A stretch of 64,000 nt of DNA from a virus (IMGVR_UViG_3300018080_000009:40015-104014), one strand, 5' to 3'; positions 1-64,000 are shown, numbered from the stretch's first letter. Numbers and translations are program-made. The notes: a model not told the origin generated them from the letters alone.

Positions 1-105
1 CCGAATCTGTTATTAGCTGCAAAGAGGAGAGCAGTTACCCAGAGAGATCCTGCCATAGCTTCCAAAGCAGGAGCTTTATTGACCAGAGTTACAGGAAAGA
101 AGTAA
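1..105 (+). CDS. C-terminal end of an unidentified protein (5' truncated)
   Basis: The first frame is open from the window edge to a TAA and gives 34 residues rich in Lys, Arg and Ala, ending VTGKK. The composition resembles the tail of a phage protein, but no domain is recognisable from so short a piece. About 170 non-coding bases follow before the next gene, so this probably ends a transcription unit. Confidence 0.5.
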   Translation, partial: PNLLLAAKRRAVTQRDPAIASKAGALLTRVTGKK

Positions 106-156
106 TTTTTCGATAATTCTTGTGTTAGACTATCTTGTAGTGGATACTAGGTGTGT

Positions 157-258
157 CCTGAAGATTTGAGTGGGCCAATGATTACCAGCCGATTTGGAAT
201 AATCTTGATGAGTCCTCATCGCCCCAAGAAGGATTGTTCTGTCACTTAAATCTTCGGG
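157..258 (+). ncRNA. Structured leader closed by a 16-bp stem
   Basis: Bases 157-172 pair with 243-258 over 16 positions, including two G-U pairs, and enclose about 70 bases. Inside is a small hairpin, GATGA-GTCC-TCATC. The element ends 12 bases before the ribosome binding site of the holin-like gene, so it is probably part of that gene's 5' leader. It could be a regulatory RNA, a processing site or a weak terminator (only four Ts follow after a gap). No riboswitch class is recognised. Confidence 0.5.
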
Positions 259-280
259 ATAGCTTTTAAAGGAGGAAATG

Positions 281-652
281 ATGGAAGAGACATGGACGTT
301 CGTACAAGAGAAGTTGTTGGTTCATTGGCCATTTTTGGCATTCGTCATTGTGAATTCAGTTCTTGCCCAGATTTTGAAGACACAAGTTCTGACTAAGGAC
401 CTCGCAGCCAAAAGCAAGACCGTCTTCTGGCTCCGTAGAGTCATGCCTTTACTTCTCATACTCCTGGGCCTAATAGTCGGGGTACTGTGGCCTGGAAGCC
501 CGTCTCCAGGGGTTACAGAGCCCATGCACAAGGCTTGGTACTTCATGGGAGCTGCTTGTGTGTCGATAGCTGGGTACAATGCTTTCCGAAATTGGATAAA
601 AAGGAAGTACGACATTGATCTTGGAAGTAATACTGAACCACCTAAGGGTTAG
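281..652 (+). CDS. Small membrane protein, holin-like candidate
   Basis: The 123-residue protein has three hydrophobic segments, at roughly residues 16-35, 50-70 and 84-102. A charged C-terminus follows (NWIKRKYDIDL). Size and topology fit a class I phage holin, but no family signature is visible, so the role is inferred. Of two tandem ATG codons the second is chosen because it lies 5 bases from GGAGG; the first is only 2 bases away. The gene stands alone between a structured leader and a strong promoter. The amidase endolysin lies about 4 kb downstream. Confidence 0.6.
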   Translation: MEETWTFVQEKLLVHWPFLAFVIVNSVLAQILKTQVLTKDLAAKSKTVFWLRRVMPLLLILLGLIVGVLWPGSPSPGVTEPMHKAWYFMGAACVSIAGYNAFRNWIKRKYDIDLGSNTEPPKG

Positions 653-659
653 TCACTGC

Positions 660-688
660 TTGACAAAACCTTAAGTATATATTAATTT
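660..688 (+). promoter_or_regulatory. Sigma-70-type promoter, TTGACAAAAC family
   Basis: TTGACA is followed after 17 bases by TAATTT. The extended -35 word TTGACAAAAC recurs before five other genes in this window with 16-17 base spacing. It would drive the repair and replication genes that follow. Confidence 0.7.
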
Positions 689-739
689 CTCCTCATGCCT
701 TATTTTCGGGGCAAATTTTCCATAGAAGTAGGTATGTAA

Positions 740-1219
740 ATGGTGACGAAAGCCCTAAGAGGTGCACCGGTACCACGTGACAAGGCTGAGAATATTGGCC
801 AAGATTTCATGATCAATTGCCCAACGTCTTGGTCTTTTGCTGGTTCCATTCGAAGGAAGAAAGAAGAAGTAGGGAATATTGATATTGTGGCAATCCGTGG
901 AGATTGGATACTTGAGTGGTTACTCATAAAGTTTGGCATGTCAGTAAAGGATACTCCAAAGACTTATGGAAAAGTAGAGGGTGTGTACATAGATGTCTAT
1001 TTGGCTGAAGATGAAGATTGGGGATCTCAGATCCTACGATGGACAGGACCAAGATCTTTCAATTCCAAATTACAGCTTAGAGCCAAGCATAGGGATCTTG
1101 TTTTAAATCAATATGGTCTGTTTAGCATCCGTGACAGGAAAATGATTGCCGGCCAGACTGAAGAAGGAATATTCCAAGCATTAGGGATGTCTTGGATCCG
1201 ACCAGAGGATAGGGAATAA
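740..1219 (+). CDS. DNA polymerase X-like nucleotidyltransferase
   Basis: This 159-residue protein carries the Pol beta superfamily signature: AGSIRRKKEEVGNIDIV (about residues 34-50), where GS plus the DID pair supply the nucleotide-binding Gly-Ser and two metal-binding aspartates. A third acidic strand follows (YIDVYLAED). The C-terminus IFQALGMSWIRPEDRE matches the end of PolX catalytic cores. It is only the palm/thumb half of a normal PolX, with no helix-hairpin-helix or PHP domain, as in many phage versions. A gap-filling repair role is likely; the next gene is a repair glycosylase with which it shares one base. Confidence 0.8.
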   Translation: MVTKALRGAPVPRDKAENIGQDFMINCPTSWSFAGSIRRKKEEVGNIDIVAIRGDWILEWLLIKFGMSVKDTPKTYGKVEGVYIDVYLAEDEDWGSQILRWTGPRSFNSKLQLRAKHRDLVLNQYGLFSIRDRKMIAGQTEEGIFQALGMSWIRPEDRE

Positions 1220-1653
1220 TGAGATTATGGCATCAGTCATTGATACCTTTTCTTCCTAGACAGCAGCTTTTAGGGCAGCATAGAGAATGCTGTGCTCTTA
1301 GGGGAAATGGGTGGGACAAGAAACATTCGACTGTAGATTATGCTTTTAAGTATTCTCCGTTTCGGTTGTTTGAGTTTCATCTTGTTGTCATGTATGAGAT
1401 GTTGAATCGTAATTATAATGTTGAAGCTGCTTGGTTCAGTCCATATTACCGCGGAAAGAATTGTTATCCGTGGTTACCCAGAGAATGTTGGGCTGCTGAT
1501 GGTGCTTGGATAGGGCCAGGTAAAACGGTTTATTTAGAACATGATGATGAGTACCTTAAAGAATGTTTAGAGAATCTTAAAGGTAAAGGGATAAATATTT
1601 GTGCTGCTGAATTAGAGGACAATAATGAGATCCAGATTCAGGATGTGGGATAA
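1219..1653 (+). CDS. Endonuclease V-like pyrimidine dimer DNA glycosylase family
   Basis: The N-terminus MRLWHQSLIPFLPRQQLLGQ and the following HRECCALRGNGW and KHSTVDYAF blocks match the TIGR02328 / Pyr_excise group, often annotated as T4 endonuclease V (DenV)-like. Such enzymes cut the glycosidic bond at UV-induced cyclobutane dimers. Full length for the family (144 residues). The start overlaps the PolX-like stop as TAATG, suggesting a translationally coupled repair pair. The exact activity is inferred from family. Confidence 0.8.
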   Translation: MRLWHQSLIPFLPRQQLLGQHRECCALRGNGWDKKHSTVDYAFKYSPFRLFEFHLVVMYEMLNRNYNVEAAWFSPYYRGKNCYPWLPRECWAADGAWIGPGKTVYLEHDDEYLKECLENLKGKGINICAAELEDNNEIQIQDVG

Positions 1654-1927
1654 GACCTTTGGTATCAAAGCTGCTGATAAGACTCCTTTGCAGAAGGAGC
1701 ATCGAGCACAGCTTAGAATTCCTTATTGGGATTGTGAAGAAAACTATGAATTCAATTTTTTACCGAAACCCAAGGAGAGGGAGAAGATTCGGTGTGAAAT
1801 AGAAGTTATTTATACCAGTAGAATTGAATATGTTTCAGAAACAAATTCCAGTACAGTACCAACATGTACAGAGGGATATCCGATTTATAGGTATGCCCAA
1901 GATGTGACTATTGGAGCAACAGTGTAG
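1625..1927 (+). CDS. Hypothetical protein
   Basis: The 100-residue product is unrecognised. It is rich in aromatic and charged residues and has no membrane segment. Its start lies inside the end of the glycosylase gene; GAGG at 6-base spacing favours this ATG over an in-frame one six codons later. Confidence 0.6.
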   Translation: MRSRFRMWDKTFGIKAADKTPLQKEHRAQLRIPYWDCEENYEFNFLPKPKEREKIRCEIEVIYTSRIEYVSETNSSTVPTCTEGYPIYRYAQDVTIGATV

Positions 1928-1935
1928 GAGTAGAT

Positions 1936-2256
1936 ATGAATTTATTTGAGTTGCAGGTTCGTATTCATGATATTGCCAAAGCTCATGGGTGGTGGGAAGA
2001 ACCCTGTGAAGATGGTACGCTTATATCTCTAATGCATGCTGAACTTTCTGAAGCTCTTGAGTGGCTGAGGAAAGACCCAGAAGCTAAGTCAGATCACATC
2101 CCAGAATTTTTAGGTGTAGAGGAGGAATTAGCTGACTGTATTATTCGTATTTTAGACTTCGCTGGAGCCAAGAGGCTAAAGGTTATTGGAGCTATGTTGG
2201 CTAAGATACAGTTCAATGATACACGTTCTTATAGGCATGGTGAGAAGAGATTTTAA
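1936..2256 (+). CDS. MazG-like nucleotide pyrophosphohydrolase
   Basis: All-alpha NTP-PPase fold. Acidic metal-binding helices are visible: HAELSEALEWL and, about 25 residues later, EEELADCIIRILD, the ExxE...ExxD pattern of MazG/dUTPase-like enzymes. The family hydrolyses (d)NTPs to monophosphates, and phages use it to alter nucleotide pools or blunt host alarmones. 106 residues is normal for single-domain phage MazG. It closes the repair operon before a new promoter. Confidence 0.82.
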   Translation: MNLFELQVRIHDIAKAHGWWEEPCEDGTLISLMHAELSEALEWLRKDPEAKSDHIPEFLGVEEELADCIIRILDFAGAKRLKVIGAMLAKIQFNDTRSYRHGEKRF

Positions 2257-2264
2257 CTGATTTC

Positions 2265-2293
2265 TTTACATCAAGGATTTAATACTCTATTAT
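2265..2293 (+). promoter_or_regulatory. Sigma-70-type promoter for the initiator gene
   Basis: TTTACA and TATTAT are separated by 17 bases. Transcription would start near 2300, giving a leader of about 165 bases. This promoter lacks the AAAC extension seen in the six other promoters. Confidence 0.55.
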
Positions 2294-2369
2294 CACCGAA
2301 TCATTTCATTCTAAGAGCAATAAGAATGATGTGGTTGCAAGGAAGAGGAAACATGTTATTATCTCCAGA

Positions 2370-2442
2370 CCCTATCGTATCTGTTAATAGTTTATCCATT
2401 CCTTTTCCGCTATTAATAGATGATGCTCCGGTAGGGTTTTTT
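2370..2442 (+). terminator. Attenuator-like hairpin with U6 tract in the initiator leader
   Basis: An outer 8-bp stem (2370-2377 with 2429-2436) and an inner 12-bp stem (2379-2390 with 2410-2421, one G-U) are followed directly by TTTTTT. The shape is that of an intrinsic terminator. It lies between the promoter at 2265 and the gene start at 2466, so it would act on the initiator's own transcript or end upstream transcription. A smaller hairpin (CATTCT/AGAATG near 2310-2333) precedes it. Confidence 0.65.
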
Positions 2443-2465
2443 ATTCTCAAAATTCGGAGGATATC

Positions 2466-3404
2466 GTGTCAGATCTAGAGATGATCTTGTCGAATCCACA
2501 GCTCAATGACCGAGAAGTCAGGATATTGATGATCATATATTTGAGGCAAGAAGATGGAGAGTTTGTCACCAGATCTCAGATTTCAGAGAAAACAGGGATC
2601 AGCATTTCAACTGTTCAGAGATGTATCAAGTCACTTCGTGAGAGAGATTTGATTCATGTAACTAGGTGTAGCTCACAGAATTGGTTCCACGATCTAGGCC
2701 CAGTACTGGAGAGAATACGTTCTGTGCCCATTCAACATGGTGACCGGGCAGAACCGATGGAAAAATCTTGTCTGACCATTCAACATGGTGACCATTCACA
2801 GCCTATTAGAGATATATCTATTATTAAGAACATTGAGAGTGGAGAAATAAACTATAGAGATAACGTATGTTTCTCCGAAGGAGAAACCCCCATGCGCGTG
2901 AAGAATAAGAATAAAAATCTAAGAAAAATCATTTCGGATGAAGAGACTTCTTTCCAGAAAAAGAAAGAAGAGAAGCAGAAAAAGAGGATTGTTGAAGGTG
3001 GGGGTAAAGAACGTACAGTAGCCAAGAGTAACCAGAAGATCAGCTTTGAATCCAAAGAACCTTCGGAATACAATGGCAACGATTTGTATTATCTTATCCA
3101 GAAATTATGGAGGAGAAACAGATGGAGGGGGAATCCTACGCCATTCACCAGGAAAGATAGAAAACAAGCCAAAGGATTAATAGAGGAGCAGAGCCCAGAA
3201 ATAGTTGTGGAGTATTTTCAGTATGTGTTCAATAATTGGAATGACATCAGCCGGAGGTACAGATTTAAGGGCATGCCCAGTTTAGGACTGCTATATGGAT
3301 TCAGACGACAGCTTCTTCCAGAGGCTTTGAATCAAACTGAAGTAGCAGTAGGTTGGGGAGCAGAATACACAGGTTCCCAGGAAGATCCTGACGCTTGGGA
3401 ATAG
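2466..3404 (+). CDS. Winged-helix replication initiator candidate
   Basis: Residues 1-75 form a helix-turn-helix domain (REVRILMIIYL...ISEKTGISISTVQRCIKSL). A long low-complexity Lys/Glu linker follows, then a C-terminal domain (about 205-290, YYLIQKLWRRNRW...PSLGLLYGF) like those of phage DnaD/O-type initiators. GTG start with GGAGG at good spacing. Two in-frame IQHGD repeats sit about residues 88-110. The gene lies two genes upstream of the DnaC-like loader, as initiators usually do. Function is inferred from fold and place. Confidence 0.6.
   Translation: MSDLEMILSNPQLNDREVRILMIIYLRQEDGEFVTRSQISEKTGISISTVQRCIKSLRERDLIHVTRCSSQNWFHDLGPVLERIRSVPIQHGDRAEPMEKSCLTIQHGDHSQPIRDISIIKNIESGEINYRDNVCFSEGETPMRVKNKNKNLRKIISDEETSFQKKKEEKQKKRIVEGGGKERTVAKSNQKISFESKEPSEYNGNDLYYLIQKLWRRNRWRGNPTPFTRKDRKQAKGLIEEQSPEIVVEYFQYVFNNWNDISRRYRFKGMPSLGLLYGFRRQLLPEALNQTEVAVGWGAEYTGSQEDPDAWE
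2728..2793 (+). repeat. Two 18-base direct repeats inside the initiator gene
   Basis: The same 18 bases (CCATTCAACATGGTGACC) occur at 2728-2745 and 2776-2793, 48 bases apart, and a partial third (ACCATTCA) starts at 2791. Each contains the short inverted repeat CCA/TGG. Lambda O and related initiators bind iterons inside their own gene; these could be such sites, though the repeat also encodes a peptide repeat. Confidence 0.5.
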
Positions 3405-3417
3405 AAAGGCAAGAGAA

Positions 3418-3855
3418 ATGGGATTGAGTAAAGCTACGCTAGAAAGATGCAAGCATCTGACTATTGTTACAAACGAGGATGGAAGCTTTCAGATCACCGT
3501 TACAGATCCGAGATTTGATCACAGGGTTATGGATACTTATCGTGCACGTACACCGGTAGACTGTGAGAGAGTAAAACGTGCATGGACAGTTAAGTTCAAT
3601 ATTCCGAAGGAACTTGTTTTTGACAAGACCAAGGAAGATCCCTCAGAATACGAGAACATGAAAGATACATCTCCAGGAATTAAGAGACCAAGCCAAGTTC
3701 CAGATGAGAATTCAGATGATACATTGAATATTAAGTTACCGAAATCTGGTGAAGGGGGGATGTCAACGCCCACAAATGTTGATTATGAGAAAGGTACGGT
3801 TGAAGAAGTAGTTGAGGTTGAAGATGAAGCCGATATTCGGAGTGAGACTGAATAA
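3418..3855 (+). CDS. Hypothetical acidic protein
   Basis: 145 residues. The N-terminal half looks folded (TIVTNEDGSFQITVTDPRFD). The C-terminal half is Pro/Ser/Glu-rich and ends in an acidic run (VEEVVEVEDEADI). No known domain. It lies between the initiator and the nuclease. Confidence 0.6.
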   Translation: MGLSKATLERCKHLTIVTNEDGSFQITVTDPRFDHRVMDTYRARTPVDCERVKRAWTVKFNIPKELVFDKTKEDPSEYENMKDTSPGIKRPSQVPDENSDDTLNIKLPKSGEGGMSTPTNVDYEKGTVEEVVEVEDEADIRSETE

Positions 3856-3930
3856 GTTTGGTCTAAGTTGGAAGGAATATTTGGTTCTAGGTGGAGTAGT
3901 CATAATACTAGTCCTTTTATGGAGGAAAGA

Positions 3931-4305
3931 ATGGCAGAAGTCCATTGGTCAATCAAAGAATTAGATGATCAACTTTATACCTATAAGGCCAATGTTGTTC
4001 GTGTTGTAGATGGAGATACTTTAGTACTCGACATAGATTTAGGCCGACATATTTGGGACCATGGTGTGAGGTTGAGAGTATTGAATATCAATACTCCAGA
4101 ACCTCGTGGTGATACTAAGGCTGAGGGTTTAGCTGCTAGTGAGCGTACAAGACAATTGGTGGAGTCTTCGAATAACAAGGTATATGTGAAGACTCGTAAG
4201 GACGACAGCTTTGGTAGAGGATTGGGAGAGGTCATTCTCAGCAATGGAATGAGTCTAGGTGAGGTTCTTTTAGAAGAGGGATTTGCAGTCCCGTATATGA
4301 AGTAA
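3931..4305 (+). CDS. Staphylococcal nuclease (SNase)-like endonuclease
   Basis: OB-fold nuclease with the SNase hallmarks VVRVVDGDTLVLDID, VRLRVLNINTPEPR and a late RGLGEVIL segment, giving the acidic Ca-binding residues and the catalytic Arg/Glu of the family. The position equivalent to Asp40 of staphylococcal nuclease is Asn, as in many homologues. The ATG preceded by GGAGGAAAGA is chosen; an upstream in-frame ATG has no ribosome site. About 124 residues, no signal peptide, so it acts inside the cell. Confidence 0.8.
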   Translation: MAEVHWSIKELDDQLYTYKANVVRVVDGDTLVLDIDLGRHIWDHGVRLRVLNINTPEPRGDTKAEGLAASERTRQLVESSNNKVYVKTRKDDSFGRGLGEVILSNGMSLGEVLLEEGFAVPYMK

Positions 4306-4307
4306 AC

Positions 4308-4895
4308 ATGCCAATAGAACTAAGTAAGAAGCATCTTTTGTACATGAATATCGGAGAGAACTTCTGGGGAGCTTCTCTTGAGAAGTTTAATCATGCCCAG
4401 AATGATGCAGTAAAAGTTTATTTGTCTGATATTGAGCAGAATATTTCCAAAGGTAAGGGATTGTTTATCTGGGGGAATAATAGCGTTGGGAAGAGTTTTG
4501 TTTCTGCAGCAGTGTGCAAACATGTTTGGAAAGAGTTTCGAGTAGCTTCATATTGTGTTTTGTCCACAGAATTGGCGGAAGCATGGCTTCCGAATTCATT
4601 CTTTCCAGCACACGAAGATTCAGATGAGCTGATGGTTGATAGAATAGAAGACATTAGGTTTTTGGTTATTGATGACATTGGCAAGGAACACAGGGCAGGA
4701 ACCGGATATTTTGAGACGAAGCTTGGAGCTTTGTTGAGATATAGAGCTCGGCATAAGAGGGTAACGTTTCTTACAGCCAATATGGGTCCAATAGATTTTG
4801 GCAAGATTTATGGAGCTTCAGCAGCGCAATTGGCAATGGAATGTATGAGGCCACGTGAATTAAAAGGACCTAACATGAGAAAAGGCAGAATCTAG
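4308..4895 (+). CDS. DnaC/IstB-like helicase loader ATPase
   Basis: AAA+ ATPase of 195 residues with Walker A GNNSVGKS (about 57-64) and Walker B FLVIDDIGKE (about 118-127), then a sensor-like TANMG and an arginine-rich end. This pattern is typical of DnaC-type loaders that place the replicative helicase on DNA. The partner DnaB-like helicase is encoded about 2.7 kb downstream. Two bases separate it from the nuclease gene. Confidence 0.8.
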   Translation: MPIELSKKHLLYMNIGENFWGASLEKFNHAQNDAVKVYLSDIEQNISKGKGLFIWGNNSVGKSFVSAAVCKHVWKEFRVASYCVLSTELAEAWLPNSFFPAHEDSDELMVDRIEDIRFLVIDDIGKEHRAGTGYFETKLGALLRYRARHKRVTFLTANMGPIDFGKIYGASAAQLAMECMRPRELKGPNMRKGRI

Positions 4896-4906
4896 AAGGA
4901 GATGAC

Positions 4907-5782
4907 ATGGAAGAATTTGCTACATTGAAATTGACACGACCCTATATGCACGGATCAGCAGTAAAACGACTTCAAGAATTCGGGGATCAACTTGGATTTG
5001 ATTATGGAGATAATGACGGAATTTTCGGTTCAGATACCAAGGATTCTGTTGTTGCCATGCAGGAGAATTTTGGTCTAGAGGCAGATGGGGTATGTGGACC
5101 GAAAACGTGGAAGGCAATACTGAATGCTTTAGACAGCAATTACACTGGTTTTGATGAGAATGATTCAAATGCTCTGATAGTAGATATTCGTGGTATGCAT
5201 CCGCATCCGAAGTTGTACAAGTGTTCCAGGGAATGGAGTGATATTGAGGGGGTTGTCATTCATCAGACTGGATGCAAAATGCCTCTGAACCCAGAGAAAT
5301 GGGGCCGACTCAATGCTCATATAGGAGTAACCAGGGAAGGGCGTGTTGTTTTAGTAAATGATTTTAAGGATTGGATTTGGCATGCTCAAGGTTTAAGTAA
5401 GAGGAGTATTGGTATTGAGATAGCAGGAAATTTCCCAGGTATTGAGGGAAATATGAAAACACTGTGGAAGGGCGGTGGAGGTCCCCATGCTTTGACAGCA
5501 GGTCAGATGGAAGGTCTTGAAACAGTCCTTCATTTGATTAAGGCTGAGTTCATGCTGGCAAGGGTTCCCTGGAAATATGTCAATGTTCATAGGCAGAGTG
5601 CACCGTCTAGGGTAGCTGATCCAGGCAGTGAGATTTACAAGAAGATTGTCATTCCTTGGATGGAATTTTTAGGTGCTACAGACGGAGGTCCTGATTTCTT
5701 TACAGGCAAAAAGAAGAAAGGAAATCCGGTTCCGAAGGAATGGAACCCTAATTACAAATATGGATACTTTCAGAGATTATAG
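4907..5782 (+). CDS. Endolysin: peptidoglycan-binding domain plus N-acetylmuramoyl-L-alanine amidase
   Basis: Residues about 8-75 form a PG_binding_1 domain (GSAVKRLQEFGDQLG, DGIFGSDTKDSV, ADGVCGPKTW). An Amidase_2 domain follows, with zinc-ligand candidates in VVIHQTG and VNVHRQSAP...DPG and the conserved IGIEIAGNF core. It would cut the bond between muramic acid and L-alanine at lysis. No signal peptide, so export needs a holin; the membrane protein at 281 is a candidate. It is unusual in sitting between replication genes. Confidence 0.88.
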   Translation: MEEFATLKLTRPYMHGSAVKRLQEFGDQLGFDYGDNDGIFGSDTKDSVVAMQENFGLEADGVCGPKTWKAILNALDSNYTGFDENDSNALIVDIRGMHPHPKLYKCSREWSDIEGVVIHQTGCKMPLNPEKWGRLNAHIGVTREGRVVLVNDFKDWIWHAQGLSKRSIGIEIAGNFPGIEGNMKTLWKGGGGPHALTAGQMEGLETVLHLIKAEFMLARVPWKYVNVHRQSAPSRVADPGSEIYKKIVIPWMEFLGATDGGPDFFTGKKKKGNPVPKEWNPNYKYGYFQRL

Positions 5783-5789
5783 GTGAAAC

Positions 5790-6356
5790 ATGTCCAATTT
5801 ATTACAGCTAAATAGTGAACATTTTGATAACGAGATTCAGATGGATCTTGTTGAGATAGGTTGTGCCCATAAGATTGGTGCATTTTCTATGGAGAGGATG
5901 AGGTATGAGAAGACCAAGTCTGCTATAGGAGATGAGATTATTTATCGATTAGTTACTCAGATGGTTGCAGAAGCTTTGACTCCTAAGACTGAGACAAATA
6001 CCTTGGTTGAGTTTGATAAGACTGTAGAGGTAGACCTCCATATGGAAACTGTTGTACCCTTGTCTTGGTGGCAGCATTTTAAGAGGGATTGTTTTCCCCA
6101 ATGGATGCTGAAAATTTGGCCAGTGAAATGGGAAGTGAAGAATTCTGTTGAAAGGAAGAAGTTCATATTCAAAGGCAGAAAGAAAGTAGATGTGAAAGTG
6201 TTAGCAACGTATCCCAAGTTCAATCAAGTAGTTCCGGATTTAGGTCATTCTGTAATAAAGGCACATGTTTTAGGCTGTAGTGATGTTCCGATGAATGGAA
6301 CGTGTGATGTCGAGGTCACAGAAATAAAAGAAGGAGAGACAAATGGCAAAGAGTGA
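5790..6356 (+). CDS. Hypothetical protein
   Basis: 188 residues without a recognised domain. A Trp-rich stretch (PLSWWQHFKRDCFPQW, about 92-107) may be amphipathic and membrane-associating. The 3' end overlaps the next gene. Confidence 0.6.
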   Translation: MSNLLQLNSEHFDNEIQMDLVEIGCAHKIGAFSMERMRYEKTKSAIGDEIIYRLVTQMVAEALTPKTETNTLVEFDKTVEVDLHMETVVPLSWWQHFKRDCFPQWMLKIWPVKWEVKNSVERKKFIFKGRKKVDVKVLATYPKFNQVVPDLGHSVIKAHVLGCSDVPMNGTCDVEVTEIKEGETNGKE

Positions 6357-6657
6357 GAAGAAAGCACCAGTAACGGTTAATAGAAATGTATCCCTGACTT
6401 ACGTCGAGGGTAAGGGATACGACATCGACATGGGGAGCATGAGTACTATGGACTTTATTAAGTTCATAGGTACCGCTTCTGCCTCGATAGTTAAGATCAA
6501 GGATCTAGCCGAAGCCGAGAGAGAGTTAGTGCTTTCTTTCCAGAAGGCCAGGGCAAATGCTCTAGAGGAAAAAGAGAAGGATTCTGCTTCCCGCTCTGCA
6601 AAACCGAAGGCAAAGGTTACAGAGAATTCTGGCAAGGATACTCCGAAGAATGACTAG
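6343..6657 (+). CDS. Hypothetical protein with charged disordered tail
   Basis: 104 residues: a compact N-terminal part (VSLTYVEGKGYDIDMGSM) then an alanine/lysine/glutamate helix and a Lys/Ser-rich tail. GGAGAGAC precedes the ATG. It overlaps both neighbours. No function assigned. Confidence 0.6.
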   Translation: MAKSEKKAPVTVNRNVSLTYVEGKGYDIDMGSMSTMDFIKFIGTASASIVKIKDLAEAERELVLSFQKARANALEEKEKDSASRSAKPKAKVTENSGKDTPKND

Positions 6658-7231
6658 ACCTAAACGCTACCTATTGACCTACTTGTGGACGATTCCTTGT
6701 GATGTCATCGTGTGGCTTATGCTTCTGATCATGTGGGGTTTATGGGGAACGAGGTTGCACTGGCTTGAAGGTGTTTGGTTTGAATTTAAAAGCAATTCAT
6801 GGCCTACCAGAACATGGTACAGAAAACGTGACAAGAATAGCCACTTTCAGACCAATCCGGTAGAGGATCAGCCCCTATTAGGTCGATGGAAAACTTGGGG
6901 AGGTACGACACTAGGCCACGGAGGATTTTTAGGCCCTGGCAGAGCTGGAGGTGAAGGCATAGATACCAAGATAGAGGGTCATGAACATACTCATACAGAA
7001 CAGTATGAGGTGGCTATGCTTGTGAACTTTCTTACCCAGCTCATATTGGTTTCTGCACTTCTGATTACAAAGCAAGATCCGGTTTGGATAGTACATCTTG
7101 TTTTGTGGATCTCTGGTGGGATATTTTCCTATGTGTGCAGCATGTTCCAAGCAGTGCTTCGTGGAGAGGATGCGTATCGGGGTAATATCAATGAGGAGTC
7201 GGCATATGCTCAATGGAGAGATAACCAATGA
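6650..7231 (+). CDS. Membrane protein with HExxH motif (putative metalloprotease-like)
   Basis: 193 residues with hydrophobic segments near 10-32, 120-140 and 145-168. Between them lies GHEHTHTEQYE (about 110-120), which fits the HExxH zinc-protease consensus. The motif is directly followed by a membrane segment, as in small phage membrane proteins of unknown role. One motif alone does not prove protease activity. Confidence 0.6.
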   Translation: MTRPKRYLLTYLWTIPCDVIVWLMLLIMWGLWGTRLHWLEGVWFEFKSNSWPTRTWYRKRDKNSHFQTNPVEDQPLLGRWKTWGGTTLGHGGFLGPGRAGGEGIDTKIEGHEHTHTEQYEVAMLVNFLTQLILVSALLITKQDPVWIVHLVLWISGGIFSYVCSMFQAVLRGEDAYRGNINEESAYAQWRDNQ

Positions 7232-7577
7232 GCCAGCCCCGATATTCTTAGTTGATTACAGACTTCTGCTTGAGACGAAGACTCGGTTCTTTTTTTCGAG
7301 AAAGCTCACTTTGCATCCAGAAACTCCTGCTTGGAGCAGAAGAAATTGGGAACACAATATTGTAATTTTTTCTGTAGGGTCTAAGGACAAAGATGTTGTC
7401 GAAAGATTATTGAGTCCATACTTCAGAGAATTCATGCATTTTAGGTCGAGCACAGAATTTTTTGTTTGGGTTCAGCTATCTAAGTATATCCGTAGAGTCA
7501 TCACTGATGATCCAGCTTTATTGGGCTTGGATAATGTTTACAAGAGTTTTGGTGGTTGGAGGGAGAGAATAATCTAA
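7206..7577 (+). CDS. Hypothetical protein
   Basis: 123 residues from an ATG with GAGGAG 8 bases upstream; the same frame extends further upstream but without ribosome sites. Arg/Phe-rich, no known domain. The stop overlaps the helicase start as TAATG, suggesting coupled translation with the replisome. Confidence 0.55.
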   Translation: MLNGEITNEPAPIFLVDYRLLLETKTRFFFSRKLTLHPETPAWSRRNWEHNIVIFSVGSKDKDVVERLLSPYFREFMHFRSSTEFFVWVQLSKYIRRVITDDPALLGLDNVYKSFGGWRERII

Positions 7578-8824
7578 TGGACTTGGAACGAGCACTGATC
7601 TCTAAAGTTCTTTTTGATAAATGTTATTCAGATGCAGTTGACGAACATATTGTAGAGGAATTGTTCGTAGAACATAGGGAAGTATGGAAATGGGTAGTTG
7701 AAGAATACAAGAAACATGGAGATGAACCTCCGGTAGACTTCCTAGAAGAAAGATGGCCCCAATTTGAATTTGGTATGTCAGAAGGTTCAGTTCCTTTTCT
7801 AGTGGAGGAATTGAAGAAGAGACGTGTTAAAAGTCTTATTATTGACAGTATTCGTAAGCAAGGTGATTTGATAAAGGCTAAAGACCCGATGGCTGCCCTT
7901 GATGAAGTCAGGACTTTGCTTATCAAAGCCGATATGGAGACCAGACCATCGAGAGATGTAAATTTGACTGAGAATCCCCTTGATAGAAGGAAGAAGTATG
8001 ATGAGATAGTCAATGCTGGTGGTGTTACGGGAATGCCTTCACCGTGGCCGCCTTTAGACGAAGAGACGCAAGGATTTCACCCGGAAGACTTGATTATGTT
8101 TGCTGGTAGAGCTGGAGTTGGTAAGACATTTACAGAAATGGTTCTTGCCAGGTATCATTGGTCTTTAGGATATGTACCTCTTGTGTTTTCTCGTGAGATG
8201 GCAGTTTGGCAAATTATTCGTAGAATTGATGCGATAAATGCAGAACTGCCTTACAAGAGATTTAGAGGAGGCCAGCTATCTTCAGATGAGCTTGAGAGAT
8301 GGATGCAGGCCCTGAAAGATATGGAAGGAGGTACTCCATTCTGGGTCAGTGGAGATGATGATGTTTTAGGGGTATCGGGAATTGAGGCCAAGATAAAGAA
8401 ATACCGTCCACATGGTGTGTACATTGATGGAGCTTACTTAATTGGTGACGAACGAGGAGCCAAGGCGGTTTGGGAGAAGTTTCTAAATGTCTGTTGGGAT
8501 TTGAAGAAATTGGCCCGTCGAGTAAAGCTACCGATATTTGTTACTCATCAATTTAATTTATCGGGTTTAGGTGAGAAGGGAACGGCAGACACCATGAAAT
8601 TTGGTGATGTCAAGATGTGGTTCGATTTAATGATAGGTCAGTACCAAGATGAGAGCATGAAATTGAATAAGGAAATGCTCTTCAAGATTATAAAACAGAG
8701 AGAGGGTGACGAGGTTCAGTGGGTATCTGAATGGGACTTAGACAGGATGTGTTTTGGCCATAAGAAATCAGGGCATGATGACATCCCAGATGAAGCAGAA
8801 GAAGATCCGGCAGTAAGATATTAG
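7577..8824 (+). CDS. DnaB-like replicative DNA helicase
   Basis: 415 residues. An N-terminal alpha-helical domain precedes a RecA-like motor with Walker A AGRAGVGKT (about 176-184), Walker B VYIDGAYLI and a C-terminal THQFNLSG motif. It would unwind DNA at the fork as a hexamer. The ATG overlapping the previous stop is preferred over a TTG seven codons earlier. Next come two small genes and the primase, so helicase, primase and loader share one unit. Confidence 0.85.
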   Translation: MDLERALISKVLFDKCYSDAVDEHIVEELFVEHREVWKWVVEEYKKHGDEPPVDFLEERWPQFEFGMSEGSVPFLVEELKKRRVKSLIIDSIRKQGDLIKAKDPMAALDEVRTLLIKADMETRPSRDVNLTENPLDRRKKYDEIVNAGGVTGMPSPWPPLDEETQGFHPEDLIMFAGRAGVGKTFTEMVLARYHWSLGYVPLVFSREMAVWQIIRRIDAINAELPYKRFRGGQLSSDELERWMQALKDMEGGTPFWVSGDDDVLGVSGIEAKIKKYRPHGVYIDGAYLIGDERGAKAVWEKFLNVCWDLKKLARRVKLPIFVTHQFNLSGLGEKGTADTMKFGDVKMWFDLMIGQYQDESMKLNKEMLFKIIKQREGDEVQWVSEWDLDRMCFGHKKSGHDDIPDEAEEDPAVRY

Positions 8825-8832
8825 GAGGAGCT

Positions 8833-9102
8833 ATGGGACGTGTGATAGATAAACGGTTAGAGTATTTGTCGAGAATAGGTCCGGCCGAGGTAAAGAGATC
8901 TCAAATTCTAGAGATAGGCATGTATGATCCTGTTGTAGACGAGGCTTTAAGTGTGTGGAGAAGAGGAAGTGCAACATGGGATCAAGTCATGTCTTGGTTA
9001 GTTTTGGTGATTACTAGGGAAAATACTGTTTTGTCAGACAGGTTGTTGAGGGCATTGAAGATGGTTAATGAAGATCAGTATAAAGAAATCATGGGTGAGT
9101 GA
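8833..9102 (+). CDS. Hypothetical protein between helicase and primase
   Basis: 89 residues, mainly helical, with AGGAGG before the start. No domain recognised. The stop overlaps the next ATG (TGATG). Confidence 0.6.
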   Translation: MGRVIDKRLEYLSRIGPAEVKRSQILEIGMYDPVVDEALSVWRRGSATWDQVMSWLVLVITRENTVLSDRLLRALKMVNEDQYKEIMGE

Positions 9103-9341
9103 TGGCTAAGTATGTAGAAGTAGAAGAAAAAGATCTGCAGATTCTCATAGAGTGTATCGAGTATGTGATAACTCGATATGAAAATGATGATCCAGAGATG
9201 TGTGAATATCTCAAGGAACAGTTAAGTGAAGTCTTGCGGCATGTCGATAATGAGACTCGTGGAGGTAAAGTTGCTTCAGAGATCGATGTGGTTCTAGGTG
9301 TTATTGGAGGACATGTAGATGGAGAAGGAGAACGTGATTGA
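9102..9341 (+). CDS. Hypothetical acidic protein
   Basis: 79 residues, strongly acidic (YVEVEEKDLQILIECIEYV), no Cys cluster or membrane segment. The ATG overlapping the upstream stop is chosen over an adjacent GTG. The gene overlaps the primase start. Confidence 0.55.
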   Translation: MAKYVEVEEKDLQILIECIEYVITRYENDDPEMCEYLKEQLSEVLRHVDNETRGGKVASEIDVVLGVIGGHVDGEGERD

Positions 9342-10290
9342 GGTTCTCAGACGTTTAGGCGTGTCTAATATCCAAGTTCATTCGAAAAATATTCAGTGTT
9401 CATGTTTCTTGGCTAGGTGGAAGGCCGGACACGATTCCAATGCTTCTGGGAATAAGTCTTCAATGGGTATATCTATATCGGAAGGTGATGTGTCAGTAGT
9501 ACATTGTTTTAGTTGTGGCTTTAGTGGGACTTTGCTCCATGCAATTACTATGTATGGAGCTTATTCTGGTGAAGACATTAAGGAATTGGCCAAGTATGTA
9601 GTCTCTTTGGAAAAGGGAGACATTGATGCAGTACTTGATAAGATAGATCGATTAGAGGAGGAGAAGAAAATTCAGATAGAGGTATTAGATGAGTCATTTT
9701 TAGATGATTGGCCTCCGATGGCTCATAAGTACTTAGTGAATAGGGGTATTTCAGTAGAAACCCAAAAAGCATGGGGTTCTAGATGGGATACTAATCAGAA
9801 GAGAGTAGTCATTCCAGTAAGGCTGTATGATGGTGCTCTTATTGGGGCCGTAGGACGACAAGTAGTGAAAAGAGGGCCGAAATATTGGAATTATGGGAAC
9901 TTCAAAAAGGCTCAAGTATTGTTTGGAGAGCATTTGGCTAGGAAAGGGGATCCCTTAGTCATAGTAGAAGGGCCTCTGGATGCCGTTACAGTGTGGCAAA
10001 GCTTGAGAGGAACTGAGTATAGCGTTGTAGGTTTGATGGGGTCTGAGGCTTCACGAGTGCAGGTTCAGCGTATAATGGACCTGACTGATGAGGCTCTGCT
10101 GTTTTTTGATAATGATCCAGCAGGGATTACGGGTACGAGGAAGCTGTCTAAGGTCTTGGAGAAGAGAATAGATGTACGATATGTAAGATATGGTCGGGAT
10201 GAATATTCAGCAGATCCGGCCTCGCTGATTTTGTCAGGATGTAGTATTATAGACCGATTAAAACAGGCTTCTGTTGTGGTATGGAGGTGA
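9319..10290 (+). CDS. DnaG-like DNA primase
   Basis: 323 residues. An N-terminal CHC2-type zinc finger is visible as C27, C29, H38 and C63xxC66 (HCFSCGF). The Toprim catalytic core has VEGPLDAV (about 215-222) and FDNDPAG, the acidic metal-binding motifs. It would make RNA primers for the adjacent DnaB-like helicase and family A polymerase. Shorter than cellular DnaG because the helicase-binding C-terminal domain is absent, as usual in phages. Confidence 0.85.
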   Translation: MEKENVIEVLRRLGVSNIQVHSKNIQCSCFLARWKAGHDSNASGNKSSMGISISEGDVSVVHCFSCGFSGTLLHAITMYGAYSGEDIKELAKYVVSLEKGDIDAVLDKIDRLEEEKKIQIEVLDESFLDDWPPMAHKYLVNRGISVETQKAWGSRWDTNQKRVVIPVRLYDGALIGAVGRQVVKRGPKYWNYGNFKKAQVLFGEHLARKGDPLVIVEGPLDAVTVWQSLRGTEYSVVGLMGSEASRVQVQRIMDLTDEALLFFDNDPAGITGTRKLSKVLEKRIDVRYVRYGRDEYSADPASLILSGCSIIDRLKQASVVVWR

Positions 10291-10294
10291 AATT

Positions 10295-11278
10295 ATGAAA
10301 GTACCAACTGTCTTGATGATCTTGACTGTGCTGTTGCTTTGTCTAGCAGCATATACAGCCTGGGGTGAAGGTAGGAGGAAGACTATGATTGATCTGGTCT
10401 TCGATGGAGCTCAGATTGAGTCAAGGGAAAAAGCCAAAGAGGAGGTAAAAGACGTAGACATCAGATCTATAGTGGATCTCGAAAATTTATGGTCAAAAGA
10501 TGATGGGGATACAGATCTTTGGATACGATTTGTTAGAGGGATTTTGAGATCCCGTCAGAAGGAGAGGATAAACGGAACAAAGTACATTGATTGGGAAGCG
10601 TGTGGAGAGGACATTCCAGATGAAGAGCTATACGATAGAGCTACCACATGGGCATTGTCCATAGTGACTTCTTTAAAGGAAGTTGAGGAGCAGTTTGGAG
10701 TAAAGATTAATCCTTGGGGAGCATTTGCAACTACGGCCAATGAAGGTGGATTTAATGAATGTAGTTTGAACTATGCAGCCAGAAAATGGGCTTCTCAGCA
10801 TGTAGGCCGAGAATTAATTGAGGAAACGTGGAAGGGAAAAACGGTAAAAAGAAAGGTCAATAAGAAAGTAGTAGAGAGATTTCGATTGACCTATGACCGA
10901 GATACAGTCTGGAAGATTATCAATCATGAGGATTATGCGGATGCTTATGTTTGGATAACGACTAAAGGCAATATCAGAAAAAAGGTCTATCTGAAGAATA
11001 AGTTTGATGGTGGTCCGTATCAAATGAGGTTTTCAGTTAAGACAGTTTCGAGAGAGCAATTTGATTACCTGCTGTCGATACATCCTGGAGTATATTTGGG
11101 TTTGAAGGAGATGGCCCGTAGAGCAGCAGAAGCTCAGAGATGGCATAGATTAGATGATCCTCATGCAAGACCGTGGGCTATGTGGCCAGGATATAAGTCA
11201 CCAGCAATAAGTCATAGGTATGACAGAAAAATCAGAAGTGTAGCAAGATGGCTTGGTGCCAGAAAAAATGAGATCTAG
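10295..11278 (+). CDS. Signal-anchored protein, possible lytic transglycosylase-like
   Basis: 327 residues starting with a signal anchor (VPTVLMILTVLLLCLAAYTA, residues 3-22), so the rest is probably periplasmic. A central segment, WGAFATTANEGGFNECSL, followed further on by GGPYQMRF, resembles the Glu-containing core of lysozyme/SLT-like domains, but the match is weak. The ATG behind GGAGGTGA is chosen over an upstream TTG. It ends the operon before a new promoter. Confidence 0.5.
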   Translation: MKVPTVLMILTVLLLCLAAYTAWGEGRRKTMIDLVFDGAQIESREKAKEEVKDVDIRSIVDLENLWSKDDGDTDLWIRFVRGILRSRQKERINGTKYIDWEACGEDIPDEELYDRATTWALSIVTSLKEVEEQFGVKINPWGAFATTANEGGFNECSLNYAARKWASQHVGRELIEETWKGKTVKRKVNKKVVERFRLTYDRDTVWKIINHEDYADAYVWITTKGNIRKKVYLKNKFDGGPYQMRFSVKTVSREQFDYLLSIHPGVYLGLKEMARRAAEAQRWHRLDDPHARPWAMWPGYKSPAISHRYDRKIRSVARWLGARKNEI

Positions 11279-11289
11279 AATAACCTTGC

Positions 11290-11318
11290 TTGACAAAACT
11301 CTTTAGATCTATTACCTT
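11290..11318 (+). promoter_or_regulatory. Sigma-70-type promoter, TTGACAAAAC family
   Basis: TTGACA and TACCTT are 17 bases apart. It lies about 60 bases upstream of the SSB gene and would drive SSB, polymerase and recombination genes. Confidence 0.7.
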
Positions 11319-11378
11319 TGATGTATCCCTAGTATACTATTGTAGGGACAAGAAGCGGAATACCCGCAGGAGGAAACA

Positions 11379-12092
11379 ATGCCTGATTGGTGTAACACAG
11401 GAAAAGATGGAGAAGCAGCTTTAGAAGAGGCACAGAAGAAGGCCGCAGCAGCTAGAGAAGGTCTCTTGAGGAGACTATATCTACCAGCAGATGCGTCATG
11501 CTACATAACCATGTTGGATGATCTAGTATCACCGTATGATTATGAAATGCCTTTTACATTTTGGGAGCATCAGCTTTACCGAAATGGTAGTTGGAAGAAT
11601 TGGTATACTTGTATTCAGGGAATGAAACATCCTGATACAGGTAAGTCGATGTCATGCCCATTGTGTGAGAGTGGTGACAAGCCTGCTTTTATGGCAGCTT
11701 ACACGGTGATTGATCATTCCAAGTGGTCGGATAAGCAGGGCAATGAACATGAGCATGAGGTGAAGTTGTTTGTTGCCAAGTCTGCTGTACAGAAAATACT
11801 CCTTCGTAGAAAAGAGAAGTTTGGGGCTTGGAAGGGTTGGTATGGGGAAGTTATGAGATTAAGTTCAGATTCTCCCAATACTGGAGATCAATTTGAGTGG
11901 GAAAAGCAATTGAAACCTGCTGATCTCAAGAAATTGACCGGGGGTAAGTTCAAAGACTTTCCAGAACCTCCAAATTACATCGATGTTTTTGCTCCGAAGA
12001 CTTTCGAAGAACTACAGAAGGTAGTCAGTGGTCAGCCAGAAGAAGATTTTGGTGATGGTGGAGAGGCTGACGACGATACGATTCGATACTAA
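11379..12092 (+). CDS. Single-stranded DNA-binding protein
   Basis: 237 residues. The core has a CxxC zinc motif (SCPLCESGDKP, about 90-100) and an OB-fold-like segment. The very acidic C-terminus (EEDFGDGGEADDDTIRY) is typical of SSBs that recruit replication partners. It sits directly upstream of the DNA polymerase, a common phage order. Layout resembles gp32-type SSBs; direct homology was not tested. Confidence 0.7.
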   Translation: MPDWCNTGKDGEAALEEAQKKAAAAREGLLRRLYLPADASCYITMLDDLVSPYDYEMPFTFWEHQLYRNGSWKNWYTCIQGMKHPDTGKSMSCPLCESGDKPAFMAAYTVIDHSKWSDKQGNEHEHEVKLFVAKSAVQKILLRRKEKFGAWKGWYGEVMRLSSDSPNTGDQFEWEKQLKPADLKKLTGGKFKDFPEPPNYIDVFAPKTFEELQKVVSGQPEEDFGDGGEADDDTIRY

Positions 12093-12105
12093 GTAAGGAG
12101 AAATA

Positions 12106-13953
12106 GTGTCCGATTTTGTACTCAAGAAGGAAGAGTTGCGTCCTTTGATTGAGAGAGTAGTCAATTCACAAGAATTGGGACTTGATTATGAAACGACTTC
12201 TGTTCATCCGAGTGAAGAAGCTCCGAAGCATCATGACAAATTGATGGCCACGGGGTTTGGTGTAGCTTTTTCTGATGGGTACAGAAAATATGTTCCGATG
12301 ATGCATGTTGATAGTGAGTGTTTCACTAGGGAGGAAGTAGATTCACTGTTGAGAGCAATTCTGATGGATAAAGATAAGCAAGTTTGGGCACATAATGCCA
12401 AATTTGAGCAGATGGTATCGAGATCCCTTGGATATGATTCAGAAGCAGCGTGGAGATGTTCCATGCTTCTGCAATTTGGTGTTGGGTGGAAGCTTCCTGG
12501 CAATGATGGATTGAAATTGAAGTCTGCTGTAAAGCATTATCTGAATCATGACATGAAATTGTTGAAGGATGTGATTCCTCTAGGTCTCAGGGCTCATGAT
12601 ATTCCAGCTAGAAATATTGCTGACTATTGTAGCGATGATGCTTTTCAGTGTTTGAGATTAGGCCATAAGGCTATGGAACGTGCAGAAGAATTGAATGTAG
12701 TAAAGCCATTTATTGATCTAGAGTGTGCGTTTACTCCAGTTCTTGTTCATATGTTGGAAGTCGGAATAGGTTTGGATCAGTCTATGTTGGATGAGATGCA
12801 TATTAGACTGAAGACTAGAGTAGATGAGATTTCAGAACTGTTTCTTCAGTTGACTGGTGCTGAAGTTGGTTCGAACAAACAGGTTTCTAAGAGATTGTAT
12901 GAGGAGTTGAAATGGTGGCCGAGTCATGGGTTCAAAAAGGGTAAAGGTGGTTGTTACAGTGTAGATGTAGGTCATAGGGAGAAAGTTAGAAAATGGTTAA
13001 GGCCAGGAGATGGTCTAGCAGCTATGGATCTCAAGGATGAGCATGCAGAGCTTTCTAAATTGGTTTCGACTTTTACTGGCAAATTGAATGGACATGCTCT
13101 GAAATATGATGATGGAAGAATAAGAACAGATATTCGTCAAGTTGGTGGTGACACAGGAAGAATGTCATCATCGAATCCGAATCTTCAGCAGATACCCAGT
13201 CATGGTTTAGGATTTGAAGTTCGTAGAGCATTTGTTTCAGAAGAAGGGTGGACGATAATAGATGCTGATTATTCTCAGATGGAATTGGTGTTGATGGGGC
13301 ATCTCTCTAGGGATGAGAATTTACTCAAGGCATATCGTGAAGGGTTAGATCTTCACCAGATGACAGCAGATGCTTGTGGAGTAGCCAGACCAGCAGGAAA
13401 AGTCATAAATCTTGGTTTGATTTATGAGATGGGTCCACGGACTTTAGCCCAGAATTTGAAAGTATCTTCTTTTGAGGGGAAGAGAATATGGACTGCGTGG
13501 CATGCAAAATATCCAAGGGTAAGGCAGTACTGTAATAGGATGCACGCATATGCCAGGAAGCATGGCTTTGTTAGGACTATTACAGGAAGGATACGGATGA
13601 TTCCGCAAATTGATTCTAATGTTCCAGCAATACGAGCATATGGTGAGAGACAAGCTAGCAATAGTCCAGACCAAGGTTCAGGAGTAGACATTTTGAAATT
13701 GGCTATGAGAAATCTATATCGTGAATGGAAAGAACGAGGAGTTCTATTCGATTATTGGACTGGTGAAGGTAAGGTGAAGATACCGTTGTCAGTACATGAT
13801 GAGATTCTTCTAGAAGCAAGAGATGATTTCAAAGAAGAAGCCAAAGCAGATCTCAAACGTCATATGGAGAATGTTGTTGAGTTAAGGGCTCCTTTAACAG
13901 CTGAAGTAGGAGAGGGTCCGAATTGGGCATTTGCGAAGGAGATAGCAGCCTAG
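12106..13953 (+). CDS. Family A DNA polymerase with 3'-5' exonuclease domain
   Basis: 615 residues, GTG start behind AAGGAG. The exonuclease domain has LDYETT (about 26-31), HNAKFEQ and a YCSDDAF motif. Polymerase motifs are GDTGRMSSSNPNLQQIP, motif A DADYSQMEL (about 386-394), motif B RPAGKVINLGLIY (about 428-440) and motif C VHDEI (about 564-568). The residue equivalent to E. coli Pol I Phe762 is Leu436, and the usual YG after motif B is YE. There is no 5' nuclease domain. This is the main replicative polymerase of the phage. Confidence 0.93.
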   Translation: MSDFVLKKEELRPLIERVVNSQELGLDYETTSVHPSEEAPKHHDKLMATGFGVAFSDGYRKYVPMMHVDSECFTREEVDSLLRAILMDKDKQVWAHNAKFEQMVSRSLGYDSEAAWRCSMLLQFGVGWKLPGNDGLKLKSAVKHYLNHDMKLLKDVIPLGLRAHDIPARNIADYCSDDAFQCLRLGHKAMERAEELNVVKPFIDLECAFTPVLVHMLEVGIGLDQSMLDEMHIRLKTRVDEISELFLQLTGAEVGSNKQVSKRLYEELKWWPSHGFKKGKGGCYSVDVGHREKVRKWLRPGDGLAAMDLKDEHAELSKLVSTFTGKLNGHALKYDDGRIRTDIRQVGGDTGRMSSSNPNLQQIPSHGLGFEVRRAFVSEEGWTIIDADYSQMELVLMGHLSRDENLLKAYREGLDLHQMTADACGVARPAGKVINLGLIYEMGPRTLAQNLKVSSFEGKRIWTAWHAKYPRVRQYCNRMHAYARKHGFVRTITGRIRMIPQIDSNVPAIRAYGERQASNSPDQGSGVDILKLAMRNLYREWKERGVLFDYWTGEGKVKIPLSVHDEILLEARDDFKEEAKADLKRHMENVVELRAPLTAEVGEGPNWAFAKEIAA

Positions 13954-13962
13954 GAGGTTTTG

Positions 13963-14166
13963 ATGGCCAAATGTAAGACATGTAAAGCACCAATAATTTG
14001 GGCAGTAACTGATAAAGGTAAGTCTATTCCTTTGGATATGAAGGGTGAGAAGAGATATGTATTGGTTCCAGCACAAGGTGATAGAGATCCAGTAGTTGAA
14101 TTGAGAACTACGTATGCAAGCCATTTTGTTACGTGTCCTGATGCCAAAGAACACAGGAAGAAATAA
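13963..14166 (+). CDS. Small zinc-ribbon protein
   Basis: 67 residues with an N-terminal CxxC (MAKCKTCKAPIIW) and a later HFVTCPDAKEH, a likely single zinc-binding unit. GGAGG precedes the ATG. Placed between polymerase and helicase; no specific role known. Confidence 0.6.
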   Translation: MAKCKTCKAPIIWAVTDKGKSIPLDMKGEKRYVLVPAQGDRDPVVELRTTYASHFVTCPDAKEHRKK

Positions 14167-14345
14167 TGAAGACTTGGTACAAAACAGGTAAGGAAGCTGA
14201 GGAGGAGTTATGGTCTCTTATAGCCAAAAGATTGAAGCGACAGCAGGAGTATTGGAATATGCTGGAAGATTCTGCCTATAGTTGTCCACCGCAAGGCTAC
14301 GATGATTTAGATATTGATGATGATTATTGGTATGGGAGTTTATAG
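14166..14345 (+). CDS. Small acidic protein (59 aa)
   Basis: The ATG overlaps the previous stop (TAATG) and the frame runs to a TAG directly before the helicase ATG, so it fills the gap exactly. Helical N-terminal half, then an acidic aromatic end (DLDIDDDYWYGSL). Unknown function. Confidence 0.5.
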   Translation: MKTWYKTGKEAEEELWSLIAKRLKRQQEYWNMLEDSAYSCPPQGYDDLDIDDDYWYGSL

Positions 14346-15677
14346 ATGGTTTGGACTCTAGATAGTACGTTGAATGTACCAGAATCTTTTATGACTCCCG
14401 ATCTGTTGGAGAAGTTTCAAATAGGTAGGGGAAAAGACAAGGTACTTTTGTACGATCACGATGAAGAAAGGGAAGAATATAGACTTGCAAGAGCAAGGGG
14501 ACTGAGTGTTTTAGGGCATTTTGGATATGAAAATAGGAGTACTTTGGGAAGGGATATTCAGTCGAGCTCTAGCTTCAGTCCAAGAACTGGCCAAGAAGAT
14601 TCTGTTAATGGGATATTGAGGAGTGTCCATGAATATGGAGGAGGAATCTTAGTTGCTCCTTGTGGTCAGGGTAAGACAGTAATTCTTGCCGAGACGATAC
14701 TTCGTATAGGCAAAGCAGCTTGTATCCTAGTCCATAAGAATTTCTTAGCACAGCAATGGGAAGAAGCTTTCAAGATGCTTGATTCAGGGGTGCGTGTAGG
14801 AAGATTACAAGGGGATAGATGTGATACTGGTGAGACGCATGATGTAGTAGTAGCTATGGTACAGAGTTTGACATCTTCCGCACGAGAATATCCTGACGAG
14901 CATTTCAAGTCATTTGGTGTACTGGGATTAGATGAGGTGCACAGATATGGAGCAGATGTATGGAAAACAGCTATAGTTAAGTATCCCTCTAAATTGAGAA
15001 TAGGTCTGACAGCTACTCCACGTAGGTCAGATGGGATGTGGGATATGATGGAAGCCCATATTGGTCCAATACTTCACACGATGCAGGGGGAGAAGATGTC
15101 TCTCAAGATCTATATGGTGTCTACAGACGCTTGGGTAGATCCGAAGAAGTACAATCATAAATGGCTTGATGATCATGGTAAGAGAGCTAAGTTGATAACT
15201 GCTCTGTCTGAGTTACGTGGAAGGAATAAAGTTCTTATAAGAAATATTCGTAGAGCTTGGGATGCTGCTAGAAAGATCTTGGTGATTTCTGAAAGAAGAA
15301 AACACTTAGATACTTTATGCAAAGGACTATTGGATACAGGAGTACCCGAATCAGATATAGGGTTTTATGTAGGTGGTATGAAACAAAAAGCTTTAGATGA
15401 TGCTGCAATGAAAGATGTCATATTCAGTACTTACCAGATGGTGAAGGAAGGTCTTGACATTCCAGCTTTAGATACTCTGATGATGGCTACGCCTCAGTAC
15501 TCGATACAGCAATCTATTGGAAGACTTCTTAGAAAATACGAAGGCAAGTCTGATCTAGTTGTTTTAGATTTAGTAGACAAAGAAATTGGTATGTTTCTAG
15601 GCATGTCGAAGGGAAGAAGGAAACAATACAGAAGTTTGGGATATGATGTGGCCATAAATGACAACATAAAGAAATAG
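14346..15677 (+). CDS. SF2 DNA/RNA helicase (UvsW/XPB-like)
   Basis: 443 residues with superfamily 2 motifs: Q-like PRTGQEDSV, motif I APCGQGKT (about 104-111), motif II LDEVHRYG, motif III LTATPRR and motif VI QSIGRLLR. UvsW-type helicases drive branch migration and rescue stalled forks. Context (polymerase upstream, RecA downstream) supports a recombination-dependent replication role. Confidence 0.88.
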   Translation: MVWTLDSTLNVPESFMTPDLLEKFQIGRGKDKVLLYDHDEEREEYRLARARGLSVLGHFGYENRSTLGRDIQSSSSFSPRTGQEDSVNGILRSVHEYGGGILVAPCGQGKTVILAETILRIGKAACILVHKNFLAQQWEEAFKMLDSGVRVGRLQGDRCDTGETHDVVVAMVQSLTSSAREYPDEHFKSFGVLGLDEVHRYGADVWKTAIVKYPSKLRIGLTATPRRSDGMWDMMEAHIGPILHTMQGEKMSLKIYMVSTDAWVDPKKYNHKWLDDHGKRAKLITALSELRGRNKVLIRNIRRAWDAARKILVISERRKHLDTLCKGLLDTGVPESDIGFYVGGMKQKALDDAAMKDVIFSTYQMVKEGLDIPALDTLMMATPQYSIQQSIGRLLRKYEGKSDLVVLDLVDKEIGMFLGMSKGRRKQYRSLGYDVAINDNIKK

Positions 15678-15686
15678 GAGAAAGAC

Positions 15687-16316
15687 ATGTCAGAAAAATC
15701 AATGGTGTTGATGAGTGCCGAGAATCTAGTTGATTCGGATTTGATACTAAGGACTCCACCGGAAGAAATGTTGGAGTCTGATGTGATTGCGGTATGGAGT
15801 TTTTTAGACCTGGTTGAGAAGGAGATGGTCAAGAAGAGGAAGGTAAAGCTTCGTGATCATCTGATGAAATTGGCAGAAGAGAAGGGTACTGTAAACAAGA
15901 ATGGATCTTTTGTCTGGAAATCAAAGGATTCAGATGCCAAGGTTACGAAGCAGCGTAGAGAAGCCAAGCCTTCTTTAGATGCAGACAAATTTGTAGAGAG
16001 ATTCGAAGATATACCAGGGGTTTGTGGGAAGGCTTTGCGTCGCCAAGTATTCCTTACGGAGAGGGATTACCGCCTTTTGATAGATTTGTTTAATACTTTG
16101 ATTTCTGAAGATCCCGAGGATGTCTTTGTTTCAAGTCTGTTGGAGAAAGTCAAAGATGCTTCGATTACTGTAGATGAAGATGTAGTCGAGGGAATGGTGA
16201 AACTCGGTATGATTGATCTAGAAGATCTTAGGGAGATAAGTACTCCAGGGAAAGTGTCATGGGCTTTGACTGTTAAGAAGCCTTCAGAAATCGAGGAATT
16301 AAAGAAGAGGATGTAG
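15687..16316 (+). CDS. Hypothetical protein
   Basis: 209 residues, largely helical and charged, strong AGGAGAAAGAC ribosome site. A middle segment (RFEDIPGVCGKALRRQV) is not recognised. Its place between SF2 helicase and RecA suggests a DNA-metabolism accessory role. Confidence 0.6.
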   Translation: MSEKSMVLMSAENLVDSDLILRTPPEEMLESDVIAVWSFLDLVEKEMVKKRKVKLRDHLMKLAEEKGTVNKNGSFVWKSKDSDAKVTKQRREAKPSLDADKFVERFEDIPGVCGKALRRQVFLTERDYRLLIDLFNTLISEDPEDVFVSSLLEKVKDASITVDEDVVEGMVKLGMIDLEDLREISTPGKVSWALTVKKPSEIEELKKRM

Positions 16317-16904
16317 ATGGCAAGGCCAAAGTTACCAGAAGATGAGAAAGCCGTAAGAGATCCGATCAAGCAGTCAGAATATAATCGGCAATACTACGAG
16401 AGAAACAAAGAGAGGATCCAGGCTAGGAAGAAGAAGCGGTACCATAATGATGCTGGTGTTAAGGAAGCCTATATCACTCGTGCAGTCGAGAGAAAACGAC
16501 GACTGTCTAAGGAAAAGGCTGCTCTAAAGAGAATGGGTAAGCTTCCTTTGAAACGGGAGTGGGCAGAATACAACGTCCAGCACAATGGGAGATGGTTTGT
16601 AGTTGAGATGACTACGGCTGGAATACTTGCCAGAATGTTTAGTAGATCTATTCAGACTCTACGTATTTGGGAGAGTCGATGCATACTTCCGAAATGCGTA
16701 TGGAGGTCTCCAGCAAGTGATCGATTGTATACTCGTCTTCAGGTAGAAGGTTTGATGAAGATCTACAAGGATCAGATCAGGAAATACGGCAAGCATATAG
16801 TAAATACCCGTATTGGAAGTACGGAATTCTCGTCCAGAGCCCATGAATTATGGGTCCAATATCCATTGGGGTTTGATCTATCGAAGGTCAGGAAAGAGGT
16901 TTAG
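16317..16904 (+). CDS. DNA-binding protein with MerR-like helix-turn-helix
   Basis: 195 residues. The N-terminus is very basic (YNRQYYERNKERIQARKKKR), a pattern seen in phage DNA-binding proteins. Residues about 98-145 (TTAGILARMFSRSIQTLRIW...YTRLQVEGLMKIY) match the MerR/HTH_17 winged helix. No effector domain follows. Possibly a regulator or an accessory protein of the recombination genes. Confidence 0.6.
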   Translation: MARPKLPEDEKAVRDPIKQSEYNRQYYERNKERIQARKKKRYHNDAGVKEAYITRAVERKRRLSKEKAALKRMGKLPLKREWAEYNVQHNGRWFVVEMTTAGILARMFSRSIQTLRIWESRCILPKCVWRSPASDRLYTRLQVEGLMKIYKDQIRKYGKHIVNTRIGSTEFSSRAHELWVQYPLGFDLSKVRKEV

Positions 16905-16908
16905 GGAC

Positions 16909-17220
16909 ATGGTAGAGAAAAAGAAAAAGGCTAAGATTTCAGGTCAAGGCAAGCTTTGGGTATCGAGGAGGTATCCCGATAAGTCTGAGGATAGTGAAGA
17001 ATACAAGCTTGGAGTTCGTGAGTTTGAAGTAGAGCCTGCTTATGTGAAAGCAGGATATGCTTTGACTTTGAATCTTGGGAACTACGAGAGTGCCAAATGT
17101 GAAGCTGGGGTTACGCTTCCCTGTTATGTTGAGGAGATCAAGGAAGCGTTTGATGAAGCATGGAGAATTGCTGAAGAGGAGATTCAGGAGCAAGTAGCCA
17201 AGGTACGTAAAGGAAAGTAG
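16909..17220 (+). CDS. Hypothetical conserved phage protein
   Basis: 103 residues starting at an ATG just after the previous stop with AGGGA upstream; the same frame continues upstream but only inside the preceding gene. Basic N-terminus, a beta-rich middle and a helical end (VEEIKEAFDEAWRIAEEEIQ). Unknown. Confidence 0.55.
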   Translation: MVEKKKKAKISGQGKLWVSRRYPDKSEDSEEYKLGVREFEVEPAYVKAGYALTLNLGNYESAKCEAGVTLPCYVEEIKEAFDEAWRIAEEEIQEQVAKVRKGK

Positions 17221-17221
17221 T

Positions 17222-17413
17222 TTGCCAAAAAGAAGCAAGAGAAAGAAGGTTTGGTATCCAGAAAATCTGTTTCATGAGGTTATGGAATATGATGAGCCTG
17301 AGTTCGAACGAGCTGTGTACAGGTACAATGAGAAATTTAATTCAAATTTTTTACCTGAAGAAGTAGCCAGGGCTCTTAAGAGATGGAAGAAAGTGCAGGG
17401 TAAGAATGAGTAA
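17222..17413 (+). CDS. Small basic protein
   Basis: 63 residues from a TTG start with AAAGGAAAG upstream. Basic N-terminus (PKRSKRKKVWYPENLF) and a helical end. Overlaps the RecA start by 8 bases. Confidence 0.5.
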   Translation: MPKRSKRKKVWYPENLFHEVMEYDEPEFERAVYRYNEKFNSNFLPEEVARALKRWKKVQGKNE

Positions 17414-18551
17414 AATCGACAAGATCCTTGCTGATGTTAATAAGATGTTTGGTAAGGGTACGATGCTCCGTGCAGCCGAGGCAGATAGTTTAGTTGTAGA
17501 CAGAATTCCTACGGGTATTTTTGATTTGGATATGAAGATTGGTGGTGGGATACCTCGTGGACGTATTACCATGTTTAAGGGTGAATACAGTACAGGTAAG
17601 TCTTCAGTAGCTCAGAAGGTAGTAGTCAATGCTCAGAATACATGCAGATTTTGTGGCGAAATGTTTGAATGGGTAGACTTGTTGGGTGAGGTACACGAGA
17701 AGAAATGTTCCTGTGGAAAGAGGGAGCCCATGAGGGTAGGTTGGTTTGATGTAGAGCATTGTTATGATCCAGTTTGGGCTTCCAAGTGGGGGGTTAGAGT
17801 AGAGGATCTGATTCTATCTCAGCCAGAATCTGCTGAGATGGCTGTTGATATATTTGAGAGGTGTTTAGATTCTCAGGAATTCGATTTGTTGGTTTTGGAT
17901 TCAGTAGCAGCATTGACCCCGATTTTAGAAATTGAATCCTCCGCTATGGATGCGAATGTTGGAGTCATGGCTAGATTGATGAATAGAGCTTTACGTAGTT
18001 GGACTTCCCGCATGAATGCTCAAGGACTTTTGTCCAAAATTAAGACAACGATAATTCTTATCAATCAGATGCGTGTAGGTATTGGTCCGTATTCTGGAGT
18101 AACTTCACCAGGGGGAAAGGGTTTAGATTTTTTTGAGTCTTTAGAAATTCGGTTCAAGAAGAAAAAGGTGTTGCTGTCTAAAGATAAGCCCATAGGTAAT
18201 TTGGTTGAGTTTACTATTAAGAAGAACAAGACAGCCCCGCCATCGTCTGGTGGAATGTTCAATATGTATCTTGTTCCGGTTCCAGGCAAATACAGTATTG
18301 GGGATACAGACTTAGATACTCAGGTTTTGAGAGCCGCCATTGCTTGGGGAGCAATCCGTAGGGGAGGAGCGTGGTATTATTTTCCAGATGATACGAAAGC
18401 ACAGGGTGAAGAGAAGGCTTCAGAGATATTGAGGAATAATCCCAAGATGTTTGAAGAGCTAAAGAAGATGGTTATTGCTAGAGAGCTTGCTTGGCAAGAT
18501 ACAGGGGAGGGTCTAGATACAGAAGAATCTGATGAAGAGGAAAGTGAATAA
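17406..18551 (+). CDS. RecA-like recombinase with a four-cysteine insertion
   Basis: 381 residues. Walker A GEYSTGKSS (about 59-67), Walker B LLVLDSVAAL and the loop-adjacent LINQMRVGIGPYSG identify a RecA family strand-exchange ATPase. Residues about 80-105 hold an extra CRFC...CSC insertion, a likely zinc knuckle not found in cellular RecA. The C-terminus is acidic (TEESDEEESE), as in RecA. It would pair strands for repair and recombination-primed replication, with the next gene as nuclease partner. Confidence 0.87.
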   Translation: MSKIDKILADVNKMFGKGTMLRAAEADSLVVDRIPTGIFDLDMKIGGGIPRGRITMFKGEYSTGKSSVAQKVVVNAQNTCRFCGEMFEWVDLLGEVHEKKCSCGKREPMRVGWFDVEHCYDPVWASKWGVRVEDLILSQPESAEMAVDIFERCLDSQEFDLLVLDSVAALTPILEIESSAMDANVGVMARLMNRALRSWTSRMNAQGLLSKIKTTIILINQMRVGIGPYSGVTSPGGKGLDFFESLEIRFKKKKVLLSKDKPIGNLVEFTIKKNKTAPPSSGGMFNMYLVPVPGKYSIGDTDLDTQVLRAAIAWGAIRRGGAWYYFPDDTKAQGEEKASEILRNNPKMFEELKKMVIARELAWQDTGEGLDTEESDEEESE

Positions 18552-18931
18552 TGTCTAACTGGAAGCCGAAGATGTGGGATAAGGAGGAAGATTCCGTATC
18601 GATGAAGTCCAGAAAGAACGAAAAGAGATTGTCTAAAGAGGTAGGATTTCAGCTTACCAAAGGGTCTGGAAATCAGCCCTGGGTGTCAGATAAGGGGGAT
18701 GGTAAATCAGATGATTTTGTATTTGAACTTAAGGAAACGAAGCATAAGAAGATCTCAGTCAATTCGAGAGTGATTGAGAAAATTTGTAAAGAAGCTGCTG
18801 CAGTAGGCAAGTCTCCTGTTTTGATACTCTCAGCTTATGGGTTGCCCGAGTATTTACCCAATGAATGGGCAGTGATGCCTGTTGAAGTATTTACAGAATT
18901 GTTTGAAGTATGGAAGAAGTGTAGATCATGA
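18551..18931 (+). CDS. RecB-type (PD-D/ExK) nuclease, putative Holliday junction resolvase
   Basis: 126 residues with a DDFVFELKETKHKKISV segment: the acidic residues and ExK triad of the restriction-enzyme-like fold. Size and form match small phage nucleases annotated as Holliday junction resolvases. Its first base is the last base of the RecA gene, supporting a shared pathway. Substrate inferred. Confidence 0.65.
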   Translation: MSNWKPKMWDKEEDSVSMKSRKNEKRLSKEVGFQLTKGSGNQPWVSDKGDGKSDDFVFELKETKHKKISVNSRVIEKICKEAAAVGKSPVLILSAYGLPEYLPNEWAVMPVEVFTELFEVWKKCRS

Positions 18932-19104
18932 TAGTGGATTTCATTTTAGATCTTCCGTATTGGACAGCTAGACTATTCATCCCGGAGTGTATTTGGGAAG
19001 ATTGGTTGTGCGACTGTGAATTGAAAAAGGCTTCTTGGATTGTGAGATATTTCATTAAGCATAGATGGCCGTTGAGTTGTAGATGGGATGAGTACGATGC
19101 ATGA
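18928..19104 (+). CDS. Small protein, Trp/Cys-rich (58 aa)
   Basis: An ATGA overlap links it to the nuclease gene. The product contains WEDWLCDCELKKASW and is otherwise hydrophobic. It resembles short phage proteins of unknown role. It overlaps the next gene by 17 bases. Confidence 0.45.
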   Translation: MIVDFILDLPYWTARLFIPECIWEDWLCDCELKKASWIVRYFIKHRWPLSCRWDEYDA

Positions 19105-19468
19105 TTCTGAGACAGCTGTCCTGATGGAGTCTTTTGATAAGCATATAGCTGAAAAGAAATTAGGTATTAAGAAAAGTGTTGGTAATGCCTTCATGAATAT
19201 AGAAGCTTTGTGTTTTGATATAGTCAGTGAAATAAATGATCAGATTGAATCTGAATTGATTAAGAAATTTCCTACGGATTTAGAACAGGCCGAGGCTAAG
19301 TTTGGTGGCATGTATATTGAAGTGCTCAGACCAGAATTTAAGGTAGAAGTTACAAAGATGATGGTATTTCAGGGTTTTAAGTATAGATACCAGGATGAAG
19401 GCCATCCGAATATGTTTGTAGAAGACAACATTAGATTCAGGGAAGTCTATGGATACGAAAACTATTAG
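19088..19468 (+). CDS. Hypothetical protein
   Basis: 126 residues, helical, no signature. An in-frame ATG three codons later is an equally possible start. Overlaps both neighbours, as is usual in this operon. Confidence 0.55.
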   Translation: MSTMHDSETAVLMESFDKHIAEKKLGIKKSVGNAFMNIEALCFDIVSEINDQIESELIKKFPTDLEQAEAKFGGMYIEVLRPEFKVEVTKMMVFQGFKYRYQDEGHPNMFVEDNIRFREVYGYENY

Positions 19469-19787
19469 AAAATGGTCTACTGATAGGAAGTTGCTTCGTA
19501 TAAAGGAGATCTCTGGAGCTTTTGATTCCTATGAAGAACGGAAGAAGAATGAAGTTCTTGATGAGCTTGTAATACTTCTGCTTGAGATATTGGCTGCAGT
19601 AATAAAGGAGAAGAAGTGTAAATATACTCCTCTAGAATTATTTGAGGGAGTATTCAAGGATTTAGTTGGGGGTCCTATATATAAGAGGTTTTTGGAAACC
19701 AAGGAACTGGTAGGCAGATATAAGTCCAGTAATTCCTCAGATAGATCTCGTCTCCGGCCCAAGTTGGTAGCCAGAGGCATGATTTAG
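19449..19787 (+). CDS. Hypothetical protein
   Basis: 112 residues, helix-rich with a basic end (SDRSRLRPKLVARGMI). No recognised domain. Last gene of the long replication/recombination unit. Confidence 0.55.
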   Translation: MDTKTIRKWSTDRKLLRIKEISGAFDSYEERKKNEVLDELVILLLEILAAVIKEKKCKYTPLELFEGVFKDLVGGPIYKRFLETKELVGRYKSSNSSDRSRLRPKLVARGMI

Positions 19788-19817
19788 CTCTATTCTGAAA
19801 TTATAAGGAGGTGTTCT

Positions 19818-20522
19818 ATGAAAACTTTAATGCATTTGTGTCTTTTGTTTCTTTTGGTTTTGTTTCAGTGTTCAGAAGGAGAAATAGATAGAGATTCCGA
19901 TACTGATACGGACACAGATACCTATACAGGAGGTGATGTAGATGGAGACTCTGATACTGATACCGATAATGATACTGATAGCGATTCAGATATGGACACA
20001 GATACTGATACCGATTCCGACTCCGACACGGATACAGATACTGACGCAGATATTGATACTGATAGCGACAGTGACAGTGACACGGATGTAGACGGAGATA
20101 CTTGGGTAGATCCAGATACAGGTTTGATGTGGATAACAAGTCCTTGGAATGCTCTTCCGTCACTTTCTCAAGATGATGCCATCTTGTATTGTCAAAATTT
20201 GGATTATGCTGGAAATACAGATTGGAGACTTCCTGATATTGAAGAAATGAGGACGGTAGTAGTAGATTGTCCAGATATTGAGCCAGAAGGTGATTGTGGA
20301 GTGACTGAAGACTGTCTAGAATCTTATTGTGTAGAAGGATGCATTTTTTGTGACGACGGGAATTCTCATCAAGAAGAAGTTTTTGGAGGACCGTTTATGT
20401 ACTTGTGGTCTTCGTCTCCAATTCCCGATTGGCCAGAATATGGTTGGACTATGAGCTATGCAAATGCTGGTATTGTTGCTGTAATTTCTGAGAACCCTTG
20501 GTACGTGAGATGTGTCCGTTAA
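19818..20522 (+). CDS. Lipoprotein with Asp/Thr/Ser linker and Lcl (DUF1566) domain
   Basis: 234 residues. A signal peptide with a lipobox-like end (LLFLLVLFQC, Cys18) predicts a lipid anchor. Residues about 24-94 are almost only D, S and T. The C-terminal domain has the DUF1566/Lcl pattern: DPDTGLMW, AILYCQNLDYAG, DWRLPDIEEM, YLWSSSP and a terminal RCVR, with a Cys-rich insert. Such proteins are cell-surface proteins of bacteria. In a phage this is a probable host-derived moron acting at the envelope, for example in superinfection exclusion or adhesion (inference). AAGGAGG ribosome site. Confidence 0.75.
   Translation: MKTLMHLCLLFLLVLFQCSEGEIDRDSDTDTDTDTYTGGDVDGDSDTDTDNDTDSDSDMDTDTDTDSDSDTDTDTDADIDTDSDSDSDTDVDGDTWVDPDTGLMWITSPWNALPSLSQDDAILYCQNLDYAGNTDWRLPDIEEMRTVVVDCPDIEPEGDCGVTEDCLESYCVEGCIFCDDGNSHQEEVFGGPFMYLWSSSPIPDWPEYGWTMSYANAGIVAVISENPWYVRCVR
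19890..20099 (+). repeat. Degenerate GAY-ACN/TCN codon repeat
   Basis: The coding sequence for the Asp/Thr/Ser linker is a run of imperfect hexamers such as GATACN and GATTCN. Varied third positions show that the protein composition, not the DNA, is conserved. Confidence 0.6.
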
Positions 20523-20541
20523 AAACAATTGGATAAAAAGT

Positions 20542-20569
20542 TTGACAAAACTCTAGTATATAATATACT
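20542..20569 (+). promoter_or_regulatory. Sigma-70-type promoter, TTGACAAAAC family
   Basis: TTGACA and TATACT are 16 bases apart, the best -10 of the set. It would start the unit containing QueC and the ParB-like gene. Confidence 0.75.
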
Positions 20570-20630
20570 TGCCGTATGAACTGTAACCGTAAAATTCTCA
20601 GTCCAAATGACGGAAGGAGATTCAGTAGAC

Positions 20631-21377
20631 ATGCCAAAGACACAGCAGTCAGACAAAGAAAAATTTGGGGTTACGAAGGAGATGAGAGAAACATATGAAC
20701 GCATAATGCGTCGAAGACTCTCTAGTCCTACATTCCATTACAGAGTTGATGAAAACGGTGAAGAGGTGAAAGTCTATCATCGAGACAGATCAACGAATTG
20801 GAATGATTCCAATGAAGGCACTGTCCGAAGAAAACAGCCGTATATGATGGGAGAGGGATTAGGTAACAATCTAGGGATTGATAAGCCTAAGTATACGTAT
20901 TCTGAACGAGTCGAGGAGGTAGATGAAGAAGAAAGAGATTTCCAGAGGAAGGTACGTAGACTCAAGACTCAGTTGACTCGTAGGAAAAATAAGGTAAGAG
21001 TTGAATCCCAGAAGAAGGCTGAAGAGGACGGAAGGTGGATGACAGGACAACGTATTTTTGCTCTCAAGCGTACGTATGATCAGAATTTGAATCATGGTCG
21101 TGATTTTGAGACTCGTTCAAAACGCTTGAAGATACAGATTCCCGATGGAGTAGATGTTGCCCAGACAGAATTTGGTATGCTCCTCATTATTCCAGTAATA
21201 GAAGCAGAAGAGGGTTGGAGCAAAGGTTTAGGCAATCCGAAGAAAGATCCATATGGCAGGAATTTTTGGGTCAGTACCGAAGTCAAAGAGGCAGTCCAGA
21301 ATTTATTTGGATATGTTAATTGGGAACGACCCCTAACTATTCCAGAAGCAGAGCAGTTTGGAGTAAAGGTGTTGTAA
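20631..21377 (+). CDS. Hypothetical charged protein
   Basis: 248 residues. The N-terminal 130 are highly charged and probably helical (RDFQRKVRRLKTQLTRRKNK). The C-terminal part looks globular (GVDVAQTEFGMLLIIPVIEA). No family recognised. The ATG after AGGAG is chosen over an ATG 24 bases upstream that lacks a ribosome site. Its stop overlaps the QueC start. Confidence 0.6.
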   Translation: MPKTQQSDKEKFGVTKEMRETYERIMRRRLSSPTFHYRVDENGEEVKVYHRDRSTNWNDSNEGTVRRKQPYMMGEGLGNNLGIDKPKYTYSERVEEVDEEERDFQRKVRRLKTQLTRRKNKVRVESQKKAEEDGRWMTGQRIFALKRTYDQNLNHGRDFETRSKRLKIQIPDGVDVAQTEFGMLLIIPVIEAEEGWSKGLGNPKKDPYGRNFWVSTEVKEAVQNLFGYVNWERPLTIPEAEQFGVKVL

Positions 21378-22090
21378 TGATAAGGCATGTAGTTTTGATG
21401 TCTGGCGGACCAGATTCTTTGATTACGCTTCAGTTTGTGAAGAATAATTATTTGCCTGGGTTAGTGATTCCGATACATGTGAGCATGAATCATCTGTATG
21501 ATACTGCTGAGAAGAAAGCTCTAGGCAAGATAGAAGCCTTGATGCAGATTGAGATTCAAGAATTCAAGGGTAGATTTGATTTCTCCAGGATAGAAGAGTC
21601 AGATGCCAATATCTATGGCAGGAATGCGTACTTATGTATCGCAGCAGCTTCAGTAGTACCAAAAGGTGACGATGCCTATATTTGGTTGTCGGTTCAAAAA
21701 GACGAGAGATCTATTCCAGATAGAAGTGATGCGTTTTTTGATAAGATGAGTAGGGTTTTGGCAGTTTTGAATAAGCCAAATGAGTTGGTAGTGAGTACTC
21801 CGTGGACGAATAAAGACAAAACAGATATGGTGAGGTATTTCCTGAATGAAGGAGGGAGTACAGGAGTACTTAGGTCTAGTTGGTCTTGTTACAAGGATAC
21901 GTCAGTACAGTGTGGAAATTGTCCAGCTTGTATTCGAAGATACATAGCATTCAGTTTGAATGGGATTGAAGAAGAGTATTTAGAAAATCCGAAGAATTCA
22001 GCTACTGCACTGGATTACATTAATAGAGCTAGAGTTGGTGAGTATTATTCAGAAGAACGTAACCAAAGGATTTTGGCTGCGTTGACATAG
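21377..22090 (+). CDS. queC: QueC-like 7-cyano-7-deazaguanine (preQ0) synthase
   Basis: 237 residues. The PP-loop ATP motif SGGPDS is at residues 9-14, and the C-terminal zinc site WSCY...CGNCPACIRR supplies four cysteines, both diagnostic of QueC. QueC converts 7-carboxy-7-deazaguanine to preQ0 using ATP and ammonia. The other preQ0 genes (QueD, QueE, FolE) and a DpdA-type enzyme lie 12-20 kb downstream. The start overlaps the preceding stop (TAATG). Somewhat divergent from bacterial QueC near the N-terminal third. Confidence 0.85.
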   Translation: MIRHVVLMSGGPDSLITLQFVKNNYLPGLVIPIHVSMNHLYDTAEKKALGKIEALMQIEIQEFKGRFDFSRIEESDANIYGRNAYLCIAAASVVPKGDDAYIWLSVQKDERSIPDRSDAFFDKMSRVLAVLNKPNELVVSTPWTNKDKTDMVRYFLNEGGSTGVLRSSWSCYKDTSVQCGNCPACIRRYIAFSLNGIEEEYLENPKNSATALDYINRARVGEYYSEERNQRILAALT

Positions 22091-22158
22091 GTCAATAAAC
22101 AAGGGCAGTATGCCCACGATGTGTGAAGCTAAAATGGCTGAGGACACAGGAGGAAGAT

Positions 22159-23244
22159 ATGTCAATAAAAGTCGAAGAAGTGAGTATTGATAACTGTCGA
22201 GTAGATCCGGAGTTCAATACTCGTACACATGGTTTGGGAGATCTCACAGGATTGATTGAGAGCATCAAGTCCGGTGGTATTGAGCAGCCGTTGTCAGGCA
22301 AAGTCAGTGACTCAGGTATGGTTGATATTTTTGTCGGATTCAGACGATTTGCTGCTGCACAAGAAGCCGGTCTGTCCAAGATTCCGATAAAGCTGTATCC
22401 CCGAAGGAAAGTGACGTTGAAGCAGATGCTCTTGAAGAATGTCATTGAGAACGTTCATAGGGAGAATTTGAACCCAGTTGATGAAGCGCTTGCTTTCCAG
22501 AGGATGCAGACAGATCATAAGATGTCCACGGACGAAATATGTGGGGAATTAGGTCTAAAGAAGTCTTATATCCAGAATAGATTTAGGCTTTTAAAGCTTG
22601 AGGAGATAGTACGGGATGCAGTGCATCGAGGACGTATTTCAATTACTTCGGCTTTGGATATAGATCGTCTTCCAAAAGATAAGCAGAAGAGATTCGTGGA
22701 CATTGCTGAAGACATGGGGGGCCAGAAATTAACCGATTTGATAGACAAGGAATTGAACAAGATTCAGAAGAAGATTGATACGAAAGATGGCCCTGAAGAT
22801 ACATCGCCAGAGAGTCCAGTAGACCCGAATGATGTTGCAGAATGTGTCAGAAGCTCTAAGAGGTATGTCTCCCATTTGACTGATGCATTGAAATATTCTT
22901 CAGAGGAAAGTGAAGGCATCAAGGGAGTGAACCTTCGGGTTTTAGAACTAGATGATCTCAAAGCAGTGACCAAGTTCTACGGAGATCTCTGTGACATTGT
23001 TGAGCCAGAGATTGAATTCAATGAAAAGGCTCAGAAGGAGATCATTTCCACAGTCGAAGGTCAGTTGAATGTAGAGTTGGATCTTGAGGCTCCGGTAGTA
23101 AGGCAGTCTTTGATTCGTTCAGTAAGTGAACGAGCTCAAGAGATAGCCAGGGTTCAAGCTGGAGAGGGAAAGCGTCCTAGAGTTACGTATCAAATTGCCA
23201 AAGAAGCAATTGATGAGTTCTACGATCCAATAGAGTCCGAATAA
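22159..23244 (+). CDS. ParB/Spo0J-like DNA-binding protein
   Basis: 361 residues. The ParB N-terminal domain is clear: GGIEQPLSGKV, VGFRRFAAAQEAGLSKIP, then the box II-like IENVHRENLNPVDEALAFQR, followed by an HTH (DEICGELGLKKSYIQNRFRL). No ParA gene is nearby, so a role in DNA binding or gene regulation is as likely as partition. ParB-fold proteins can be CTPases or nucleases. The ATG behind AGGAGGAAGAT is used. Confidence 0.8.
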   Translation: MSIKVEEVSIDNCRVDPEFNTRTHGLGDLTGLIESIKSGGIEQPLSGKVSDSGMVDIFVGFRRFAAAQEAGLSKIPIKLYPRRKVTLKQMLLKNVIENVHRENLNPVDEALAFQRMQTDHKMSTDEICGELGLKKSYIQNRFRLLKLEEIVRDAVHRGRISITSALDIDRLPKDKQKRFVDIAEDMGGQKLTDLIDKELNKIQKKIDTKDGPEDTSPESPVDPNDVAECVRSSKRYVSHLTDALKYSSEESEGIKGVNLRVLELDDLKAVTKFYGDLCDIVEPEIEFNEKAQKEIISTVEGQLNVELDLEAPVVRQSLIRSVSERAQEIARVQAGEGKRPRVTYQIAKEAIDEFYDPIESE

Positions 23245-23317
23245 TACACTCATACAGGGAAGATTGGCGCTGTCCAGATAAGATGTCTGGTAGTAGTCGA
23301 TAGAAATAGGAGGAGAT

Positions 23318-23791
23318 ATGGATAAGACAGACAAAGAGATAGTTTGGCTTCCTATTGATTTAGCTAAGAAAGTTAAAGATGCTGAATCAACGAAGGAATT
23401 AGATGCTTTGATTATCGGCTATCTTGATGAGTCCAGAGGAGAAGTTAAAGCAAATCTTGAGAGTTTGGATGCGGATTTGTTGCAGTATCGTGCAATGATG
23501 ACCAAGGCTAAAGTTGCTTTTAGAGAAGCCAAGGATGAGCAATGTACTGCATCCTATGAGCTTTGGGAGAATTTCGATAAGGAATTGCCTAAAGTAAAGG
23601 AGAAGATTATGAGGATTGTTCGTATCTTGAATCCTTTGTCCAAGCAACTTAAGGAAATTGACGATCTCATGAGGAAGATAAACACATATCAGTTAGAGAA
23701 AGTAGCTGAATTGCTTTCCAGGATTGAGAATGCGAGTCCAGCTCTTTTGAAGGCCATAGGTCTTTTTGTCAGTGAAGAAAGGGGAGAGTAG
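23318..23791 (+). CDS. Hypothetical coiled-coil protein
   Basis: 157 residues, mostly heptad-like helix (LNPLSKQLKEIDDLMRKINT). Strong AGGAGGAGAT ribosome site. One base separates it from the next, large gene. Confidence 0.6.
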   Translation: MDKTDKEIVWLPIDLAKKVKDAESTKELDALIIGYLDESRGEVKANLESLDADLLQYRAMMTKAKVAFREAKDEQCTASYELWENFDKELPKVKEKIMRIVRILNPLSKQLKEIDDLMRKINTYQLEKVAELLSRIENASPALLKAIGLFVSEERGE

Positions 23792-23792
23792 T

Positions 23793-25826
23793 ATGGAGTT
23801 CAAGGAATTTAATGCTTTATTGAAAAGACATTTTCATGAAATGTCGAGTGGAGAGCAGTATCTGTTTGTAACGGATGTGACTCCAGACGATATGTGGGAT
23901 GTTTATATGGAGAGCTTTCCCCCAGGAACGAATGAAGTTTTCAGGGAGAGGAGAGAATTTGATTGTGCCTGTTGCAAGCAATTCATTCGAGCATTTGGCA
24001 ATGTTGTTGCTATCAAGGGATTGAAAGCGGTGTCGATTTGGGATTTTGATGTCTTGGAGCCTAAGTACAAGGCTGTAACAGAATCAATGTCTGAGTTCGT
24101 CAAGTCCAAACCGGTTCGAGATGTATTTCTTCCGATAGCCAGAGCCTATGGTACTGAAAAGAATCTTGAAACAAAGGACAGTAAAAATATTCTGACATGG
24201 CATCATTTTCAGATTCAGATACCGGAATCGGTAAAGAGGTTTAAGGAGATCGATGTTGGTACTGTTCGTGGACGAATGAGAGATGTACGGAATGTGCTCA
24301 AACGTTCTTTCAAAGAACTGTCCACAGATTCCATTGATACTGTTCTGGATTTGATAGCTCAGAAGTCCTTGTACAAGGGTGAAGAGTGGCAGAAGCCTTT
24401 GCAGAAGTTTCGTTTGATGCATGAGGAATTTCATCAGATGGAATTCGAGTCAGATCAGGAGAATTATTGCTGGGTAGCTTCAATAGAAGCTGGTGAAGCC
24501 ATAAGTAAGATCAAGAATCATTCAATAGGTGTTTTGCTTACGGATCTTTCTGGAGATATGGATCTGAATGATGCTGTCAGGAGGTATGAAAGTATTGTAG
24601 CTCCGACCAACTACAAACGACCAAAGGCTATCTTCACTAAGAAGATGGTTGAGAAGGCAAAAGCCACGGTAGAGAAGATGGGATTTGGAGATTCTTTAGG
24701 AAGGAGATTCGCTACCCTAGAAGATATTACAGTAAACAATATTCTTTTTGCTAATCGAGATGCGATGAAGCAGATGTCGGGGGATGTTTTCGAAGATCTA
24801 ACAGATTCAGTTCCAGATAAACCAAAGAACTTCGAGAAGGTTGAGGAAGTAGCTATTGAGACGTTTATTAAAGATGTACTTCCAACGGCCAAAGAAATAG
24901 AAGTACTGTTGGAGAACAGCCATAAGTCCAATATGATGTCGTTATTGGCACCAAAAGTTCCTGATAGTAAGACTATGTTCAAATGGAATAATGGTTTTTC
25001 ATGGGCTTATGCTGGGAATATTACTGACAGCATGAAGGAAAGGGTGAAGTCTTTTGGTGGTAAAGTAGATGGAGTACTTAGGTTCTCTATTCAGTGGAAT
25101 GACAATGATGATAATCCAGATGATCTGGATGCTCACTGTGTAGAGCCGAATAGGAACAGAATTTATTTCAGCAATAAGAGAAGTCCAGTTTCTGGTGGTG
25201 AGCTTGATGTGGACATCATTAGTCCCGATGGAGTAGCGGTGGAGAACATAACATGGCAAGAAACACGTCGTATGACCAAAGGAAAGTATGAGTTTATGGT
25301 TCATTGCTACACCAGTAGAGGAGCGAAATCAGGATTCACTGCCGAGATTGAATTTAATAATAGAATATTCTCTTTTGCTTATCCTAGGCCATTAAGACAA
25401 GGGGAGTACATCAATGTTGCAGATGTTTCTTTCGATGGCAAGGAATTCAAGATGGTTAAAGAGCATCTGACCTCGTCTGAAACTTCTGTCGAGATCTGGA
25501 ATTTGTATTCGAATAAGTTTCATCCGGTATCGGCGTGTATGTATTCCCCCAATTATTGGGATGATCAAAAGGGTATCGGACATCGACACTACTTCTTCTT
25601 GCTCAAAGGATGCAGAAACGATGAGAATCCAAATGGGTTTTTCAATGAGTTTTTGAATGAGGAGTTGATGCCCCATAAGAGAGTGTTTGAAGCTCTAGGT
25701 TCTAAGATGAGAGTAGAGGATTCTGAGAATCAGCTCTCTGGTCTTGGATTTAGTTCAACGAAACGTGCTTCCCTTGTTTGTAGAGTGAAGGGAAGTTTTG
25801 AAAGAGTCATCAGACTCACTTTTTAG
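23793..25826 (+). CDS. Large conserved phage protein of unknown function
   Basis: 677 residues. An early DCACCKQF pair of Cys and, near residues 430-560, a beta-sandwich segment (RFSIQWNDNDDNPDDLDAHC, then GGELDVDIISPDGV) resembling DUF2135/YfaP-type domains. This protein and the next two genes form a trio I recall from other large phages, always unannotated. The ATG after GGGGAG is chosen. Confidence 0.65.
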   Translation: MEFKEFNALLKRHFHEMSSGEQYLFVTDVTPDDMWDVYMESFPPGTNEVFRERREFDCACCKQFIRAFGNVVAIKGLKAVSIWDFDVLEPKYKAVTESMSEFVKSKPVRDVFLPIARAYGTEKNLETKDSKNILTWHHFQIQIPESVKRFKEIDVGTVRGRMRDVRNVLKRSFKELSTDSIDTVLDLIAQKSLYKGEEWQKPLQKFRLMHEEFHQMEFESDQENYCWVASIEAGEAISKIKNHSIGVLLTDLSGDMDLNDAVRRYESIVAPTNYKRPKAIFTKKMVEKAKATVEKMGFGDSLGRRFATLEDITVNNILFANRDAMKQMSGDVFEDLTDSVPDKPKNFEKVEEVAIETFIKDVLPTAKEIEVLLENSHKSNMMSLLAPKVPDSKTMFKWNNGFSWAYAGNITDSMKERVKSFGGKVDGVLRFSIQWNDNDDNPDDLDAHCVEPNRNRIYFSNKRSPVSGGELDVDIISPDGVAVENITWQETRRMTKGKYEFMVHCYTSRGAKSGFTAEIEFNNRIFSFAYPRPLRQGEYINVADVSFDGKEFKMVKEHLTSSETSVEIWNLYSNKFHPVSACMYSPNYWDDQKGIGHRHYFFLLKGCRNDENPNGFFNEFLNEELMPHKRVFEALGSKMRVEDSENQLSGLGFSSTKRASLVCRVKGSFERVIRLTF

Positions 25827-25835
25827 GAGGAAGCA

Positions 25836-26207
25836 ATGTTTGAGAAAGCATCGAGAATGAAATTACGGTTTGCCTATAAAGGGCAGTGTTCGGTCGAGGA
25901 TTTGTGGGATCTGTCTGTGGAGGAGTTGGATAGCATCTATCAGGAGATGCGGAAGAAGCAAAGGGAAAGTAATACCGATTCCTTACTGGAGAAGAGGGAC
26001 GAAGGGGATAGGCTTCTAGATCTTCAGGTCAATATCGTGAAGCACATTGTTCAGGTGAAATTGGCTGAAGCAGAAGCCCGTGAGAGAGCTGCTGAGAACA
26101 AGTTGCGTAGAGAGAAAATCGCAGCAATAATGGCCGAGAAGCAGGATGAGGGTCTGAAGAATATGTCTCTAGAAGAGCTTCAGGAGGAGATGGAAAAAAC
26201 GGTTTAA
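25836..26207 (+). CDS. Conserved phage protein, partner of the upstream large gene
   Basis: 123 residues, helical, with an extended Ala/Glu/Lys coiled coil (LAEAEARERAAENKLRREKI). The N-terminal pattern MFEKASRMKLRFAYKGQCSV is a widespread phage type without known role. AGGAGGAAGCA precedes the start. Confidence 0.65.
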   Translation: MFEKASRMKLRFAYKGQCSVEDLWDLSVEELDSIYQEMRKKQRESNTDSLLEKRDEGDRLLDLQVNIVKHIVQVKLAEAEARERAAENKLRREKIAAIMAEKQDEGLKNMSLEELQEEMEKTV

Positions 26208-26258
26208 TTTTCGTTCATTGACACAACAATTTTTATGACTAAGAAATAGGAGAAAGAT

Positions 26259-27413
26259 ATGCAAGAGTCAAATTCGGCTGCGGCAAGAGTAGCCAGACAA
26301 AAATTCGAATCCAGAATAGAAAGAGGTAGAGCTTCAGGAGCCCGCATTATCCAGAAGATCATGGAGGAAGTTCCTACGGACTATATAGCCAAGGGAAAAA
26401 TTCTTAATTTCAATGGTAATGAGGAAGAACGTGAACCAGGATCTCCCTGGGGTCTTCTGATGTCTGTTCCGTCCATATTGGTAGGGGAGGAATCTTCGGT
26501 ATTTTCGGTCCATAAGTGGGCAGAACAGCAGATTTGTGGAAGAGCTAGTCTCCCCTGGAAATATGCTCAGTACTTGGAGCAAGGAGATATTCGTTCCTGG
26601 GGCCTGCCTTTATTGGCCACGAATCTAAATACCCTCTATTCGAAAAGTAGGTCTAAGTACCTCCTGCGTACGTACAAGGGTACTGTTAGAGGGTTTTTAT
26701 CCGATCGATACAAGAGATTGGATTCACGGCCTCTGATAGAGTCCTTTTCAGGTGCTTGCAAGGATGTAGGGGCTGTACCCATAGATGGATTTGGAACAGA
26801 TACCAAAGTGGGTTTGACTGCTGTTTTGCCTAAGATCTACGAACCGGTTGAGAATGAGCCAATTTCTATGGGGGTAACTTGGGAAAATTCGGATTATGGC
26901 AATGGTCGGCACATGATAAACGGGTTCATAGATAGAGCTTGGTGTGCCAATGGAATCATCATGTCTATGGGATTTGCCCAGGTACACTTAGGCAAGCGTC
27001 TGACTGATGACATTGTTCTTTCGGAACGTACACATCAATTGGATACGATGGCTACAGCCAGTGCTATTGATGATGTTGTGAGAAAGTCCTTGAGTCAGGA
27101 AATGGTGGATCTTTTCTGTGAGACAGTGAAAACAGCCCACGAAGAGAAGATCGATGTAGAAAAAGCTCTGAAGAACATACGGAAGCAATTGACCAAGGGT
27201 GAAGTAGAGTTGATAAAGAACAAGTTCAATTCACCAGATGTAGAAATGCTTCCTCCAGGGAATACCTCATGGAGACTGTCCAACGCTATAAGCTGGGTGG
27301 CCGGCAATGATATTGAAGATGAAGAGAGAAAGAATGATCTCCAGAAAGTTGCTGGACAGGTAATTGCTGCAACGATGGCAGTAGTTCAGAGAAGGAGAAG
27401 TAGATTACTCTAA
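26259..27413 (+). CDS. DUF932-like phage protein
   Basis: 384 residues. The block GTVRGFLSDRYKRLDSRPLI followed by a beta-rich region (GLTAVLPKIYEPVENEPISM) and WCANGIIMSMG matches DUF932/YfjQ-type proteins found on phages and plasmids. Molecular role unknown. Downstream the sequence becomes non-coding and structured, ahead of tRNA genes. Confidence 0.65.
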   Translation: MQESNSAAARVARQKFESRIERGRASGARIIQKIMEEVPTDYIAKGKILNFNGNEEEREPGSPWGLLMSVPSILVGEESSVFSVHKWAEQQICGRASLPWKYAQYLEQGDIRSWGLPLLATNLNTLYSKSRSKYLLRTYKGTVRGFLSDRYKRLDSRPLIESFSGACKDVGAVPIDGFGTDTKVGLTAVLPKIYEPVENEPISMGVTWENSDYGNGRHMINGFIDRAWCANGIIMSMGFAQVHLGKRLTDDIVLSERTHQLDTMATASAIDDVVRKSLSQEMVDLFCETVKTAHEEKIDVEKALKNIRKQLTKGEVELIKNKFNSPDVEMLPPGNTSWRLSNAISWVAGNDIEDEERKNDLQKVAGQVIAATMAVVQRRRSRLL

Positions 27414-27513
27414 GCTGATTTTGGAGTAATTAAGTTATTTGCATAAAAATGGGTAGACCGGTATTTTAGGTGTAGTGATGAGATTGCTGTTTCACATCTT
27501 GTCCCTGTATATT

Positions 27514-27586
27514 GCCTCTGTAGCTCAGTTGGTAGAGCACCTGACTTGTAATCAGGGGACCGAGGGTTCGATTCCTTCCAGAGGCT
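27514..27586 (+). tRNA. tRNA-Thr (anticodon TGT)
   Basis: Full cloverleaf: 7-bp acceptor GCCTCTG/CAGAGGC, D-arm AGCTC...GAGC, anticodon stem CCTGA/TCAGG with loop CTTGTAA, T-arm with TTCGATT. CCA is not encoded. Confidence 0.95.
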
Positions 27587-27608
27587 TTGGGGTCATACCA
27601 GTGAGTGG

Positions 27609-27654
27609 ACCTCTAGATGCATTTATGATTTATCGTGAACCCGAGCCTAGAGGT
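27609..27654 (+). other. 8-bp stem element after tRNA-Thr
   Basis: ACCTCTAG at the left end pairs exactly with CTAGAGGT at the right end across about 30 bases. Nothing coding is seen here. It is probably part of the precursor RNA of the tRNA cluster. Confidence 0.35.
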
Positions 27655-27773
27655 ATTCCTCCTTGAGGTGGGTTATTGATTGTTGATGCATTTTAGAACT
27701 TTTCGGTAGGTTTGGTATGCGCAGGGTTGAAAATTACCCTAATTGCCGATGACAGCCGGGAAAGACCGGCATT

Positions 27774-27844
27774 GGGACATTAGCCATCGGGGAAGGCACC
27801 AGATTGTCGATCTGGCAAGGTGAGTTCGAGTCTCATATGTCCCG
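27774..27844 (+). tRNA. tRNA-Asp (anticodon GTC)
   Basis: Acceptor GGGACAT/ATGTCCC, D-stem GCC/GGC, anticodon stem CCAGA/TCTGG with loop TTGTCGA, T-arm GTGAG/CTCAT with TTCGAGT. G73 is present, as expected for tRNA-Asp. Confidence 0.93.
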
Positions 27845-27992
27845 CAGGAAATGTTTCTGAGGTGGAGGTAAATCCAGGATGAGATTCCTGGGAAAAACTT
27901 GGAGGCAGAGGGGCGATGAATGTACTAAGGTCGCTGTGTAAGAAGCATTTTCTATTAGGACGTGGGATGTCCGAAAACATTTCCCGACCTGT
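27845..27992 (+). ncRNA. Structured RNA between tRNA-Asp and the Val-like tRNA
   Basis: Bases 27847-27856 pair perfectly with 27975-27984 (10 bp), and flanking CAGG/CCTG may extend the stem. Inside is the hairpin CCAGGA-TGAGAT-TCCTGG. It starts one base after the tRNA. A second, smaller three-stem element follows at about 28011-28072 (GGGTCTTT with AAAAGGCCC). No known RNA family is recognised. Confidence 0.5.
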
Positions 27993-28080
27993 GACCAGTA
28001 ATTTAGGGGGTCTTTAACAGGGATCGAAACCTTGCAGGTGATGCAACCTGGGCATGTTCTAAAAAGGCCCACGCTTATAT

Positions 28081-28160
28081 GGACCGATAGCTCAGTCTGG
28101 CAGAGCACTCCCACCAGTTACACGCGGGAGAGGTCGTATGTTCAAATCGTACTCGGTCCA
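28081..28160 (+). tRNA. tRNA-Val-like gene (TAC) with enlarged anticodon arm
   Basis: Acceptor GGACCGA/TCGGTCC, D-arm GCTC/GAGC and T-arm GTATG/CGTAC with TTCAAAT are perfect, and A73 is present. The anticodon stem CTCCC/GGGAG encloses 13 bases instead of 7. Within them GTTACAC next to GCGGG gives a U33-like T, anticodon TAC and purine 37, as in tRNA-Val. The 5' side has extra bases that break the inner stem. It may be a pseudo-tRNA or a specialised RNA. Confidence 0.7.
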
Positions 28161-28173
28161 CTAGGGAGGAGTA

Positions 28174-28431
28174 ATGTTTACAGCATATCCTAAATGTAAA
28201 GATTGTGGGGGTCAGATGCATCCGATGGCTGGTCCTGGCAGTAATCCTATTTGTTATGATTGTGCTCGTAAGGAAAGAGAAAAGCTTGAGGAGGAAGTTA
28301 AGGAGATATTGAAGGCGCTTACGATAGAGAAGAGATTGTCTATTGTTGAGGCTACTTTGGTACGTAAGGCTGATGACTATTGGCTTTATGATTTTGTTCA
28401 GGGGTATCGTGCAGAAGATGATAACTCATAA
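28174..28431 (+). CDS. Small zinc-finger protein
   Basis: 85 residues with CKDCGGQMHPMAGPGSNPIC plus YDCARK, a two-CxxC zinc ribbon, then a helical tail. GGGAGGAG ribosome site directly after the tRNA gene. Unknown role. Confidence 0.65.
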   Translation: MFTAYPKCKDCGGQMHPMAGPGSNPICYDCARKEREKLEEEVKEILKALTIEKRLSIVEATLVRKADDYWLYDFVQGYRAEDDNS

Positions 28432-29233
28432 TGAATTAAAGAAATCTCTTAGGAATAAGTATCCTTGGTCTCATTGGATTTTGTTGAATGAGGTAAGGGA
28501 TGCTTCTGGGTATGAAGGTAATAGGTCAATAGATGCAGTGGCTTTTGGTCTTTATGCAAGCCGTGGGTATGAAGTTCATGCTTTTGAGTGCAAAGCTCAT
28601 CGTACAGATTGGTTGAGTGAACTTAGACAACCAGATAAAGCAGATGAATTTGCAACAATAGCCGATAAGTTTTGGATAGTAGCGAGTAAGGGAGTGGTGA
28701 AGAAAGAAGAATTGCCGAAGGGGTGGGGATTAATACTTGTATCTAGGAAGGGAGATGATTTTGTTACTCGAATAGTTGTCCAAGCTGAAATGAGTGAGCA
28801 AAGGGATTTGCCCAGACCATTTGTAGCCTCGATGTTAACTAAGCTTAGAAAGAAGATTGAGAAGTATCAAAGGGAATCCGTTTTAAAATCAGAGATCTAT
28901 GACCAGATTAAGGAAGCCCAAGAGCAAGGTAGAGAATGGGGTAAACGGTCTTCTGATTGGGATAAGAAAGATTATGATGTGCTCAAGAAAATAGTAGAAG
29001 ATTTCGAGGAAGCTAGTGGTATACGTTTGAATACTTTTAAAGGAGCCGATGTGATTGGGAAGGAAGTAGCTCTAGCCAGGTCTTTATTCAGTATTGGAAA
29101 GGATCAGGGATTAATTAATAGAGCCAAGGGTTTTGCAGGTAAGCTAAGAGGATTTGCGGATTCTATTGAGGAAAAAGCAGAGAAATTGTCCATTGTATGT
29201 GAAGAGATGACTAATACAGATGAAGAACTCTGA
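28418..29233 (+). CDS. MmcB-like PD-(D/E)xK nuclease family protein
   Basis: 271 residues from the ATG that overlaps the previous gene. The N-terminal 120 residues have the nuclease core: NEVRDASGYEGNRSIDAVAF, then HAFECKAHRTDWLSEL (E-x-K) and DKFWIVASKGV. MmcB and related proteins are DNA repair/recombination nucleases. The C-terminal half is helical and basic and may bind DNA. Catalytic residues are present; substrate unknown. Confidence 0.7.
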   Translation: MITHNELKKSLRNKYPWSHWILLNEVRDASGYEGNRSIDAVAFGLYASRGYEVHAFECKAHRTDWLSELRQPDKADEFATIADKFWIVASKGVVKKEELPKGWGLILVSRKGDDFVTRIVVQAEMSEQRDLPRPFVASMLTKLRKKIEKYQRESVLKSEIYDQIKEAQEQGREWGKRSSDWDKKDYDVLKKIVEDFEEASGIRLNTFKGADVIGKEVALARSLFSIGKDQGLINRAKGFAGKLRGFADSIEEKAEKLSIVCEEMTNTDEEL

Positions 29234-29438
29234 GAAGCTTCACATAGTTTATCGTTCTCCAAAGGGAAGAGTTGTAGGATATAATGGATACGGGATTAGA
29301 CTTTTTCTAGAGGAGAATGGCCCTAAGGCATATTGGTTATGGTCTATGAATGTAGATAAGGATGTGAATTCAGATAAAAAAGCTGAATGGGTTGACGATA
29401 TAGAGAATGCAGATGCCCAGAACCCTGACACTGATTAA
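29220..29438 (+). CDS. Hypothetical protein
   Basis: 72 residues, starts inside the end of the nuclease gene. Beta-rich N-terminus (LHIVYRSPKGRVVGYNGYGI) and acidic tail. No family recognised. Confidence 0.55.
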   Translation: MKNSEKLHIVYRSPKGRVVGYNGYGIRLFLEENGPKAYWLWSMNVDKDVNSDKKAEWVDDIENADAQNPDTD

Positions 29439-29808
29439 TGTTGATTCGAAGATTTCTCGTAGTGGAGAATCTGTTGGTGTTGTTATTAAGGTTGATTTAA
29501 AAGGTAAAGTCGATAGGTATGATATGACTGCCAGTCAATTGGTTCAGTTTCTTGAACCTTACGAGATATTGGGTATTGCACCCCAAGAAAATGGTCAGAT
29601 TGTTATTGTTGGCAGGAAGAAGTTGCGATGTGTTAATTGTGATTTTTGGGTTCGTGACAGTGTTCATGGTGGTGAGTGTATTAATGATAATTTTCGAAAT
29701 GCTAGGACTTTAGGTGATCCTGACAAAGAATACTGTCATTTGACCAGTGAATACAGTGGAGAGAATTGTAACTTTCATTCCTATTATAAGACGGGAAAGA
29801 GGGGTTGA
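29413..29808 (+). CDS. Hypothetical protein with cysteine-rich C-terminus
   Basis: 131 residues. The C-terminal half has LRCVNCDFWVRDS...GECIND...EYCHL...NCNFH, enough Cys/His for one or two zinc sites. An in-frame ATG two codons upstream is the alternative start. Unknown role. Confidence 0.55.
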   Translation: MPRTLTLINVDSKISRSGESVGVVIKVDLKGKVDRYDMTASQLVQFLEPYEILGIAPQENGQIVIVGRKKLRCVNCDFWVRDSVHGGECINDNFRNARTLGDPDKEYCHLTSEYSGENCNFHSYYKTGKRG

Positions 29809-29811
29809 AGT

Positions 29812-30321
29812 ATGCTGAATAAACGTGTGTTGAATGCATTGATAAAATGTCGTGAGGAATGTCATCAGAGGATGAAGGACATTGAGAAGGATAGGGTTTC
29901 TTTGAGAGAAGAGGAATTAGCCCTCGGTGAGAAGTTGGAACAGCTTAATAGGACGATTAGCTTATTTGCTTATGATGAAGATACTCCAAAGAAACGTAAG
30001 GGCAGGAAACGTGGTCCAAAAGGTATTAGATTCAAGAATACCGATCCGTTAGACATCCCGATTGAGATGTTCGCTTCTGTACGGAATCCGAGTCAAGCTG
30101 CAAAAATATGTCAAGATGTCAGGAGTATTTTGGGAAGTCAAAAAGGATACCTTACATTAGATGATATAATTCCCCTGCTGGCAGCCAAGCATTCGTATGC
30201 TAAGGGGATAGCGTTTAAAAGTACCCTTTCTAGGGTTATGAAAGCAGCCAGAGAAGCTGGAGGAAAGAACTGGCTAGTCTACAGTAAGGAAGGACAGAAG
30301 AACCTGTATAAGCACATTTAG
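29812..30321 (+). CDS. Putative DNA-binding protein with coiled coil and basic patch
   Basis: 169 residues: an N-terminal coiled coil (1-55), a basic linker KKRKGRKRGPKG (about 62-73) and a C-terminal winged-helix-like domain (YLTLDDIIPLLAAKHSYAKG). It lies directly upstream of the sigma factor, so a regulatory role is possible. Confidence 0.5.
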   Translation: MLNKRVLNALIKCREECHQRMKDIEKDRVSLREEELALGEKLEQLNRTISLFAYDEDTPKKRKGRKRGPKGIRFKNTDPLDIPIEMFASVRNPSQAAKICQDVRSILGSQKGYLTLDDIIPLLAAKHSYAKGIAFKSTLSRVMKAAREAGGKNWLVYSKEGQKNLYKHI

Positions 30322-30329
30322 GGTTTGAA

Positions 30330-31091
30330 ATGGGAAAAAAGAATCTGTATGTGGAGTTGAGGGAGTTGGAGGAGGAACGTTGGAGACATGTACTGGCTAT
30401 GGGATATTTTGTTTCTTCGAATGGATATGATGCTTCAAAATTATGGGAAATAGATTCGAGCAAAAATATAATCAATGAGATTCTGATGGAGAGAAGCGAT
30501 TTTGTTTTAGACCAGTTGTCCAAAAAGATTCAAATTATCAGAGATGCTTTGGTGGTAAAGAATCAAGGTCTTGTATATAGAATAGTCAAGCATAGGGTTA
30601 AGAGATCAGTGGGAATATTGGATTTAGAGGATTTTCAGATTTATGGTACTCTAGGTCTTATGGTGGCTCTGGATAGATTTGATGTGAATAGGAAACTTCA
30701 GTTCAGTACTTATGCTTCGTCTTGGATTGTAGCTTATGTTCTAAGAGCACTTGGAAAACATGGTTCAGCAGTCAGGAATCCATTGCGTAAAGGTGTTTTG
30801 GCCAAGGTCATTTCGATAGAAGAACGTGTCAATGATGTTCAGACTATTAAAGATACTTTGGTATTGGAAGAGAAAGAGGATACAAGTCATCATTCAGGTA
30901 TAAGCGAAGATCAGGTACGAAAAGCAATGCTCAAGCTACCCAGCAGACATAAGAAAATATTGATGGAGAGATTCTATGAGGACAAGACGTTGAAGCAAGT
31001 TGGAGAAGAGATGGATCTTAGTAGAGAGAGAATCCGACAGTTGCAAAATGATGCTTTAAATGAACTGAGATATGACTTGGGGGTGAATTGA
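30330..31091 (+). CDS. RNA polymerase sigma factor, sigma-70 family
   Basis: 253 residues. Region 2: NQGLVYRIVKH, DLEDFQIYGTLGLMVALDRF and FSTYASSWIVAYVLRAL, the core-binding and -10-melting parts. Region 4: LPSRHKKILMERF and the HTH TLKQVGEEMDLSRERIRQLQ, which reads the -35 box. Regions 1.1 and 3 are reduced. A phage sigma redirects host RNA polymerase to phage promoters; the TTGACAAAAC promoters here could be host- or phage-sigma dependent. Confidence 0.88.
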   Translation: MGKKNLYVELRELEEERWRHVLAMGYFVSSNGYDASKLWEIDSSKNIINEILMERSDFVLDQLSKKIQIIRDALVVKNQGLVYRIVKHRVKRSVGILDLEDFQIYGTLGLMVALDRFDVNRKLQFSTYASSWIVAYVLRALGKHGSAVRNPLRKGVLAKVISIEERVNDVQTIKDTLVLEEKEDTSHHSGISEDQVRKAMLKLPSRHKKILMERFYEDKTLKQVGEEMDLSRERIRQLQNDALNELRYDLGVN

Positions 31092-31459
31092 TGATTATCG
31101 ATGAGAAATTACGTGAGATTCAGGCTAAGGTTTTGGAAGAGTCTTTATGTACTGCTACTGAAGGAGAATCTTGGGAAACAGACTCAAGGAGTTTGGCTGA
31201 GGTAATAAAGGAGCTTGAGTCTCTGATGACTAGGAGGAGTAATCTAGAGAAATACTTACGCGAATATGTTAAGACCAATCCCAAGGGGTATTTCTTGTTA
31301 GAGCATTATGGATTTAATCCGTTTCCGTTAGAGATGCAGGAAATTAAATTAGAACCGTCTGAGTGGAAGAATTCATTGTTTCCGATGTTTGTTCTTCCAG
31401 GTCCAATAGGAGTAGACGATGATAAAGAGAGAGAAGGGTGGATATGTAGTGTACTCTGA
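31091..31459 (+). CDS. Hypothetical protein
   Basis: 122 residues, helical first half, Pro/Phe-rich second half (FNPFPLEMQEIKLEPSEW). The start ATG overlaps the sigma stop. Unknown. Confidence 0.55.
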   Translation: MIIDEKLREIQAKVLEESLCTATEGESWETDSRSLAEVIKELESLMTRRSNLEKYLREYVKTNPKGYFLLEHYGFNPFPLEMQEIKLEPSEWKNSLFPMFVLPGPIGVDDDKEREGWICSVL

Positions 31460-31556
31460 TGATGGCAAGAAGAAGTTATCGAAAGTGTACAAGAAAAAAT
31501 CCGAAGCTGATAAGAGACTCAAGCAGATCGAATGGTTCAAAAACAAAGGTAAGTAG
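31449..31556 (+). CDS. Very small basic protein (35 aa)
   Basis: A GTG start preceded by AAGGGTGG opens a frame through a gap otherwise without genes. The product is Lys-rich (KKKLSKVYKKKSEADKRLKQ). Short, so it could be spurious. Confidence 0.35.
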   Translation: MYSDDGKKKLSKVYKKKSEADKRLKQIEWFKNKGK

Positions 31557-31571
31557 TAGAAAGGATAGGCC

Positions 31572-32471
31572 ATGGCGCTTGCGGACTTATTGAAGAAAGT
31601 CCATGGGCCAGATAAGTTGTCTCCGTCTCTAGATCTTTTCATTCATAGGAGAGATGCAGATTATAGAGAACCTGGATGGCATCCGTCTAGCTTTTGTGGA
31701 GTATGTGTACGTCGATTGGTTTTAGAAAGACTTTTGGGTAATGCAATTAAGTCAAAGAAAACAGATCCAAAAAAGCAACGTATTTTCGATGTAGGTAAGG
31801 CTCTGCATAGGTGGTATCAGGAGGAATACTTTGGGAAGATGGGAATTCTCTGGGGTATGTGGAAATGTTCAGTTTGTGGGTATGTTTCTTGGGGGTTTCA
31901 GCCAAAGGAATCGTGTGATTGTGTAAAGCGCATATCTCAGATGTCTAAGTTTCCACCGATGAAAATGGTATGGGAATATAAGGAAGTGCCTGTTAGAGGA
32001 AACTTGCCCGGGTTTGAAGAGAGGGTAGTGGGTCATGGTGATGGTTTAGTTTTTCTGAAGAATAAATGGTATCTATTGGAATTGAAGACAATTAACTCAT
32101 GGGGATTCGGTAAGCTTCAAGGTCCTATGCACAGTCATTTTCTTCAGTCTCAGATATATGGTGAATTGATAACACAAGGCATGGTTCCAGTACCGGTAGG
32201 AATTACGATTCCGAGGCCGAGTGGTATTATTGTCTTTTATATCGACAAGAATACTTCCAGTGAGAAAGAATACCTTGTTGAATTGGATTCTAAGATAGGT
32301 ATTCAGGAACTTTCCCGACCTTTGAGAGTAGAGCAGGCTATGGCTAGCAGATTGTTTCCAGAAAGAGAAGAAGCATGTGTAAATGCTTTGAAAAATCCAG
32401 CCAAGTCATGTCCAGTTGGTTCATACTGTTTTGGGTCTAAGACTTGGGATGAATTAGAACACGTAGTATAG
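31572..32471 (+). CDS. Cas4/AddB-like PD-(D/E)xK exonuclease
   Basis: 299 residues. Early CGVCVRRLVLERLLG, then a nuclease core: LHRWYQEEYF, GHGDGLVF, LLELKT (ExK) and HFLQSQIYGELI. Cys residues at the N-terminus and in the C-terminal CPVGSYC fit the 4Fe-4S clasp of Cas4/AddB-type enzymes. An extra CSVCGY...CDC knuckle (about 98-117) is inserted. Phage members act in recombination or end processing. No CRISPR array or Cas1 is nearby. Confidence 0.75.
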   Translation: MALADLLKKVHGPDKLSPSLDLFIHRRDADYREPGWHPSSFCGVCVRRLVLERLLGNAIKSKKTDPKKQRIFDVGKALHRWYQEEYFGKMGILWGMWKCSVCGYVSWGFQPKESCDCVKRISQMSKFPPMKMVWEYKEVPVRGNLPGFEERVVGHGDGLVFLKNKWYLLELKTINSWGFGKLQGPMHSHFLQSQIYGELITQGMVPVPVGITIPRPSGIIVFYIDKNTSSEKEYLVELDSKIGIQELSRPLRVEQAMASRLFPEREEACVNALKNPAKSCPVGSYCFGSKTWDELEHVV

Positions 32472-32480
32472 GAGGAGAAA

Positions 32481-32672
32481 ATGCATAGTGATCCTATCAC
32501 TTTGAACGAGAAATTGAGTAAAATGGGATATACTCACAAACGAGCTGAGAACCACAATAAAACGGGTAAGCATGACATCCTGGATAAGGATGAGAAGATT
32601 TTGTTCACCGGTACAGCCTCCCAAGTTTGGGAATGGTTGAAGGGGTTAGAGATTAAGAAGAAACAGGAGTAA
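32481..32672 (+). CDS. Hypothetical small protein
   Basis: 63 residues; pattern ILFTGTASQVWEWLKG near the end is common in small phage proteins of unknown role. AGGAGG ribosome site. Confidence 0.55.
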   Translation: MHSDPITLNEKLSKMGYTHKRAENHNKTGKHDILDKDEKILFTGTASQVWEWLKGLEIKKKQE

Positions 32673-32675
32673 GAC

Positions 32676-33182
32676 ATGTCAGAATCGGTTGTGAAGGATT
32701 CGAAGACTCTGAAGAGAGCTCGTACAAAAATGAAGGAATTGGGGATTCCTTTGCCCGAGAAGGGCGATCCAAAAGCACATGTTTCATGGCCAGGGAATGT
32801 CGGGGACTTGAGTTCTGAAGAAATTGCTCAGCATATGACTTGGTGGACTGCATGGTCGGGATTTGTTCGATATGAGTTGGCTGAGGTTGAGACAAACGTT
32901 GCTGCCCTAACTGCTGAGTTAGAGTTGGTCAAAGGTGAAGCCATGCATAAGTCTGAAGGAGATTACAAAACAGTTACTGAGTTGAAGGCTGCTGTAGCAC
33001 AGATGTCTTCGGTCCAGACTGCTGAGGCTATGGTATTAGAAGCTTCGGCCACGAAGAGGATGCTGAAGGCATTGTTGGTAGGGTACGAGGAGAAATATCA
33101 GACGATCTCCAGAGAAGTATCCAGGAGGCAGGGAGACAGGGAAGAAGCGAATTCTGGCAACAGCAGAAGGTTTCAAAGATGA
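32676..33182 (+). CDS. Hypothetical helical protein in the recombination cluster
   Basis: 168 residues, largely alpha-helical with a long Ala/Glu coiled coil (residues about 65-125) and a basic end. It lies between the Cas4-like exonuclease and the RuvC-like resolvase, which suggests a recombination accessory. No signature seen. Confidence 0.55.
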   Translation: MSESVVKDSKTLKRARTKMKELGIPLPEKGDPKAHVSWPGNVGDLSSEEIAQHMTWWTAWSGFVRYELAEVETNVAALTAELELVKGEAMHKSEGDYKTVTELKAAVAQMSSVQTAEAMVLEASATKRMLKALLVGYEEKYQTISREVSRRQGDREEANSGNSRRFQR

Positions 33183-33616
33183 AGTATTATCTAGGAATAG
33201 ATCCAGGATATTCTGGGGCAATGGCAATAGTCAATGAAGAGGGTATAGCTACTGCTTCAATTAAGCTCTCGGAAACTGAGACGGATCTGTATGATTGGTT
33301 GAAGTATAGGATTAAGGAACATGGCATTCGGTTTGCTTACCTTGAAAAAGTTCATTCAATGCCACGTCAGGGAGTATCTTCAAGCTTCAAGTTTGGCAAG
33401 TCTTTTGGATTTTGTATCGGTCTGATTACTGCCATGTGTGTTTCTTGGGATTTTGTATCTCCTCAGAAATGGCAGAAAGAATTGGGATGCCTGACTAAAG
33501 GAGATAAGAACGTGACCAAGAAATTAGCCCAGAGATTGTGGCCAGATATGAAAATAACTCATGCCATTGCAGATGCTTTGTTAATAGCCGAATATACAAG
33601 ACGAACAAGAGCTTGA
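33179..33616 (+). CDS. RuvC-like Holliday junction resolvase
   Basis: 145 residues with the RNase H-fold signature of phage RuvC: YLGIDPGYSGAMAIV (first Asp), YLEKVHSMPRQGVSSSFKFG (Glu) and a C-terminal THAIADALLIAEY (two acidic/metal positions). It would cut four-way junctions or branched DNA before packaging. Starts by ATGA overlap with the previous gene. Confidence 0.85.
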   Translation: MKYYLGIDPGYSGAMAIVNEEGIATASIKLSETETDLYDWLKYRIKEHGIRFAYLEKVHSMPRQGVSSSFKFGKSFGFCIGLITAMCVSWDFVSPQKWQKELGCLTKGDKNVTKKLAQRLWPDMKITHAIADALLIAEYTRRTRA

Positions 33617-33689
33617 TTAGTTTCGGTTCCTGTTTTAGGATAGATCAGATACTAAGTAGACAGGGAATTGACACAGGAGGAGCTAAAAC

Positions 33690-33971
33690 ATGGACCAACA
33701 ACAAGAGAAATTTATTTCTTTGAAGGTTGCCGGTAAGTCTGAAGCCGCTAAAGTAGCGGGATCAATCGTCAAGAATATGCAGGAAGGCAAGAGGGTAGAG
33801 CTTTTGGCTATGGGAGCTGGTGCAGTGAATCAAGCTGTAAAGGCGATTTGTATAGCCAGGGGTATGGTAGGATCTCACGGGTGGAATTTGTATACAATTC
33901 CGGGATTCAAAGACGAGGTAGTGAAGGGGATTTCCAAGACAGCTATCCGATTCAGTATTGTAAAGGAATAG
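33690..33971 (+). CDS. SpoVS-like protein (stage V sporulation protein S family)
   Basis: 93 residues. FISLKVAGKSEAAKVAGSIV, ELLAMGAGAVNQAVKAICIA and RGMVGSHGW match the Alba-like SpoVS family almost end to end. SpoVS in Bacillus affects sporulation; it has an Alba/nucleic-acid-binding fold and homologues occur in Deinococcus and Myxococcus. Rare in phages as far as I know. AGGAGG ribosome site. It is directly upstream of the queuosine-type genes. Confidence 0.8.
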   Translation: MDQQQEKFISLKVAGKSEAAKVAGSIVKNMQEGKRVELLAMGAGAVNQAVKAICIARGMVGSHGWNLYTIPGFKDEVVKGISKTAIRFSIVKE

Positions 33972-33973
33972 TC

Positions 33974-34426
33974 ATGGGGAAGTGGAGAGTAACAAAGCGT
34001 ATCGAATTTGATGCTGCACACAGGCTTTGTAATTATGTAGGAAAATGTTCAAATGTTCATGGACACCGGTATGCAGCAGAATTCACTTTTTCTAGTGATA
34101 GGTTAACTGATCAGGGTTTTGTCGTAGATTTTGGTGACATCAAGAGATTGATTGGTAATTGGATCGATGAGTATTGGGATCATGCTTTGATACTTAAAGA
34201 AGGTGATGAGGCTGTGAATATATCTTTGTCAGATGCCAAAGTTTATTACATGGATAAGTCTAATCCTACGGCTGAAAATATGGCTGAATATCTGTGGAAT
34301 AAAGCTTTCGAGCTTTTTGATAAGGAGAGCATAATCGACTATACGCGTGAGCATGAGTATAGAATTCGGTTAGAGAAGGTTCGGGTATATGAGACTCCTA
34401 CGAGTTGGGCGGAGTATATGAGATGA
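33974..34426 (+). CDS. queD: QueD: 6-carboxy-5,6,7,8-tetrahydropterin synthase
   Basis: 150 residues. Zinc histidines H16, H29, H31 and the catalytic Cys25 are visible in FDAAHRLCNYVGKCSNVHGH. DHALIL and PTAENMAEYLW follow, all hallmarks of the PTPS/QueD family. It makes CPH4 from dihydroneopterin triphosphate, the second step to preQ0. The frame is open upstream, but the ATG after AAAGGAATAGTC gives the family's normal length. It overlaps QueE by 4 bases. Confidence 0.92.
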   Translation: MGKWRVTKRIEFDAAHRLCNYVGKCSNVHGHRYAAEFTFSSDRLTDQGFVVDFGDIKRLIGNWIDEYWDHALILKEGDEAVNISLSDAKVYYMDKSNPTAENMAEYLWNKAFELFDKESIIDYTREHEYRIRLEKVRVYETPTSWAEYMR

Positions 34427-35124
34427 AGACATATAACGTAAGTGAGATATTTCTGTCCATTCAGGGTGAAGGTAGATCCGTAGGGTCTCCCGCAGTATTT
34501 GTTCGATTAGCTGGTTGCAACAGAAAATGTGAATTTTGCGATACTGATCATATGGTTCAGGAAGAAATGTCTTCAATGACTATCCGAAGGCGTGTCAGAG
34601 AATTAATTGAAGATTGTGAAGACATGTTGATAGTTCTGACTGGTGGAGAACCTCTGATGCAGATGGATCAGGAATTGCTGCATTATTTGTCAGGCATGGG
34701 CAAGGTATGTCTTGAGACAAATGGCGAGCTATGTGAAAATTTTTCAAAAAGGTTTGATGCCAAGTTTTATGACATTGTATTAAGCCCTAAGTCTCAGAAG
34801 ATAGATTCAGAATTTTTGCAAATGGTGGATACATTTAAGTTACTTGTCCCGTATCCGAAGGAGTTGGATGAGGAGAAGGTCAGAGCCATGATTACGATGG
34901 CTCAAAGGGGTGGTCCCAAAGAATTAATACTCCAGCCTCAAACGCATCCAGGATTGTTTCAGCTGGACGATACGAGGTCTATTCGTCTAGTAGGTGGAGA
35001 TGTCTTGGTTAAGTGGAGAATGAACTGTGAAAAGGCACTGAAGCTGTCTCTCAGGTGGAGACGACAGTACAATGAAAATTGGAGAGTAATACCTCAAACA
35101 CATCGATTCATGGAAATGAGATAA
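34423..35124 (+). CDS. queE: QueE: 7-carboxy-7-deazaguanine synthase (radical SAM)
   Basis: 233 residues. SIQGEGRSVGSPAVFVRLAG precedes the CX3CX2C cluster (C32, C36, C39 in CNRKCEFC), and LTGGEPL is the SAM-binding GGE motif. QueE contracts the ring of CPH4 to CDG. ATGA overlap with QueD indicates coupling. Length and motif order are normal. Confidence 0.92.
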   Translation: MKTYNVSEIFLSIQGEGRSVGSPAVFVRLAGCNRKCEFCDTDHMVQEEMSSMTIRRRVRELIEDCEDMLIVLTGGEPLMQMDQELLHYLSGMGKVCLETNGELCENFSKRFDAKFYDIVLSPKSQKIDSEFLQMVDTFKLLVPYPKELDEEKVRAMITMAQRGGPKELILQPQTHPGLFQLDDTRSIRLVGGDVLVKWRMNCEKALKLSLRWRRQYNENWRVIPQTHRFMEMR

Positions 35125-35133
35125 GGAGAAGTC

Positions 35134-35520
35134 ATGACAGATGAGAAGATCATGGTAGATACGTATAGAGAAGGAGATGAGGAACCGACTCAAGCTCAAG
35201 AACCTAAGCTAACAGACGTTTCAGAAGAGGAGCAACAGGAAGAAGAGATTCCTTTGTCGGCAGTATTACTTCTCAAGTACAAGGATCGGGTAGAAATAGC
35301 CCCAAAAGGATTGGGAATCGAAGTAGATCATGAGGCATCTGCACGGGAGATCCGTGACATAGTTCATTCAGTGTACTGTGATTTCGATACCATGATTAAG
35401 GGCAAGGAAGCAGCTAAGGCTATGGCAACGACTCTTGTCCAGGCTTCGAGGGTTATTCAGCCTCCGAAAATGGCTATGACTAACTTGATGAAAGGTATGC
35501 CAGGAGGGAGACCAAGATGA
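35134..35520 (+). CDS. Hypothetical protein inside the deazaguanine island
   Basis: 128 residues: an acidic, Gln/Glu-rich N-terminus (1-40), a small folded part and a Met-rich end (KMAMTNLMKGMPGGRPR). No enzyme motifs. Lies between queE and folE and overlaps folE by 4 bases. Confidence 0.55.
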   Translation: MTDEKIMVDTYREGDEEPTQAQEPKLTDVSEEEQQEEEIPLSAVLLLKYKDRVEIAPKGLGIEVDHEASAREIRDIVHSVYCDFDTMIKGKEAAKAMATTLVQASRVIQPPKMAMTNLMKGMPGGRPR

Positions 35521-36077
35521 ATGAAGCCAAGCCACTGGTTGAGCTTTCGAAAGCCGTTGATATGATTCTGGAATCTGTTGGTGAGAATACGGTTAGAGAG
35601 GGTTTAAGAGAAACTCCAGCTCGAGTAGCAAACATGTATCTGGATTTGACCAGGGGATTGAGAGATCCAGCTCCAGAAATGACTACCTTTGATAAAGGGG
35701 ATAACGATCAGATGGTGACCATTATGGGCATAGATTATTGGTCTATGTGTGAGCATCATTTGATTCCTTTTTATGGACAGGTTCATATTGGGTATTTGCC
35801 TAACGATAGAATAGCTGGATTGTCTAAGTTTGCCAGAATAACAGATTGGTATGCAAAAAGACCACAGATTCAGGAACAGATGACGGCCCAGATTGCTGGA
35901 CATCTGATGAGACAATTAGAACCCAAGGGTGTGATAGTGGTAGTAGAGGGTACGCATTTGTGTATGGCAATGCGTGGGGTTAGGAAGCCCAATCATGTTA
36001 CGATGACTTCAGCTATCCGAGGAAACATACCTAAGTCTGAGTTTCTTGATCTGCTCAAGATTCATAAAGGTAAATAA
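35517..36077 (+). CDS. folE: FolE: GTP cyclohydrolase I
   Basis: 186 residues. The zinc site is C78-E-H80-H81 (SMCEHHLIPF) with a later Cys in GTHLCMAMRGV. GYLPNDRIAGLSKFARI and the C-terminal TSAIRG are also conserved. It turns GTP into dihydroneopterin triphosphate, the entry step of preQ0 synthesis. ATGA overlap upstream and a one-base overlap with the HAD gene downstream. Confidence 0.93.
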   Translation: MNEAKPLVELSKAVDMILESVGENTVREGLRETPARVANMYLDLTRGLRDPAPEMTTFDKGDNDQMVTIMGIDYWSMCEHHLIPFYGQVHIGYLPNDRIAGLSKFARITDWYAKRPQIQEQMTAQIAGHLMRQLEPKGVIVVVEGTHLCMAMRGVRKPNHVTMTSAIRGNIPKSEFLDLLKIHKGK

Positions 36078-36478
36078 TGCGTGATTGGGGAGGCAAGAAG
36101 CCGATAGCTGTCGTAGATATCGATGGAGTATTGGCTACAGGCACAGTGGAAGATGTTTATTCAGAAGATGCTGGATGGGCATTTGGTAAATGTAGTCCAA
36201 TTTTTGAAGGGATCGAAATCTTGAATAGGCTTCGTGAGCAAGATGTGAAAATAGTGCTTCATACGGCCAGATGGGAAGATGACAGAGCAGTTACCGAGCA
36301 TTGGTTGAGTTCACATGAAGTAGCTTATGATGAGTTGATAATGGGCAAGCCTAGTGCAGACATCTATATTGATGACAAGAACTTTCCAGTTCCTTTCATT
36401 CCGGAGGATTGGGATTTAGATCGGGCCATTAATTACATTTTAGATGAAATCGAAAGCAATCGTGGGAAGAGAACATAA
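36077..36478 (+). CDS. HAD-superfamily hydrolase/phosphatase
   Basis: 133 residues. Motif I VVDIDGVLA (nucleophile Asp and DxD), motif II LHTARW and motif III/IV KPSADIYIDDKNF are complete. Small cap-less HAD enzymes often remove phosphate from sugars or nucleotides. In this island it could dephosphorylate a sugar or deazapurine intermediate (inference). Confidence 0.8.
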   Translation: MRDWGGKKPIAVVDIDGVLATGTVEDVYSEDAGWAFGKCSPIFEGIEILNRLREQDVKIVLHTARWEDDRAVTEHWLSSHEVAYDELIMGKPSADIYIDDKNFPVPFIPEDWDLDRAINYILDEIESNRGKRT

Positions 36479-37623
36479 TGGAGAGAACAGTTCCAGACGT
36501 TTCTAAGCAGGAAGGTAAGTTCGAGAAGAGGTGGTCTAAGAGTTTTGAGAAGATGCAAGTACTCAAGGCAGAATGGCTTATTACCAGAAAATGCGATTTG
36601 AAATGTTCTTACTGTAGGATTATAGATTCGTCTTCTTTGCATGGTAGGCCGGAATTGACTACTCAGCAATTGATCGATGTAGTCAAGATGTTTGCAGATC
36701 AATGGCCTGGGGCACCGCTGGTAGTTTATGGTGGAGAACCTTGTACTAGGGATGATTTGCCTGAGTTGATTAGTGCTGGTAGGGAGTATGGTGTAAAGCT
36801 TCCTGTCATTTCGAATTCTCTGAGGATTATGAGGGATGAAGATTTTCGTGAGAGGCTAGTACGTTCTGGCCTAGAAAATTGGTCTGTTTCGTTTGATGGA
36901 GCTTGGGAAGATCAAACTGTGGATAAGGCTTCGTTTTTGAAATCTGATAAGGGATTCAAGGCTCTTCAGATGTTCAGAGATAAGTATGGTATTAGGGATT
37001 TGGTAGCATGTGTTACAGTGACAAATAGGAATATAGATAATCTTCCTCAGATTCTTCAGTATCTGACGAGGGAAGGTATTCATGCCATATTTACTCCCTT
37101 ACATATTGGGGGCCCAGAGTATGAATATGGTCAAGGAAATCCAGATGACTTGCCTTCTCAGAAACAATTAGATGAAGTGTCTCCACAACTTTATTCGATG
37201 GTGAAGTCGGGTAGGTATCTTTGTTCTAATGATGCAGCGTGGTTTAATGTGTAGCCAGAGCATTTTCGGAAACAAGATTGGATGTGTAATGATAAAGGTC
37301 TGGTGACCATAGATGCCGATGGTTCGTTGAAGTATTGTGTAGACATTGCATTTAGGGAAGAGGATACGATGTTTGTCTGGGAGCTTTCTACGGAAGAAGG
37401 TCAGAGAAAGTTTCTGAAGACCATTCAAAAAGGTCCTGTGTGTAAAGGGTGTTTGTGGAATCCAGCTTACGAATGTATTAAGAGAGCAAGGGATCCTGAA
37501 ATAGGTATCGATGAAGGGAGAAAGCGTTCACGACATTACGTTGATGAAAAGAGGATAGATATTTTATATGGGGGTGCTGGTAAGTATTTCAAAGGTAATC
37601 CTGAGTTGAAAGTATGTAGATGA
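36478..37623 (+). CDS. Radical SAM/SPASM protein interrupted by an in-frame TAG
   Basis: The frame reads through one amber codon at 37252-37254 to give 381 residues. N-terminal radical SAM core: CDLKCSYC (C39, C43, C46) and VVYGGEPC. After the amber, a SPASM-like Cys-rich end: WMCNDKGLVTIDADGSLKYC, then VCKGCLWNPAYEC. The downstream part has no ribosome site of its own, so this is one gene, either broken, miscalled (AAG to TAG is one change) or recoded. SPASM enzymes modify peptides or small substrates; here, possibly the deazaguanine base (inference). Confidence 0.7.
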
Positions 37624-37841
37624 GTGAGAAGGACGATAAAAAAGTTTTTAATCTAGTTAAAGGTGGTGGAAAACCAAATAAGCTCAAAAAGCTTCTGGAG
37701 GATTTCAAGGAAAATTTACCTATCTTGATTGAATATTCAGAACCGAATGCAAAATTATGTATGGCTAGGTATAAAGCTTTCTTGGCCGAAGGATTTGATT
37801 CTGTCCAAGCACTGTCCTTAACCATGAAAATGTTAGAGTAG
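37620..37841 (+). CDS. Hypothetical small protein
   Basis: 73 residues: Lys/Gly-rich N-terminus then a helical domain (YSEPNAKLCMARYKAFLAEG). ATGA-type overlap with the radical SAM gene. Unknown role, but part of the same transcription unit as the glycosyltransferases. Confidence 0.55.
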   Translation: MSEKDDKKVFNLVKGGGKPNKLKKLLEDFKENLPILIEYSEPNAKLCMARYKAFLAEGFDSVQALSLTMKMLE

Positions 37842-37854
37842 TTTAGGAGAGATT

Positions 37855-38694
37855 ATGCCCAAGAAAAAGACATTGTCGTCTGTCGTTGTTGAGGAGCCAG
37901 GCATTACAGTTGCGATTCCAACGATAGGTAGGGTAGAAACGCTTCCTGCTGTAATAACGTCGGTGTGTTTCCAGACGTATTCTGTCGGTGAAATAATCAT
38001 TCTTGATGAAGCTAAGACTCCAATTATGGAATCGTATGCAGTGAATCAAGCGTTAGACGTATTGTCTATCAGGAATGGTGTAGAGATAAAGGTCATTCGA
38101 AGTCGTAGAAGGGGAGGTATTGGTGCAGCTAGATTGAAGTTGGCTGAAGAAGCTTTGAATGATCGTATTATGATGATTGATGATGATGTGGTTTTGAATC
38201 CGGCATGTATAGAACATTTGTATAATGCACTTCAGGATTATGAGGTTCCGTGGGCAGTACCGACCTGTTTCTTAGTACCGGCTAATTTAGAGTTGGATGG
38301 ATACATAGATACTTTGGTTGATGCTGAAGATCCGAAGGTGGTATCATGGACAGAAAAGTATCCGTGGTTTGTTCCGTATTTTCGATATTTGGGATCCATA
38401 GAGAGGAAGATACCTGTAGCTGGTACGCAAAGCATTATGCTTTCTAAAAGAGAATTGCTTTCTAAAGCTGGGGATATGTGGAAGCTAGGCAATCTTCCGA
38501 GAGAAGATACCTATATGACTAAGAAGATGGGTCCAGGCATGTTTATTTCGAGAGCAGAATGTCTACATTATGAACACCCTTCTCAATTGGATAGAGGAAA
38601 TTGGGGTAAGTCTACGTTTTATCGTCTACATGAAGCTATAATGACAGATCCAGATGGGTTTCTGTCCATGATGAAGAAGAATGGTGTAGATTAG
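37855..38694 (+). CDS. GT-A fold (GT2-like) glycosyltransferase
   Basis: 279 residues. TVAIPTIGRVETLPAVITSV is the typical GT2 N-terminus. GGIGAARLKLAEEAL and MMIDDDVVLNP supply the DxD-type metal site that binds the nucleotide sugar. The C-terminal part has a possible catalytic acidic site (LPREDTYMTKKMG). No membrane segment, so it is soluble. It lies between the HAD/radical SAM genes and dpdA. Confidence 0.8.
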   Translation: MPKKKTLSSVVVEEPGITVAIPTIGRVETLPAVITSVCFQTYSVGEIIILDEAKTPIMESYAVNQALDVLSIRNGVEIKVIRSRRRGGIGAARLKLAEEALNDRIMMIDDDVVLNPACIEHLYNALQDYEVPWAVPTCFLVPANLELDGYIDTLVDAEDPKVVSWTEKYPWFVPYFRYLGSIERKIPVAGTQSIMLSKRELLSKAGDMWKLGNLPREDTYMTKKMGPGMFISRAECLHYEHPSQLDRGNWGKSTFYRLHEAIMTDPDGFLSMMKKNGVD

Positions 38695-38703
38695 GAGAGA
38701 TTC

Positions 38704-39819
38704 ATGAAGGTAGCCCTGATAGCAGATGAGTATCGTACTTCTTATAGTAGGTTTGAAGACTATTATTTGAATTATTCTGCTATGGGCTATGTTGAAGGAC
38801 TAAGCAGAGCTCTAGTTGAAGCAGGCCATGAGGTATTGGTCATAGCCCATAAGCCAGAATCTGAGTTTAATAATGGTAGATTTACTGCCTTGGGATTAGG
38901 GATGCAGTCTGATATTGAATTCTCTCAGTCAGTGCATCATATTTTGTGTGAGAAGCCTGTCGATGTTGTTGAGGCTCCGTCTTTCAAGTATCCCCTGTTG
39001 ATTGAGCAGCTTGTTGGAGGGACTCCCACGGTAGTACGTGTTGACATTGGTACAATGGATTTGGTTGAGAAGGGTAGATGGGCTGATGATGTAAAATATG
39101 CTTCAAGGCATAAGTCCTGGTCTAGGCATCTACTTGAATTGAAAACAGTGTCTATGGCTTCTGGAATCATAGCTCCGAAGTCGGTCCATAGAAGCAGGGC
39201 ATCTTTGATTACAGATGCTCCGATTTCTGGGATTTCAAATGGGGTAGATATTCTGATAGACAGGGAAGATCTGTTTGAGAATAGAGAAGGTTTTATTATT
39301 CCAGTGTTAGATGTTTCTAGGGAGATGTCTGCTTTAGTCAAAGGGATCTGTTCAGTACTCCAGGGTGAGAAAGTTACTTTGGTAGGGCATCCGAATATCG
39401 GCAGTTTGTTTGATGGGGCTTTTTTGAATACAGTTACTTTAGAGATGGATATAGGACTTCATTGTTGGACTAAGAGATTGCTTTCTTGTGAAGCTGTAAT
39501 TCTCCCAGGCATGTTGTCGGAGTATACTCCTATGGTTATGGATGCAATGGTTCATGCATGTCCGACTATTTGTTTCAACTGTGGACCAGATACAGCTTCT
39601 TGGCCTTTATATTTCATGGGTGAGCAAAATATTCTCTCGGTCAGGAATCTTCCGAAGATTTTGGATTTTATGCGTAAGGAAAAGAGGGAAGATCAGGTGA
39701 ATAAGTTCTATGAATTTGCTGAGAAGCATTTGTGGAGTAAATTAATCCCTGAGTACGAGGAAATATATCTCGATGCTATGGCTTATTCGGCTAATAGAGG
39801 ACGTACACGAGGATGGTAG
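38704..39819 (+). CDS. GT-B fold (GT4-like) glycosyltransferase
   Basis: 371 residues. Start MKVALIADEYRTSYSRF and GYVEGLSRALVEAGHEVLVI form a GT4 N-terminal Rossmann domain. In the C-terminal half AVILPGMLSEYTPMVMDAMV has the usual EYTP...E/DAM donor-binding arrangement of retaining GT4 enzymes. The gene overlaps dpdA by 7 bases, a strong sign of joint expression. Known GT4 member QTMAN/GTDC1 mannosylates queuosine in tRNA; relation to this protein is untested. Confidence 0.75.
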   Translation: MKVALIADEYRTSYSRFEDYYLNYSAMGYVEGLSRALVEAGHEVLVIAHKPESEFNNGRFTALGLGMQSDIEFSQSVHHILCEKPVDVVEAPSFKYPLLIEQLVGGTPTVVRVDIGTMDLVEKGRWADDVKYASRHKSWSRHLLELKTVSMASGIIAPKSVHRSRASLITDAPISGISNGVDILIDREDLFENREGFIIPVLDVSREMSALVKGICSVLQGEKVTLVGHPNIGSLFDGAFLNTVTLEMDIGLHCWTKRLLSCEAVILPGMLSEYTPMVMDAMVHACPTICFNCGPDTASWPLYFMGEQNILSVRNLPKILDFMRKEKREDQVNKFYEFAEKHLWSKLIPEYEEIYLDAMAYSANRGRTRGW

Positions 39820-41459
39820 ACAAAGGCACAGGGCAGGAAAACATTGTCGTCGATGACGATGAAGAGTTTCCATATTGTGGTAGGGAAGGTGATATAGAAG
39901 AGCCACCTGAAGATGAGGAGGATCTTCCTGAGACATTAGAATTGTCTCCAGTTCCAGAGAATACGTCTGAAGATTCTTTAGACTCTCGTATAGAAGTAGT
40001 GAAGAATCCGGCTTTAGAATCATTCTTGAAACGATGTGATAGAGATTTACCTCCAGATAGAAGGTGCTATGGAATAAAGCTTTGTTTTGCTGGTTGTGAA
40101 TCAAAAGCTGTAAGGGATGGATTGTATCGAATAGGAGTACGTCAGATTCTGGTTTCGTATTTTTATTTTAGGAAGTATCTCAAGAGGACGTCCCTTCAGG
40201 AGCTTGCCGAAGACCTAGGTAGATTTGATTTTGTGTTTCTTGATTCTGGTGGATTTACTCTGATGCAGGCTTTGCAGAAGAATAAGGCTACAGAGAATTT
40301 GAAGGATTATGCAGAGGAATACTACCGTGAATTGCCTAAGATACATCATTTGTTCTCGATATGTGCTGAAGTTGACGTAGAAGAATTAGGCATAGCCTAT
40401 ATGGAGGAGAAGAAGCGTCAGATGCTAGATGCAGGAGTAAATATAGCTCCAGTCATCCAGCAAAAGCCAATATCTCAGTATGAGAGCTATGGTTGGTTTG
40501 ATTTGTTTCCCTACATAGCTTTGGGTTCTATTACAGCCAGTGATCCTAAATATGTTTCGTACATTAATCAGCTGTATGAAATCGGTAAGGAAAAGGGAAT
40601 TGTCTATCATGGTTTTGGTGTGACCAGAGCTAACACGATTCTTCGTTCTCGATACTATTCAGTCGATTCTACGTCGTGGACTTCTGGAGCTCGATTTGGC
40701 GTGACTATGATTTTTCAGAATGGTCGTATACGTCACTATGACAAAAAGAAAAAAGATGTTCGTAAGAGGTATAAGAGAAGGTTTGAAGAGGCTGGATTGA
40801 TCTGGAGTGATTTGGAGCAGGATAAGAACTTCGAGATCAATATGATGAATGCTTTGGCTTGGAAACAATGGGCAGACTATATCAAGTATTCCGCACATAA
40901 ATGTTACTGGTTGACACCGAAGGAGTGGGATGAAGCTCTGACCATGAAATCCAAGGCTTTTAATGCCGAAGGTCTGATGGATAGAAGTGCATCTATTCAG
41001 AGGACTATGAGTAGGAGATTAGCTCAGGTAGATGATGCGAGGAAGGATGATAGGACTCAAGAACCCCTGCTATGTAACAATTGCAATATGTCTGGTAGGT
41101 GTCCCAGATATAAGCCAGAACAACCGTGTGGATATGACATCAATATTCGATTAGAGACTCAAGCTGATCTGAAGAGAGCTATTCAGATAGTGTTGGAGTC
41201 TCAATTAGGTAGAGTGAATACAGGGATTTTATTTGAAAAGCTGGAGGGAGGTACTTTTGATATGAATCTTTCTCTAGAGGTCCAGAGATTTATGAACATG
41301 GTTGCCCAGGCAAAGAGTATTTTTGAAATACGTGACGATGAGATAGAAATAAAGGCTAAGGGTGGTGGAGCTGTATCCAAGATGATGGAAGCTTTGTTTA
41401 AAGATTCAGATTCCAAAAAAGAAAAGGGTCCGGTAATTAATATTACGAAAGAAGATTAG
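39813..41459 (+). CDS. dpdA: DpdA-type TGT-like DNA transglycosylase with C-terminal extension
   Basis: 548 residues. An acidic N-terminus (1-60) precedes a TIM-barrel of the tRNA-guanine transglycosylase superfamily: FLDSGGFTL (about 142-150) and VDSTSWTSGARFG (about 284-296), the two catalytic aspartate regions. YIALGSI and HGFGVTR also fit phage DpdA. DpdA exchanges guanine in DNA for a 7-deazaguanine base such as preQ0. The TGT zinc site is absent; instead a separate domain begins at about 418 with C421, C424, C430, C439 and a helical end. All preQ0 genes are in the window. Confidence 0.85.
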   Translation: MVDKGTGQENIVVDDDEEFPYCGREGDIEEPPEDEEDLPETLELSPVPENTSEDSLDSRIEVVKNPALESFLKRCDRDLPPDRRCYGIKLCFAGCESKAVRDGLYRIGVRQILVSYFYFRKYLKRTSLQELAEDLGRFDFVFLDSGGFTLMQALQKNKATENLKDYAEEYYRELPKIHHLFSICAEVDVEELGIAYMEEKKRQMLDAGVNIAPVIQQKPISQYESYGWFDLFPYIALGSITASDPKYVSYINQLYEIGKEKGIVYHGFGVTRANTILRSRYYSVDSTSWTSGARFGVTMIFQNGRIRHYDKKKKDVRKRYKRRFEEAGLIWSDLEQDKNFEINMMNALAWKQWADYIKYSAHKCYWLTPKEWDEALTMKSKAFNAEGLMDRSASIQRTMSRRLAQVDDARKDDRTQEPLLCNNCNMSGRCPRYKPEQPCGYDINIRLETQADLKRAIQIVLESQLGRVNTGILFEKLEGGTFDMNLSLEVQRFMNMVAQAKSIFEIRDDEIEIKAKGGGAVSKMMEALFKDSDSKKEKGPVINITKED

Positions 41460-41471
41460 CTGTTTAAATGT

Positions 41472-41499
41472 TTGACAAAACCCCTAAGTATACTACAAT
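41472..41499 (+). promoter_or_regulatory. Sigma-70-type promoter, TTGACAAAAC family
   Basis: TTGACA and TACAAT are 16 bases apart, 13 bases after the dpdA stop, so a new unit begins here. Confidence 0.75.
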
Positions 41500-41548
41500 G
41501 CAGTGAATCAACAGGAATGAAGCTCTGCATTCAAAAGGAGATATGTTT

Positions 41549-41944
41549 ATGACAAACGAGAAGAATTTTAGCATCCAAGCATGGCATGATGAGGGTGAGA
41601 AGCACTATGTCAAGCTTGAGACTGAGGTTAATGAATTGAGGGCACAGCTTGAGGCCAAGGAGAAAGAAAAACAAGAACTCGGTATTCTTTTGGGTAAAGA
41701 TCAGCCCAGTAATGTCACTAGGATACAGGTAAAAAGACCTGTCATGAGTGCATACAGATCATTGCATTTGAAGGGAGATGATCATGCCGAGGTTAGGGAT
41801 TTTGTCCAGGCTGTAATGAAGAACAACAGCGATCTGGATGAGAAGAGGATCATGACATGTTTGCGAGATCTATCTCGATCAGGTGAGATTGGTTTAGATG
41901 TGACTAATAATCGTCTGACTGCTCTTAAGAGTCAAAAGAAATAG
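41549..41944 (+). CDS. Hypothetical protein with coiled coil
   Basis: 131 residues: a coiled coil at 15-45 (LETEVNELRAQLEAKEKEKQ) then a helical domain. The ATG 8 bases after AGGAG is preferred to one only 2 bases after it. First gene behind a promoter; role unknown. Confidence 0.6.
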   Translation: MTNEKNFSIQAWHDEGEKHYVKLETEVNELRAQLEAKEKEKQELGILLGKDQPSNVTRIQVKRPVMSAYRSLHLKGDDHAEVRDFVQAVMKNNSDLDEKRIMTCLRDLSRSGEIGLDVTNNRLTALKSQKK

Positions 41945-42026
41945 GGTACGATAAGCTTAGAATTACAGTGTAGTTGCACATAAGACAAGGAATGGTTATA
42001 CTAGATATGTGGAAAGTGGAATTGAA

Positions 42027-42218
42027 ATGTTTGGATCGAGTACAAAAAGCACTGTTGCAATGCAGAAGCTCTATTCTGAAATTGAGTGGACACTTGTGCA
42101 ATGCTCAGAGTGTAGCTATGAATGGCGAAGTACTGCTGTCGCCATACATGGAGTGCTTTGTCCCGTTTGCAGTTCCCCGGTTGAAGTCAAAGAAGATCTG
42201 GATCTCGAACTCGTCTAG
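42027..42218 (+). CDS. Small zinc-ribbon protein (start uncertain)
   Basis: 63 residues with QCSECSYEW and LCPVCSSPVEV, a two-CxxC ribbon. A GTG six codons upstream is the other possible start; both lack good ribosome sites. Directly after its stop, in the +1 frame, codons for a hydrophobic segment (LLAIFVLIGNFVWIIFALI) run to 42321 without a start codon, so this may be the front half of a frameshifted zinc-ribbon membrane protein. Confidence 0.5.
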   Translation: MFGSSTKSTVAMQKLYSEIEWTLVQCSECSYEWRSTAVAIHGVLCPVCSSPVEVKEDLDLELV

Positions 42219-42331
42219 TTCACAGATTCTAGGTACTGATTGGCTGAAGCTTCTGGCTATCTTTGTCCTTATTGGCAATTTTGTTTGGATCATTTTTGCT
42301 CTAATCCGGTCGGTTTTGTAAGGAGAATTCT

Positions 42332-42715
42332 ATGTATTGGTTGAGCTTTTCTTTTGTCGGAATGTTTAAGAATCTTCCGTGGAGAAAGATATTAGAATGG
42401 ACTATAGCTATTGGCATAGTGTTGTCCTTAGTATTTTGGATCAATCGATGCAGGGATTCAGGGGATTTGTCTGGTATTGATGCAGTACTTGAACATACTA
42501 AGAGAGTCGATGAGTCTTTGAAGAAGTCCATGGATAAGATCGATAGGTTGGAGCAAGAATTGAAGACAATCCGTGGAGCATTAGAGATTTTGGCTGAGAG
42601 AGAGCTTGAGAGTATAGAAGCTCGGGAAGGTATCGAAAATGAACTTCGTGACGCCGGTACGATTTCTGATATCGATTGTCTTGTGTATGGGGATTGTGTT
42701 ACCAGCATACGCTGA
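42332..42715 (+). CDS. i-spanin (Rz)-like membrane coiled-coil protein
   Basis: 127 residues. One N-terminal membrane segment (WTIAIGIVLSLVFWI, about 23-37) then a long coiled coil (residues 50-105) ending in a Cys-containing tail. This is the Rz-like inner-membrane spanin layout. The next gene begins inside it in another frame, as o-spanin genes often do. Strong AAGGAG site. Function inferred from topology. Confidence 0.5.
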   Translation: MYWLSFSFVGMFKNLPWRKILEWTIAIGIVLSLVFWINRCRDSGDLSGIDAVLEHTKRVDESLKKSMDKIDRLEQELKTIRGALEILAERELESIEAREGIENELRDAGTISDIDCLVYGDCVTSIR

Positions 42716-43127
42716 TGATCCAAGGCCAGAGGAACAGTACGAACCTCCGAGGGGTATTACCAAGAAATTTAGTGGTGAAGAGTATAAATGTTTCAATACG
42801 TCTGAGTGGAGAACTCTTGGGATAATCATCAATGACTACAGATGGTTTTGGGTATGGTCAGGCATTGTCCTAGATAGGGAGAATGAGAGGCTGAAGGAGA
42901 TAAGTATTCTTACTCAGCAAAAAGAAGAATTGAAGATTGCTCTAGATCGAGTGAATGATAATCGTCAGTTGCTGAAAGATTCTGTTGTGGGCCAGCAAAA
43001 GGCATTGTCTAAAATAAATCAAGATTTTAAGAAGCTTCAGAAGAAGGAATGGATTCGTTGGGGGGTGACTGCAGTAGTTGCTGTTTTGTTCGGTGTTTAT
43101 GTGGTAGTAGATAAGTCTAAGGAGTGA
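42639..43127 (+). CDS. Secreted coiled-coil protein, overlaps the i-spanin-like gene
   Basis: 162 residues. Signal peptide FLISIVLCMGIVLPAYA with an AYA cleavage site, a coiled coil (about 85-135) and a C-terminal membrane segment (GVTAVVAVLFGVYVVV). The 77-base out-of-frame overlap with the upstream gene recalls Rz/Rz1 pairs, but an o-spanin would be a lipoprotein without a C-terminal anchor. Good GGAAGG ribosome site. Confidence 0.5.
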   Translation: MNFVTPVRFLISIVLCMGIVLPAYADDPRPEEQYEPPRGITKKFSGEEYKCFNTSEWRTLGIIINDYRWFWVWSGIVLDRENERLKEISILTQQKEELKIALDRVNDNRQLLKDSVVGQQKALSKINQDFKKLQKKEWIRWGVTAVVAVLFGVYVVVDKSKE

Positions 43128-43130
43128 CTG

Positions 43131-43433
43131 ATGTCTACGTATAGTGATTTAGTAGCCAAGATAAAAGCTGCAGCAGACAGTAGTACTGATGTAGTCAAGG
43201 TAGCCATTGGAAGCACGGGCAACACAGTTACGATAGATGATGTAGAGATGTCTACAGGTAAGGCTTGGCAAGACCCTTCGTTTATTGCTGTTTTACAAGA
43301 AGGTTTGTCGGATTGGTTAGATGATCCGTTGATATCCAAGCTCAATGAATTAATTGGTCAGTACAATCAGCTGAGATCCGATTATAACAGTATGACAGTA
43401 CCTACTTCTGCAAACTCAGTGAGTACGCTTTAG
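43131..43433 (+). CDS. Hypothetical protein
   Basis: 100 residues, Ser/Thr/Val-rich first half (VVKVAIGSTGNTVTIDDVEM), helical second half. Could be a small virion or decoration protein by composition only. Its stop touches the structured RNA that follows. Confidence 0.5.
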   Translation: MSTYSDLVAKIKAAADSSTDVVKVAIGSTGNTVTIDDVEMSTGKAWQDPSFIAVLQEGLSDWLDDPLISKLNELIGQYNQLRSDYNSMTVPTSANSVSTL

Positions 43434-43614
43434 TTTGAATTGAATCAGGGATAGTTTCAGCGAGCCTAAATCGACACCTGACGAGGTAATGTTCGTAACG
43501 CTGTGGTATTTAGTGCACTGAATACCAGAGAGAGTAGGTGGGAGCGGTAGAAGGCCGTATAAGTGATACGTCGCATCAGCCTGTAAACTCAAACTATCTC
43601 TGATTGAATTCAAA
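43434..43614 (+). ncRNA. 181-base structured RNA closed by a 24-base inverted repeat
   Basis: Bases 43434-43457 pair with 43591-43614 with one mismatch and one G-U. The enclosed 133 bases form at least two further hairpins: GGTATTTAG-TGCA-CTGAATACC and CGTAT-AAGTG-ATACG. The element begins at the base after the upstream stop codon and ends at the ribosome site of the next gene, so it fills the intergenic space exactly. It has no ORF. No known RNA family recognised. Confidence 0.7.
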
Positions 43615-43626
43615 AAGGAGTGTAAA

Positions 43627-43875
43627 ATGATACCGCCGTTAGTGAAGAAAGCTATCGATAGGCATGTTTCTCAAGGAATGGTTTGTGGAAAGTTTGTGAC
43701 CTCTGTTTTGGAAAATAATCTGCTCATGGCATTTATTCATGCAGATGAGAATAGCCTTGATGCTTTGAGAGAAATTGTAGATTATTTGTATTATGAAGTT
43801 CCTGCTCCAGCCTGGGGATGTAAAGAGAATGTCAAGAAGTGGAGGGAGCAAGGAGGATTAGATGGACTCAGTTAA
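43627..43875 (+). CDS. Conserved small phage protein
   Basis: 82 residues. The pattern IPPLVKKAIDRHVSQGMVCG, a Phe-x-x-x-Val-Leu-Glu-Asn block and a terminal WGCKENVKKW is common in phages, always unannotated. AAGGAG site lies just after the structured RNA, which may control it. Confidence 0.6.
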   Translation: MIPPLVKKAIDRHVSQGMVCGKFVTSVLENNLLMAFIHADENSLDALREIVDYLYYEVPAPAWGCKENVKKWREQGGLDGLS

Positions 43876-44128
43876 TGAGGGAATAATCGATCTGAGGATT
43901 TATAGACAGAATGATGTAGTTGGGGTTTCAGCCGATATTAAAGATGGAGCTACTTTGTTCGATGTTCTGAGTGGACTGGCCTTTGCTGCTGCTGTATTGA
44001 TCGTGAATGCAGAGGAAGATTTGAAGGATTTAGATTCTGTTGTAAAGAATTACTGTGGGATTTTTCAGAGTAATGTCAGAGAACTGAAATCCGAAAAGGA
44101 TAGAATAGGTACCGGTAAACCTAATTAG
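43862..44128 (+). CDS. Hypothetical protein
   Basis: 88 residues with a hydrophobic middle (VLSGLAFAAAVLIVNA) too polar for a clear membrane helix. Starts within the preceding gene. Unknown. Confidence 0.5.
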   Translation: MDSVNEGIIDLRIYRQNDVVGVSADIKDGATLFDVLSGLAFAAAVLIVNAEEDLKDLDSVVKNYCGIFQSNVRELKSEKDRIGTGKPN

Positions 44129-44136
44129 GAGGAGTT

Positions 44137-44310
44137 ATGGTTGAGAAGATAGGTCCAGAACTAGTGCATTTGGGAAATCCATGTATATATTGCTTGAAGG
44201 AGCATGATGGCAGTAATGAAGAAGCTTGTCCGGTACGTTTGAGGGCTAAAGAAGAAGCTGAGAACAGGATTACGAAGGCCAAGAATTTAGAGAAGGTGAC
44301 TAATGACTAA
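44137..44310 (+). CDS. Small Cys-containing protein (57 aa)
   Basis: Strong TTAGGAGGAG site and a frame that ends by overlapping the next ATG. CIYC plus a later Cys suggest a metal site; the tail is Lys/Glu helix. Confidence 0.5.
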   Translation: MVEKIGPELVHLGNPCIYCLKEHDGSNEEACPVRLRAKEEAENRITKAKNLEKVTND

Positions 44311-44548
44311 GGTGAAGAAAATACAGAAGGATGAAGATTCCTGTCTTCCTTTAGAGGGTGGTGGATGGGGAATGCTGACTCCAGCAGTAGGGGGAATTCT
44401 AGTTACACTAGATTTAAGAGGAGTATTCATTTCTGATTCGGATTTAAAGAAGCTTGGGTACATTCGTATGCTAGATGTTGATGTGGAAACAAAGGTTACG
44501 ATTGGCGAGAAAGAGAAAGAAGATGAGTTGGAAGTCGAATCTTCGTAA
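44303..44548 (+). CDS. Hypothetical protein
   Basis: 81 residues. A Gly-rich strand (LPLEGGGWGMLTPAVGGILV) and an acidic tail. Overlaps both neighbours. Confidence 0.5.
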   Translation: MTKVKKIQKDEDSCLPLEGGGWGMLTPAVGGILVTLDLRGVFISDSDLKKLGYIRMLDVDVETKVTIGEKEKEDELEVESS

Positions 44549-45206
44549 GAATCTTGAGGCTATGAAGTGGTTGTATTCTAAGGTTGATGAGACCATGGAG
44601 AAAGCTGCTAAGAAGTACAATGCTCCGTGTAAGAGTGGATGCTATGATTGTTGCCATCAATTAGTAACCATGACTCTAGCTGAAGGGGTATGTATCATAG
44701 ATGGAATCTATAGATCTTTACCTCGTGGAGGATCTTTGAAGTCTGTTTTGAATCCTATTTTAAAAGAATCTAGCAATCAGTTTAAGCTCTTGGTTGAAGA
44801 CCCAGGAATGAATGTAGAAAGATGGTTTTCTAAGAAAACAAGATGTGTTCTCCTGGATTCAGAGGGTAGGTGTAGGGTATACGAAAATCGTCCAGTAGCT
44901 TGTAGAAGCCATATGGTTACTGAAGGGTCTGACTGTAGCGTGAATAGCATAGGTGCGATGAATCCGCATGTGAATAATCACGATATGATTCAGGCTTCTT
45001 TAGAGGCTGGAAGACGATTCTCAGATGCGATTAATATTCCTTTGGGGTATGCTCCTTTGCCAGCAGCATTAGTTTGGGCTTCTATCTTGTACTTGGAGAG
45101 TCGTGATGGTTTGATGAGAAAACTGAAGGGTACAGTTTTTGAAGATGATAAAGCTGGAATGTCATTTTGGGTTTTGAAGCTGAAAACCATGCAAGAAATT
45201 CAATAG
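44523..45206 (+). CDS. YkgJ-family Fe/Zn-cluster binding protein
   Basis: 227 residues. CKSGCYDCC near residue 36 is the CxxxCxxCC motif of the YkgJ family (putative zinc/iron-chelating). A second set, CRVYENRPVACRSH, follows at about 120, as in that family. The enzymatic role is unknown. The start overlaps the preceding acidic gene. Confidence 0.7.
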   Translation: MSWKSNLRKNLEAMKWLYSKVDETMEKAAKKYNAPCKSGCYDCCHQLVTMTLAEGVCIIDGIYRSLPRGGSLKSVLNPILKESSNQFKLLVEDPGMNVERWFSKKTRCVLLDSEGRCRVYENRPVACRSHMVTEGSDCSVNSIGAMNPHVNNHDMIQASLEAGRRFSDAINIPLGYAPLPAALVWASILYLESRDGLMRKLKGTVFEDDKAGMSFWVLKLKTMQEIQ

Positions 45207-45237
45207 ACGTGGTAAAGTAACTCAAAGGAGGTAGAGC

Positions 45238-45648
45238 ATGAGATTTCAAATGAGTGCAAAATTTGAGCAAGGAGTTGCTGATGTAGATCCAGTAACTGCT
45301 CCTCAAAATATACTTGTAGAGCATTTCTGTGATCCGGGTGTAAAGGCACCGGATGATCCAGAGGCTTTGTATCTAGCTTTAATGGGTACTGGTGCAGAGA
45401 CAGTTACTCTCGATTTGTACCTTTTGATTGAGAGCAAAAATGTAGATGCTAAGGCTGCGGATTACAAAGAGGCAGGAACGAGATGGTTCCAATTTGCAAC
45501 AGGTCTAGTAGTAACCAATGGTACATTGGCTTCAGTAACGGCTAATTTGCCTGCTGGTGGAATAATTTATGCTCGTAGAACAGCGGATGCAATTACTGTG
45601 GGTCAAACTAGATCACTGTTAATGAGCTGGAATCCTGCTGTCCAATAA
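45238..45648 (+). CDS. Hypothetical protein
   Basis: 136 residues, beta-rich and Ala/Thr-rich, similar in texture to small virion proteins, but no signature. AAAGGAGG with good spacing supports the first ATG. Ends just before a promoter. Confidence 0.5.
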   Translation: MRFQMSAKFEQGVADVDPVTAPQNILVEHFCDPGVKAPDDPEALYLALMGTGAETVTLDLYLLIESKNVDAKAADYKEAGTRWFQFATGLVVTNGTLASVTANLPAGGIIYARRTADAITVGQTRSLLMSWNPAVQ

Positions 45649-45673
45649 ATTCAGAAATGTACAAATTCACTGC

Positions 45674-45701
45674 TTGACAAAACTCTGAAGTATATTACCT
45701 T
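45674..45701 (+). promoter_or_regulatory. Sigma-70-type promoter, TTGACAAAAC family
   Basis: TTGACA and TACCTT are 16 bases apart. It lies about 55 bases upstream of the histone-like gene. Confidence 0.72.
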
Positions 45702-45757
45702 TATATGTAGACATAGAACAAAGGGTCGTTAGACCCCGTAAGACACAGGAGTAAGAC

Positions 45758-46408
45758 ATGGCAACCACAAAGAAGAAAACCGTCAAGAAAACCACAGCAA
45801 AGAAATCAGTCAAAAAGACTGTAGCCAAGAAACCAACTGACAAGAAAGTGTCTTCCGAGAAGACAACAGCCAAGAAGGCTGATCCTAAGAAACCCGTCAA
45901 AGAAAAGGTGGCTCCGGTGAAGATCGATATTTTTGCCAAGCACCATTTATTTTCGGTAAAGCTGCCGAAGGGTACAGAGGTTACCAGAAGAAGCAGAAGG
46001 CCGGTAGTAGCCGTTGTTGCTTTGGTTCATGCTGACGGCCATCAAGGAGTTGTTCAGTGGACCAGCAACCTGTCCAGAGCCCGTTTTGTGGCTAAGGAAC
46101 ATGAGGATCGATCCAAGGATGGCGGAAAAGGTTACGCCAAGGCTTTTGGCAAGAAACCCCCGAAATGGTTTCAAGAGCATGGTGCACCGGTTGAGGTGAA
46201 GATCCTGACTGAGGTTAAGGATCTCGGTGAAGCTCCAGAGGAAGTTAAGGAGAAAGCTCCGAGAGCAAAGAAAAATAAGAAATCAGTTCCAGTCGATGAC
46301 ATCTTCAAGACCAAAATTCAAGCCGAGAAAGCAGCAAAGGCTCTGAAGCTGAATCCGGAAAAAGTCATTTCCAAAGTAGACGAGGGTTGGAAGGTATCTT
46401 TGCCCTAG
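45758..46408 (+). CDS. Histone H1-like DNA-binding protein
   Basis: 216 residues. The first 50 are Lys/Thr/Ala/Val repeats (KKTVKKTTAKKSVKKTVAKK), like eukaryotic H1 tails and bacterial H1-like proteins. The middle is a globular domain; a second basic stretch (RAKKNKKS) leads to a small C-terminal domain. Likely binds phage or host DNA non-specifically. Own promoter suggests high expression. Confidence 0.65.
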   Translation: MATTKKKTVKKTTAKKSVKKTVAKKPTDKKVSSEKTTAKKADPKKPVKEKVAPVKIDIFAKHHLFSVKLPKGTEVTRRSRRPVVAVVALVHADGHQGVVQWTSNLSRARFVAKEHEDRSKDGGKGYAKAFGKKPPKWFQEHGAPVEVKILTEVKDLGEAPEEVKEKAPRAKKNKKSVPVDDIFKTKIQAEKAAKALKLNPEKVISKVDEGWKVSLP

Positions 46409-46436
46409 GTTTATCCGTCTATATAGGAGTTAGAAC

Positions 46437-46703
46437 ATGAAAACATGGGTGTATACTAAGCCTACATACGGAAAAGACAAACCTGGTTACGTGTATTTTT
46501 CTGAAGATCTTAGACCTAAGCTTATTTGGGTTGGTGATGTTCCTCATTTGCTTAGAGCAGGAGATATGATTCAAGTTGTAGAAGGGTTTTGCGTAGAGAC
46601 TGTTGATTATGTTTATTATGATTTGAATGAGGACAGTCAAGAAGTCCATTTAGTAACGATGGATTCTGGCAATGAATATGAAGAGTGTGAGGAAGCAGAC
46701 TAA
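46437..46703 (+). CDS. Hypothetical protein
   Basis: 88 residues, beta-rich with aromatic residues (YVYYDLNEDSQEVHLVTM), acidic end. No signature. Confidence 0.5.
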   Translation: MKTWVYTKPTYGKDKPGYVYFSEDLRPKLIWVGDVPHLLRAGDMIQVVEGFCVETVDYVYYDLNEDSQEVHLVTMDSGNEYEECEEAD

Positions 46704-46706
46704 GGT

Positions 46707-46871
46707 ATGATTTGTGAATTCTGTAAGAGGGATCAGATGAAGGATCTTACCCAGGGATTGGGTGAGACAAGGAATCTCTATTGTTCTAGATGCAGAGCTC
46801 ATTTTTATCTAGGTAGGTGGTATTCCAAAAAAGAATGGGATGAGTATGTGGAGGATATAGATGTGGATTGA
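46707..46871 (+). CDS. Small zinc-ribbon protein (54 aa)
   Basis: ICEFCKRDQ and LYCSRCRAH give two CxxC pairs, one zinc ribbon. The frame fits exactly between its neighbours and overlaps the next start. Confidence 0.55.
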   Translation: MICEFCKRDQMKDLTQGLGETRNLYCSRCRAHFYLGRWYSKKEWDEYVEDIDVD

Positions 46872-47163
46872 GAAAGATAGAGAAGCTGCTGAAAAGAGGA
46901 TAGCTGAGCTCATCGAAGAAAGAGATGAGTATGACAAGCGTCGTAGAGAAACGATGGAAATATCTGAGAGATGGAGGACTGCATATCATAGTCTTGCAGA
47001 GTTAGAGGGGAAGCCGATAATATCTCCAGATGTTGATGTAGTAGTTAAGAATTCTTTGTCTTCAGGAGATCTCTATTTAGTTCGAGCCCATACTTATGAG
47101 ATGGATAGTGCATTGAATGAGCTGACAATACGATTCAAAGTTTTGGATATAGGGAAGTATTGA
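46861..47163 (+). CDS. Hypothetical coiled-coil protein
   Basis: 100 residues. Residues 1-45 are a charged coiled coil (KRIAELIEERDEYDKRRRET); a beta-rich domain follows. The stop overlaps the next ATG (TGATG). Confidence 0.5.
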   Translation: MWIEKDREAAEKRIAELIEERDEYDKRRRETMEISERWRTAYHSLAELEGKPIISPDVDVVVKNSLSSGDLYLVRAHTYEMDSALNELTIRFKVLDIGKY

Positions 47164-47512
47164 TGATCCCTCTTACAGGAAAATTGCCTCCAGATGGGAA
47201 CTAGTTGAGACAAGGGCAGACGGGTCTTCTTGGATAAATCGCAAGAAGAAGCTTTATGTCATTGGTTCAATTGCAGTTGAGCAAGATGGAAAGAGATGGT
47301 TGCACTTGTCGATGTCTCATCAGAAGAGAATTACGAATTATGAAGAGCTTACGTATCTAAAGAGACATTGGGCAGGAGATGACAGAAAATGTATAATGGT
47401 ACTTCCAGCTAAGAAAGAGCATGTGAATATCCATCCAAATGTACTGCATTTGTTCTGTTGTCTAGATGAAGACCCATTACCAGATTTTACTCGTGGATTG
47501 GGTATGATCTGA
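47163..47512 (+). CDS. Conserved phage protein with an apparent -1 frameshift
   Basis: The start ATG has AGGGAAG upstream, but after seven codons (MIPLTGK) its frame hits a stop. The -1 frame, entered at the A-run 47180-47183, is open for 110 codons and clearly coding: GSIAVEQDGKRWLHLSMSH and LPDFTRGLGMI resemble a phage family of unknown function. That frame has no usable start of its own. One missing A, or slippage on GGAAAATT, would explain it. Confidence 0.6.
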
Positions 47513-47540
47513 AAATAGCAGAAAGACAAAGGAGAAAGAC

Positions 47541-48188
47541 ATGAAAGTAAGACTTACATTGGTAGAAGAAATGCTGGGAACCTCGTGTTCGAATCCCGAG
47601 GTGCATGAGGAATTCATTGCCAGCAAGAGTGCAGACAAGGTGAAAATCAAAGAGGAGCTTGAAGCTCTTCCAGCCGAAGTGTTGATAGAGAAATCCTTGA
47701 CGATTTTTCCACGAGATGAAAATGGAAATCCATTCCTCTATGATTATCAGATCAGGGGATTCTTGAAGAATTTCCTAGGAACGAAGGTTGAGTTTGGACC
47801 ATTGGTGCTGAAGGTAGGTAAGAAGGATTATAAGTTTTCGAAATGGACCTACAAACGTCTTGTTGATAACTATGTCTTTGTCAAGCCGCGGAGGATCAAG
47901 TTGAACATGCCAGAAGGAAGTGAAGTTAGTTTCTGTACACGTCCACTAAGAGCTGAGACAATGAAGGGTGAGAGGGTGGCTTTAGCTACATCAGAAGCTG
48001 TCCCAGCAGGAACGACATTTGAATTCGAGATAAGGTGTCTTCAGCCAGAACTGTATGATTTGATGCCAGAAGCTCTAGACTACGGTGAATTCAATGGATT
48101 GCTTCAATGGAGGAATTCGGGAAAAGGTACCTTCACTTGGGAGGATCTAGATGAGCAAAAAGTCGAGGAAAGCAAGAAATCGGCGTAA
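47541..48188 (+). CDS. Conserved phage protein of unknown function
   Basis: 215 residues. LTLVEEMLGTSCSNPEVHEE, an early DENGNPFLYDYQIRGFLK block and a beta-rich C-terminus form a pattern I recall from many prophages, without known role. Good AAGGAG site. Confidence 0.65.
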   Translation: MKVRLTLVEEMLGTSCSNPEVHEEFIASKSADKVKIKEELEALPAEVLIEKSLTIFPRDENGNPFLYDYQIRGFLKNFLGTKVEFGPLVLKVGKKDYKFSKWTYKRLVDNYVFVKPRRIKLNMPEGSEVSFCTRPLRAETMKGERVALATSEAVPAGTTFEFEIRCLQPELYDLMPEALDYGEFNGLLQWRNSGKGTFTWEDLDEQKVEESKKSA

Positions 48189-48321
48189 AAGAAGACAAGA
48201 AAAGGATTTTCTCAAGAATGGTTCCAAACCCAGACACAAATCGAAAAGTGGACGTACTGGAAAGATTCAAAGTACTAAGAACAAGTCCCTGAATGATAGA
48301 GCACAACGAAAAAAGAAGTAA
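48151..48321 (+). CDS. Very basic small protein (56 aa)
   Basis: A clear GGGAGG 6 bases before the ATG opens a frame overlapping the previous gene. Almost half the residues are Lys or Arg (SKKSRKARNRRKRRQ). Likely nucleic-acid binding. It directly precedes the G/U-rich non-coding tract, so it could be an RNA partner (speculative). Confidence 0.55.
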   Translation: MSKKSRKARNRRKRRQEKDFLKNGSKPRHKSKSGRTGKIQSTKNKSLNDRAQRKKK

Positions 48322-48969
48322 AAGAGAAGTTATGTGCAGTTCTGTAAGGGAACGGTGCTGAATCATCAAGTATGATTCCGTAATGGTAATGAAAGGAAGA
48401 GCATATCAACGTCTTGTATCGGAAGGGTACTGTTCAGCTTAGTTATGAAGTGTATAGGTACTGATGAGTCTTGTGTGATTTTGTAGGGGAAGAGTACAGA
48501 TGCGTATTTATGAGAGGGGTAACGTCCAGGTGTAGTTGAGCAGTTTGGAGTTATGGAGTGGCGCGGTAAAGTTGCGTTCTGGTATGGTCCTGTGAAGTCA
48601 TGTAAAGGATACGTATTGAACTGTTATATAGGGTCCAGATATGGTCTGGTATGGTGACGAGAATATCCGTAGAGGATGTGAGGCGTTTGGTAAAGTTATG
48701 TCACGTCAAGGAACTGAAAAGTCATGTTTGATTTAGTAGTGGCGTGGTCGGGTCTGGTGCTGGCATGTACGATGGGGTCTAGTGGAGGCGCTGTGTTATT
48801 CGGTAGTGAAGTGTCCCGTTGGGCACAGGAAGAGTGCTGCGTTGAAGTGTGAGAAAGGGACTTGTGGTTCAATACAGACGTTCCGTGGGAGGAACAAGGC
48901 TTCTGTCTTGTCTCAATTAAAGAAGTCTAGCAAACAAAAGGAGGTAGCAGGGGATAAATAGGTGTGTCC
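48322..48969 (+). ncRNA. G/T-rich non-coding tract, candidate large RNA
   Basis: About 650 bases without a plausible gene on either strand. The + strand is rich in G and T and poor in C (48541-48600: 22 G, 19 T, 11 A, 8 C). Short words recur irregularly: AGTTATG (four times), TATGGT, GTGGCG, TAAAGTTATG. The tract ends in the tRNA-His-like element. Could be a large phage RNA of the kind found near tRNAs (GOLLD/ROOL class), but I cannot match conserved motifs. Confidence 0.45.
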
Positions 48970-49019
48970 GGCATCTGTCTGTGGAGAGTCAGTAGGTTCG
49001 AATCCTACCAGATGCCCCA
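48970..49019 (+). tRNA. tRNA-His-like minihelix (D-arm and anticodon stem missing)
   Basis: GCATCTG pairs with CAGATGC (7 bp), the T-arm GTAGG/CCTAC with TTCGAAT is perfect, and CCA is encoded. The extra 5' G pairs with C73, the G-1:C73 identity pair of tRNA-His. Only 14 bases link acceptor and T-arm; they contain CTGTGGA, which matches a His anticodon loop (GTG). Probably a deletion derivative of tRNA-His or a purposeful tRNA-like end. Confidence 0.6.
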
Positions 49020-49037
49020 GTCAAAAAGGAGAAGACA

Positions 49038-49775
49038 ATGAAATACAGTCCAAGGGATAGGTGTACAGAAGAAGAATTGGCAATAACCAGTATTGATAAT
49101 GATACTGTCTTTACTGATGCAGTAGTATCGAAAGTGCTTCCTAATGATGTGAAATTTGTAGATGGCTTTCATTTGTTTGTTGAAGATGCTGAAAAGTATG
49201 TTCAGCCAGATGATACGCTTCGATTATATGGCCAAGGTATTGGTCATGTTGTAAGAGGAGTGGCGGTAGTCAAAGAAAATGGGAAGATAGAAGTATTGAG
49301 ATATAAAACTCCTCTAGAGTCTGCCACAGAAGACTGTAAACGGTTTGAGGAAAACGATAGAAAGCGTGAAGAACAAGCTGAGAAGATACGTAAACAAGTT
49401 GATGTTGATCAGCCTCCCAAGTTTAAGTGTAAGGATCTAGATGCTTGGAAGACCTGGGTGAAGAATAATCTTGAGCCCTATGGTCGTGCAGTAATTGTGT
49501 ATGCTGAAAGATGGGCTGTACTGATGGAAAAGAAGATGGCTGAGGGTGCGACTCTAAAAGACATTGCCAAAGATACAAGTCACGAAGCAGACACAGATGG
49601 GATCACTGGATTCATGTATGGTGCAGCCATAGCTACACTTGTTGGAACGTGGGAACATGGAGAAGAGCTGAGAAAATGGCATAATCTAGATATGCAGATG
49701 GGAGACGAGGGTGAGAAAGCCAATGAAGAAGGTGGAGTATTGAATCCTGCTTGTTTGAGTATCAGCAGTTACTAA
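49038..49775 (+). CDS. Hypothetical protein
   Basis: 245 residues. The C-terminal half (YGRAVIVYAERWAVLMEKKM, then GFMYGAAIATLVGTWEHGEE) resembles a conserved phage unknown. AAGGAG precedes the start, 19 bases after the tRNA-like element. Confidence 0.6.
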   Translation: MKYSPRDRCTEEELAITSIDNDTVFTDAVVSKVLPNDVKFVDGFHLFVEDAEKYVQPDDTLRLYGQGIGHVVRGVAVVKENGKIEVLRYKTPLESATEDCKRFEENDRKREEQAEKIRKQVDVDQPPKFKCKDLDAWKTWVKNNLEPYGRAVIVYAERWAVLMEKKMAEGATLKDIAKDTSHEADTDGITGFMYGAAIATLVGTWEHGEELRKWHNLDMQMGDEGEKANEEGGVLNPACLSISSY

Positions 49776-49784
49776 GAGGTAGTC

Positions 49785-50009
49785 ATGACCAGTGGTGAAA
49801 AGATGGTATGGGCAGCAGCTTTTTTAAAGTCTTTTGATCTGAGATTGAATGAGAATCATTTTCGTGATCCGTCAAAGAAAGCAGCATTGGCTACAGTAGA
49901 TGCAATGCATACTGTGAAGAGCCTTAGAGAAGCTGAGGACTATATAATTAAAAGTTGGGGAATAGACAGTGAAGTCTATTCCATGTACTGCCAAATGTTC
50001 GATAAATAA
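49785..50009 (+). CDS. Hypothetical helical protein
   Basis: 74 residues, helical throughout, AGAGG ribosome site. No signature. Confidence 0.5.
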   Translation: MTSGEKMVWAAAFLKSFDLRLNENHFRDPSKKAALATVDAMHTVKSLREAEDYIIKSWGIDSEVYSMYCQMFDK

Positions 50010-50019
50010 GGAGAGTAAA

Positions 50020-50520
50020 ATGCAAGATCTTAGAGGAAAAGGAATAACAAAAATAGCTCTGCCCAGTGAGGTAGAAGAACTTAGTAGACAGGGGTATGAG
50101 TTGATAGGCATGTACCAGAATCTGGAGGGTACTGCTATCAGATGTGAAGTTCCAAATGAAACCAGGCCATATGAGACGTATTTTGTTGATAAGCCTGGAG
50201 TTAGTGCTGTCTCATATTTCATCATGAGATTGGATGAGGATTCTGCTATCAAGAAATTAAATGATCAATTGGAATCTAGTGAGAAAGAATTAAGGCAGTA
50301 CAAGAAAAACTTTGAAGATGCGCATGAGAGTCTTATTCGTATGAGTAAACATACTGAACAGCAAGAGCTTGTTATTCAGTCATTGAATGAGGAGAGAAAC
50401 AAACTGAAGAAGGATATCACGTCGATTCAGGAGGGTACTTTTAAAGTAGAAGAAGATTTGGGAAAGGTTCGAGAAGCCCTGGGAACTGAGAAGATGAATC
50501 AGATACTTGCTGGTAAGTAG
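50020..50520 (+). CDS. Hypothetical coiled-coil protein
   Basis: 166 residues. A small N-terminal domain is followed by a coiled coil from about 80 to 140 (LNDQLESSEKELRQYKKNFE). The ATG behind AAGGAG is chosen; an upstream in-frame ATG lies within the previous gene. Confidence 0.55.
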   Translation: MQDLRGKGITKIALPSEVEELSRQGYELIGMYQNLEGTAIRCEVPNETRPYETYFVDKPGVSAVSYFIMRLDEDSAIKKLNDQLESSEKELRQYKKNFEDAHESLIRMSKHTEQQELVIQSLNEERNKLKKDITSIQEGTFKVEEDLGKVREALGTEKMNQILAGK

Positions 50521-50522
50521 AT

Positions 50523-50741
50523 ATGGATTTCAAGAAATTCATAGATGCGTTTAATGAAAACTTTGGAGACAATGTGTTTCCAAAAGGATTCATTGAAGCT
50601 AGGTTCAGAGGAAGTGATGTCTATATCCGTATTGGTGATAGAGATCTTACTCTGTCTCCAGATGGAGAGTTTTTGGAAGCAAGTAGAGTCGAATTTGGTG
50701 TGAGTGATTGGATAATCAGAGAAAATCATGCTGGGTGTTAG
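50523..50741 (+). CDS. Hypothetical protein
   Basis: 72 residues, beta-rich (GSDVYIRIGDRDLTLSPDGE). Directly follows the coiled-coil gene. Unknown. Confidence 0.5.
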   Translation: MDFKKFIDAFNENFGDNVFPKGFIEARFRGSDVYIRIGDRDLTLSPDGEFLEASRVEFGVSDWIIRENHAGC

Positions 50742-50749
50742 GAGCAGTC

Positions 50750-50971
50750 ATGGAAGACAAGAAAAAAGAAATAGTGAGTAAAATGAGAGAATCCTTAGCC
50801 ATAGCTGGATATGATACCTCTGTAATGACTGATGAAGAGGTATTTCAATGGGGATTGGGATTTTTCGATAAGTTGGCCAAGATTGGTGAAGGACTTGTAG
50901 AGGCATTGTCTAAGATATTCGAAGCTGTAGCAGAATGTGGATGTTCACTGAGTGAATTTGGTGAAGGGTGA
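50750..50971 (+). CDS. Hypothetical helical protein
   Basis: 73 residues; the ATG after TTAGGAG is chosen over one inside the previous gene. Amphipathic helix near the end (GLVEALSKIFEAVAECG). Confidence 0.5.
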   Translation: MEDKKKEIVSKMRESLAIAGYDTSVMTDEEVFQWGLGFFDKLAKIGEGLVEALSKIFEAVAECGCSLSEFGEG

Positions 50972-51212
50972 GATTGAGTGGGTAGATAAAGAGTTGGAAT
51001 TGTATGTAGTTCATTTTACTGAATCTGAAGACAATGTTTTGTACAGAATATCTGATGATTCCAGAGGATATTCAGTAGACTTGTGGAAAAAGGTTCTAGT
51101 AGATATGAAATCCAGGTATGAACCGCCAGAGATAGATGAATTTCCTACAGGGACTAAGTACATAGTAAAGAGCTTTACAGAAGAACAAAATAACGATTCT
51201 GATCAGGTGTAG
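50952..51212 (+). CDS. Hypothetical protein (GTG start)
   Basis: 86 residues; another in-frame GTG lies three codons in. Beta-rich first half (ELELYVVHFTESEDNVLYRI). The start is uncertain. Confidence 0.45.
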   Translation: MNLVKGEIEWVDKELELYVVHFTESEDNVLYRISDDSRGYSVDLWKKVLVDMKSRYEPPEIDEFPTGTKYIVKSFTEEQNNDSDQV

Positions 51213-51249
51213 TTTGTACTTAGCGATGTGGAGTATCAAAGGAGTAGAT

Positions 51250-51453
51250 ATGAAAGAAGATGTTGATTACAGTAAAATGAAGGACGAAGAATTTCAGGAA
51301 ATCCTTGAAGAGATTGTCAATGAGGAGGGGGCCAATATTCTTTCGATTGGCGATGTGTACTCTGAGTTAAGTGAGCATTTTAATAATGATGTATTGGATA
51401 GATGGGCAGAGAGGAATCCAGATAAAGCCTATCCAGATGCTTCTAAGGACTAG
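51250..51453 (+). CDS. Hypothetical acidic protein
   Basis: 67 residues, strongly acidic (KDEEFQEILEEIVNEEG). The ATG after AAAGGAGTAGAT is used. No family. Confidence 0.5.
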   Translation: MKEDVDYSKMKDEEFQEILEEIVNEEGANILSIGDVYSELSEHFNNDVLDRWAERNPDKAYPDASKD

Positions 51454-51456
51454 ATT

Positions 51457-51684
51457 ATGTGCAAAGATAATTCGATACCGTTGTCTGAGTTTATCAGCAA
51501 GCAAGTAGCTGGGATGGAGAAGGTAATAGAAAATTACGAACATATCTTGGGAGAAGTTTTAGCTACGCTGAAAGTCAATATGGAGAGGGGTTCTCTAAAG
51601 GTAGTTGGAGAAGGTACTGAAGAGATCTTCATTCAGTTGATAGCTAATTGGGAGAAGCAGTATAAGCTCTTGAAAGGTAAGTAA
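51457..51684 (+). CDS. Hypothetical helical protein
   Basis: 75 residues, mostly helix (VAGMEKVIENYEHILGEVLA). Unknown. Confidence 0.5.
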   Translation: MCKDNSIPLSEFISKQVAGMEKVIENYEHILGEVLATLKVNMERGSLKVVGEGTEEIFIQLIANWEKQYKLLKGK

Positions 51685-51686
51685 TC

Positions 51687-52196
51687 ATGACTGTTTGGTA
51701 TCAGTTGGTTTTGCTTGAGTTTAAGACTCAATTTTTTCCGAAGATGCTTCTGAACGAAATGATGGAGAAGTATGGTAAGGAGAAAGAAGCTTATAAGATA
51801 GAAAAGCTCAAAGAAGTTCCTGAAATATTCCTTGATTATGGTGGAATGTGTCAGGAGGGTATGGTTGACATGGAATTTGAGCTTCCGGGATGTATCTTGA
51901 AGATACCGGCCAGAGATGTAGAATTGTTTTTCAGGCAATTGAATAGTGTAGAGCCCAGGAATGATTTTTCAGTACTTTATTATAAGTACATAAGTCATTG
52001 GACGTGCATTATTTTGCTCCCAAGTCAGAGAGATATTCTATTGCCGTTGGTAGCTGATAAACTTCAAGAAGCTTGTGAAATAGCGGAGAAAGAGTGGGCA
52101 GATCTACGCAAAGCTACGGAGGATATTAATAAGAAGGCGGGAAGGATTGCAGTAATTCCTCCGTCTAGAGCTTTGAGGGAAGAAGACATTAATTAG
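51687..52196 (+). CDS. Hypothetical protein
   Basis: 169 residues. The segment GCILKIPARDVELFFRQLN resembles LKIPMRHFKRLAEWYL in the protein starting at 54934, so the two may share a small domain. C-terminal coiled coil. Confidence 0.5.
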   Translation: MTVWYQLVLLEFKTQFFPKMLLNEMMEKYGKEKEAYKIEKLKEVPEIFLDYGGMCQEGMVDMEFELPGCILKIPARDVELFFRQLNSVEPRNDFSVLYYKYISHWTCIILLPSQRDILLPLVADKLQEACEIAEKEWADLRKATEDINKKAGRIAVIPPSRALREEDIN

Positions 52197-52207
52197 AGGA
52201 GAACACG

Positions 52208-52810
52208 ATGGATAGGGATGATGCAGTGACTCTGAATAGAGAACATTTGAAGAGAATGGGTGAAGTAGACTCCAAATTGACTGAGGAGGAGCAGAAGCAT
52301 CTTGATGATCTCGATGATGATCAGTCTGAGTTTTTAGCCTATACAATGTATAATTTGGGCCAGATAGGATTGGTGGGAGGAAATATTCTAGATATTGGTG
52401 CTGGGAATGCTTTTAGAAGAGATCTCCTGCTAGAGGTATTCAAAGGGACCTATACTGGTATTGAGATGATACCCGAGGTAGCCTTTGCAGGACGACGTAA
52501 GGGGATTGTTCATGGGTTCATAGAGGACTTGTCAGAGAGCCGTCTGGGGCCGTTTGAGTGGGGGTTTGCATATCACGTTATGGAGCACGTCAGGAACCCG
52601 AGGAGAGCCTTGGAAGCAGTCCATGCTGTTTTGGTGCCCGGTGGAACATATGGCCAAGCCACACCTGCTGAGATACCAGATGATGAGCCTGCCCATATAA
52701 CGGAATTGCACTCGTATGAATGGGCTGCTTTGTTAGAGGAATGTGGATTTGAGGTTTTGTTTTCAGGTATTCATCTGAAATCGAGCATTGTTGTAGGGAG
52801 GGCTAAGTAG
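52208..52810 (+). CDS. Class I SAM-dependent methyltransferase
   Basis: 200 residues. Motif I GNILDIGAGNAFRRDLL (about 60-76) binds SAM; AYHVMEHVRNPRRAL and VLVPGGTYG are the usual post-motif elements of small-molecule Methyltransf_11/23 enzymes. There is no DNA-methylase catalytic motif (DPPY or similar), so the substrate is probably a metabolite, sugar or protein. Helical N-terminal extension. Lies upstream of two radical SAM genes. Confidence 0.75.
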   Translation: MDRDDAVTLNREHLKRMGEVDSKLTEEEQKHLDDLDDDQSEFLAYTMYNLGQIGLVGGNILDIGAGNAFRRDLLLEVFKGTYTGIEMIPEVAFAGRRKGIVHGFIEDLSESRLGPFEWGFAYHVMEHVRNPRRALEAVHAVLVPGGTYGQATPAEIPDDEPAHITELHSYEWAALLEECGFEVLFSGIHLKSSIVVGRAK

Positions 52811-52812
52811 AG

Positions 52813-53040
52813 ATGAGGTTCATAGCCAATACTGTTGGAATTATTTGTACTTGTGAAGACAATCAGGTTGAAGAGGCTTTGGAGAAGATTGGTAAAAAGA
52901 ACAATGAATTTTGGGATAAGTATGAAGAAAAGTATGGTCCAGGCAATAAGCCTTATGGAGCATTGCATTTTAGAGTAATTCCGACGTTGGAAGAGTATTT
53001 AGATCAATATGAAGACTTTGGTTTATTTGATAAGGAGTAG
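52813..53040 (+). CDS. Hypothetical protein
   Basis: 75 residues, follows the methyltransferase after two bases. Charged, no signature. Confidence 0.5.
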   Translation: MRFIANTVGIICTCEDNQVEEALEKIGKKNNEFWDKYEEKYGPGNKPYGALHFRVIPTLEEYLDQYEDFGLFDKE

Positions 53041-53043
53041 AAA

Positions 53044-53289
53044 ATGGCAGGGTCATTGAGTCATATTGTGGGTAGTGATGGCAAGTTCACGATGGATCTT
53101 CTCGATCATATGGGAGATGCCAGGGAAGCTTTGGAAGAGTGTTTTGAAATAATCTACGGCTTGGCCAAAGGAAATAGCAAGAAGATCTCCAAAATATGTA
53201 AGAAATTAGGTTATCCAGATCCATGGAGAGATAGGTATGGAGATGATCCTACGGAGCCAATGAAGAGTTCTAGAAAGATCAAGTGGTAG
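53044..53289 (+). CDS. Hypothetical protein
   Basis: 81 residues, helical middle and a basic end (SSRKIKW). Unknown. Confidence 0.5.
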   Translation: MAGSLSHIVGSDGKFTMDLLDHMGDAREALEECFEIIYGLAKGNSKKISKICKKLGYPDPWRDRYGDDPTEPMKSSRKIKW

Positions 53290-53342
53290 ATTTGGAGGGA
53301 TCTGATGGAGTGTAATAGGGGATCAAGAAAGGGGCAAAGGCA

Positions 53343-54308
53343 ATGAAGATCGAGAATGTTTTGCATCTTCCTAGTGGAAGGATCTTTTTGTTGCGTACAG
53401 ATGATGGCTATCTAATTGAATCAACTGAGATGAGAGATGTTTCAGTAGGTGGAAAAGAACATCAAGAAGTACGTCAATCCAATGATCCTCATGTTATTTG
53501 GAAGCACCTTGTTCCATTTAGTGAAAAGTGGCTCCTGACTGTAAGTACACAGAAGGGATGTACCCATAAGTGTAGGTTTTGTGATGTTGCTGCATTGCCT
53601 TTTAAAGGAAACATTTCTCAGTATGAGATTGAGAAGCAGGTGACAGAGATTCTGAAAAGTACTCCGTATGTGAAGAAATGCCAAAAGGTCAAAATAGGGT
53701 TTGCCAGAATGGGAGAGCCTGCATGGAATCTTAATGCAGTATTGTCAACGATACGTAGGTTGCCAGACATAGCTGAAAGTCTTTCCAGAGAATTTAGATG
53801 GCTTCCGTGTTTCAATACGATTTTGCCGAAAAAAGCACCATGTTTAAATCAGGTGATAGAACTTAAAGAAAAAGACTACAAAGGATTTCTGCATTTGCAG
53901 ATAAGCTGTAATTCTACTGATGAAGAGATGAGGTTAGAGCTGTTCGGGGGAGCATCTGTTCTTAGTTTAGAAGATGTTATTAATGAGGTATCGAAACACA
54001 AGATTACCAATAGAACAGTAACACTCAATTTTATTGTCATGAAGGGGGTAGAAGTCAGTATTGACAAGTTGAAGAAAATGGGTCTGAACAAAGATAAGTT
54101 TATGGTCAAGCTGATTCCCCTTAACGATACTCTAAATGCACGTGAGCATGATTTGGAAACAGTTGCTAACTACAGTAATTATGAGGATCTGCTCGAGCTC
54201 AAAAATGAATTCGAAAAAGCAGATGTCCCGGTAGTTGTAGATGTAATTGCTAAGTGTGAGGAGGCTGGTTTATGTTGCGGACAGCTAGCCCAAATATTTC
54301 AGTCATAA
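53343..54308 (+). CDS. RlmN/Cfr-like radical SAM protein with altered active site
   Basis: 321 residues. STQKGCTHKCRFC holds the CX3CX2C cluster (C73, C77, C80), ARMGEPAWN matches the RlmN GMGEP motif, and the C-terminal CGQLAQ keeps the methyl-carrying Cys of RlmN/Cfr. The position of the second catalytic Cys (Cys118 in E. coli RlmN, seven residues before the cluster) is Thr66. RlmN-type enzymes methylate adenine C2/C8 in RNA through both cysteines, so this one may do different chemistry. Overlaps the next radical SAM gene by 37 bases. Confidence 0.75.
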   Translation: MKIENVLHLPSGRIFLLRTDDGYLIESTEMRDVSVGGKEHQEVRQSNDPHVIWKHLVPFSEKWLLTVSTQKGCTHKCRFCDVAALPFKGNISQYEIEKQVTEILKSTPYVKKCQKVKIGFARMGEPAWNLNAVLSTIRRLPDIAESLSREFRWLPCFNTILPKKAPCLNQVIELKEKDYKGFLHLQISCNSTDEEMRLELFGGASVLSLEDVINEVSKHKITNRTVTLNFIVMKGVEVSIDKLKKMGLNKDKFMVKLIPLNDTLNAREHDLETVANYSNYEDLLELKNEFEKADVPVVVDVIAKCEEAGLCCGQLAQIFQS

Positions 54309-54934
54309 CTAATTTTGGATGTGGAGCAGGGTGTTGGTATTGTATTTGGAAAGGACATCCGTTAGAGAACGTTCGATTAGAGACTGACTGGGATAAGTTA
54401 GATTCTTTCTTATATGAATACAAGGACAGGGAGAAGGTTTCTGTTTCTGGTGGTGGTGATTGTCTGTATAAGTACGATCAGTATGTTGGATGGTGGATAA
54501 AGTTCTTTGAACTGACAGAGCATCATGGGTTATTGGTAGATGTCCATACGAGGGAGCAATTTACGCATCAGTCTTTTTGGAGAAAGCATATCAATAGATG
54601 TGTTTTCAGTTCAGATAGGTTGTCAGAAGATATTAAGTTTCTGAGATATGTCTCAAAATTGTGTAAGGTCAGAATAACTCATTTGGTAACAGCCGATACT
54701 ACGATGGAAATGATTGAGGAATATCTTGAGTTTCAGGGAGAAATTAGCTGTCAGTTTACAATAAAAGAACTGATAGGATTCAGTGATAATGGGATGTACG
54801 GACGTATTCGAGAGAAGTATCCAGAGATATTCAGTTTAGATGCTGGGGATTACAATGTGTATTACATGCCAGATAATACAATAAAAGAGCAGTTTTATTT
54901 GAGCATTAATTTGTCTCTATTGAAGGTGGAGTGA
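54272..54934 (+). CDS. Second radical SAM protein
   Basis: 220 residues. FGCGAGCWYCIWKGH gives CX3CX2C (C17, C21, C24), and VSGGGDCLY is the SAM-binding GGE-like motif. Short C-terminus without auxiliary cluster. Good GAGGAGG site inside the preceding gene, so both are translated together. Substrate unknown. Confidence 0.7.
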   Translation: MLRTASPNISVITNFGCGAGCWYCIWKGHPLENVRLETDWDKLDSFLYEYKDREKVSVSGGGDCLYKYDQYVGWWIKFFELTEHHGLLVDVHTREQFTHQSFWRKHINRCVFSSDRLSEDIKFLRYVSKLCKVRITHLVTADTTMEMIEEYLEFQGEISCQFTIKELIGFSDNGMYGRIREKYPEIFSLDAGDYNVYYMPDNTIKEQFYLSINLSLLKVE

Positions 54935-55266
54935 TGAGACCATGTGATTGTAAAGAACGTTATACCGCCATGACTCAATTAAACGAGCAAGGCATCCGAT
55001 TAGCTGATGCGGGTATTGGTCTAAGTGTAGAACCGGCAGTTGTCATTTTGGAAGTTGGCTCATGTACATTGAAAATACCCATGAGGCATTTTAAACGATT
55101 AGCCGAGTGGTACTTAGAAGACCAGGAGAAACCATTGAAAAAGTTAGTGCCGCCAAAGATTTTTGAATGTGAAGAATGTGGCACACAATACGAAACAGAT
55201 CAAGAGCAGTGTTTGATTTGTGGATGCGAATATATCATTGAAATAAATGAGGAAACCGATGATTGA
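54934..55266 (+). CDS. Zinc-ribbon protein, first gene of the small-gene cassette
   Basis: 110 residues. N-terminal PCDCKERY, a middle LEVGSCTLKIPMRHFKRLAE and a C-terminal rubredoxin-like ribbon ECEECGTQY...CLICGCEY. It ends within the start sequence of the next gene (GAGGAAACCGATGA). Confidence 0.6.
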   Translation: MRPCDCKERYTAMTQLNEQGIRLADAGIGLSVEPAVVILEVGSCTLKIPMRHFKRLAEWYLEDQEKPLKKLVPPKIFECEECGTQYETDQEQCLICGCEYIIEINEETDD

Positions 55267-55507
55267 AAAAATACCCAAGTGGAGACGTCGGATACAGTCT
55301 GAATATAGTGTTGTAGATAGAGAAGGTGAAATTGTTACCGCCAGAGAATTGATAGAAACCCGTGAATCACTCCAAACCGAGCTGGCAAAGTACAAGAGGG
55401 AAAACAAGCGGTTGAGAAAAGATCTGGAAGAGTGGAAAAAACCCTCAGTAGTGGTACGGGAGGAGAATGGGAAGAAGATGTTGGAGAAACACGAAAATGA
55501 TTTCTAA
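55259..55507 (+). CDS. Small coiled-coil protein (cassette gene)
   Basis: 82 residues from the ATG of the shared start motif GAGGAAACCGATGA. Basic N-terminus, then coiled coil (ESLQTELAKYKRENKRLRKD). Confidence 0.55.
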   Translation: MIEKIPKWRRRIQSEYSVVDREGEIVTARELIETRESLQTELAKYKRENKRLRKDLEEWKKPSVVVREENGKKMLEKHENDF

Positions 55508-55901
55508 GCCTGAAAGATGTTGTCCGGTTGGTTCTACTGAACATCAGGTGCCTATGGCTGTTAGCGGTAAGAGAGTAGATGTTGATTTTTGTATTGCTGA
55601 CATAGTAGCAGCTCTCAATGCGGCTGGTATTTACACAGCTATGAGCTGTTGTGGTCATGGAGAGAAACAAGGATGGGTGACGTTGCGAGATGGGCGATTG
55701 TTGAACGTTAATTATCCACAGAAGACACATGATCAATATACGGTTTGCAAGACTATCAGTAGTGAAGAACTTGCTCGACAAGGGTATTGGAAATGTAACT
55801 CTTGTGGAGTTATTAGAGATCGCGAAGAAGAATTGTGGTGTTGGCGATGTGGTAGAGGACAAATGATTTATCATAAGATATTGGAGAAAACCAATGAGTG
55901 A
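55497..55901 (+). CDS. Zinc-ribbon protein (cassette gene)
   Basis: 134 residues; start context GGAGAAACACGAAAATG is a variant of the cassette motif. A middle CCGHGEKQGW and a C-terminal double ribbon WKCNSCGVI...WCWRCGRG. Unknown function. Confidence 0.55.
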   Translation: MISKPERCCPVGSTEHQVPMAVSGKRVDVDFCIADIVAALNAAGIYTAMSCCGHGEKQGWVTLRDGRLLNVNYPQKTHDQYTVCKTISSEELARQGYWKCNSCGVIRDREEELWCWRCGRGQMIYHKILEKTNE

Positions 55902-56478
55902 CACCACCGAAAGTAAACTCTTTTTGTTCTATTGGAAAATTAGGTGGGCGTTGCGTAGATTACGACGTAGATTGAAGCCATCGATACTGTTTCGCGATTT
56001 GTTTTGGGAATATGAATCGTGTGTGGATTGTGGAAGCTGTTATAGAGAGATGTATTGGTTGAAGAACGATGTTTGGATGCATATCGTAAAGTCCGAAACT
56101 CCATGTTTATGTGTTTGTTGTCTTCATAATAGAGCCAGAAATGGCGGAATAGTTTTATCGGTCAGTGATTTTGAACGGTACGAAATATTTCTTCCAGAAG
56201 AACTAGAGGAGAAACCGATGAGTGAGAAGGAGAAATTATTATCAGGTGATTTATTGACTGTCATCATTAGGGATGATGGGCCAATGATTTTTGTCGGTGG
56301 TAGTCCGTCTTATCGGCGTGTGACGCTAAGATTAACCAGGGAACAACAAAAAAAACTAAGGTTGTACTACGTTGGCCATAGTGGCGGAAATGAATACTAC
56401 GAAACCGTCGATAGGTGTTTTATCGAGAAATTGGAAGACACTTTTTGTGAGTGTCATAAAGAGGCAACCGATGAGTGA
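55894..56478 (+). CDS. Cassette protein, apparently two modules fused in frame
   Basis: 194 residues from GGAGAAAACCAATGAGTGA. N-terminal module (1-108): Arg-rich helix and Cys pairs (CVDCGSC, CLCVCC). At 56206-56224 the cassette start motif GAGGAGAAACCGATGAGTGA recurs in frame, and an ATG at 56218 could start a separate 86-residue product. Confidence 0.55.
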   Translation: MSDTTESKLFLFYWKIRWALRRLRRRLKPSILFRDLFWEYESCVDCGSCYREMYWLKNDVWMHIVKSETPCLCVCCLHNRARNGGIVLSVSDFERYEIFLPEELEEKPMSEKEKLLSGDLLTVIIRDDGPMIFVGGSPSYRRVTLRLTREQQKKLRLYYVGHSGGNEYYETVDRCFIEKLEDTFCECHKEATDE

Positions 56479-56809
56479 GAGAATACCGTGCAACGTCTGC
56501 CTGGGTCGGCCATTACCGAACAAGAAAAAATGCATCTGTGGTGGTATAGGCACAGAGAGCGCAGAACTAACGGGTATACGTGAGGAATGGGCAACGTGTG
56601 TGATAAAAAATAGTCAACTAGAAGCTGAGCTTGCAGAGTGCAAGACTCAATTGGCCGAGTTTGAACAACACGAAAAACAGACCCATGAAGCAATGGAAAG
56701 TATAGTGGGTAACAGTGATAATTTTATCAAGTTAACTAAGCAATTGAAGGCAGAAAACGAGCGGTTGAAAAACGACAAGTCTCCAGACTCGCCAAGAGAG
56801 GAGGAATGA
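56471..56809 (+). CDS. Zinc-knuckle and coiled-coil protein (cassette gene)
   Basis: 112 residues from GAGGCAACCGATGAGTGA. An N-terminal CNVCLGRPLPNKKKCICGG knuckle is followed by a coiled coil (QLEAELAECKTQLAEFEQ). The frame is open upstream only because it crosses the previous gene. Confidence 0.55.
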   Translation: MSERIPCNVCLGRPLPNKKKCICGGIGTESAELTGIREEWATCVIKNSQLEAELAECKTQLAEFEQHEKQTHEAMESIVGNSDNFIKLTKQLKAENERLKNDKSPDSPREEE

Positions 56810-57057
56810 TGAGCAATGAAACATATGATGAAATTCGAAACGAACGAAAAAAACAGGATAAAAAATGGGGTGGTATTGACCATGATGATAAACACTCTAG
56901 TCACGATTGGGTTGCCTATATTGTCAGGCATACAGGCATGGCGGTTCATTGGCCCTGGGATACTAATATTTTTAGGCAACAAATGATCCGAGTTGCCGCT
57001 CTTGCTGTAGCGGCAATCGAATGGACAGACCGGAAAAACAAAGGAGAAAACCGATGA
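56809..57057 (+). CDS. Small protein with NTP-PPase-like helices (tentative)
   Basis: 82 residues. EIRNERKKQDKKWGGIDHDD and RVAALAVAAIEWTDRK resemble the acidic helix pair of phage dNTP pyrophosphohydrolase-like proteins. It is too short for certainty. AGGAGG precedes tandem ATGs. Confidence 0.5.
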   Translation: MSNETYDEIRNERKKQDKKWGGIDHDDKHSSHDWVAYIVRHTGMAVHWPWDTNIFRQQMIRVAALAVAAIEWTDRKNKGENR

Positions 57058-57440
57058 GTAAAAAATATCATCAATGGACAGACGACGATGACAAAAAACT
57101 CAAAATAGCGATTGAAGAGTGTGAGGTTTTATTTGAGCACTACAAAAACCAAAACAAATCATACAATGACGGTAATGTTTGGGACGCTATTGCAGGGCGA
57201 TTGGTGCCAGACCTATGTGTGACGGGGGCTGCGTGTCGCCGCCGATGGGAGGTGCTCAACCAGCGCAAAAATGACGCATGGGAAAAAACATCCGAAATGG
57301 TGCGGACATACGAACGCGATCTGGCAGAGACAACGTTTGATGGTGTGTCGGAAATACTTGGAAACGTTGACGCGCTCTTTGATAAATTTGTCAACCTGGA
57401 AACGAAAATAGATAAGCTCCTAGGTATTTGGGAGGCGTAA
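57054..57440 (+). CDS. Myb/SANT-like DNA-binding protein (cassette gene)
   Basis: 128 residues from GGAGAAAACCGATGAGT. HQWTDDDDKKLKIAIEECEV followed by WDAIAGRLVPD and CRRRWEVLNQ is a Myb/SANT-type three-helix pattern with its spaced tryptophans. The C-terminal part is a coiled coil. Candidate transcription factor. Confidence 0.55.
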   Translation: MSKKYHQWTDDDDKKLKIAIEECEVLFEHYKNQNKSYNDGNVWDAIAGRLVPDLCVTGAACRRRWEVLNQRKNDAWEKTSEMVRTYERDLAETTFDGVSEILGNVDALFDKFVNLETKIDKLLGIWEA

Positions 57441-57470
57441 AACGATTGCCATGTAAAGAGGAGAAAACCA

Positions 57471-57722
57471 ATGAGTAATGAACAGCTTTTTAATCCAAGA
57501 TTTACAGCGTATTCGGCTGCATCAAATCGAAGCGAGTTAGCCCAAATAGAATTTGATAGTGTTAGGTGGCCAGGCGGAAAGATGGCGGGCTTTATGCTGT
57601 GGGTAAGTAGTATGTGGCACAAGTGGTCAAGGGAAACAGGTGAGAAGCCAGAATGGGGTTCTAGCTGGAGCGACCGTCAGCATAAGCTGTTTGATCGATG
57701 GTTACTAGATCAAACAAGCTGA
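57471..57722 (+). CDS. Hypothetical protein (cassette gene)
   Basis: 83 residues from GAGGAGAAAACCAATGAGTA. Trp-rich (MLWVSSMWHKWSRETGEKPE). Unknown. Confidence 0.5.
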   Translation: MSNEQLFNPRFTAYSAASNRSELAQIEFDSVRWPGGKMAGFMLWVSSMWHKWSRETGEKPEWGSSWSDRQHKLFDRWLLDQTS

Positions 57723-57733
57723 GGAGAAAACCG

Positions 57734-58191
57734 ATGAGTGAGATTAGGCCGAAATATGTGGACGGTGAGCCAGTGTGTAGTGGTAAGAATTGCCCTGCTT
57801 GGATTGAGTACCCAGAATTATGCGATGATGCCGAACGAGGTGGCCCCTGTGTCCCCGCCCTCCGTCGAGACCGTGACAAATACTGCCTAGCTTTAGAGTC
57901 GTTAACTCCAGGGGGTTCGGAGTTTGTAAACGATGAAAAAGCATGTGTTGAGTTTGTACGCAATGAACGTTCTCGAAAGATGGAAGCGATTATGAATTTC
58001 AGCAGCAACGTGACAAGTTTGAAGCCGAGCTGGCAGAGTGCAAGCAGGAGCGTGATGAGGCTAGGCGGGGACTGTGTAATTTTGAAGCAGCTCTACTGAA
58101 TTTAAAACGAAGATTTCCAGGACCAAGGGTGATGCCCAAAAATGTTGCCGAAAAACTCAAATGGGATTGTTTTGATGAGAAAAACCGATGA
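57734..58191 (+). CDS. Cassette protein interrupted by an apparent -1 frameshift
   Basis: Starts at GAGGAGAAAACCGATGAGTGA. The first 80 residues (CSGKNCPAWIEYPELCDDAE) are in one frame. From about 57975 the coding pattern continues in the -1 frame with FEAELAECKQERDEARRG, a coiled coil like that of the gene at 56471, and ends at the next cassette start. One extra A in CGAAAG would join them, giving about 152 residues. The uncorrected frame runs on to 58099 with an unlikely tail. Confidence 0.55.
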
Positions 58192-58502
58192 GTGAAAGAG
58201 AATCATTTACTAACCAGCGGCCTTTTACTGTCACGGACAGAGATGTAGTTGCTTCTTGGTGTGGTGTTCCAAATGGCAAAAATTTCCGATGTGCGTGGTG
58301 TGGCTATAAATTTCGGATAGGTGATACTGCTAGGTGGGTTTTTACAAACAATCAGGGTGCTGTTTCTGGTATACACGGGAATCCCTTTATCTGTGCGAGT
58401 TGTGATAACGGTGAGGATATATTGGGGCAGTTAGAAAAAATGGCAATAGAGGCTAAGACTAAATATTGGTGGTTTTGTAGGCATAAGGGAAAAGACCGAT
58501 GA
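58188..58502 (+). CDS. Zinc-binding protein (cassette gene)
   Basis: 104 residues from GAGAAAAACCGATGAGTGA. FRCAWCGYKF and FICASCDNG form a zinc ribbon; Trp-rich. Unknown role. Confidence 0.55.
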   Translation: MSERESFTNQRPFTVTDRDVVASWCGVPNGKNFRCAWCGYKFRIGDTARWVFTNNQGAVSGIHGNPFICASCDNGEDILGQLEKMAIEAKTKYWWFCRHKGKDR

Positions 58503-59044
58503 AATCTAATGATTTTAATAAATCATTATTCCTAATTAAAAAGGGTCTTCGTACTTTTGGTATAGGAGTAATGGAAACGAAAAGGGGTAAAATGACAACT
58601 AAAGAAATATTACACAAATTGCGTAATCCATACGGGTTGAGCGAGGAAGAAAAACGAGCTGTACAACTGAAGGCAGCTAAGGAGAAGTATGTGCATGTTC
58701 TGTTGCTCGATTACAAGCCTATGGGAAGGGGCAAGAATTTTTCCAGTGAAAGTACAGTAGGTTGGTTAGATATAGTGAAGGAATTCGATTCGAGGGTTTC
58801 GATAGATTCTTTTCTGGCCAAGAGGTTGGTGGAGCTTGATCCAGATAAGAAATGGGTACATCCGGCAAGTTATGATCCAGATTCTGATGGCCATGTTTCA
58901 ATGTACTTGGATTTAGTTGAGGGGAAGTTTGCCAAGCATTCTTTTGTTCCCAAGAATGAGCAGAAAGAATGGTCTATTATGAAAACTTATGGGTCTCATG
59001 AGATGAATATCGATGAGATGTGGGCTGAGCTAGGTAAGGTATAG
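58499..59044 (+). CDS. Hypothetical protein
   Basis: 181 residues; start context GGAAAAGACCGATGA is the last variant of the cassette motif. Basic N-terminus, helical segment (NPYGLSEEEKRAVQLKAAKE). Codon use returns to that of the main genome in its second half. Confidence 0.55.
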   Translation: MKSNDFNKSLFLIKKGLRTFGIGVMETKRGKMTTKEILHKLRNPYGLSEEEKRAVQLKAAKEKYVHVLLLDYKPMGRGKNFSSESTVGWLDIVKEFDSRVSIDSFLAKRLVELDPDKKWVHPASYDPDSDGHVSMYLDLVEGKFAKHSFVPKNEQKEWSIMKTYGSHEMNIDEMWAELGKV

Positions 59045-59053
59045 GAGAAATTT

Positions 59054-59362
59054 GTGTTTGATAAGAAAACAGAGGAAATGATACCAGCATTGAGGAAGTA
59101 CATTGTTTTTGACTACAGTGGACGTCAATTAACGGTTTTGAGTAGGGATTCGGTACTTTCTAGGGAAAAATTCTTAAGAGAGAGGTATCTATCTGAAAAG
59201 AGAAGAGCAGATGAGTTTGAGTCCATTAATGTAAGACTAAGACATGATGAGCAATTAGCTACCAAGGCACTGACTTATTTGGCTGGTAAATTGTCTACGG
59301 ATGAAAAGATTTCCAGTGATTGGATTCAAGAAGCTTTGAAACGATGTAAAGCAAAACAGTAG
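59054..59362 (+). CDS. Hypothetical protein (GTG start)
   Basis: 102 residues, TAGGAG before a GTG. Helical, charged (EKFLRERYLSEKRRADEFES). Unknown. Confidence 0.5.
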   Translation: MFDKKTEEMIPALRKYIVFDYSGRQLTVLSRDSVLSREKFLRERYLSEKRRADEFESINVRLRHDEQLATKALTYLAGKLSTDEKISSDWIQEALKRCKAKQ

Positions 59363-59375
59363 AAAAATGCAAATA

Positions 59376-59510
59376 GGAGCAGTAGCGAAATGGCAGATGC
59401 TAGTGCATACATGGTATTAGTAAGAGGTGTCTCGACTAATATTGTACAGGGCTCTTATCTAGTTTGAGTATGCAGGACTAGATGTGCAGATTCGAATCCT
59501 GACTGCTCCA
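59376..59510 (+). ncRNA. 135-base tRNA-like RNA with potential pseudoknot
   Basis: GGAGCAGT pairs with ACTGCTCC (8 bp) like an acceptor stem, followed by A73. A D-arm-like TAGC/GCTA and a T-arm-like CAG-ATTCGAATC-CTG are present. Between them lie two hairpins, each with a perfect 7-bp stem and a 13-base loop (59415-59441 and 59457-59483). TGCATAC at 59404-59410 is complementary to GTATGCA in the second loop (59468-59474). Could be an intron-bearing or degenerate Leu/Ser-type tRNA, or a distinct tRNA-like RNA. Confidence 0.55.
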
Positions 59511-59552
59511 CCGTTCATGTAAGTTTGTTCTGACATATTTAAGGAGGTAGTT

Positions 59553-59861
59553 ATGACCCTGAAAGATAGAGTTTATAGGGTTTCGGAGGAACACTTTGAG
59601 AAGTTCGCTAAGTTGAAAAAACGATTTGGAGTTTCTTTCAAAGATTTAGATGCATTTGGAACCAAGGAACAGCTTCAGAAGCTTTTTGATGAGGATGAGC
59701 ATCTGAATCAGATACCTCTTAAAAAATTTGATGCCTATGCTCCTTGGTATCAGAGATGGGACATGGGTGATGGTACGTCTATGTCTTTGGCTGAAGTCAC
59801 TTGTTTAATAAAGCATTGTTTAATAACGGAAGTTATTGGAGCCAGATTTGAGTGCAAGTAG
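59553..59861 (+). CDS. Hypothetical protein
   Basis: 102 residues, strong AAGGAGG site. Helical N-terminus (EEHFEKFAKLKKRFGVSFKD). No signature. Confidence 0.55.
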   Translation: MTLKDRVYRVSEEHFEKFAKLKKRFGVSFKDLDAFGTKEQLQKLFDEDEHLNQIPLKKFDAYAPWYQRWDMGDGTSMSLAEVTCLIKHCLITEVIGARFECK

Positions 59862-59874
59862 AAAGAAAAAGATA

Positions 59875-60075
59875 ATGTCAAACGTGTATGTAGAAATGAA
59901 GAATGGTGAGAAGAAAGAATTTTTGCATCGGGGAAGAGCTGGGGGCTCTTATACAGTGAGTTTGAGGCTGGTAGAAGGGTGGGCCATTATAGAGGATGAA
60001 TGGGGTAAGACAACAGCTATTCCCAGGGAGGACATAAAGGAGATTCGAACAGAACCTCACAGAAGGGGCTGGTAG
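59875..60075 (+). CDS. Hypothetical small beta-rich protein
   Basis: 66 residues with an Sm/SH3-like strand pattern (RAGGSYTVSLRLVEGWAIIE), end basic. The first ATG after the previous stop is used; the ribosome site is weak. Confidence 0.5.
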   Translation: MSNVYVEMKNGEKKEFLHRGRAGGSYTVSLRLVEGWAIIEDEWGKTTAIPREDIKEIRTEPHRRGW

Positions 60076-60077
60076 CC

Positions 60078-60401
60078 ATGTGTCAGTATAATTGGTGTGA
60101 GATTTGTCAGTTAGATTTTTCTCAATGGGTAGATCCGTTTACTTATGCTTGTAAGCCGAAGCCAGAGAACTATGCTGAGATGCTGGTAAAGGCTGCGGAG
60201 AGATATGAGGAGAATCGTAAGAGATTTTGTCCGATTGAAAAGTATTGGCCTCCAAGGAAATTGGGAGCAGAAGAATCATTGCTTAGGGCTGCACGAGGGA
60301 CAGGAGTATGCCCAGATGAATTAGCGTTTTATATAAACAGTGATCAGTATCAGACTGAACGTCTTGAAGAGGAATATGCAGACTACATTTCTGCACAGTA
60401 G
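60078..60401 (+). CDS. Hypothetical Cys-containing protein
   Basis: 107 residues. N-terminal CQYNWCEICQ plus later Cys residues could bind zinc. Unknown role. Confidence 0.5.
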   Translation: MCQYNWCEICQLDFSQWVDPFTYACKPKPENYAEMLVKAAERYEENRKRFCPIEKYWPPRKLGAEESLLRAARGTGVCPDELAFYINSDQYQTERLEEEYADYISAQ

Positions 60402-60449
60402 TAGAAGACAAGTGGTAGCTATGGTTGCTGCCGAGGAAAGGAAAAGGAT

Positions 60450-60887
60450 ATGAGCGAGGAAACAAAAAGGATAATTGAAATTAATGGCGTAAAGCTCGAA
60501 GTAGATCTCAGAAATGCCAAGCAGATCAATCAGTTCAAAATAGGGGATAAAGTCAAGGTTTTAGTACCAGGCTATAATGATCAGATTGAAATTTGGCCTG
60601 GGATGATAGTTGGTTTCGATGATTTCAAAAGTCGTCCAGCAATTGTGGTAGCCTATTTGGAAACGAGTTACAATTCTGCTTCAATTAAGATAGTTTACGT
60701 CAGTAACGATTCTAAAATAGAAATAACGGCAGCGGACGAATTCTGGATACCGATAACCAAGTCGAATGTTATCGATATTATGGACAGGGAGATTAACAAA
60801 AAAGAACTCGAACTTATTGATCTGCAAAATAAGAAGGAATTTTTTCTCAAGCGATTTGGGAAATATTTTCCGGCAGAATCGGAGTAA
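60450..60887 (+). CDS. Hypothetical protein with SH3-like segment
   Basis: 145 residues. IGDKVKVLVPGYNDQIEIWP and MIVGFDDFKSRPAIVVAYLE suggest a small beta-barrel; the C-terminus is a charged helix. Confidence 0.5.
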   Translation: MSEETKRIIEINGVKLEVDLRNAKQINQFKIGDKVKVLVPGYNDQIEIWPGMIVGFDDFKSRPAIVVAYLETSYNSASIKIVYVSNDSKIEITAADEFWIPITKSNVIDIMDREINKKELELIDLQNKKEFFLKRFGKYFPAESE

Positions 60888-60890
60888 GCC

Positions 60891-61391
60891 ATGGAAATAA
60901 CATGCAAAATAGAGTGGATTCATGAGGATGAAGGTTTAGATGAAGGCATTCAACGCAGAATCATTGATAGAGTTGTCGAAAAGATTTCGAAGGAAGCTTT
61001 AGACCAGTTGATGGAGAAGATTTCTGCTCAAATGGCGGAAAGAGTAGATGAGATGATAAACTCTATTCTAGAGAAGTTTATGTCCAAGGAGATCATGGTC
61101 ACGGACAATTGGGGAGATATTCAAGAAAAATATGAGAGTGTGAATGAGCTTTTGAAAGCTAAGTTTGACGACTACATGACAGTTGGTGTGGACTTGAATG
61201 GTAGACCAGTTAAGGGTAGATCATGTGGTGGGAAGCCTAGAATAGAGTATGTTTTAGACAGAAAAATAAGCGAAGCTCTAGTCAGTATGGAGAATTTAAT
61301 AACTCGAGAAGTAGATAAAAAGCTCAAGATAATGAAGGAAGAGGCTACGAAAGAAGCTGCTGTAAAGATAGTTGAGAAAATGAATCTCTAG
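60891..61391 (+). CDS. Hypothetical helical protein
   Basis: 166 residues, helix-rich, with an inner Gly/Arg loop (DLNGRPVKGRSCGGKPRIEY) that recalls a family of small phage proteins of unknown role. Confidence 0.55.
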   Translation: MEITCKIEWIHEDEGLDEGIQRRIIDRVVEKISKEALDQLMEKISAQMAERVDEMINSILEKFMSKEIMVTDNWGDIQEKYESVNELLKAKFDDYMTVGVDLNGRPVKGRSCGGKPRIEYVLDRKISEALVSMENLITREVDKKLKIMKEEATKEAAVKIVEKMNL

Positions 61392-61459
61392 GTTCCTTAG
61401 ATACTGAAAATCATTAAGACATTTCGTCTAATTCAGATATTGACAAAATGGAGTAAAAG

Positions 61460-61762
61460 ATGAGTTACACAGAACTATTGGGTTTTAAGAAGGGTGAAGT
61501 GGTTGTACTGAAGCGGTACACGAATTCGTACGGATCTGCTCCAATGATTTGGACTGCGTTGTGGGACAAGTACGTGAGAACTCCAGACATGGCTGAATGG
61601 GATACGTGGTTGACTGGAGATGACAGCAAGCTTTGGGCTTTGGCGGATGACGATAGGCTTTCCTCGATGGAGAAGGTGGTCTTGGTAGCGACCTTTGACA
61701 ACCATGTGGTCAAGATAGAGGATGCCAAGAAGCTAGCCAGGTGTTTTGAGGAATTTGAATAG
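61460..61762 (+). CDS. Hypothetical protein
   Basis: 100 residues, compact and Trp-rich (WTALWDKYVRTPDMAEWDTW). Unknown. A TTGACA just upstream is too close to the start to be its promoter. Confidence 0.5.
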   Translation: MSYTELLGFKKGEVVVLKRYTNSYGSAPMIWTALWDKYVRTPDMAEWDTWLTGDDSKLWALADDDRLSSMEKVVLVATFDNHVVKIEDAKKLARCFEEFE

Positions 61763-61770
61763 GAGGAAAC

Positions 61771-62082
61771 ATGGTAAATATAGGACCATGCCCATTTTGT
61801 AAATGCACCAATGTATTGGCCACTGTTCACCAGGGATTGTACTTTGTATTTTGTAATGGATGCCGGGCTAAGGGTCCAAAGTCTGAGACTGAGGAGTTGG
61901 CTGTAGAACTCTGGAATAACGGTTCTCAGGATGAAGAGAAGTCGTTGTTAGAGAGTCGAGTGAAGAAAATAGATGAGCTTAAAGAGCAGATAACAAGGCG
62001 ATATGAAATGCCTCCGCTCGGTTGTAGAATGTATGGAAGAGCATTTTTCTATGCTGAGATTAAAGCGCTTCTAGAAATATAG
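61771..62082 (+). CDS. Lar-like restriction alleviation protein
   Basis: 103 residues. The N-terminal half, GPCPFCKCTNVLATV, then FCNGCRAKGPKSET and AVELWNN, is the Lar-family zinc ribbon (CPFC...CxxC...GP...WN). Lar of Rac prophage eases type I restriction; many homologues are untested. Fits with the DNA modification genes as a second anti-restriction layer. Confidence 0.65.
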   Translation: MVNIGPCPFCKCTNVLATVHQGLYFVFCNGCRAKGPKSETEELAVELWNNGSQDEEKSLLESRVKKIDELKEQITRRYEMPPLGCRMYGRAFFYAEIKALLEI

Positions 62083-62091
62083 GAGGAAAAG

Positions 62092-62292
62092 ATGCAGGTA
62101 TTTAATGAAGAAACCCTGGGTAAGAGAAAGGGCAAGCACATGCTTCTTCTAGATTCTAAGGAAGCAAGAATATTCATAGAAATGGCTGAAGAAGCTTGTA
62201 AGCACAATAAAAGGAAGGGAACTTGGAAGAAGGTATTTAAAGGTCTGGAAGATAAATTGTACTGTTATTATCTGACCAGTAGGAGGAACTGA
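62092..62292 (+). CDS. Hypothetical small basic protein
   Basis: 66 residues, AGGAGG site, helical and Lys-rich (EEACKHNKRKGTWKKVFKGL). Unknown. Confidence 0.5.
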   Translation: MQVFNEETLGKRKGKHMLLLDSKEARIFIEMAEEACKHNKRKGTWKKVFKGLEDKLYCYYLTSRRN

Positions 62293-62297
62293 GTATT

Positions 62298-62738
62298 ATG
62301 AGTGATTTAGAAAGAATAGTAGAGTTTGAGCCTGCTTTTGACAAGAGACACAAAGATCCGTCCAAGAATTACGGTATTCATGGTGTGACTTTGAAGATGC
62401 TCTTAAAAGGTGAGAAAGGGGCAGTTCAATTCGTAGTGTACACGAATTGGCAATTGCCTCATGTGACTGAAGAGCAATTGAGAAAGCCTGCAGATCTTGT
62501 CTCTAAGAGAGTTCTGTTTCTGCCAATGCCAGCAGATCTTGGGTATCATTCTCCAAAGCCCATGTATGAGGATCAGTCTCCAATTACAGAGGAGTGTCCG
62601 TATTTAGATGGGAAGAGATGTTACTATGATGGGAGTGGTTTAAATGCGGAGAGAATATTTGATGTCCTAGTAAAAGAGGGTGATAAAGGAGTGTGGAGGG
62701 AATTGGAAAAGTACTATAAGGACACGTTTTCTGAATAA
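62298..62738 (+). CDS. Conserved phage protein of unknown function
   Basis: 146 residues. GIHGVTLKMLLKGEKGAVQF, a Gly-Tyr-His-Ser-Pro pair and ECPYLDGKRCYYDGSG recall a widespread small phage/prophage protein type. Last gene before a long non-coding region. Confidence 0.6.
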   Translation: MSDLERIVEFEPAFDKRHKDPSKNYGIHGVTLKMLLKGEKGAVQFVVYTNWQLPHVTEEQLRKPADLVSKRVLFLPMPADLGYHSPKPMYEDQSPITEECPYLDGKRCYYDGSGLNAERIFDVLVKEGDKGVWRELEKYYKDTFSE

Positions 62739-63489
62739 TAGAGTATTGTCTGAGTATCTGGTCACGAATAAGGGTTTTGAAATTGACAAAGCACAATAAG
62801 TCTAAAATCCCGAAAATTGCGGCGAGAATAAAAAGGTCTTGTCAACTAATAAGAAATAACTAACTAAATACACCATAAGAATACCTGTAAACCATTGGAA
62901 TCCAAGTAACTACTTTTCTAGACCTATCCTACATATATCGCCATAATCCAATCTGGCCCTTAGCCTATCTTTGAATGTTGCCATATGACCATGTTACCCG
63001 ATACTGCCTTACAACGTATGTGTAGCATTTTCGTCTAGTATAGAAAGACTAATGATTTGGCGTAGTTATGGACCCCTTGATTTAGCAAATAATTCTCTGG
63101 AGGGAGTTATTTGTGGGTGGTTTAGGGCTGATATTTTCAAAAGTGAAAGGTAAATAGTGGGTGGTTACTTGATATAGGTTATGGATTTATATTTTTCATG
63201 ATTTGTCTATTTTCTGGGCAGGTTTGGTGATTTTTGAGGGTCTTTTTAAGGTATTATTCATTTATTCGGGTATTGAGGGTTTATTCCGAACGGATCTGGA
63301 AAAATGGCGATACTTTCTAAGGGGGTGCATTCGACTTTGGGGGCCAAAAATTCGAATAATGTTAGTTATGGTAAGCAAAAATAGGGCTGAGAAGTATATA
63401 AGACCAGAAATGTGAAAGAAAAGTTGACCGATTTCTAAAAGCTTAATGATTACTTAAGTTACGAGAGCAAGAAATGTGGGTAGCAATGC
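62739..63489 (+). other. Long intergenic region with strand-composition switch
   Basis: No convincing gene in about 750 bases. The left part is C-rich on the + strand (62941-63000: 18 C, 9 G), opposite to the coding bias of the window; the right part is G-rich (63121-63180: 17 G, 3 C). The switch lies near 63050-63090, next to a strong hairpin. Possible origin of replication, packaging or transcription boundary. Confidence 0.4.
63086..63113 (+). other. 12-bp hairpin at the composition switch
   Basis: CAAATAATTCTC pairs with GGGAGTTATTTG through 12 positions, two of them G-U, with loop TGGA. It is followed by TGGGTGG, not by a T-run, so it is not a standard terminator. Confidence 0.45.
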
Positions 63490-63518
63490 TTGACAAAACT
63501 TTTTTGGATTATTATGCT
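63490..63518 (+). promoter_or_regulatory. Sigma-70-type promoter, TTGACAAAAC family
   Basis: TTGACA and TATGCT are 17 bases apart. It lies within an open frame that starts at 63474, showing that the gene's true start is downstream. Confidence 0.68.
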
Positions 63519-63554
63519 GTATATATGGACGGAACAACAAATAAGGAGGCTAAG

Positions 63555-63893
63555 ATGGCTAGGAAGCACTTGGACAAAAGATGGAGTCAATTAGAGGATA
63601 AGCTCTCAGAGGTCTTGGGGCAGGAAGTCAGATTTAGCGTGAAATACGAAGATCATAATCTGAGCAAGAAGATAAGTCTCAATGGTGAGGATTTGATTGA
63701 GCACGCCGGTATTTTCCAAAGGGTTTTCAGTAAAGCTTGGATTGAGGGTTATGGTCGGGAGGATATAGGACGGACGGTAGTGATTCTGAATCTTAAGTGG
63801 AGTCAAATCAGTGGTGGTCGGAATGGTACAGAGCTGATGTCGGGAGTTTACCAAAGAGGCGAATGGGAATTTACAGTAGTAGGGGAGGAATAA
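63555..63893 (+). CDS. Hypothetical protein
   Basis: 112 residues from an ATG with AAGGAGG 6 bases upstream. The longer frame starting at 63474 would overlap the promoter and is rejected. The protein has a helical N-terminus and a beta-rich rest (VRFSVKYEDHNLSKKISLNG). Unknown. Confidence 0.6.
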   Translation: MARKHLDKRWSQLEDKLSEVLGQEVRFSVKYEDHNLSKKISLNGEDLIEHAGIFQRVFSKAWIEGYGREDIGRTVVILNLKWSQISGGRNGTELMSGVYQRGEWEFTVVGEE

Positions 63894-63894
63894 G

Positions 63895-64000
63895 ATGAAA
63901 TTCAGGAAAGAAATTGATGAAAATGGTGAATTCTGGGGGGTAGCAACTATTCCGATGAATTGGGGAAGCTGCGAAATTTGTAAGAAGCCAATTCCGAGAG
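63895..64000 (+). CDS. Partial protein with CxxC, cut by the window end
   Basis: The ATG follows a GGGGAGG site by one gene overlap and opens 35 codons to the window edge. SCEICKKPIPR suggests a zinc-binding protein. Confidence 0.5.
   Translation, partial: MKFRKEIDENGEFWGVATIPMNWGSCEICKKPIPR

Follow-up and report, generated by a model that had tools for sequence, protein, structure and literature searches.

DNA modification with 7-deazaguanine by DpdA has been described in phages including Enterobacteria phage 9g, Rosebush and CAjan (Hutinet 2019, PMC6884629). An exchange of the base at the level of DNA is expected both in these systems and at the locus described here; however, the text of Hutinet 2019 makes no mention of glycosyltransferase (GT), radical SAM or SPASM, while both glycosyltransferases and a radical SAM protein (hereafter referred to as rSAM) are encoded here. 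Glycosylation of phage DNA is already known for TAGT, which is related to the GT2 family (PMC13216743). The TAGT enzymes, phage glycosyltransferases constituting a sister group of GT2, first place a single sugar and then further ones on a modified base of the DNA, as is proposed here, but their acceptor in the T-even phages is hydroxymethylcytosine and not a deazaguanine. In the glycosylation of queuosine by QTMAN and QTGAL (PMC12518689), sugars are placed on a 7-deazaguanine after its insertion by a transglycosylase, again as proposed here. The acceptor of QTMAN is, however, a cyclopentene diol formed via the QueA pathway, whereas QueA was not found at the present locus, nor was a sequence link between the two systems. 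The parallel to QTMAN drawn in an earlier interpretation of this DNA (the sequence-only reading) thus found no backing, since Pfam, NCBIfam and PDB gave no such match. The literature searched, with many subscription papers and preprints lying outside its coverage, holds no report of a glycosylated deazaguanine in DNA, which suggests that a sugar on this base has not been described before, as far as could be found.

The locus lies in a 64,000-nucleotide stretch of DNA (the window), corresponding to positions 40015-104014 of a 104,014-base IMG/VR virus record (G000) from a contractile-tailed phage. It is described here as a system for deazaguanine modification in which an exchangeable set of glycosyltransferases is embedded, and is interpreted, with a probability of roughly 0.55, as an operon for modifying DNA with 7-deazaguanine to which a glycosylation cassette has been added. 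The operon spans 33690-41459 on the plus strand, and its genes, along with queC, are as follows.

21377-22090, plus strand: queC (7-cyano-7-deazaguanine synthase), 14 kb upstream of the operon; PF06508, E 1e-19, over the cut-off
33690-33971, plus strand: SpoVS-like gene at the operon head; PF04232, E 8e-25
33974-34426, plus strand: queD; PF01242, E 8e-35, and phrog_2389
34423-35124, plus strand: queE; phrog_2076, E 2e-30, with QueE NCBIfam models at E 1e-21, below their cut-offs
35134-35520, plus strand: small ORF of 128 residues with no assigned function, found in all four genomes of the lineage with queE before it and folE after it (phmmer/blastp)
35517-36077, plus strand: folE (GTP cyclohydrolase I); PF01227, E 1e-63
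36077-36478, plus strand: small HAD phosphatase resembling the PNKP phosphatase and EcbF/BcbF; phrog_1238, E 3e-17, and phrog_415, E 1e-12
36478-37623, plus strand: radical SAM gene interrupted by a TAG; PF04055, E 2e-10, with full-length homologues in three relatives
37620-37841, plus strand: orf73, a small ORF (73 residues) between rSAM and GT2, with no homologue seen in the relatives
37855-38694, plus strand: core GT2 glycosyltransferase; PF00535, E 4e-16
38704-39819, plus strand: divergent GT4-like glycosyltransferase; PF13579, E 9e-7
39813-41459, plus strand: dpdA, 548 residues, DNA guanine transglycosylase-like with a Cys-rich C-terminal extension; phrog_887, E 3e-43

The sequence-only reading had placed HAD, rSAM, GT2 and GT4-like genes tightly between folE and dpdA on the plus strand, and the coordinates bear this out, the spacing between neighbouring genes of the operon being -7 to +13 bases and the GT4-like gene overlapping dpdA by 7 bases. 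Its account of gene content and order largely stands, though it missed both the TAG in rSAM and the distant queC.

Uncultured relatives of this phage were found by single-protein searches with GT2 and rSAM followed by alignment searches. The genomes and the genes lying between rSAM and dpdA in each are given below.

G000 (the window): orf73-GT2-GT4
G001 (IMGVR_UViG_3300017991_000077, 97 kb): GT2b-GT2-GT25
G002 (IMGVR_UViG_3300028822_000274, 104 kb): GT2-polysaccharide deacetylase-GT2b-GT4b-GT4
G003 (IMGVR_UViG_3300037493_003022, 113 kb): orf144-GT2-orf292-GT2b-GT4
G004 (3300046698_000540): distant sister, with two GT2 genes about 20 kb from dpdA

The first four genomes constitute one lineage, sharing one structural-region protein at 69-75% identity, the terminase at about 60% and many other proteins at 35-55%; the DpdA proteins of the three relatives are 49-57% identical to that of the window. 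The operon order common to the relatives is spoVS-queD-queE-orf-folE-HAD-(queC)-rSAM-[GTs]-dpdA, with spoVS noted at the same position in G001 and G002, and many neighbouring reading frames overlap. rSAM and the core GT2 are constant, and the other sugar genes are exchanged at one spot: GT2b occurs in the three relatives and is absent from G000, GT25 occurs only in G001 and the polysaccharide deacetylase only in G002. That three further genomes hold the same cassette in the same position argues against chance. As the lineage has a single ancestor, the linkage itself represents one event that was retained and not four independent ones; what counts as independent evidence is that sugar genes have turned over repeatedly exactly at the rSAM-dpdA interval, as would be expected of an outer glycan decoration.

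The cassette is restricted to this lineage and, within it, to the operon. Within the four genomes, PF00535 is matched nowhere but in the rSAM-dpdA interval, and no match was seen in nine dpdA phage records lacking the cassette, which include terminase kin such as the Streptomyces phages BRock, GiJojo and LuckySocke and the Bacteroides phage BS162P1. The same nine records yielded no rSAM homologue save a short, weak match in W08 (E 4e-5) at queE. In the neighbourhoods of 60 further IMG/VR dpdA loci, whose DpdA is 24-36% identical to that of the window and many of which are cut by contig ends, none of GT2, GT2b, GT4, GT25 and the deacetylase had a homologue, while HAD matched once and rSAM only weakly. 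The lack of the cassette in these 60 distant and nine nearer dpdA phages identifies it as a lineage trait kept through deep divergence and not as a general companion of dpdA. In viral contigs, homologues of rSAM and GT2 were confined to dpdA phages, between the preQ0 genes and dpdA. Thus, the association with dpdA in other phages that the sequence-only reading had looked for is borne out for these two genes, GT genes were not seen without dpdA in related phages, and the cassette is conserved in its rSAM and GT2 members but not in GT4, which G001 lacks. Nothing was recovered by single-protein scans with GT4 and DpdA, by a genome-contig scan with a DpdA alignment or by tblastn of GT2, GT4 and GT2b against 50,697 phage records, and a count of GGCC-type patterns was uninformative.

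With folE, queD, queE, queC and dpdA all present in the window, the genes for preQ0 synthesis and insertion are complete. The queC assignment is further supported by TIGR00364 (E 1e-14, below its cut-off) and by SGGPDS and CGNCPAC motifs; the gene is displaced in G000, while in the three relatives it adjoins HAD and rSAM. A Gat-QueC split across 20607-22090 was rejected, the ORF upstream of queC having no matching domain. No QueF match over the cut-off was found in the four genomes; preQ1 derived by QueF was likewise set aside as the acceptor, the only matches, in G000, G001 and G003, being to the folE gene and below the cut-off. In the window's DpdA the DSG and HG motifs are invariant and SVDST is also present. 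HAD directly follows folE in all four genomes with its motifs kept. Because it keeps company with folE and queC, and because phosphatase domains of this kind are widespread in phages, it is assigned to the base or nucleotide part of the pathway and not to glycosylation, a role predicted from its position; the earlier grouping of four genes apart from preQ0 synthesis has to be amended in this respect.

The core GT2 has a predicted GT-A fold with DDD and ED motifs, scores over the PF00535 cut-off and is present in all four genomes at 51-63% identity to the window's protein. Its fold model (pLDDT 73) matches GT-A/GT2 enzymes, although the Foldseek matches of both the GT2 and rSAM models are generic and informative at the level of class. 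Likeness to TAGT (PF20691) is weak, the best score being 20.3 bits in G003 against a cut-off of 27.5 (G001, E 0.005), and membership of that family was rejected. The GT4-like protein barely passes the PF13579 cut-off (29.8 against 29.7 bits), its donor-site E-x7-E motif is degenerate in all three members, and its homologues were recovered by phmmer in G003 (6e-23) and G002 (6e-9).

These families also admit a reading in which the DNA carries an unglycosylated deazaguanine, either dPreQ0 or an rSAM product, and the glycosyltransferases act on host surface glycans or phage structural proteins, sharing only a transcript with the modification genes. The GT2, GT4 and GT25 families mostly use polysaccharide or lipid substrates, the closest NCBIfam matches of GT2 are mycofactocin and exopolysaccharide glycosyltransferases, PF01522 deacetylases usually work on polysaccharides, and preQ0 offers no obvious hydroxyl as a sugar acceptor. 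Yet the cassette lies between the preQ0 genes and dpdA in all four genomes despite its varying GT content, and no GT2-family gene occurs elsewhere in them. Further, the cassette glycosyltransferases have no membrane-like stretches and no epimerase-type sugar genes were found, which makes the set appear unlike that of O-antigen conversion; a check for gtrAB-type surface-glycan genes gave only a weak GtrB-like PHROG match (E 0.002). A purely neighbourly association is therefore considered unlikely, and a deazaguanine in DNA is favoured by somewhat better than even odds as the sugar acceptor in this lineage.

The rSAM gene carries an in-frame TAG at 37252-37254, which leaves the 258-residue radical SAM domain cut off from the cysteines of a putative C-terminal auxiliary cluster (C270/C287/C322/C325). 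Its homologues are uninterrupted and full-length in all three relatives, with 46-70% identity to the window's protein. Identity to G001 is 77.9% after the TAG against 65.8% before it, and divergence at third codon positions between the two genomes is equal on both sides (0.59). The codons behind the TAG are thus as constrained as those before it, and the stop is recent, read through or an assembly error. More ORFs in the window end in TAG (43 of 112) than in either other stop codon, and a search for suppressor tRNAs yielded none, so that reassignment of the code is unlikely; amber recoding of the genome was rejected. The gene was read through the TAG solely for searches and for one alignment row behind the fold model.

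The interruption, which removes the four cysteines, together with the absence of GT2b and the displacement of queC, raises the prospect that the pathway is truncated in G000 alone, leaving a plain deazaguanine there while the relatives glycosylate. Against this, the constraint behind the TAG indicates a lesion that is very recent or not real, and the frames of GT2, GT4, DpdA and the preQ0 enzymes are intact in G000. Truncation is rather improbable, if less so than glycosyltransferases that merely share the transcript. Unless read through, recent or artefactual, the TAG may nevertheless block the pathway in G000, and because of it a complete pathway in that genome is less probable than a DNA acceptor in the lineage.

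The designation of this gene as radical SAM/SPASM in the sequence-only reading holds for the radical SAM domain and the conserved CxxxCxxC, but the gene is not one open frame, Pfam gave no SPASM match to rSAM and the seven-cysteine SPASM pattern is lacking, the C-terminal cysteines common to the four genomes being four (twitch-like). Its fold model (pLDDT 63) retrieved enzymes of nucleosides and nucleotides (BlsE, viperin, MoaA), of sugars (DesII) and of peptides, as class-level matches with no clear winner; BlsE, viperin, MoaA and the SPASM/twitch enzymes, at about 13-18% identity, share the radical SAM fold, several with auxiliary-cluster cysteines at the C-terminus, and none is clearly closer to rSAM. 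Resemblance to SPASM peptide maturases, a weak likeness of GT2 to MftF and the small orf73 adjoining rSAM could point to a mycofactocin- or RiPP-like pathway acting on a peptide or small molecule and inserted in the operon by happenstance. This is very improbable, as orf73 was rejected as a peptide precursor for want of conservation, no precursor-like gene is common to the four genomes, the shared cysteines are four and not seven, and the resemblance of rSAM to BlsE, viperin and MoaA, which act on nucleosides and nucleotides, is just as strong.

Under the favoured reading of a glycosylated deazaguanine in DNA, FolE, QueD, QueE and QueC would produce preQ0 or a precursor, which DpdA would exchange for guanine in the phage DNA after replication. 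rSAM together with the core GT2 would make an acceptor of this base, either once inserted or while still free, and transfer the first sugar to it from a nucleotide-sugar of the host. Lineage-specific enzymes (GT4 in G000; GT2b, GT25 and the deacetylase in the relatives) may lengthen or alter the glycan, which would probably serve in the evasion of host nucleases that read modified DNA. The acceptor, the atom of attachment, the rSAM reaction and the order of steps are proposed from sequence. As preQ0 lacks a hydroxyl acceptor and no QueF over the cut-off, QueA or Gat-QueC was found, it is plausible that rSAM makes the acceptor or alters the sugar. The full scheme, in which rSAM creates or modifies an acceptor on the base inserted by DpdA, GT2 adds the first sugar and exchangeable glycosyltransferases and a deacetylase build lineage-specific glycans, as the first glycosylated 7-deazaguanine in DNA, is put forward tentatively, at slightly less than even odds. 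Counting against glycosylated DNA are the lack of QueF over the cut-off, of QueA and of a Gat-QueC fusion, the TAGT likeness below the cut-off, the degenerate donor motif of GT4, the interrupted rSAM, the single origin of the four genomes, the generic Foldseek matches and, in the distant sister G004, the position of both GT2 genes far from dpdA. The glycosylated deazaguanine suggested by the sequence-only reading is thus strengthened by co-occurrence, and loses the QTMAN analogy, a constant GT4 and the grouping of HAD with the glycosyltransferases.

If true, this would join DNA glycosylation, known on pyrimidines, and deazaguanine modification, on purines, which have hitherto been separate branches. 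Cui et al. in 2023 reportedly counted eight 7-deazaguanine derivatives known in phage DNA, all with small groups at C7. Glycosylated forms would confront restriction and CRISPR enzymes with new bulky marks and present type IV restriction and DNA glycosylase defences with new targets, and the three relatives with intact frames provide a ready gene set for testing.

The DpdA of G000 is of the long form and shows 25-26% identity to the DpdA of Streptomyces phages, and the dpdA product of G003, at 979 residues, carries an intein-like insertion.

The dpdA gene (L078:6955-9894, on a sequence piece from G003) of G003, an uncultured relative carrying the same deazaguanine operon and sugar-gene cassette, is split: an intein-like insertion some 430 residues long lies directly behind 'YSIDSS', the equivalent of the active-site motif SVDST. 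The SVDST of other DpdAs is replaced by SVAST or SVSST in the DpdA-like proteins of three Streptomyces phages, encoded on the sequence pieces L005, L008 and L009 as follows:

L005:8004-9509, DpdA-like gene of GiJojo
L008:601-2097, DpdA-like gene of LuckySocke
L009:6001-7503, DpdA-like gene of BRock

queC is absent from these three phages, and their DpdA-like proteins may be inactive or may use a different substrate.

folE, queC and dpdA are all present in the distant sister phage G004 (L079:3492-10068, on a sequence piece from that phage), and the following genes are found near them:

G004:88738-88962, QueF-family gene
ATP-grasp ligase-like gene, 484 aa
GNAT-like gene, 344 aa
YkgJ-like gene

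Thus equipped, G004 perhaps decorates preQ1 with amide or acyl groups in place of sugars.

The large terminase of G000, the whole record, carries an unmatched segment:

G000 1575-4445 (= L002:1575-4445), large terminase, 956 aa

About 365 of its residues (198-563) are without counterpart in the terminases of the relatives G001 and G002 and probably constitute an intein.

Additional genes were identified in the window:

23766-25826, 686-aa protein (phrog_1735, E 7e-260)
52208-52810, methyltransferase gene

Proteins of the phrog_1735 type were found in 508 phage records from many host genera, the homologue of a Clostridioides phage being 51% identical to the window protein. The methyltransferase gene lies near a pair of radical SAM genes with overlapping reading frames (53343-54934), the first of which is RlmN/Cfr-like (TIGR00048, E 1e-18, below the cut-off). 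The gene at 49038-49775 contains the domain (PF25186, E 1e-32) of Tad4, a protein that inhibits type I Thoeris defence.
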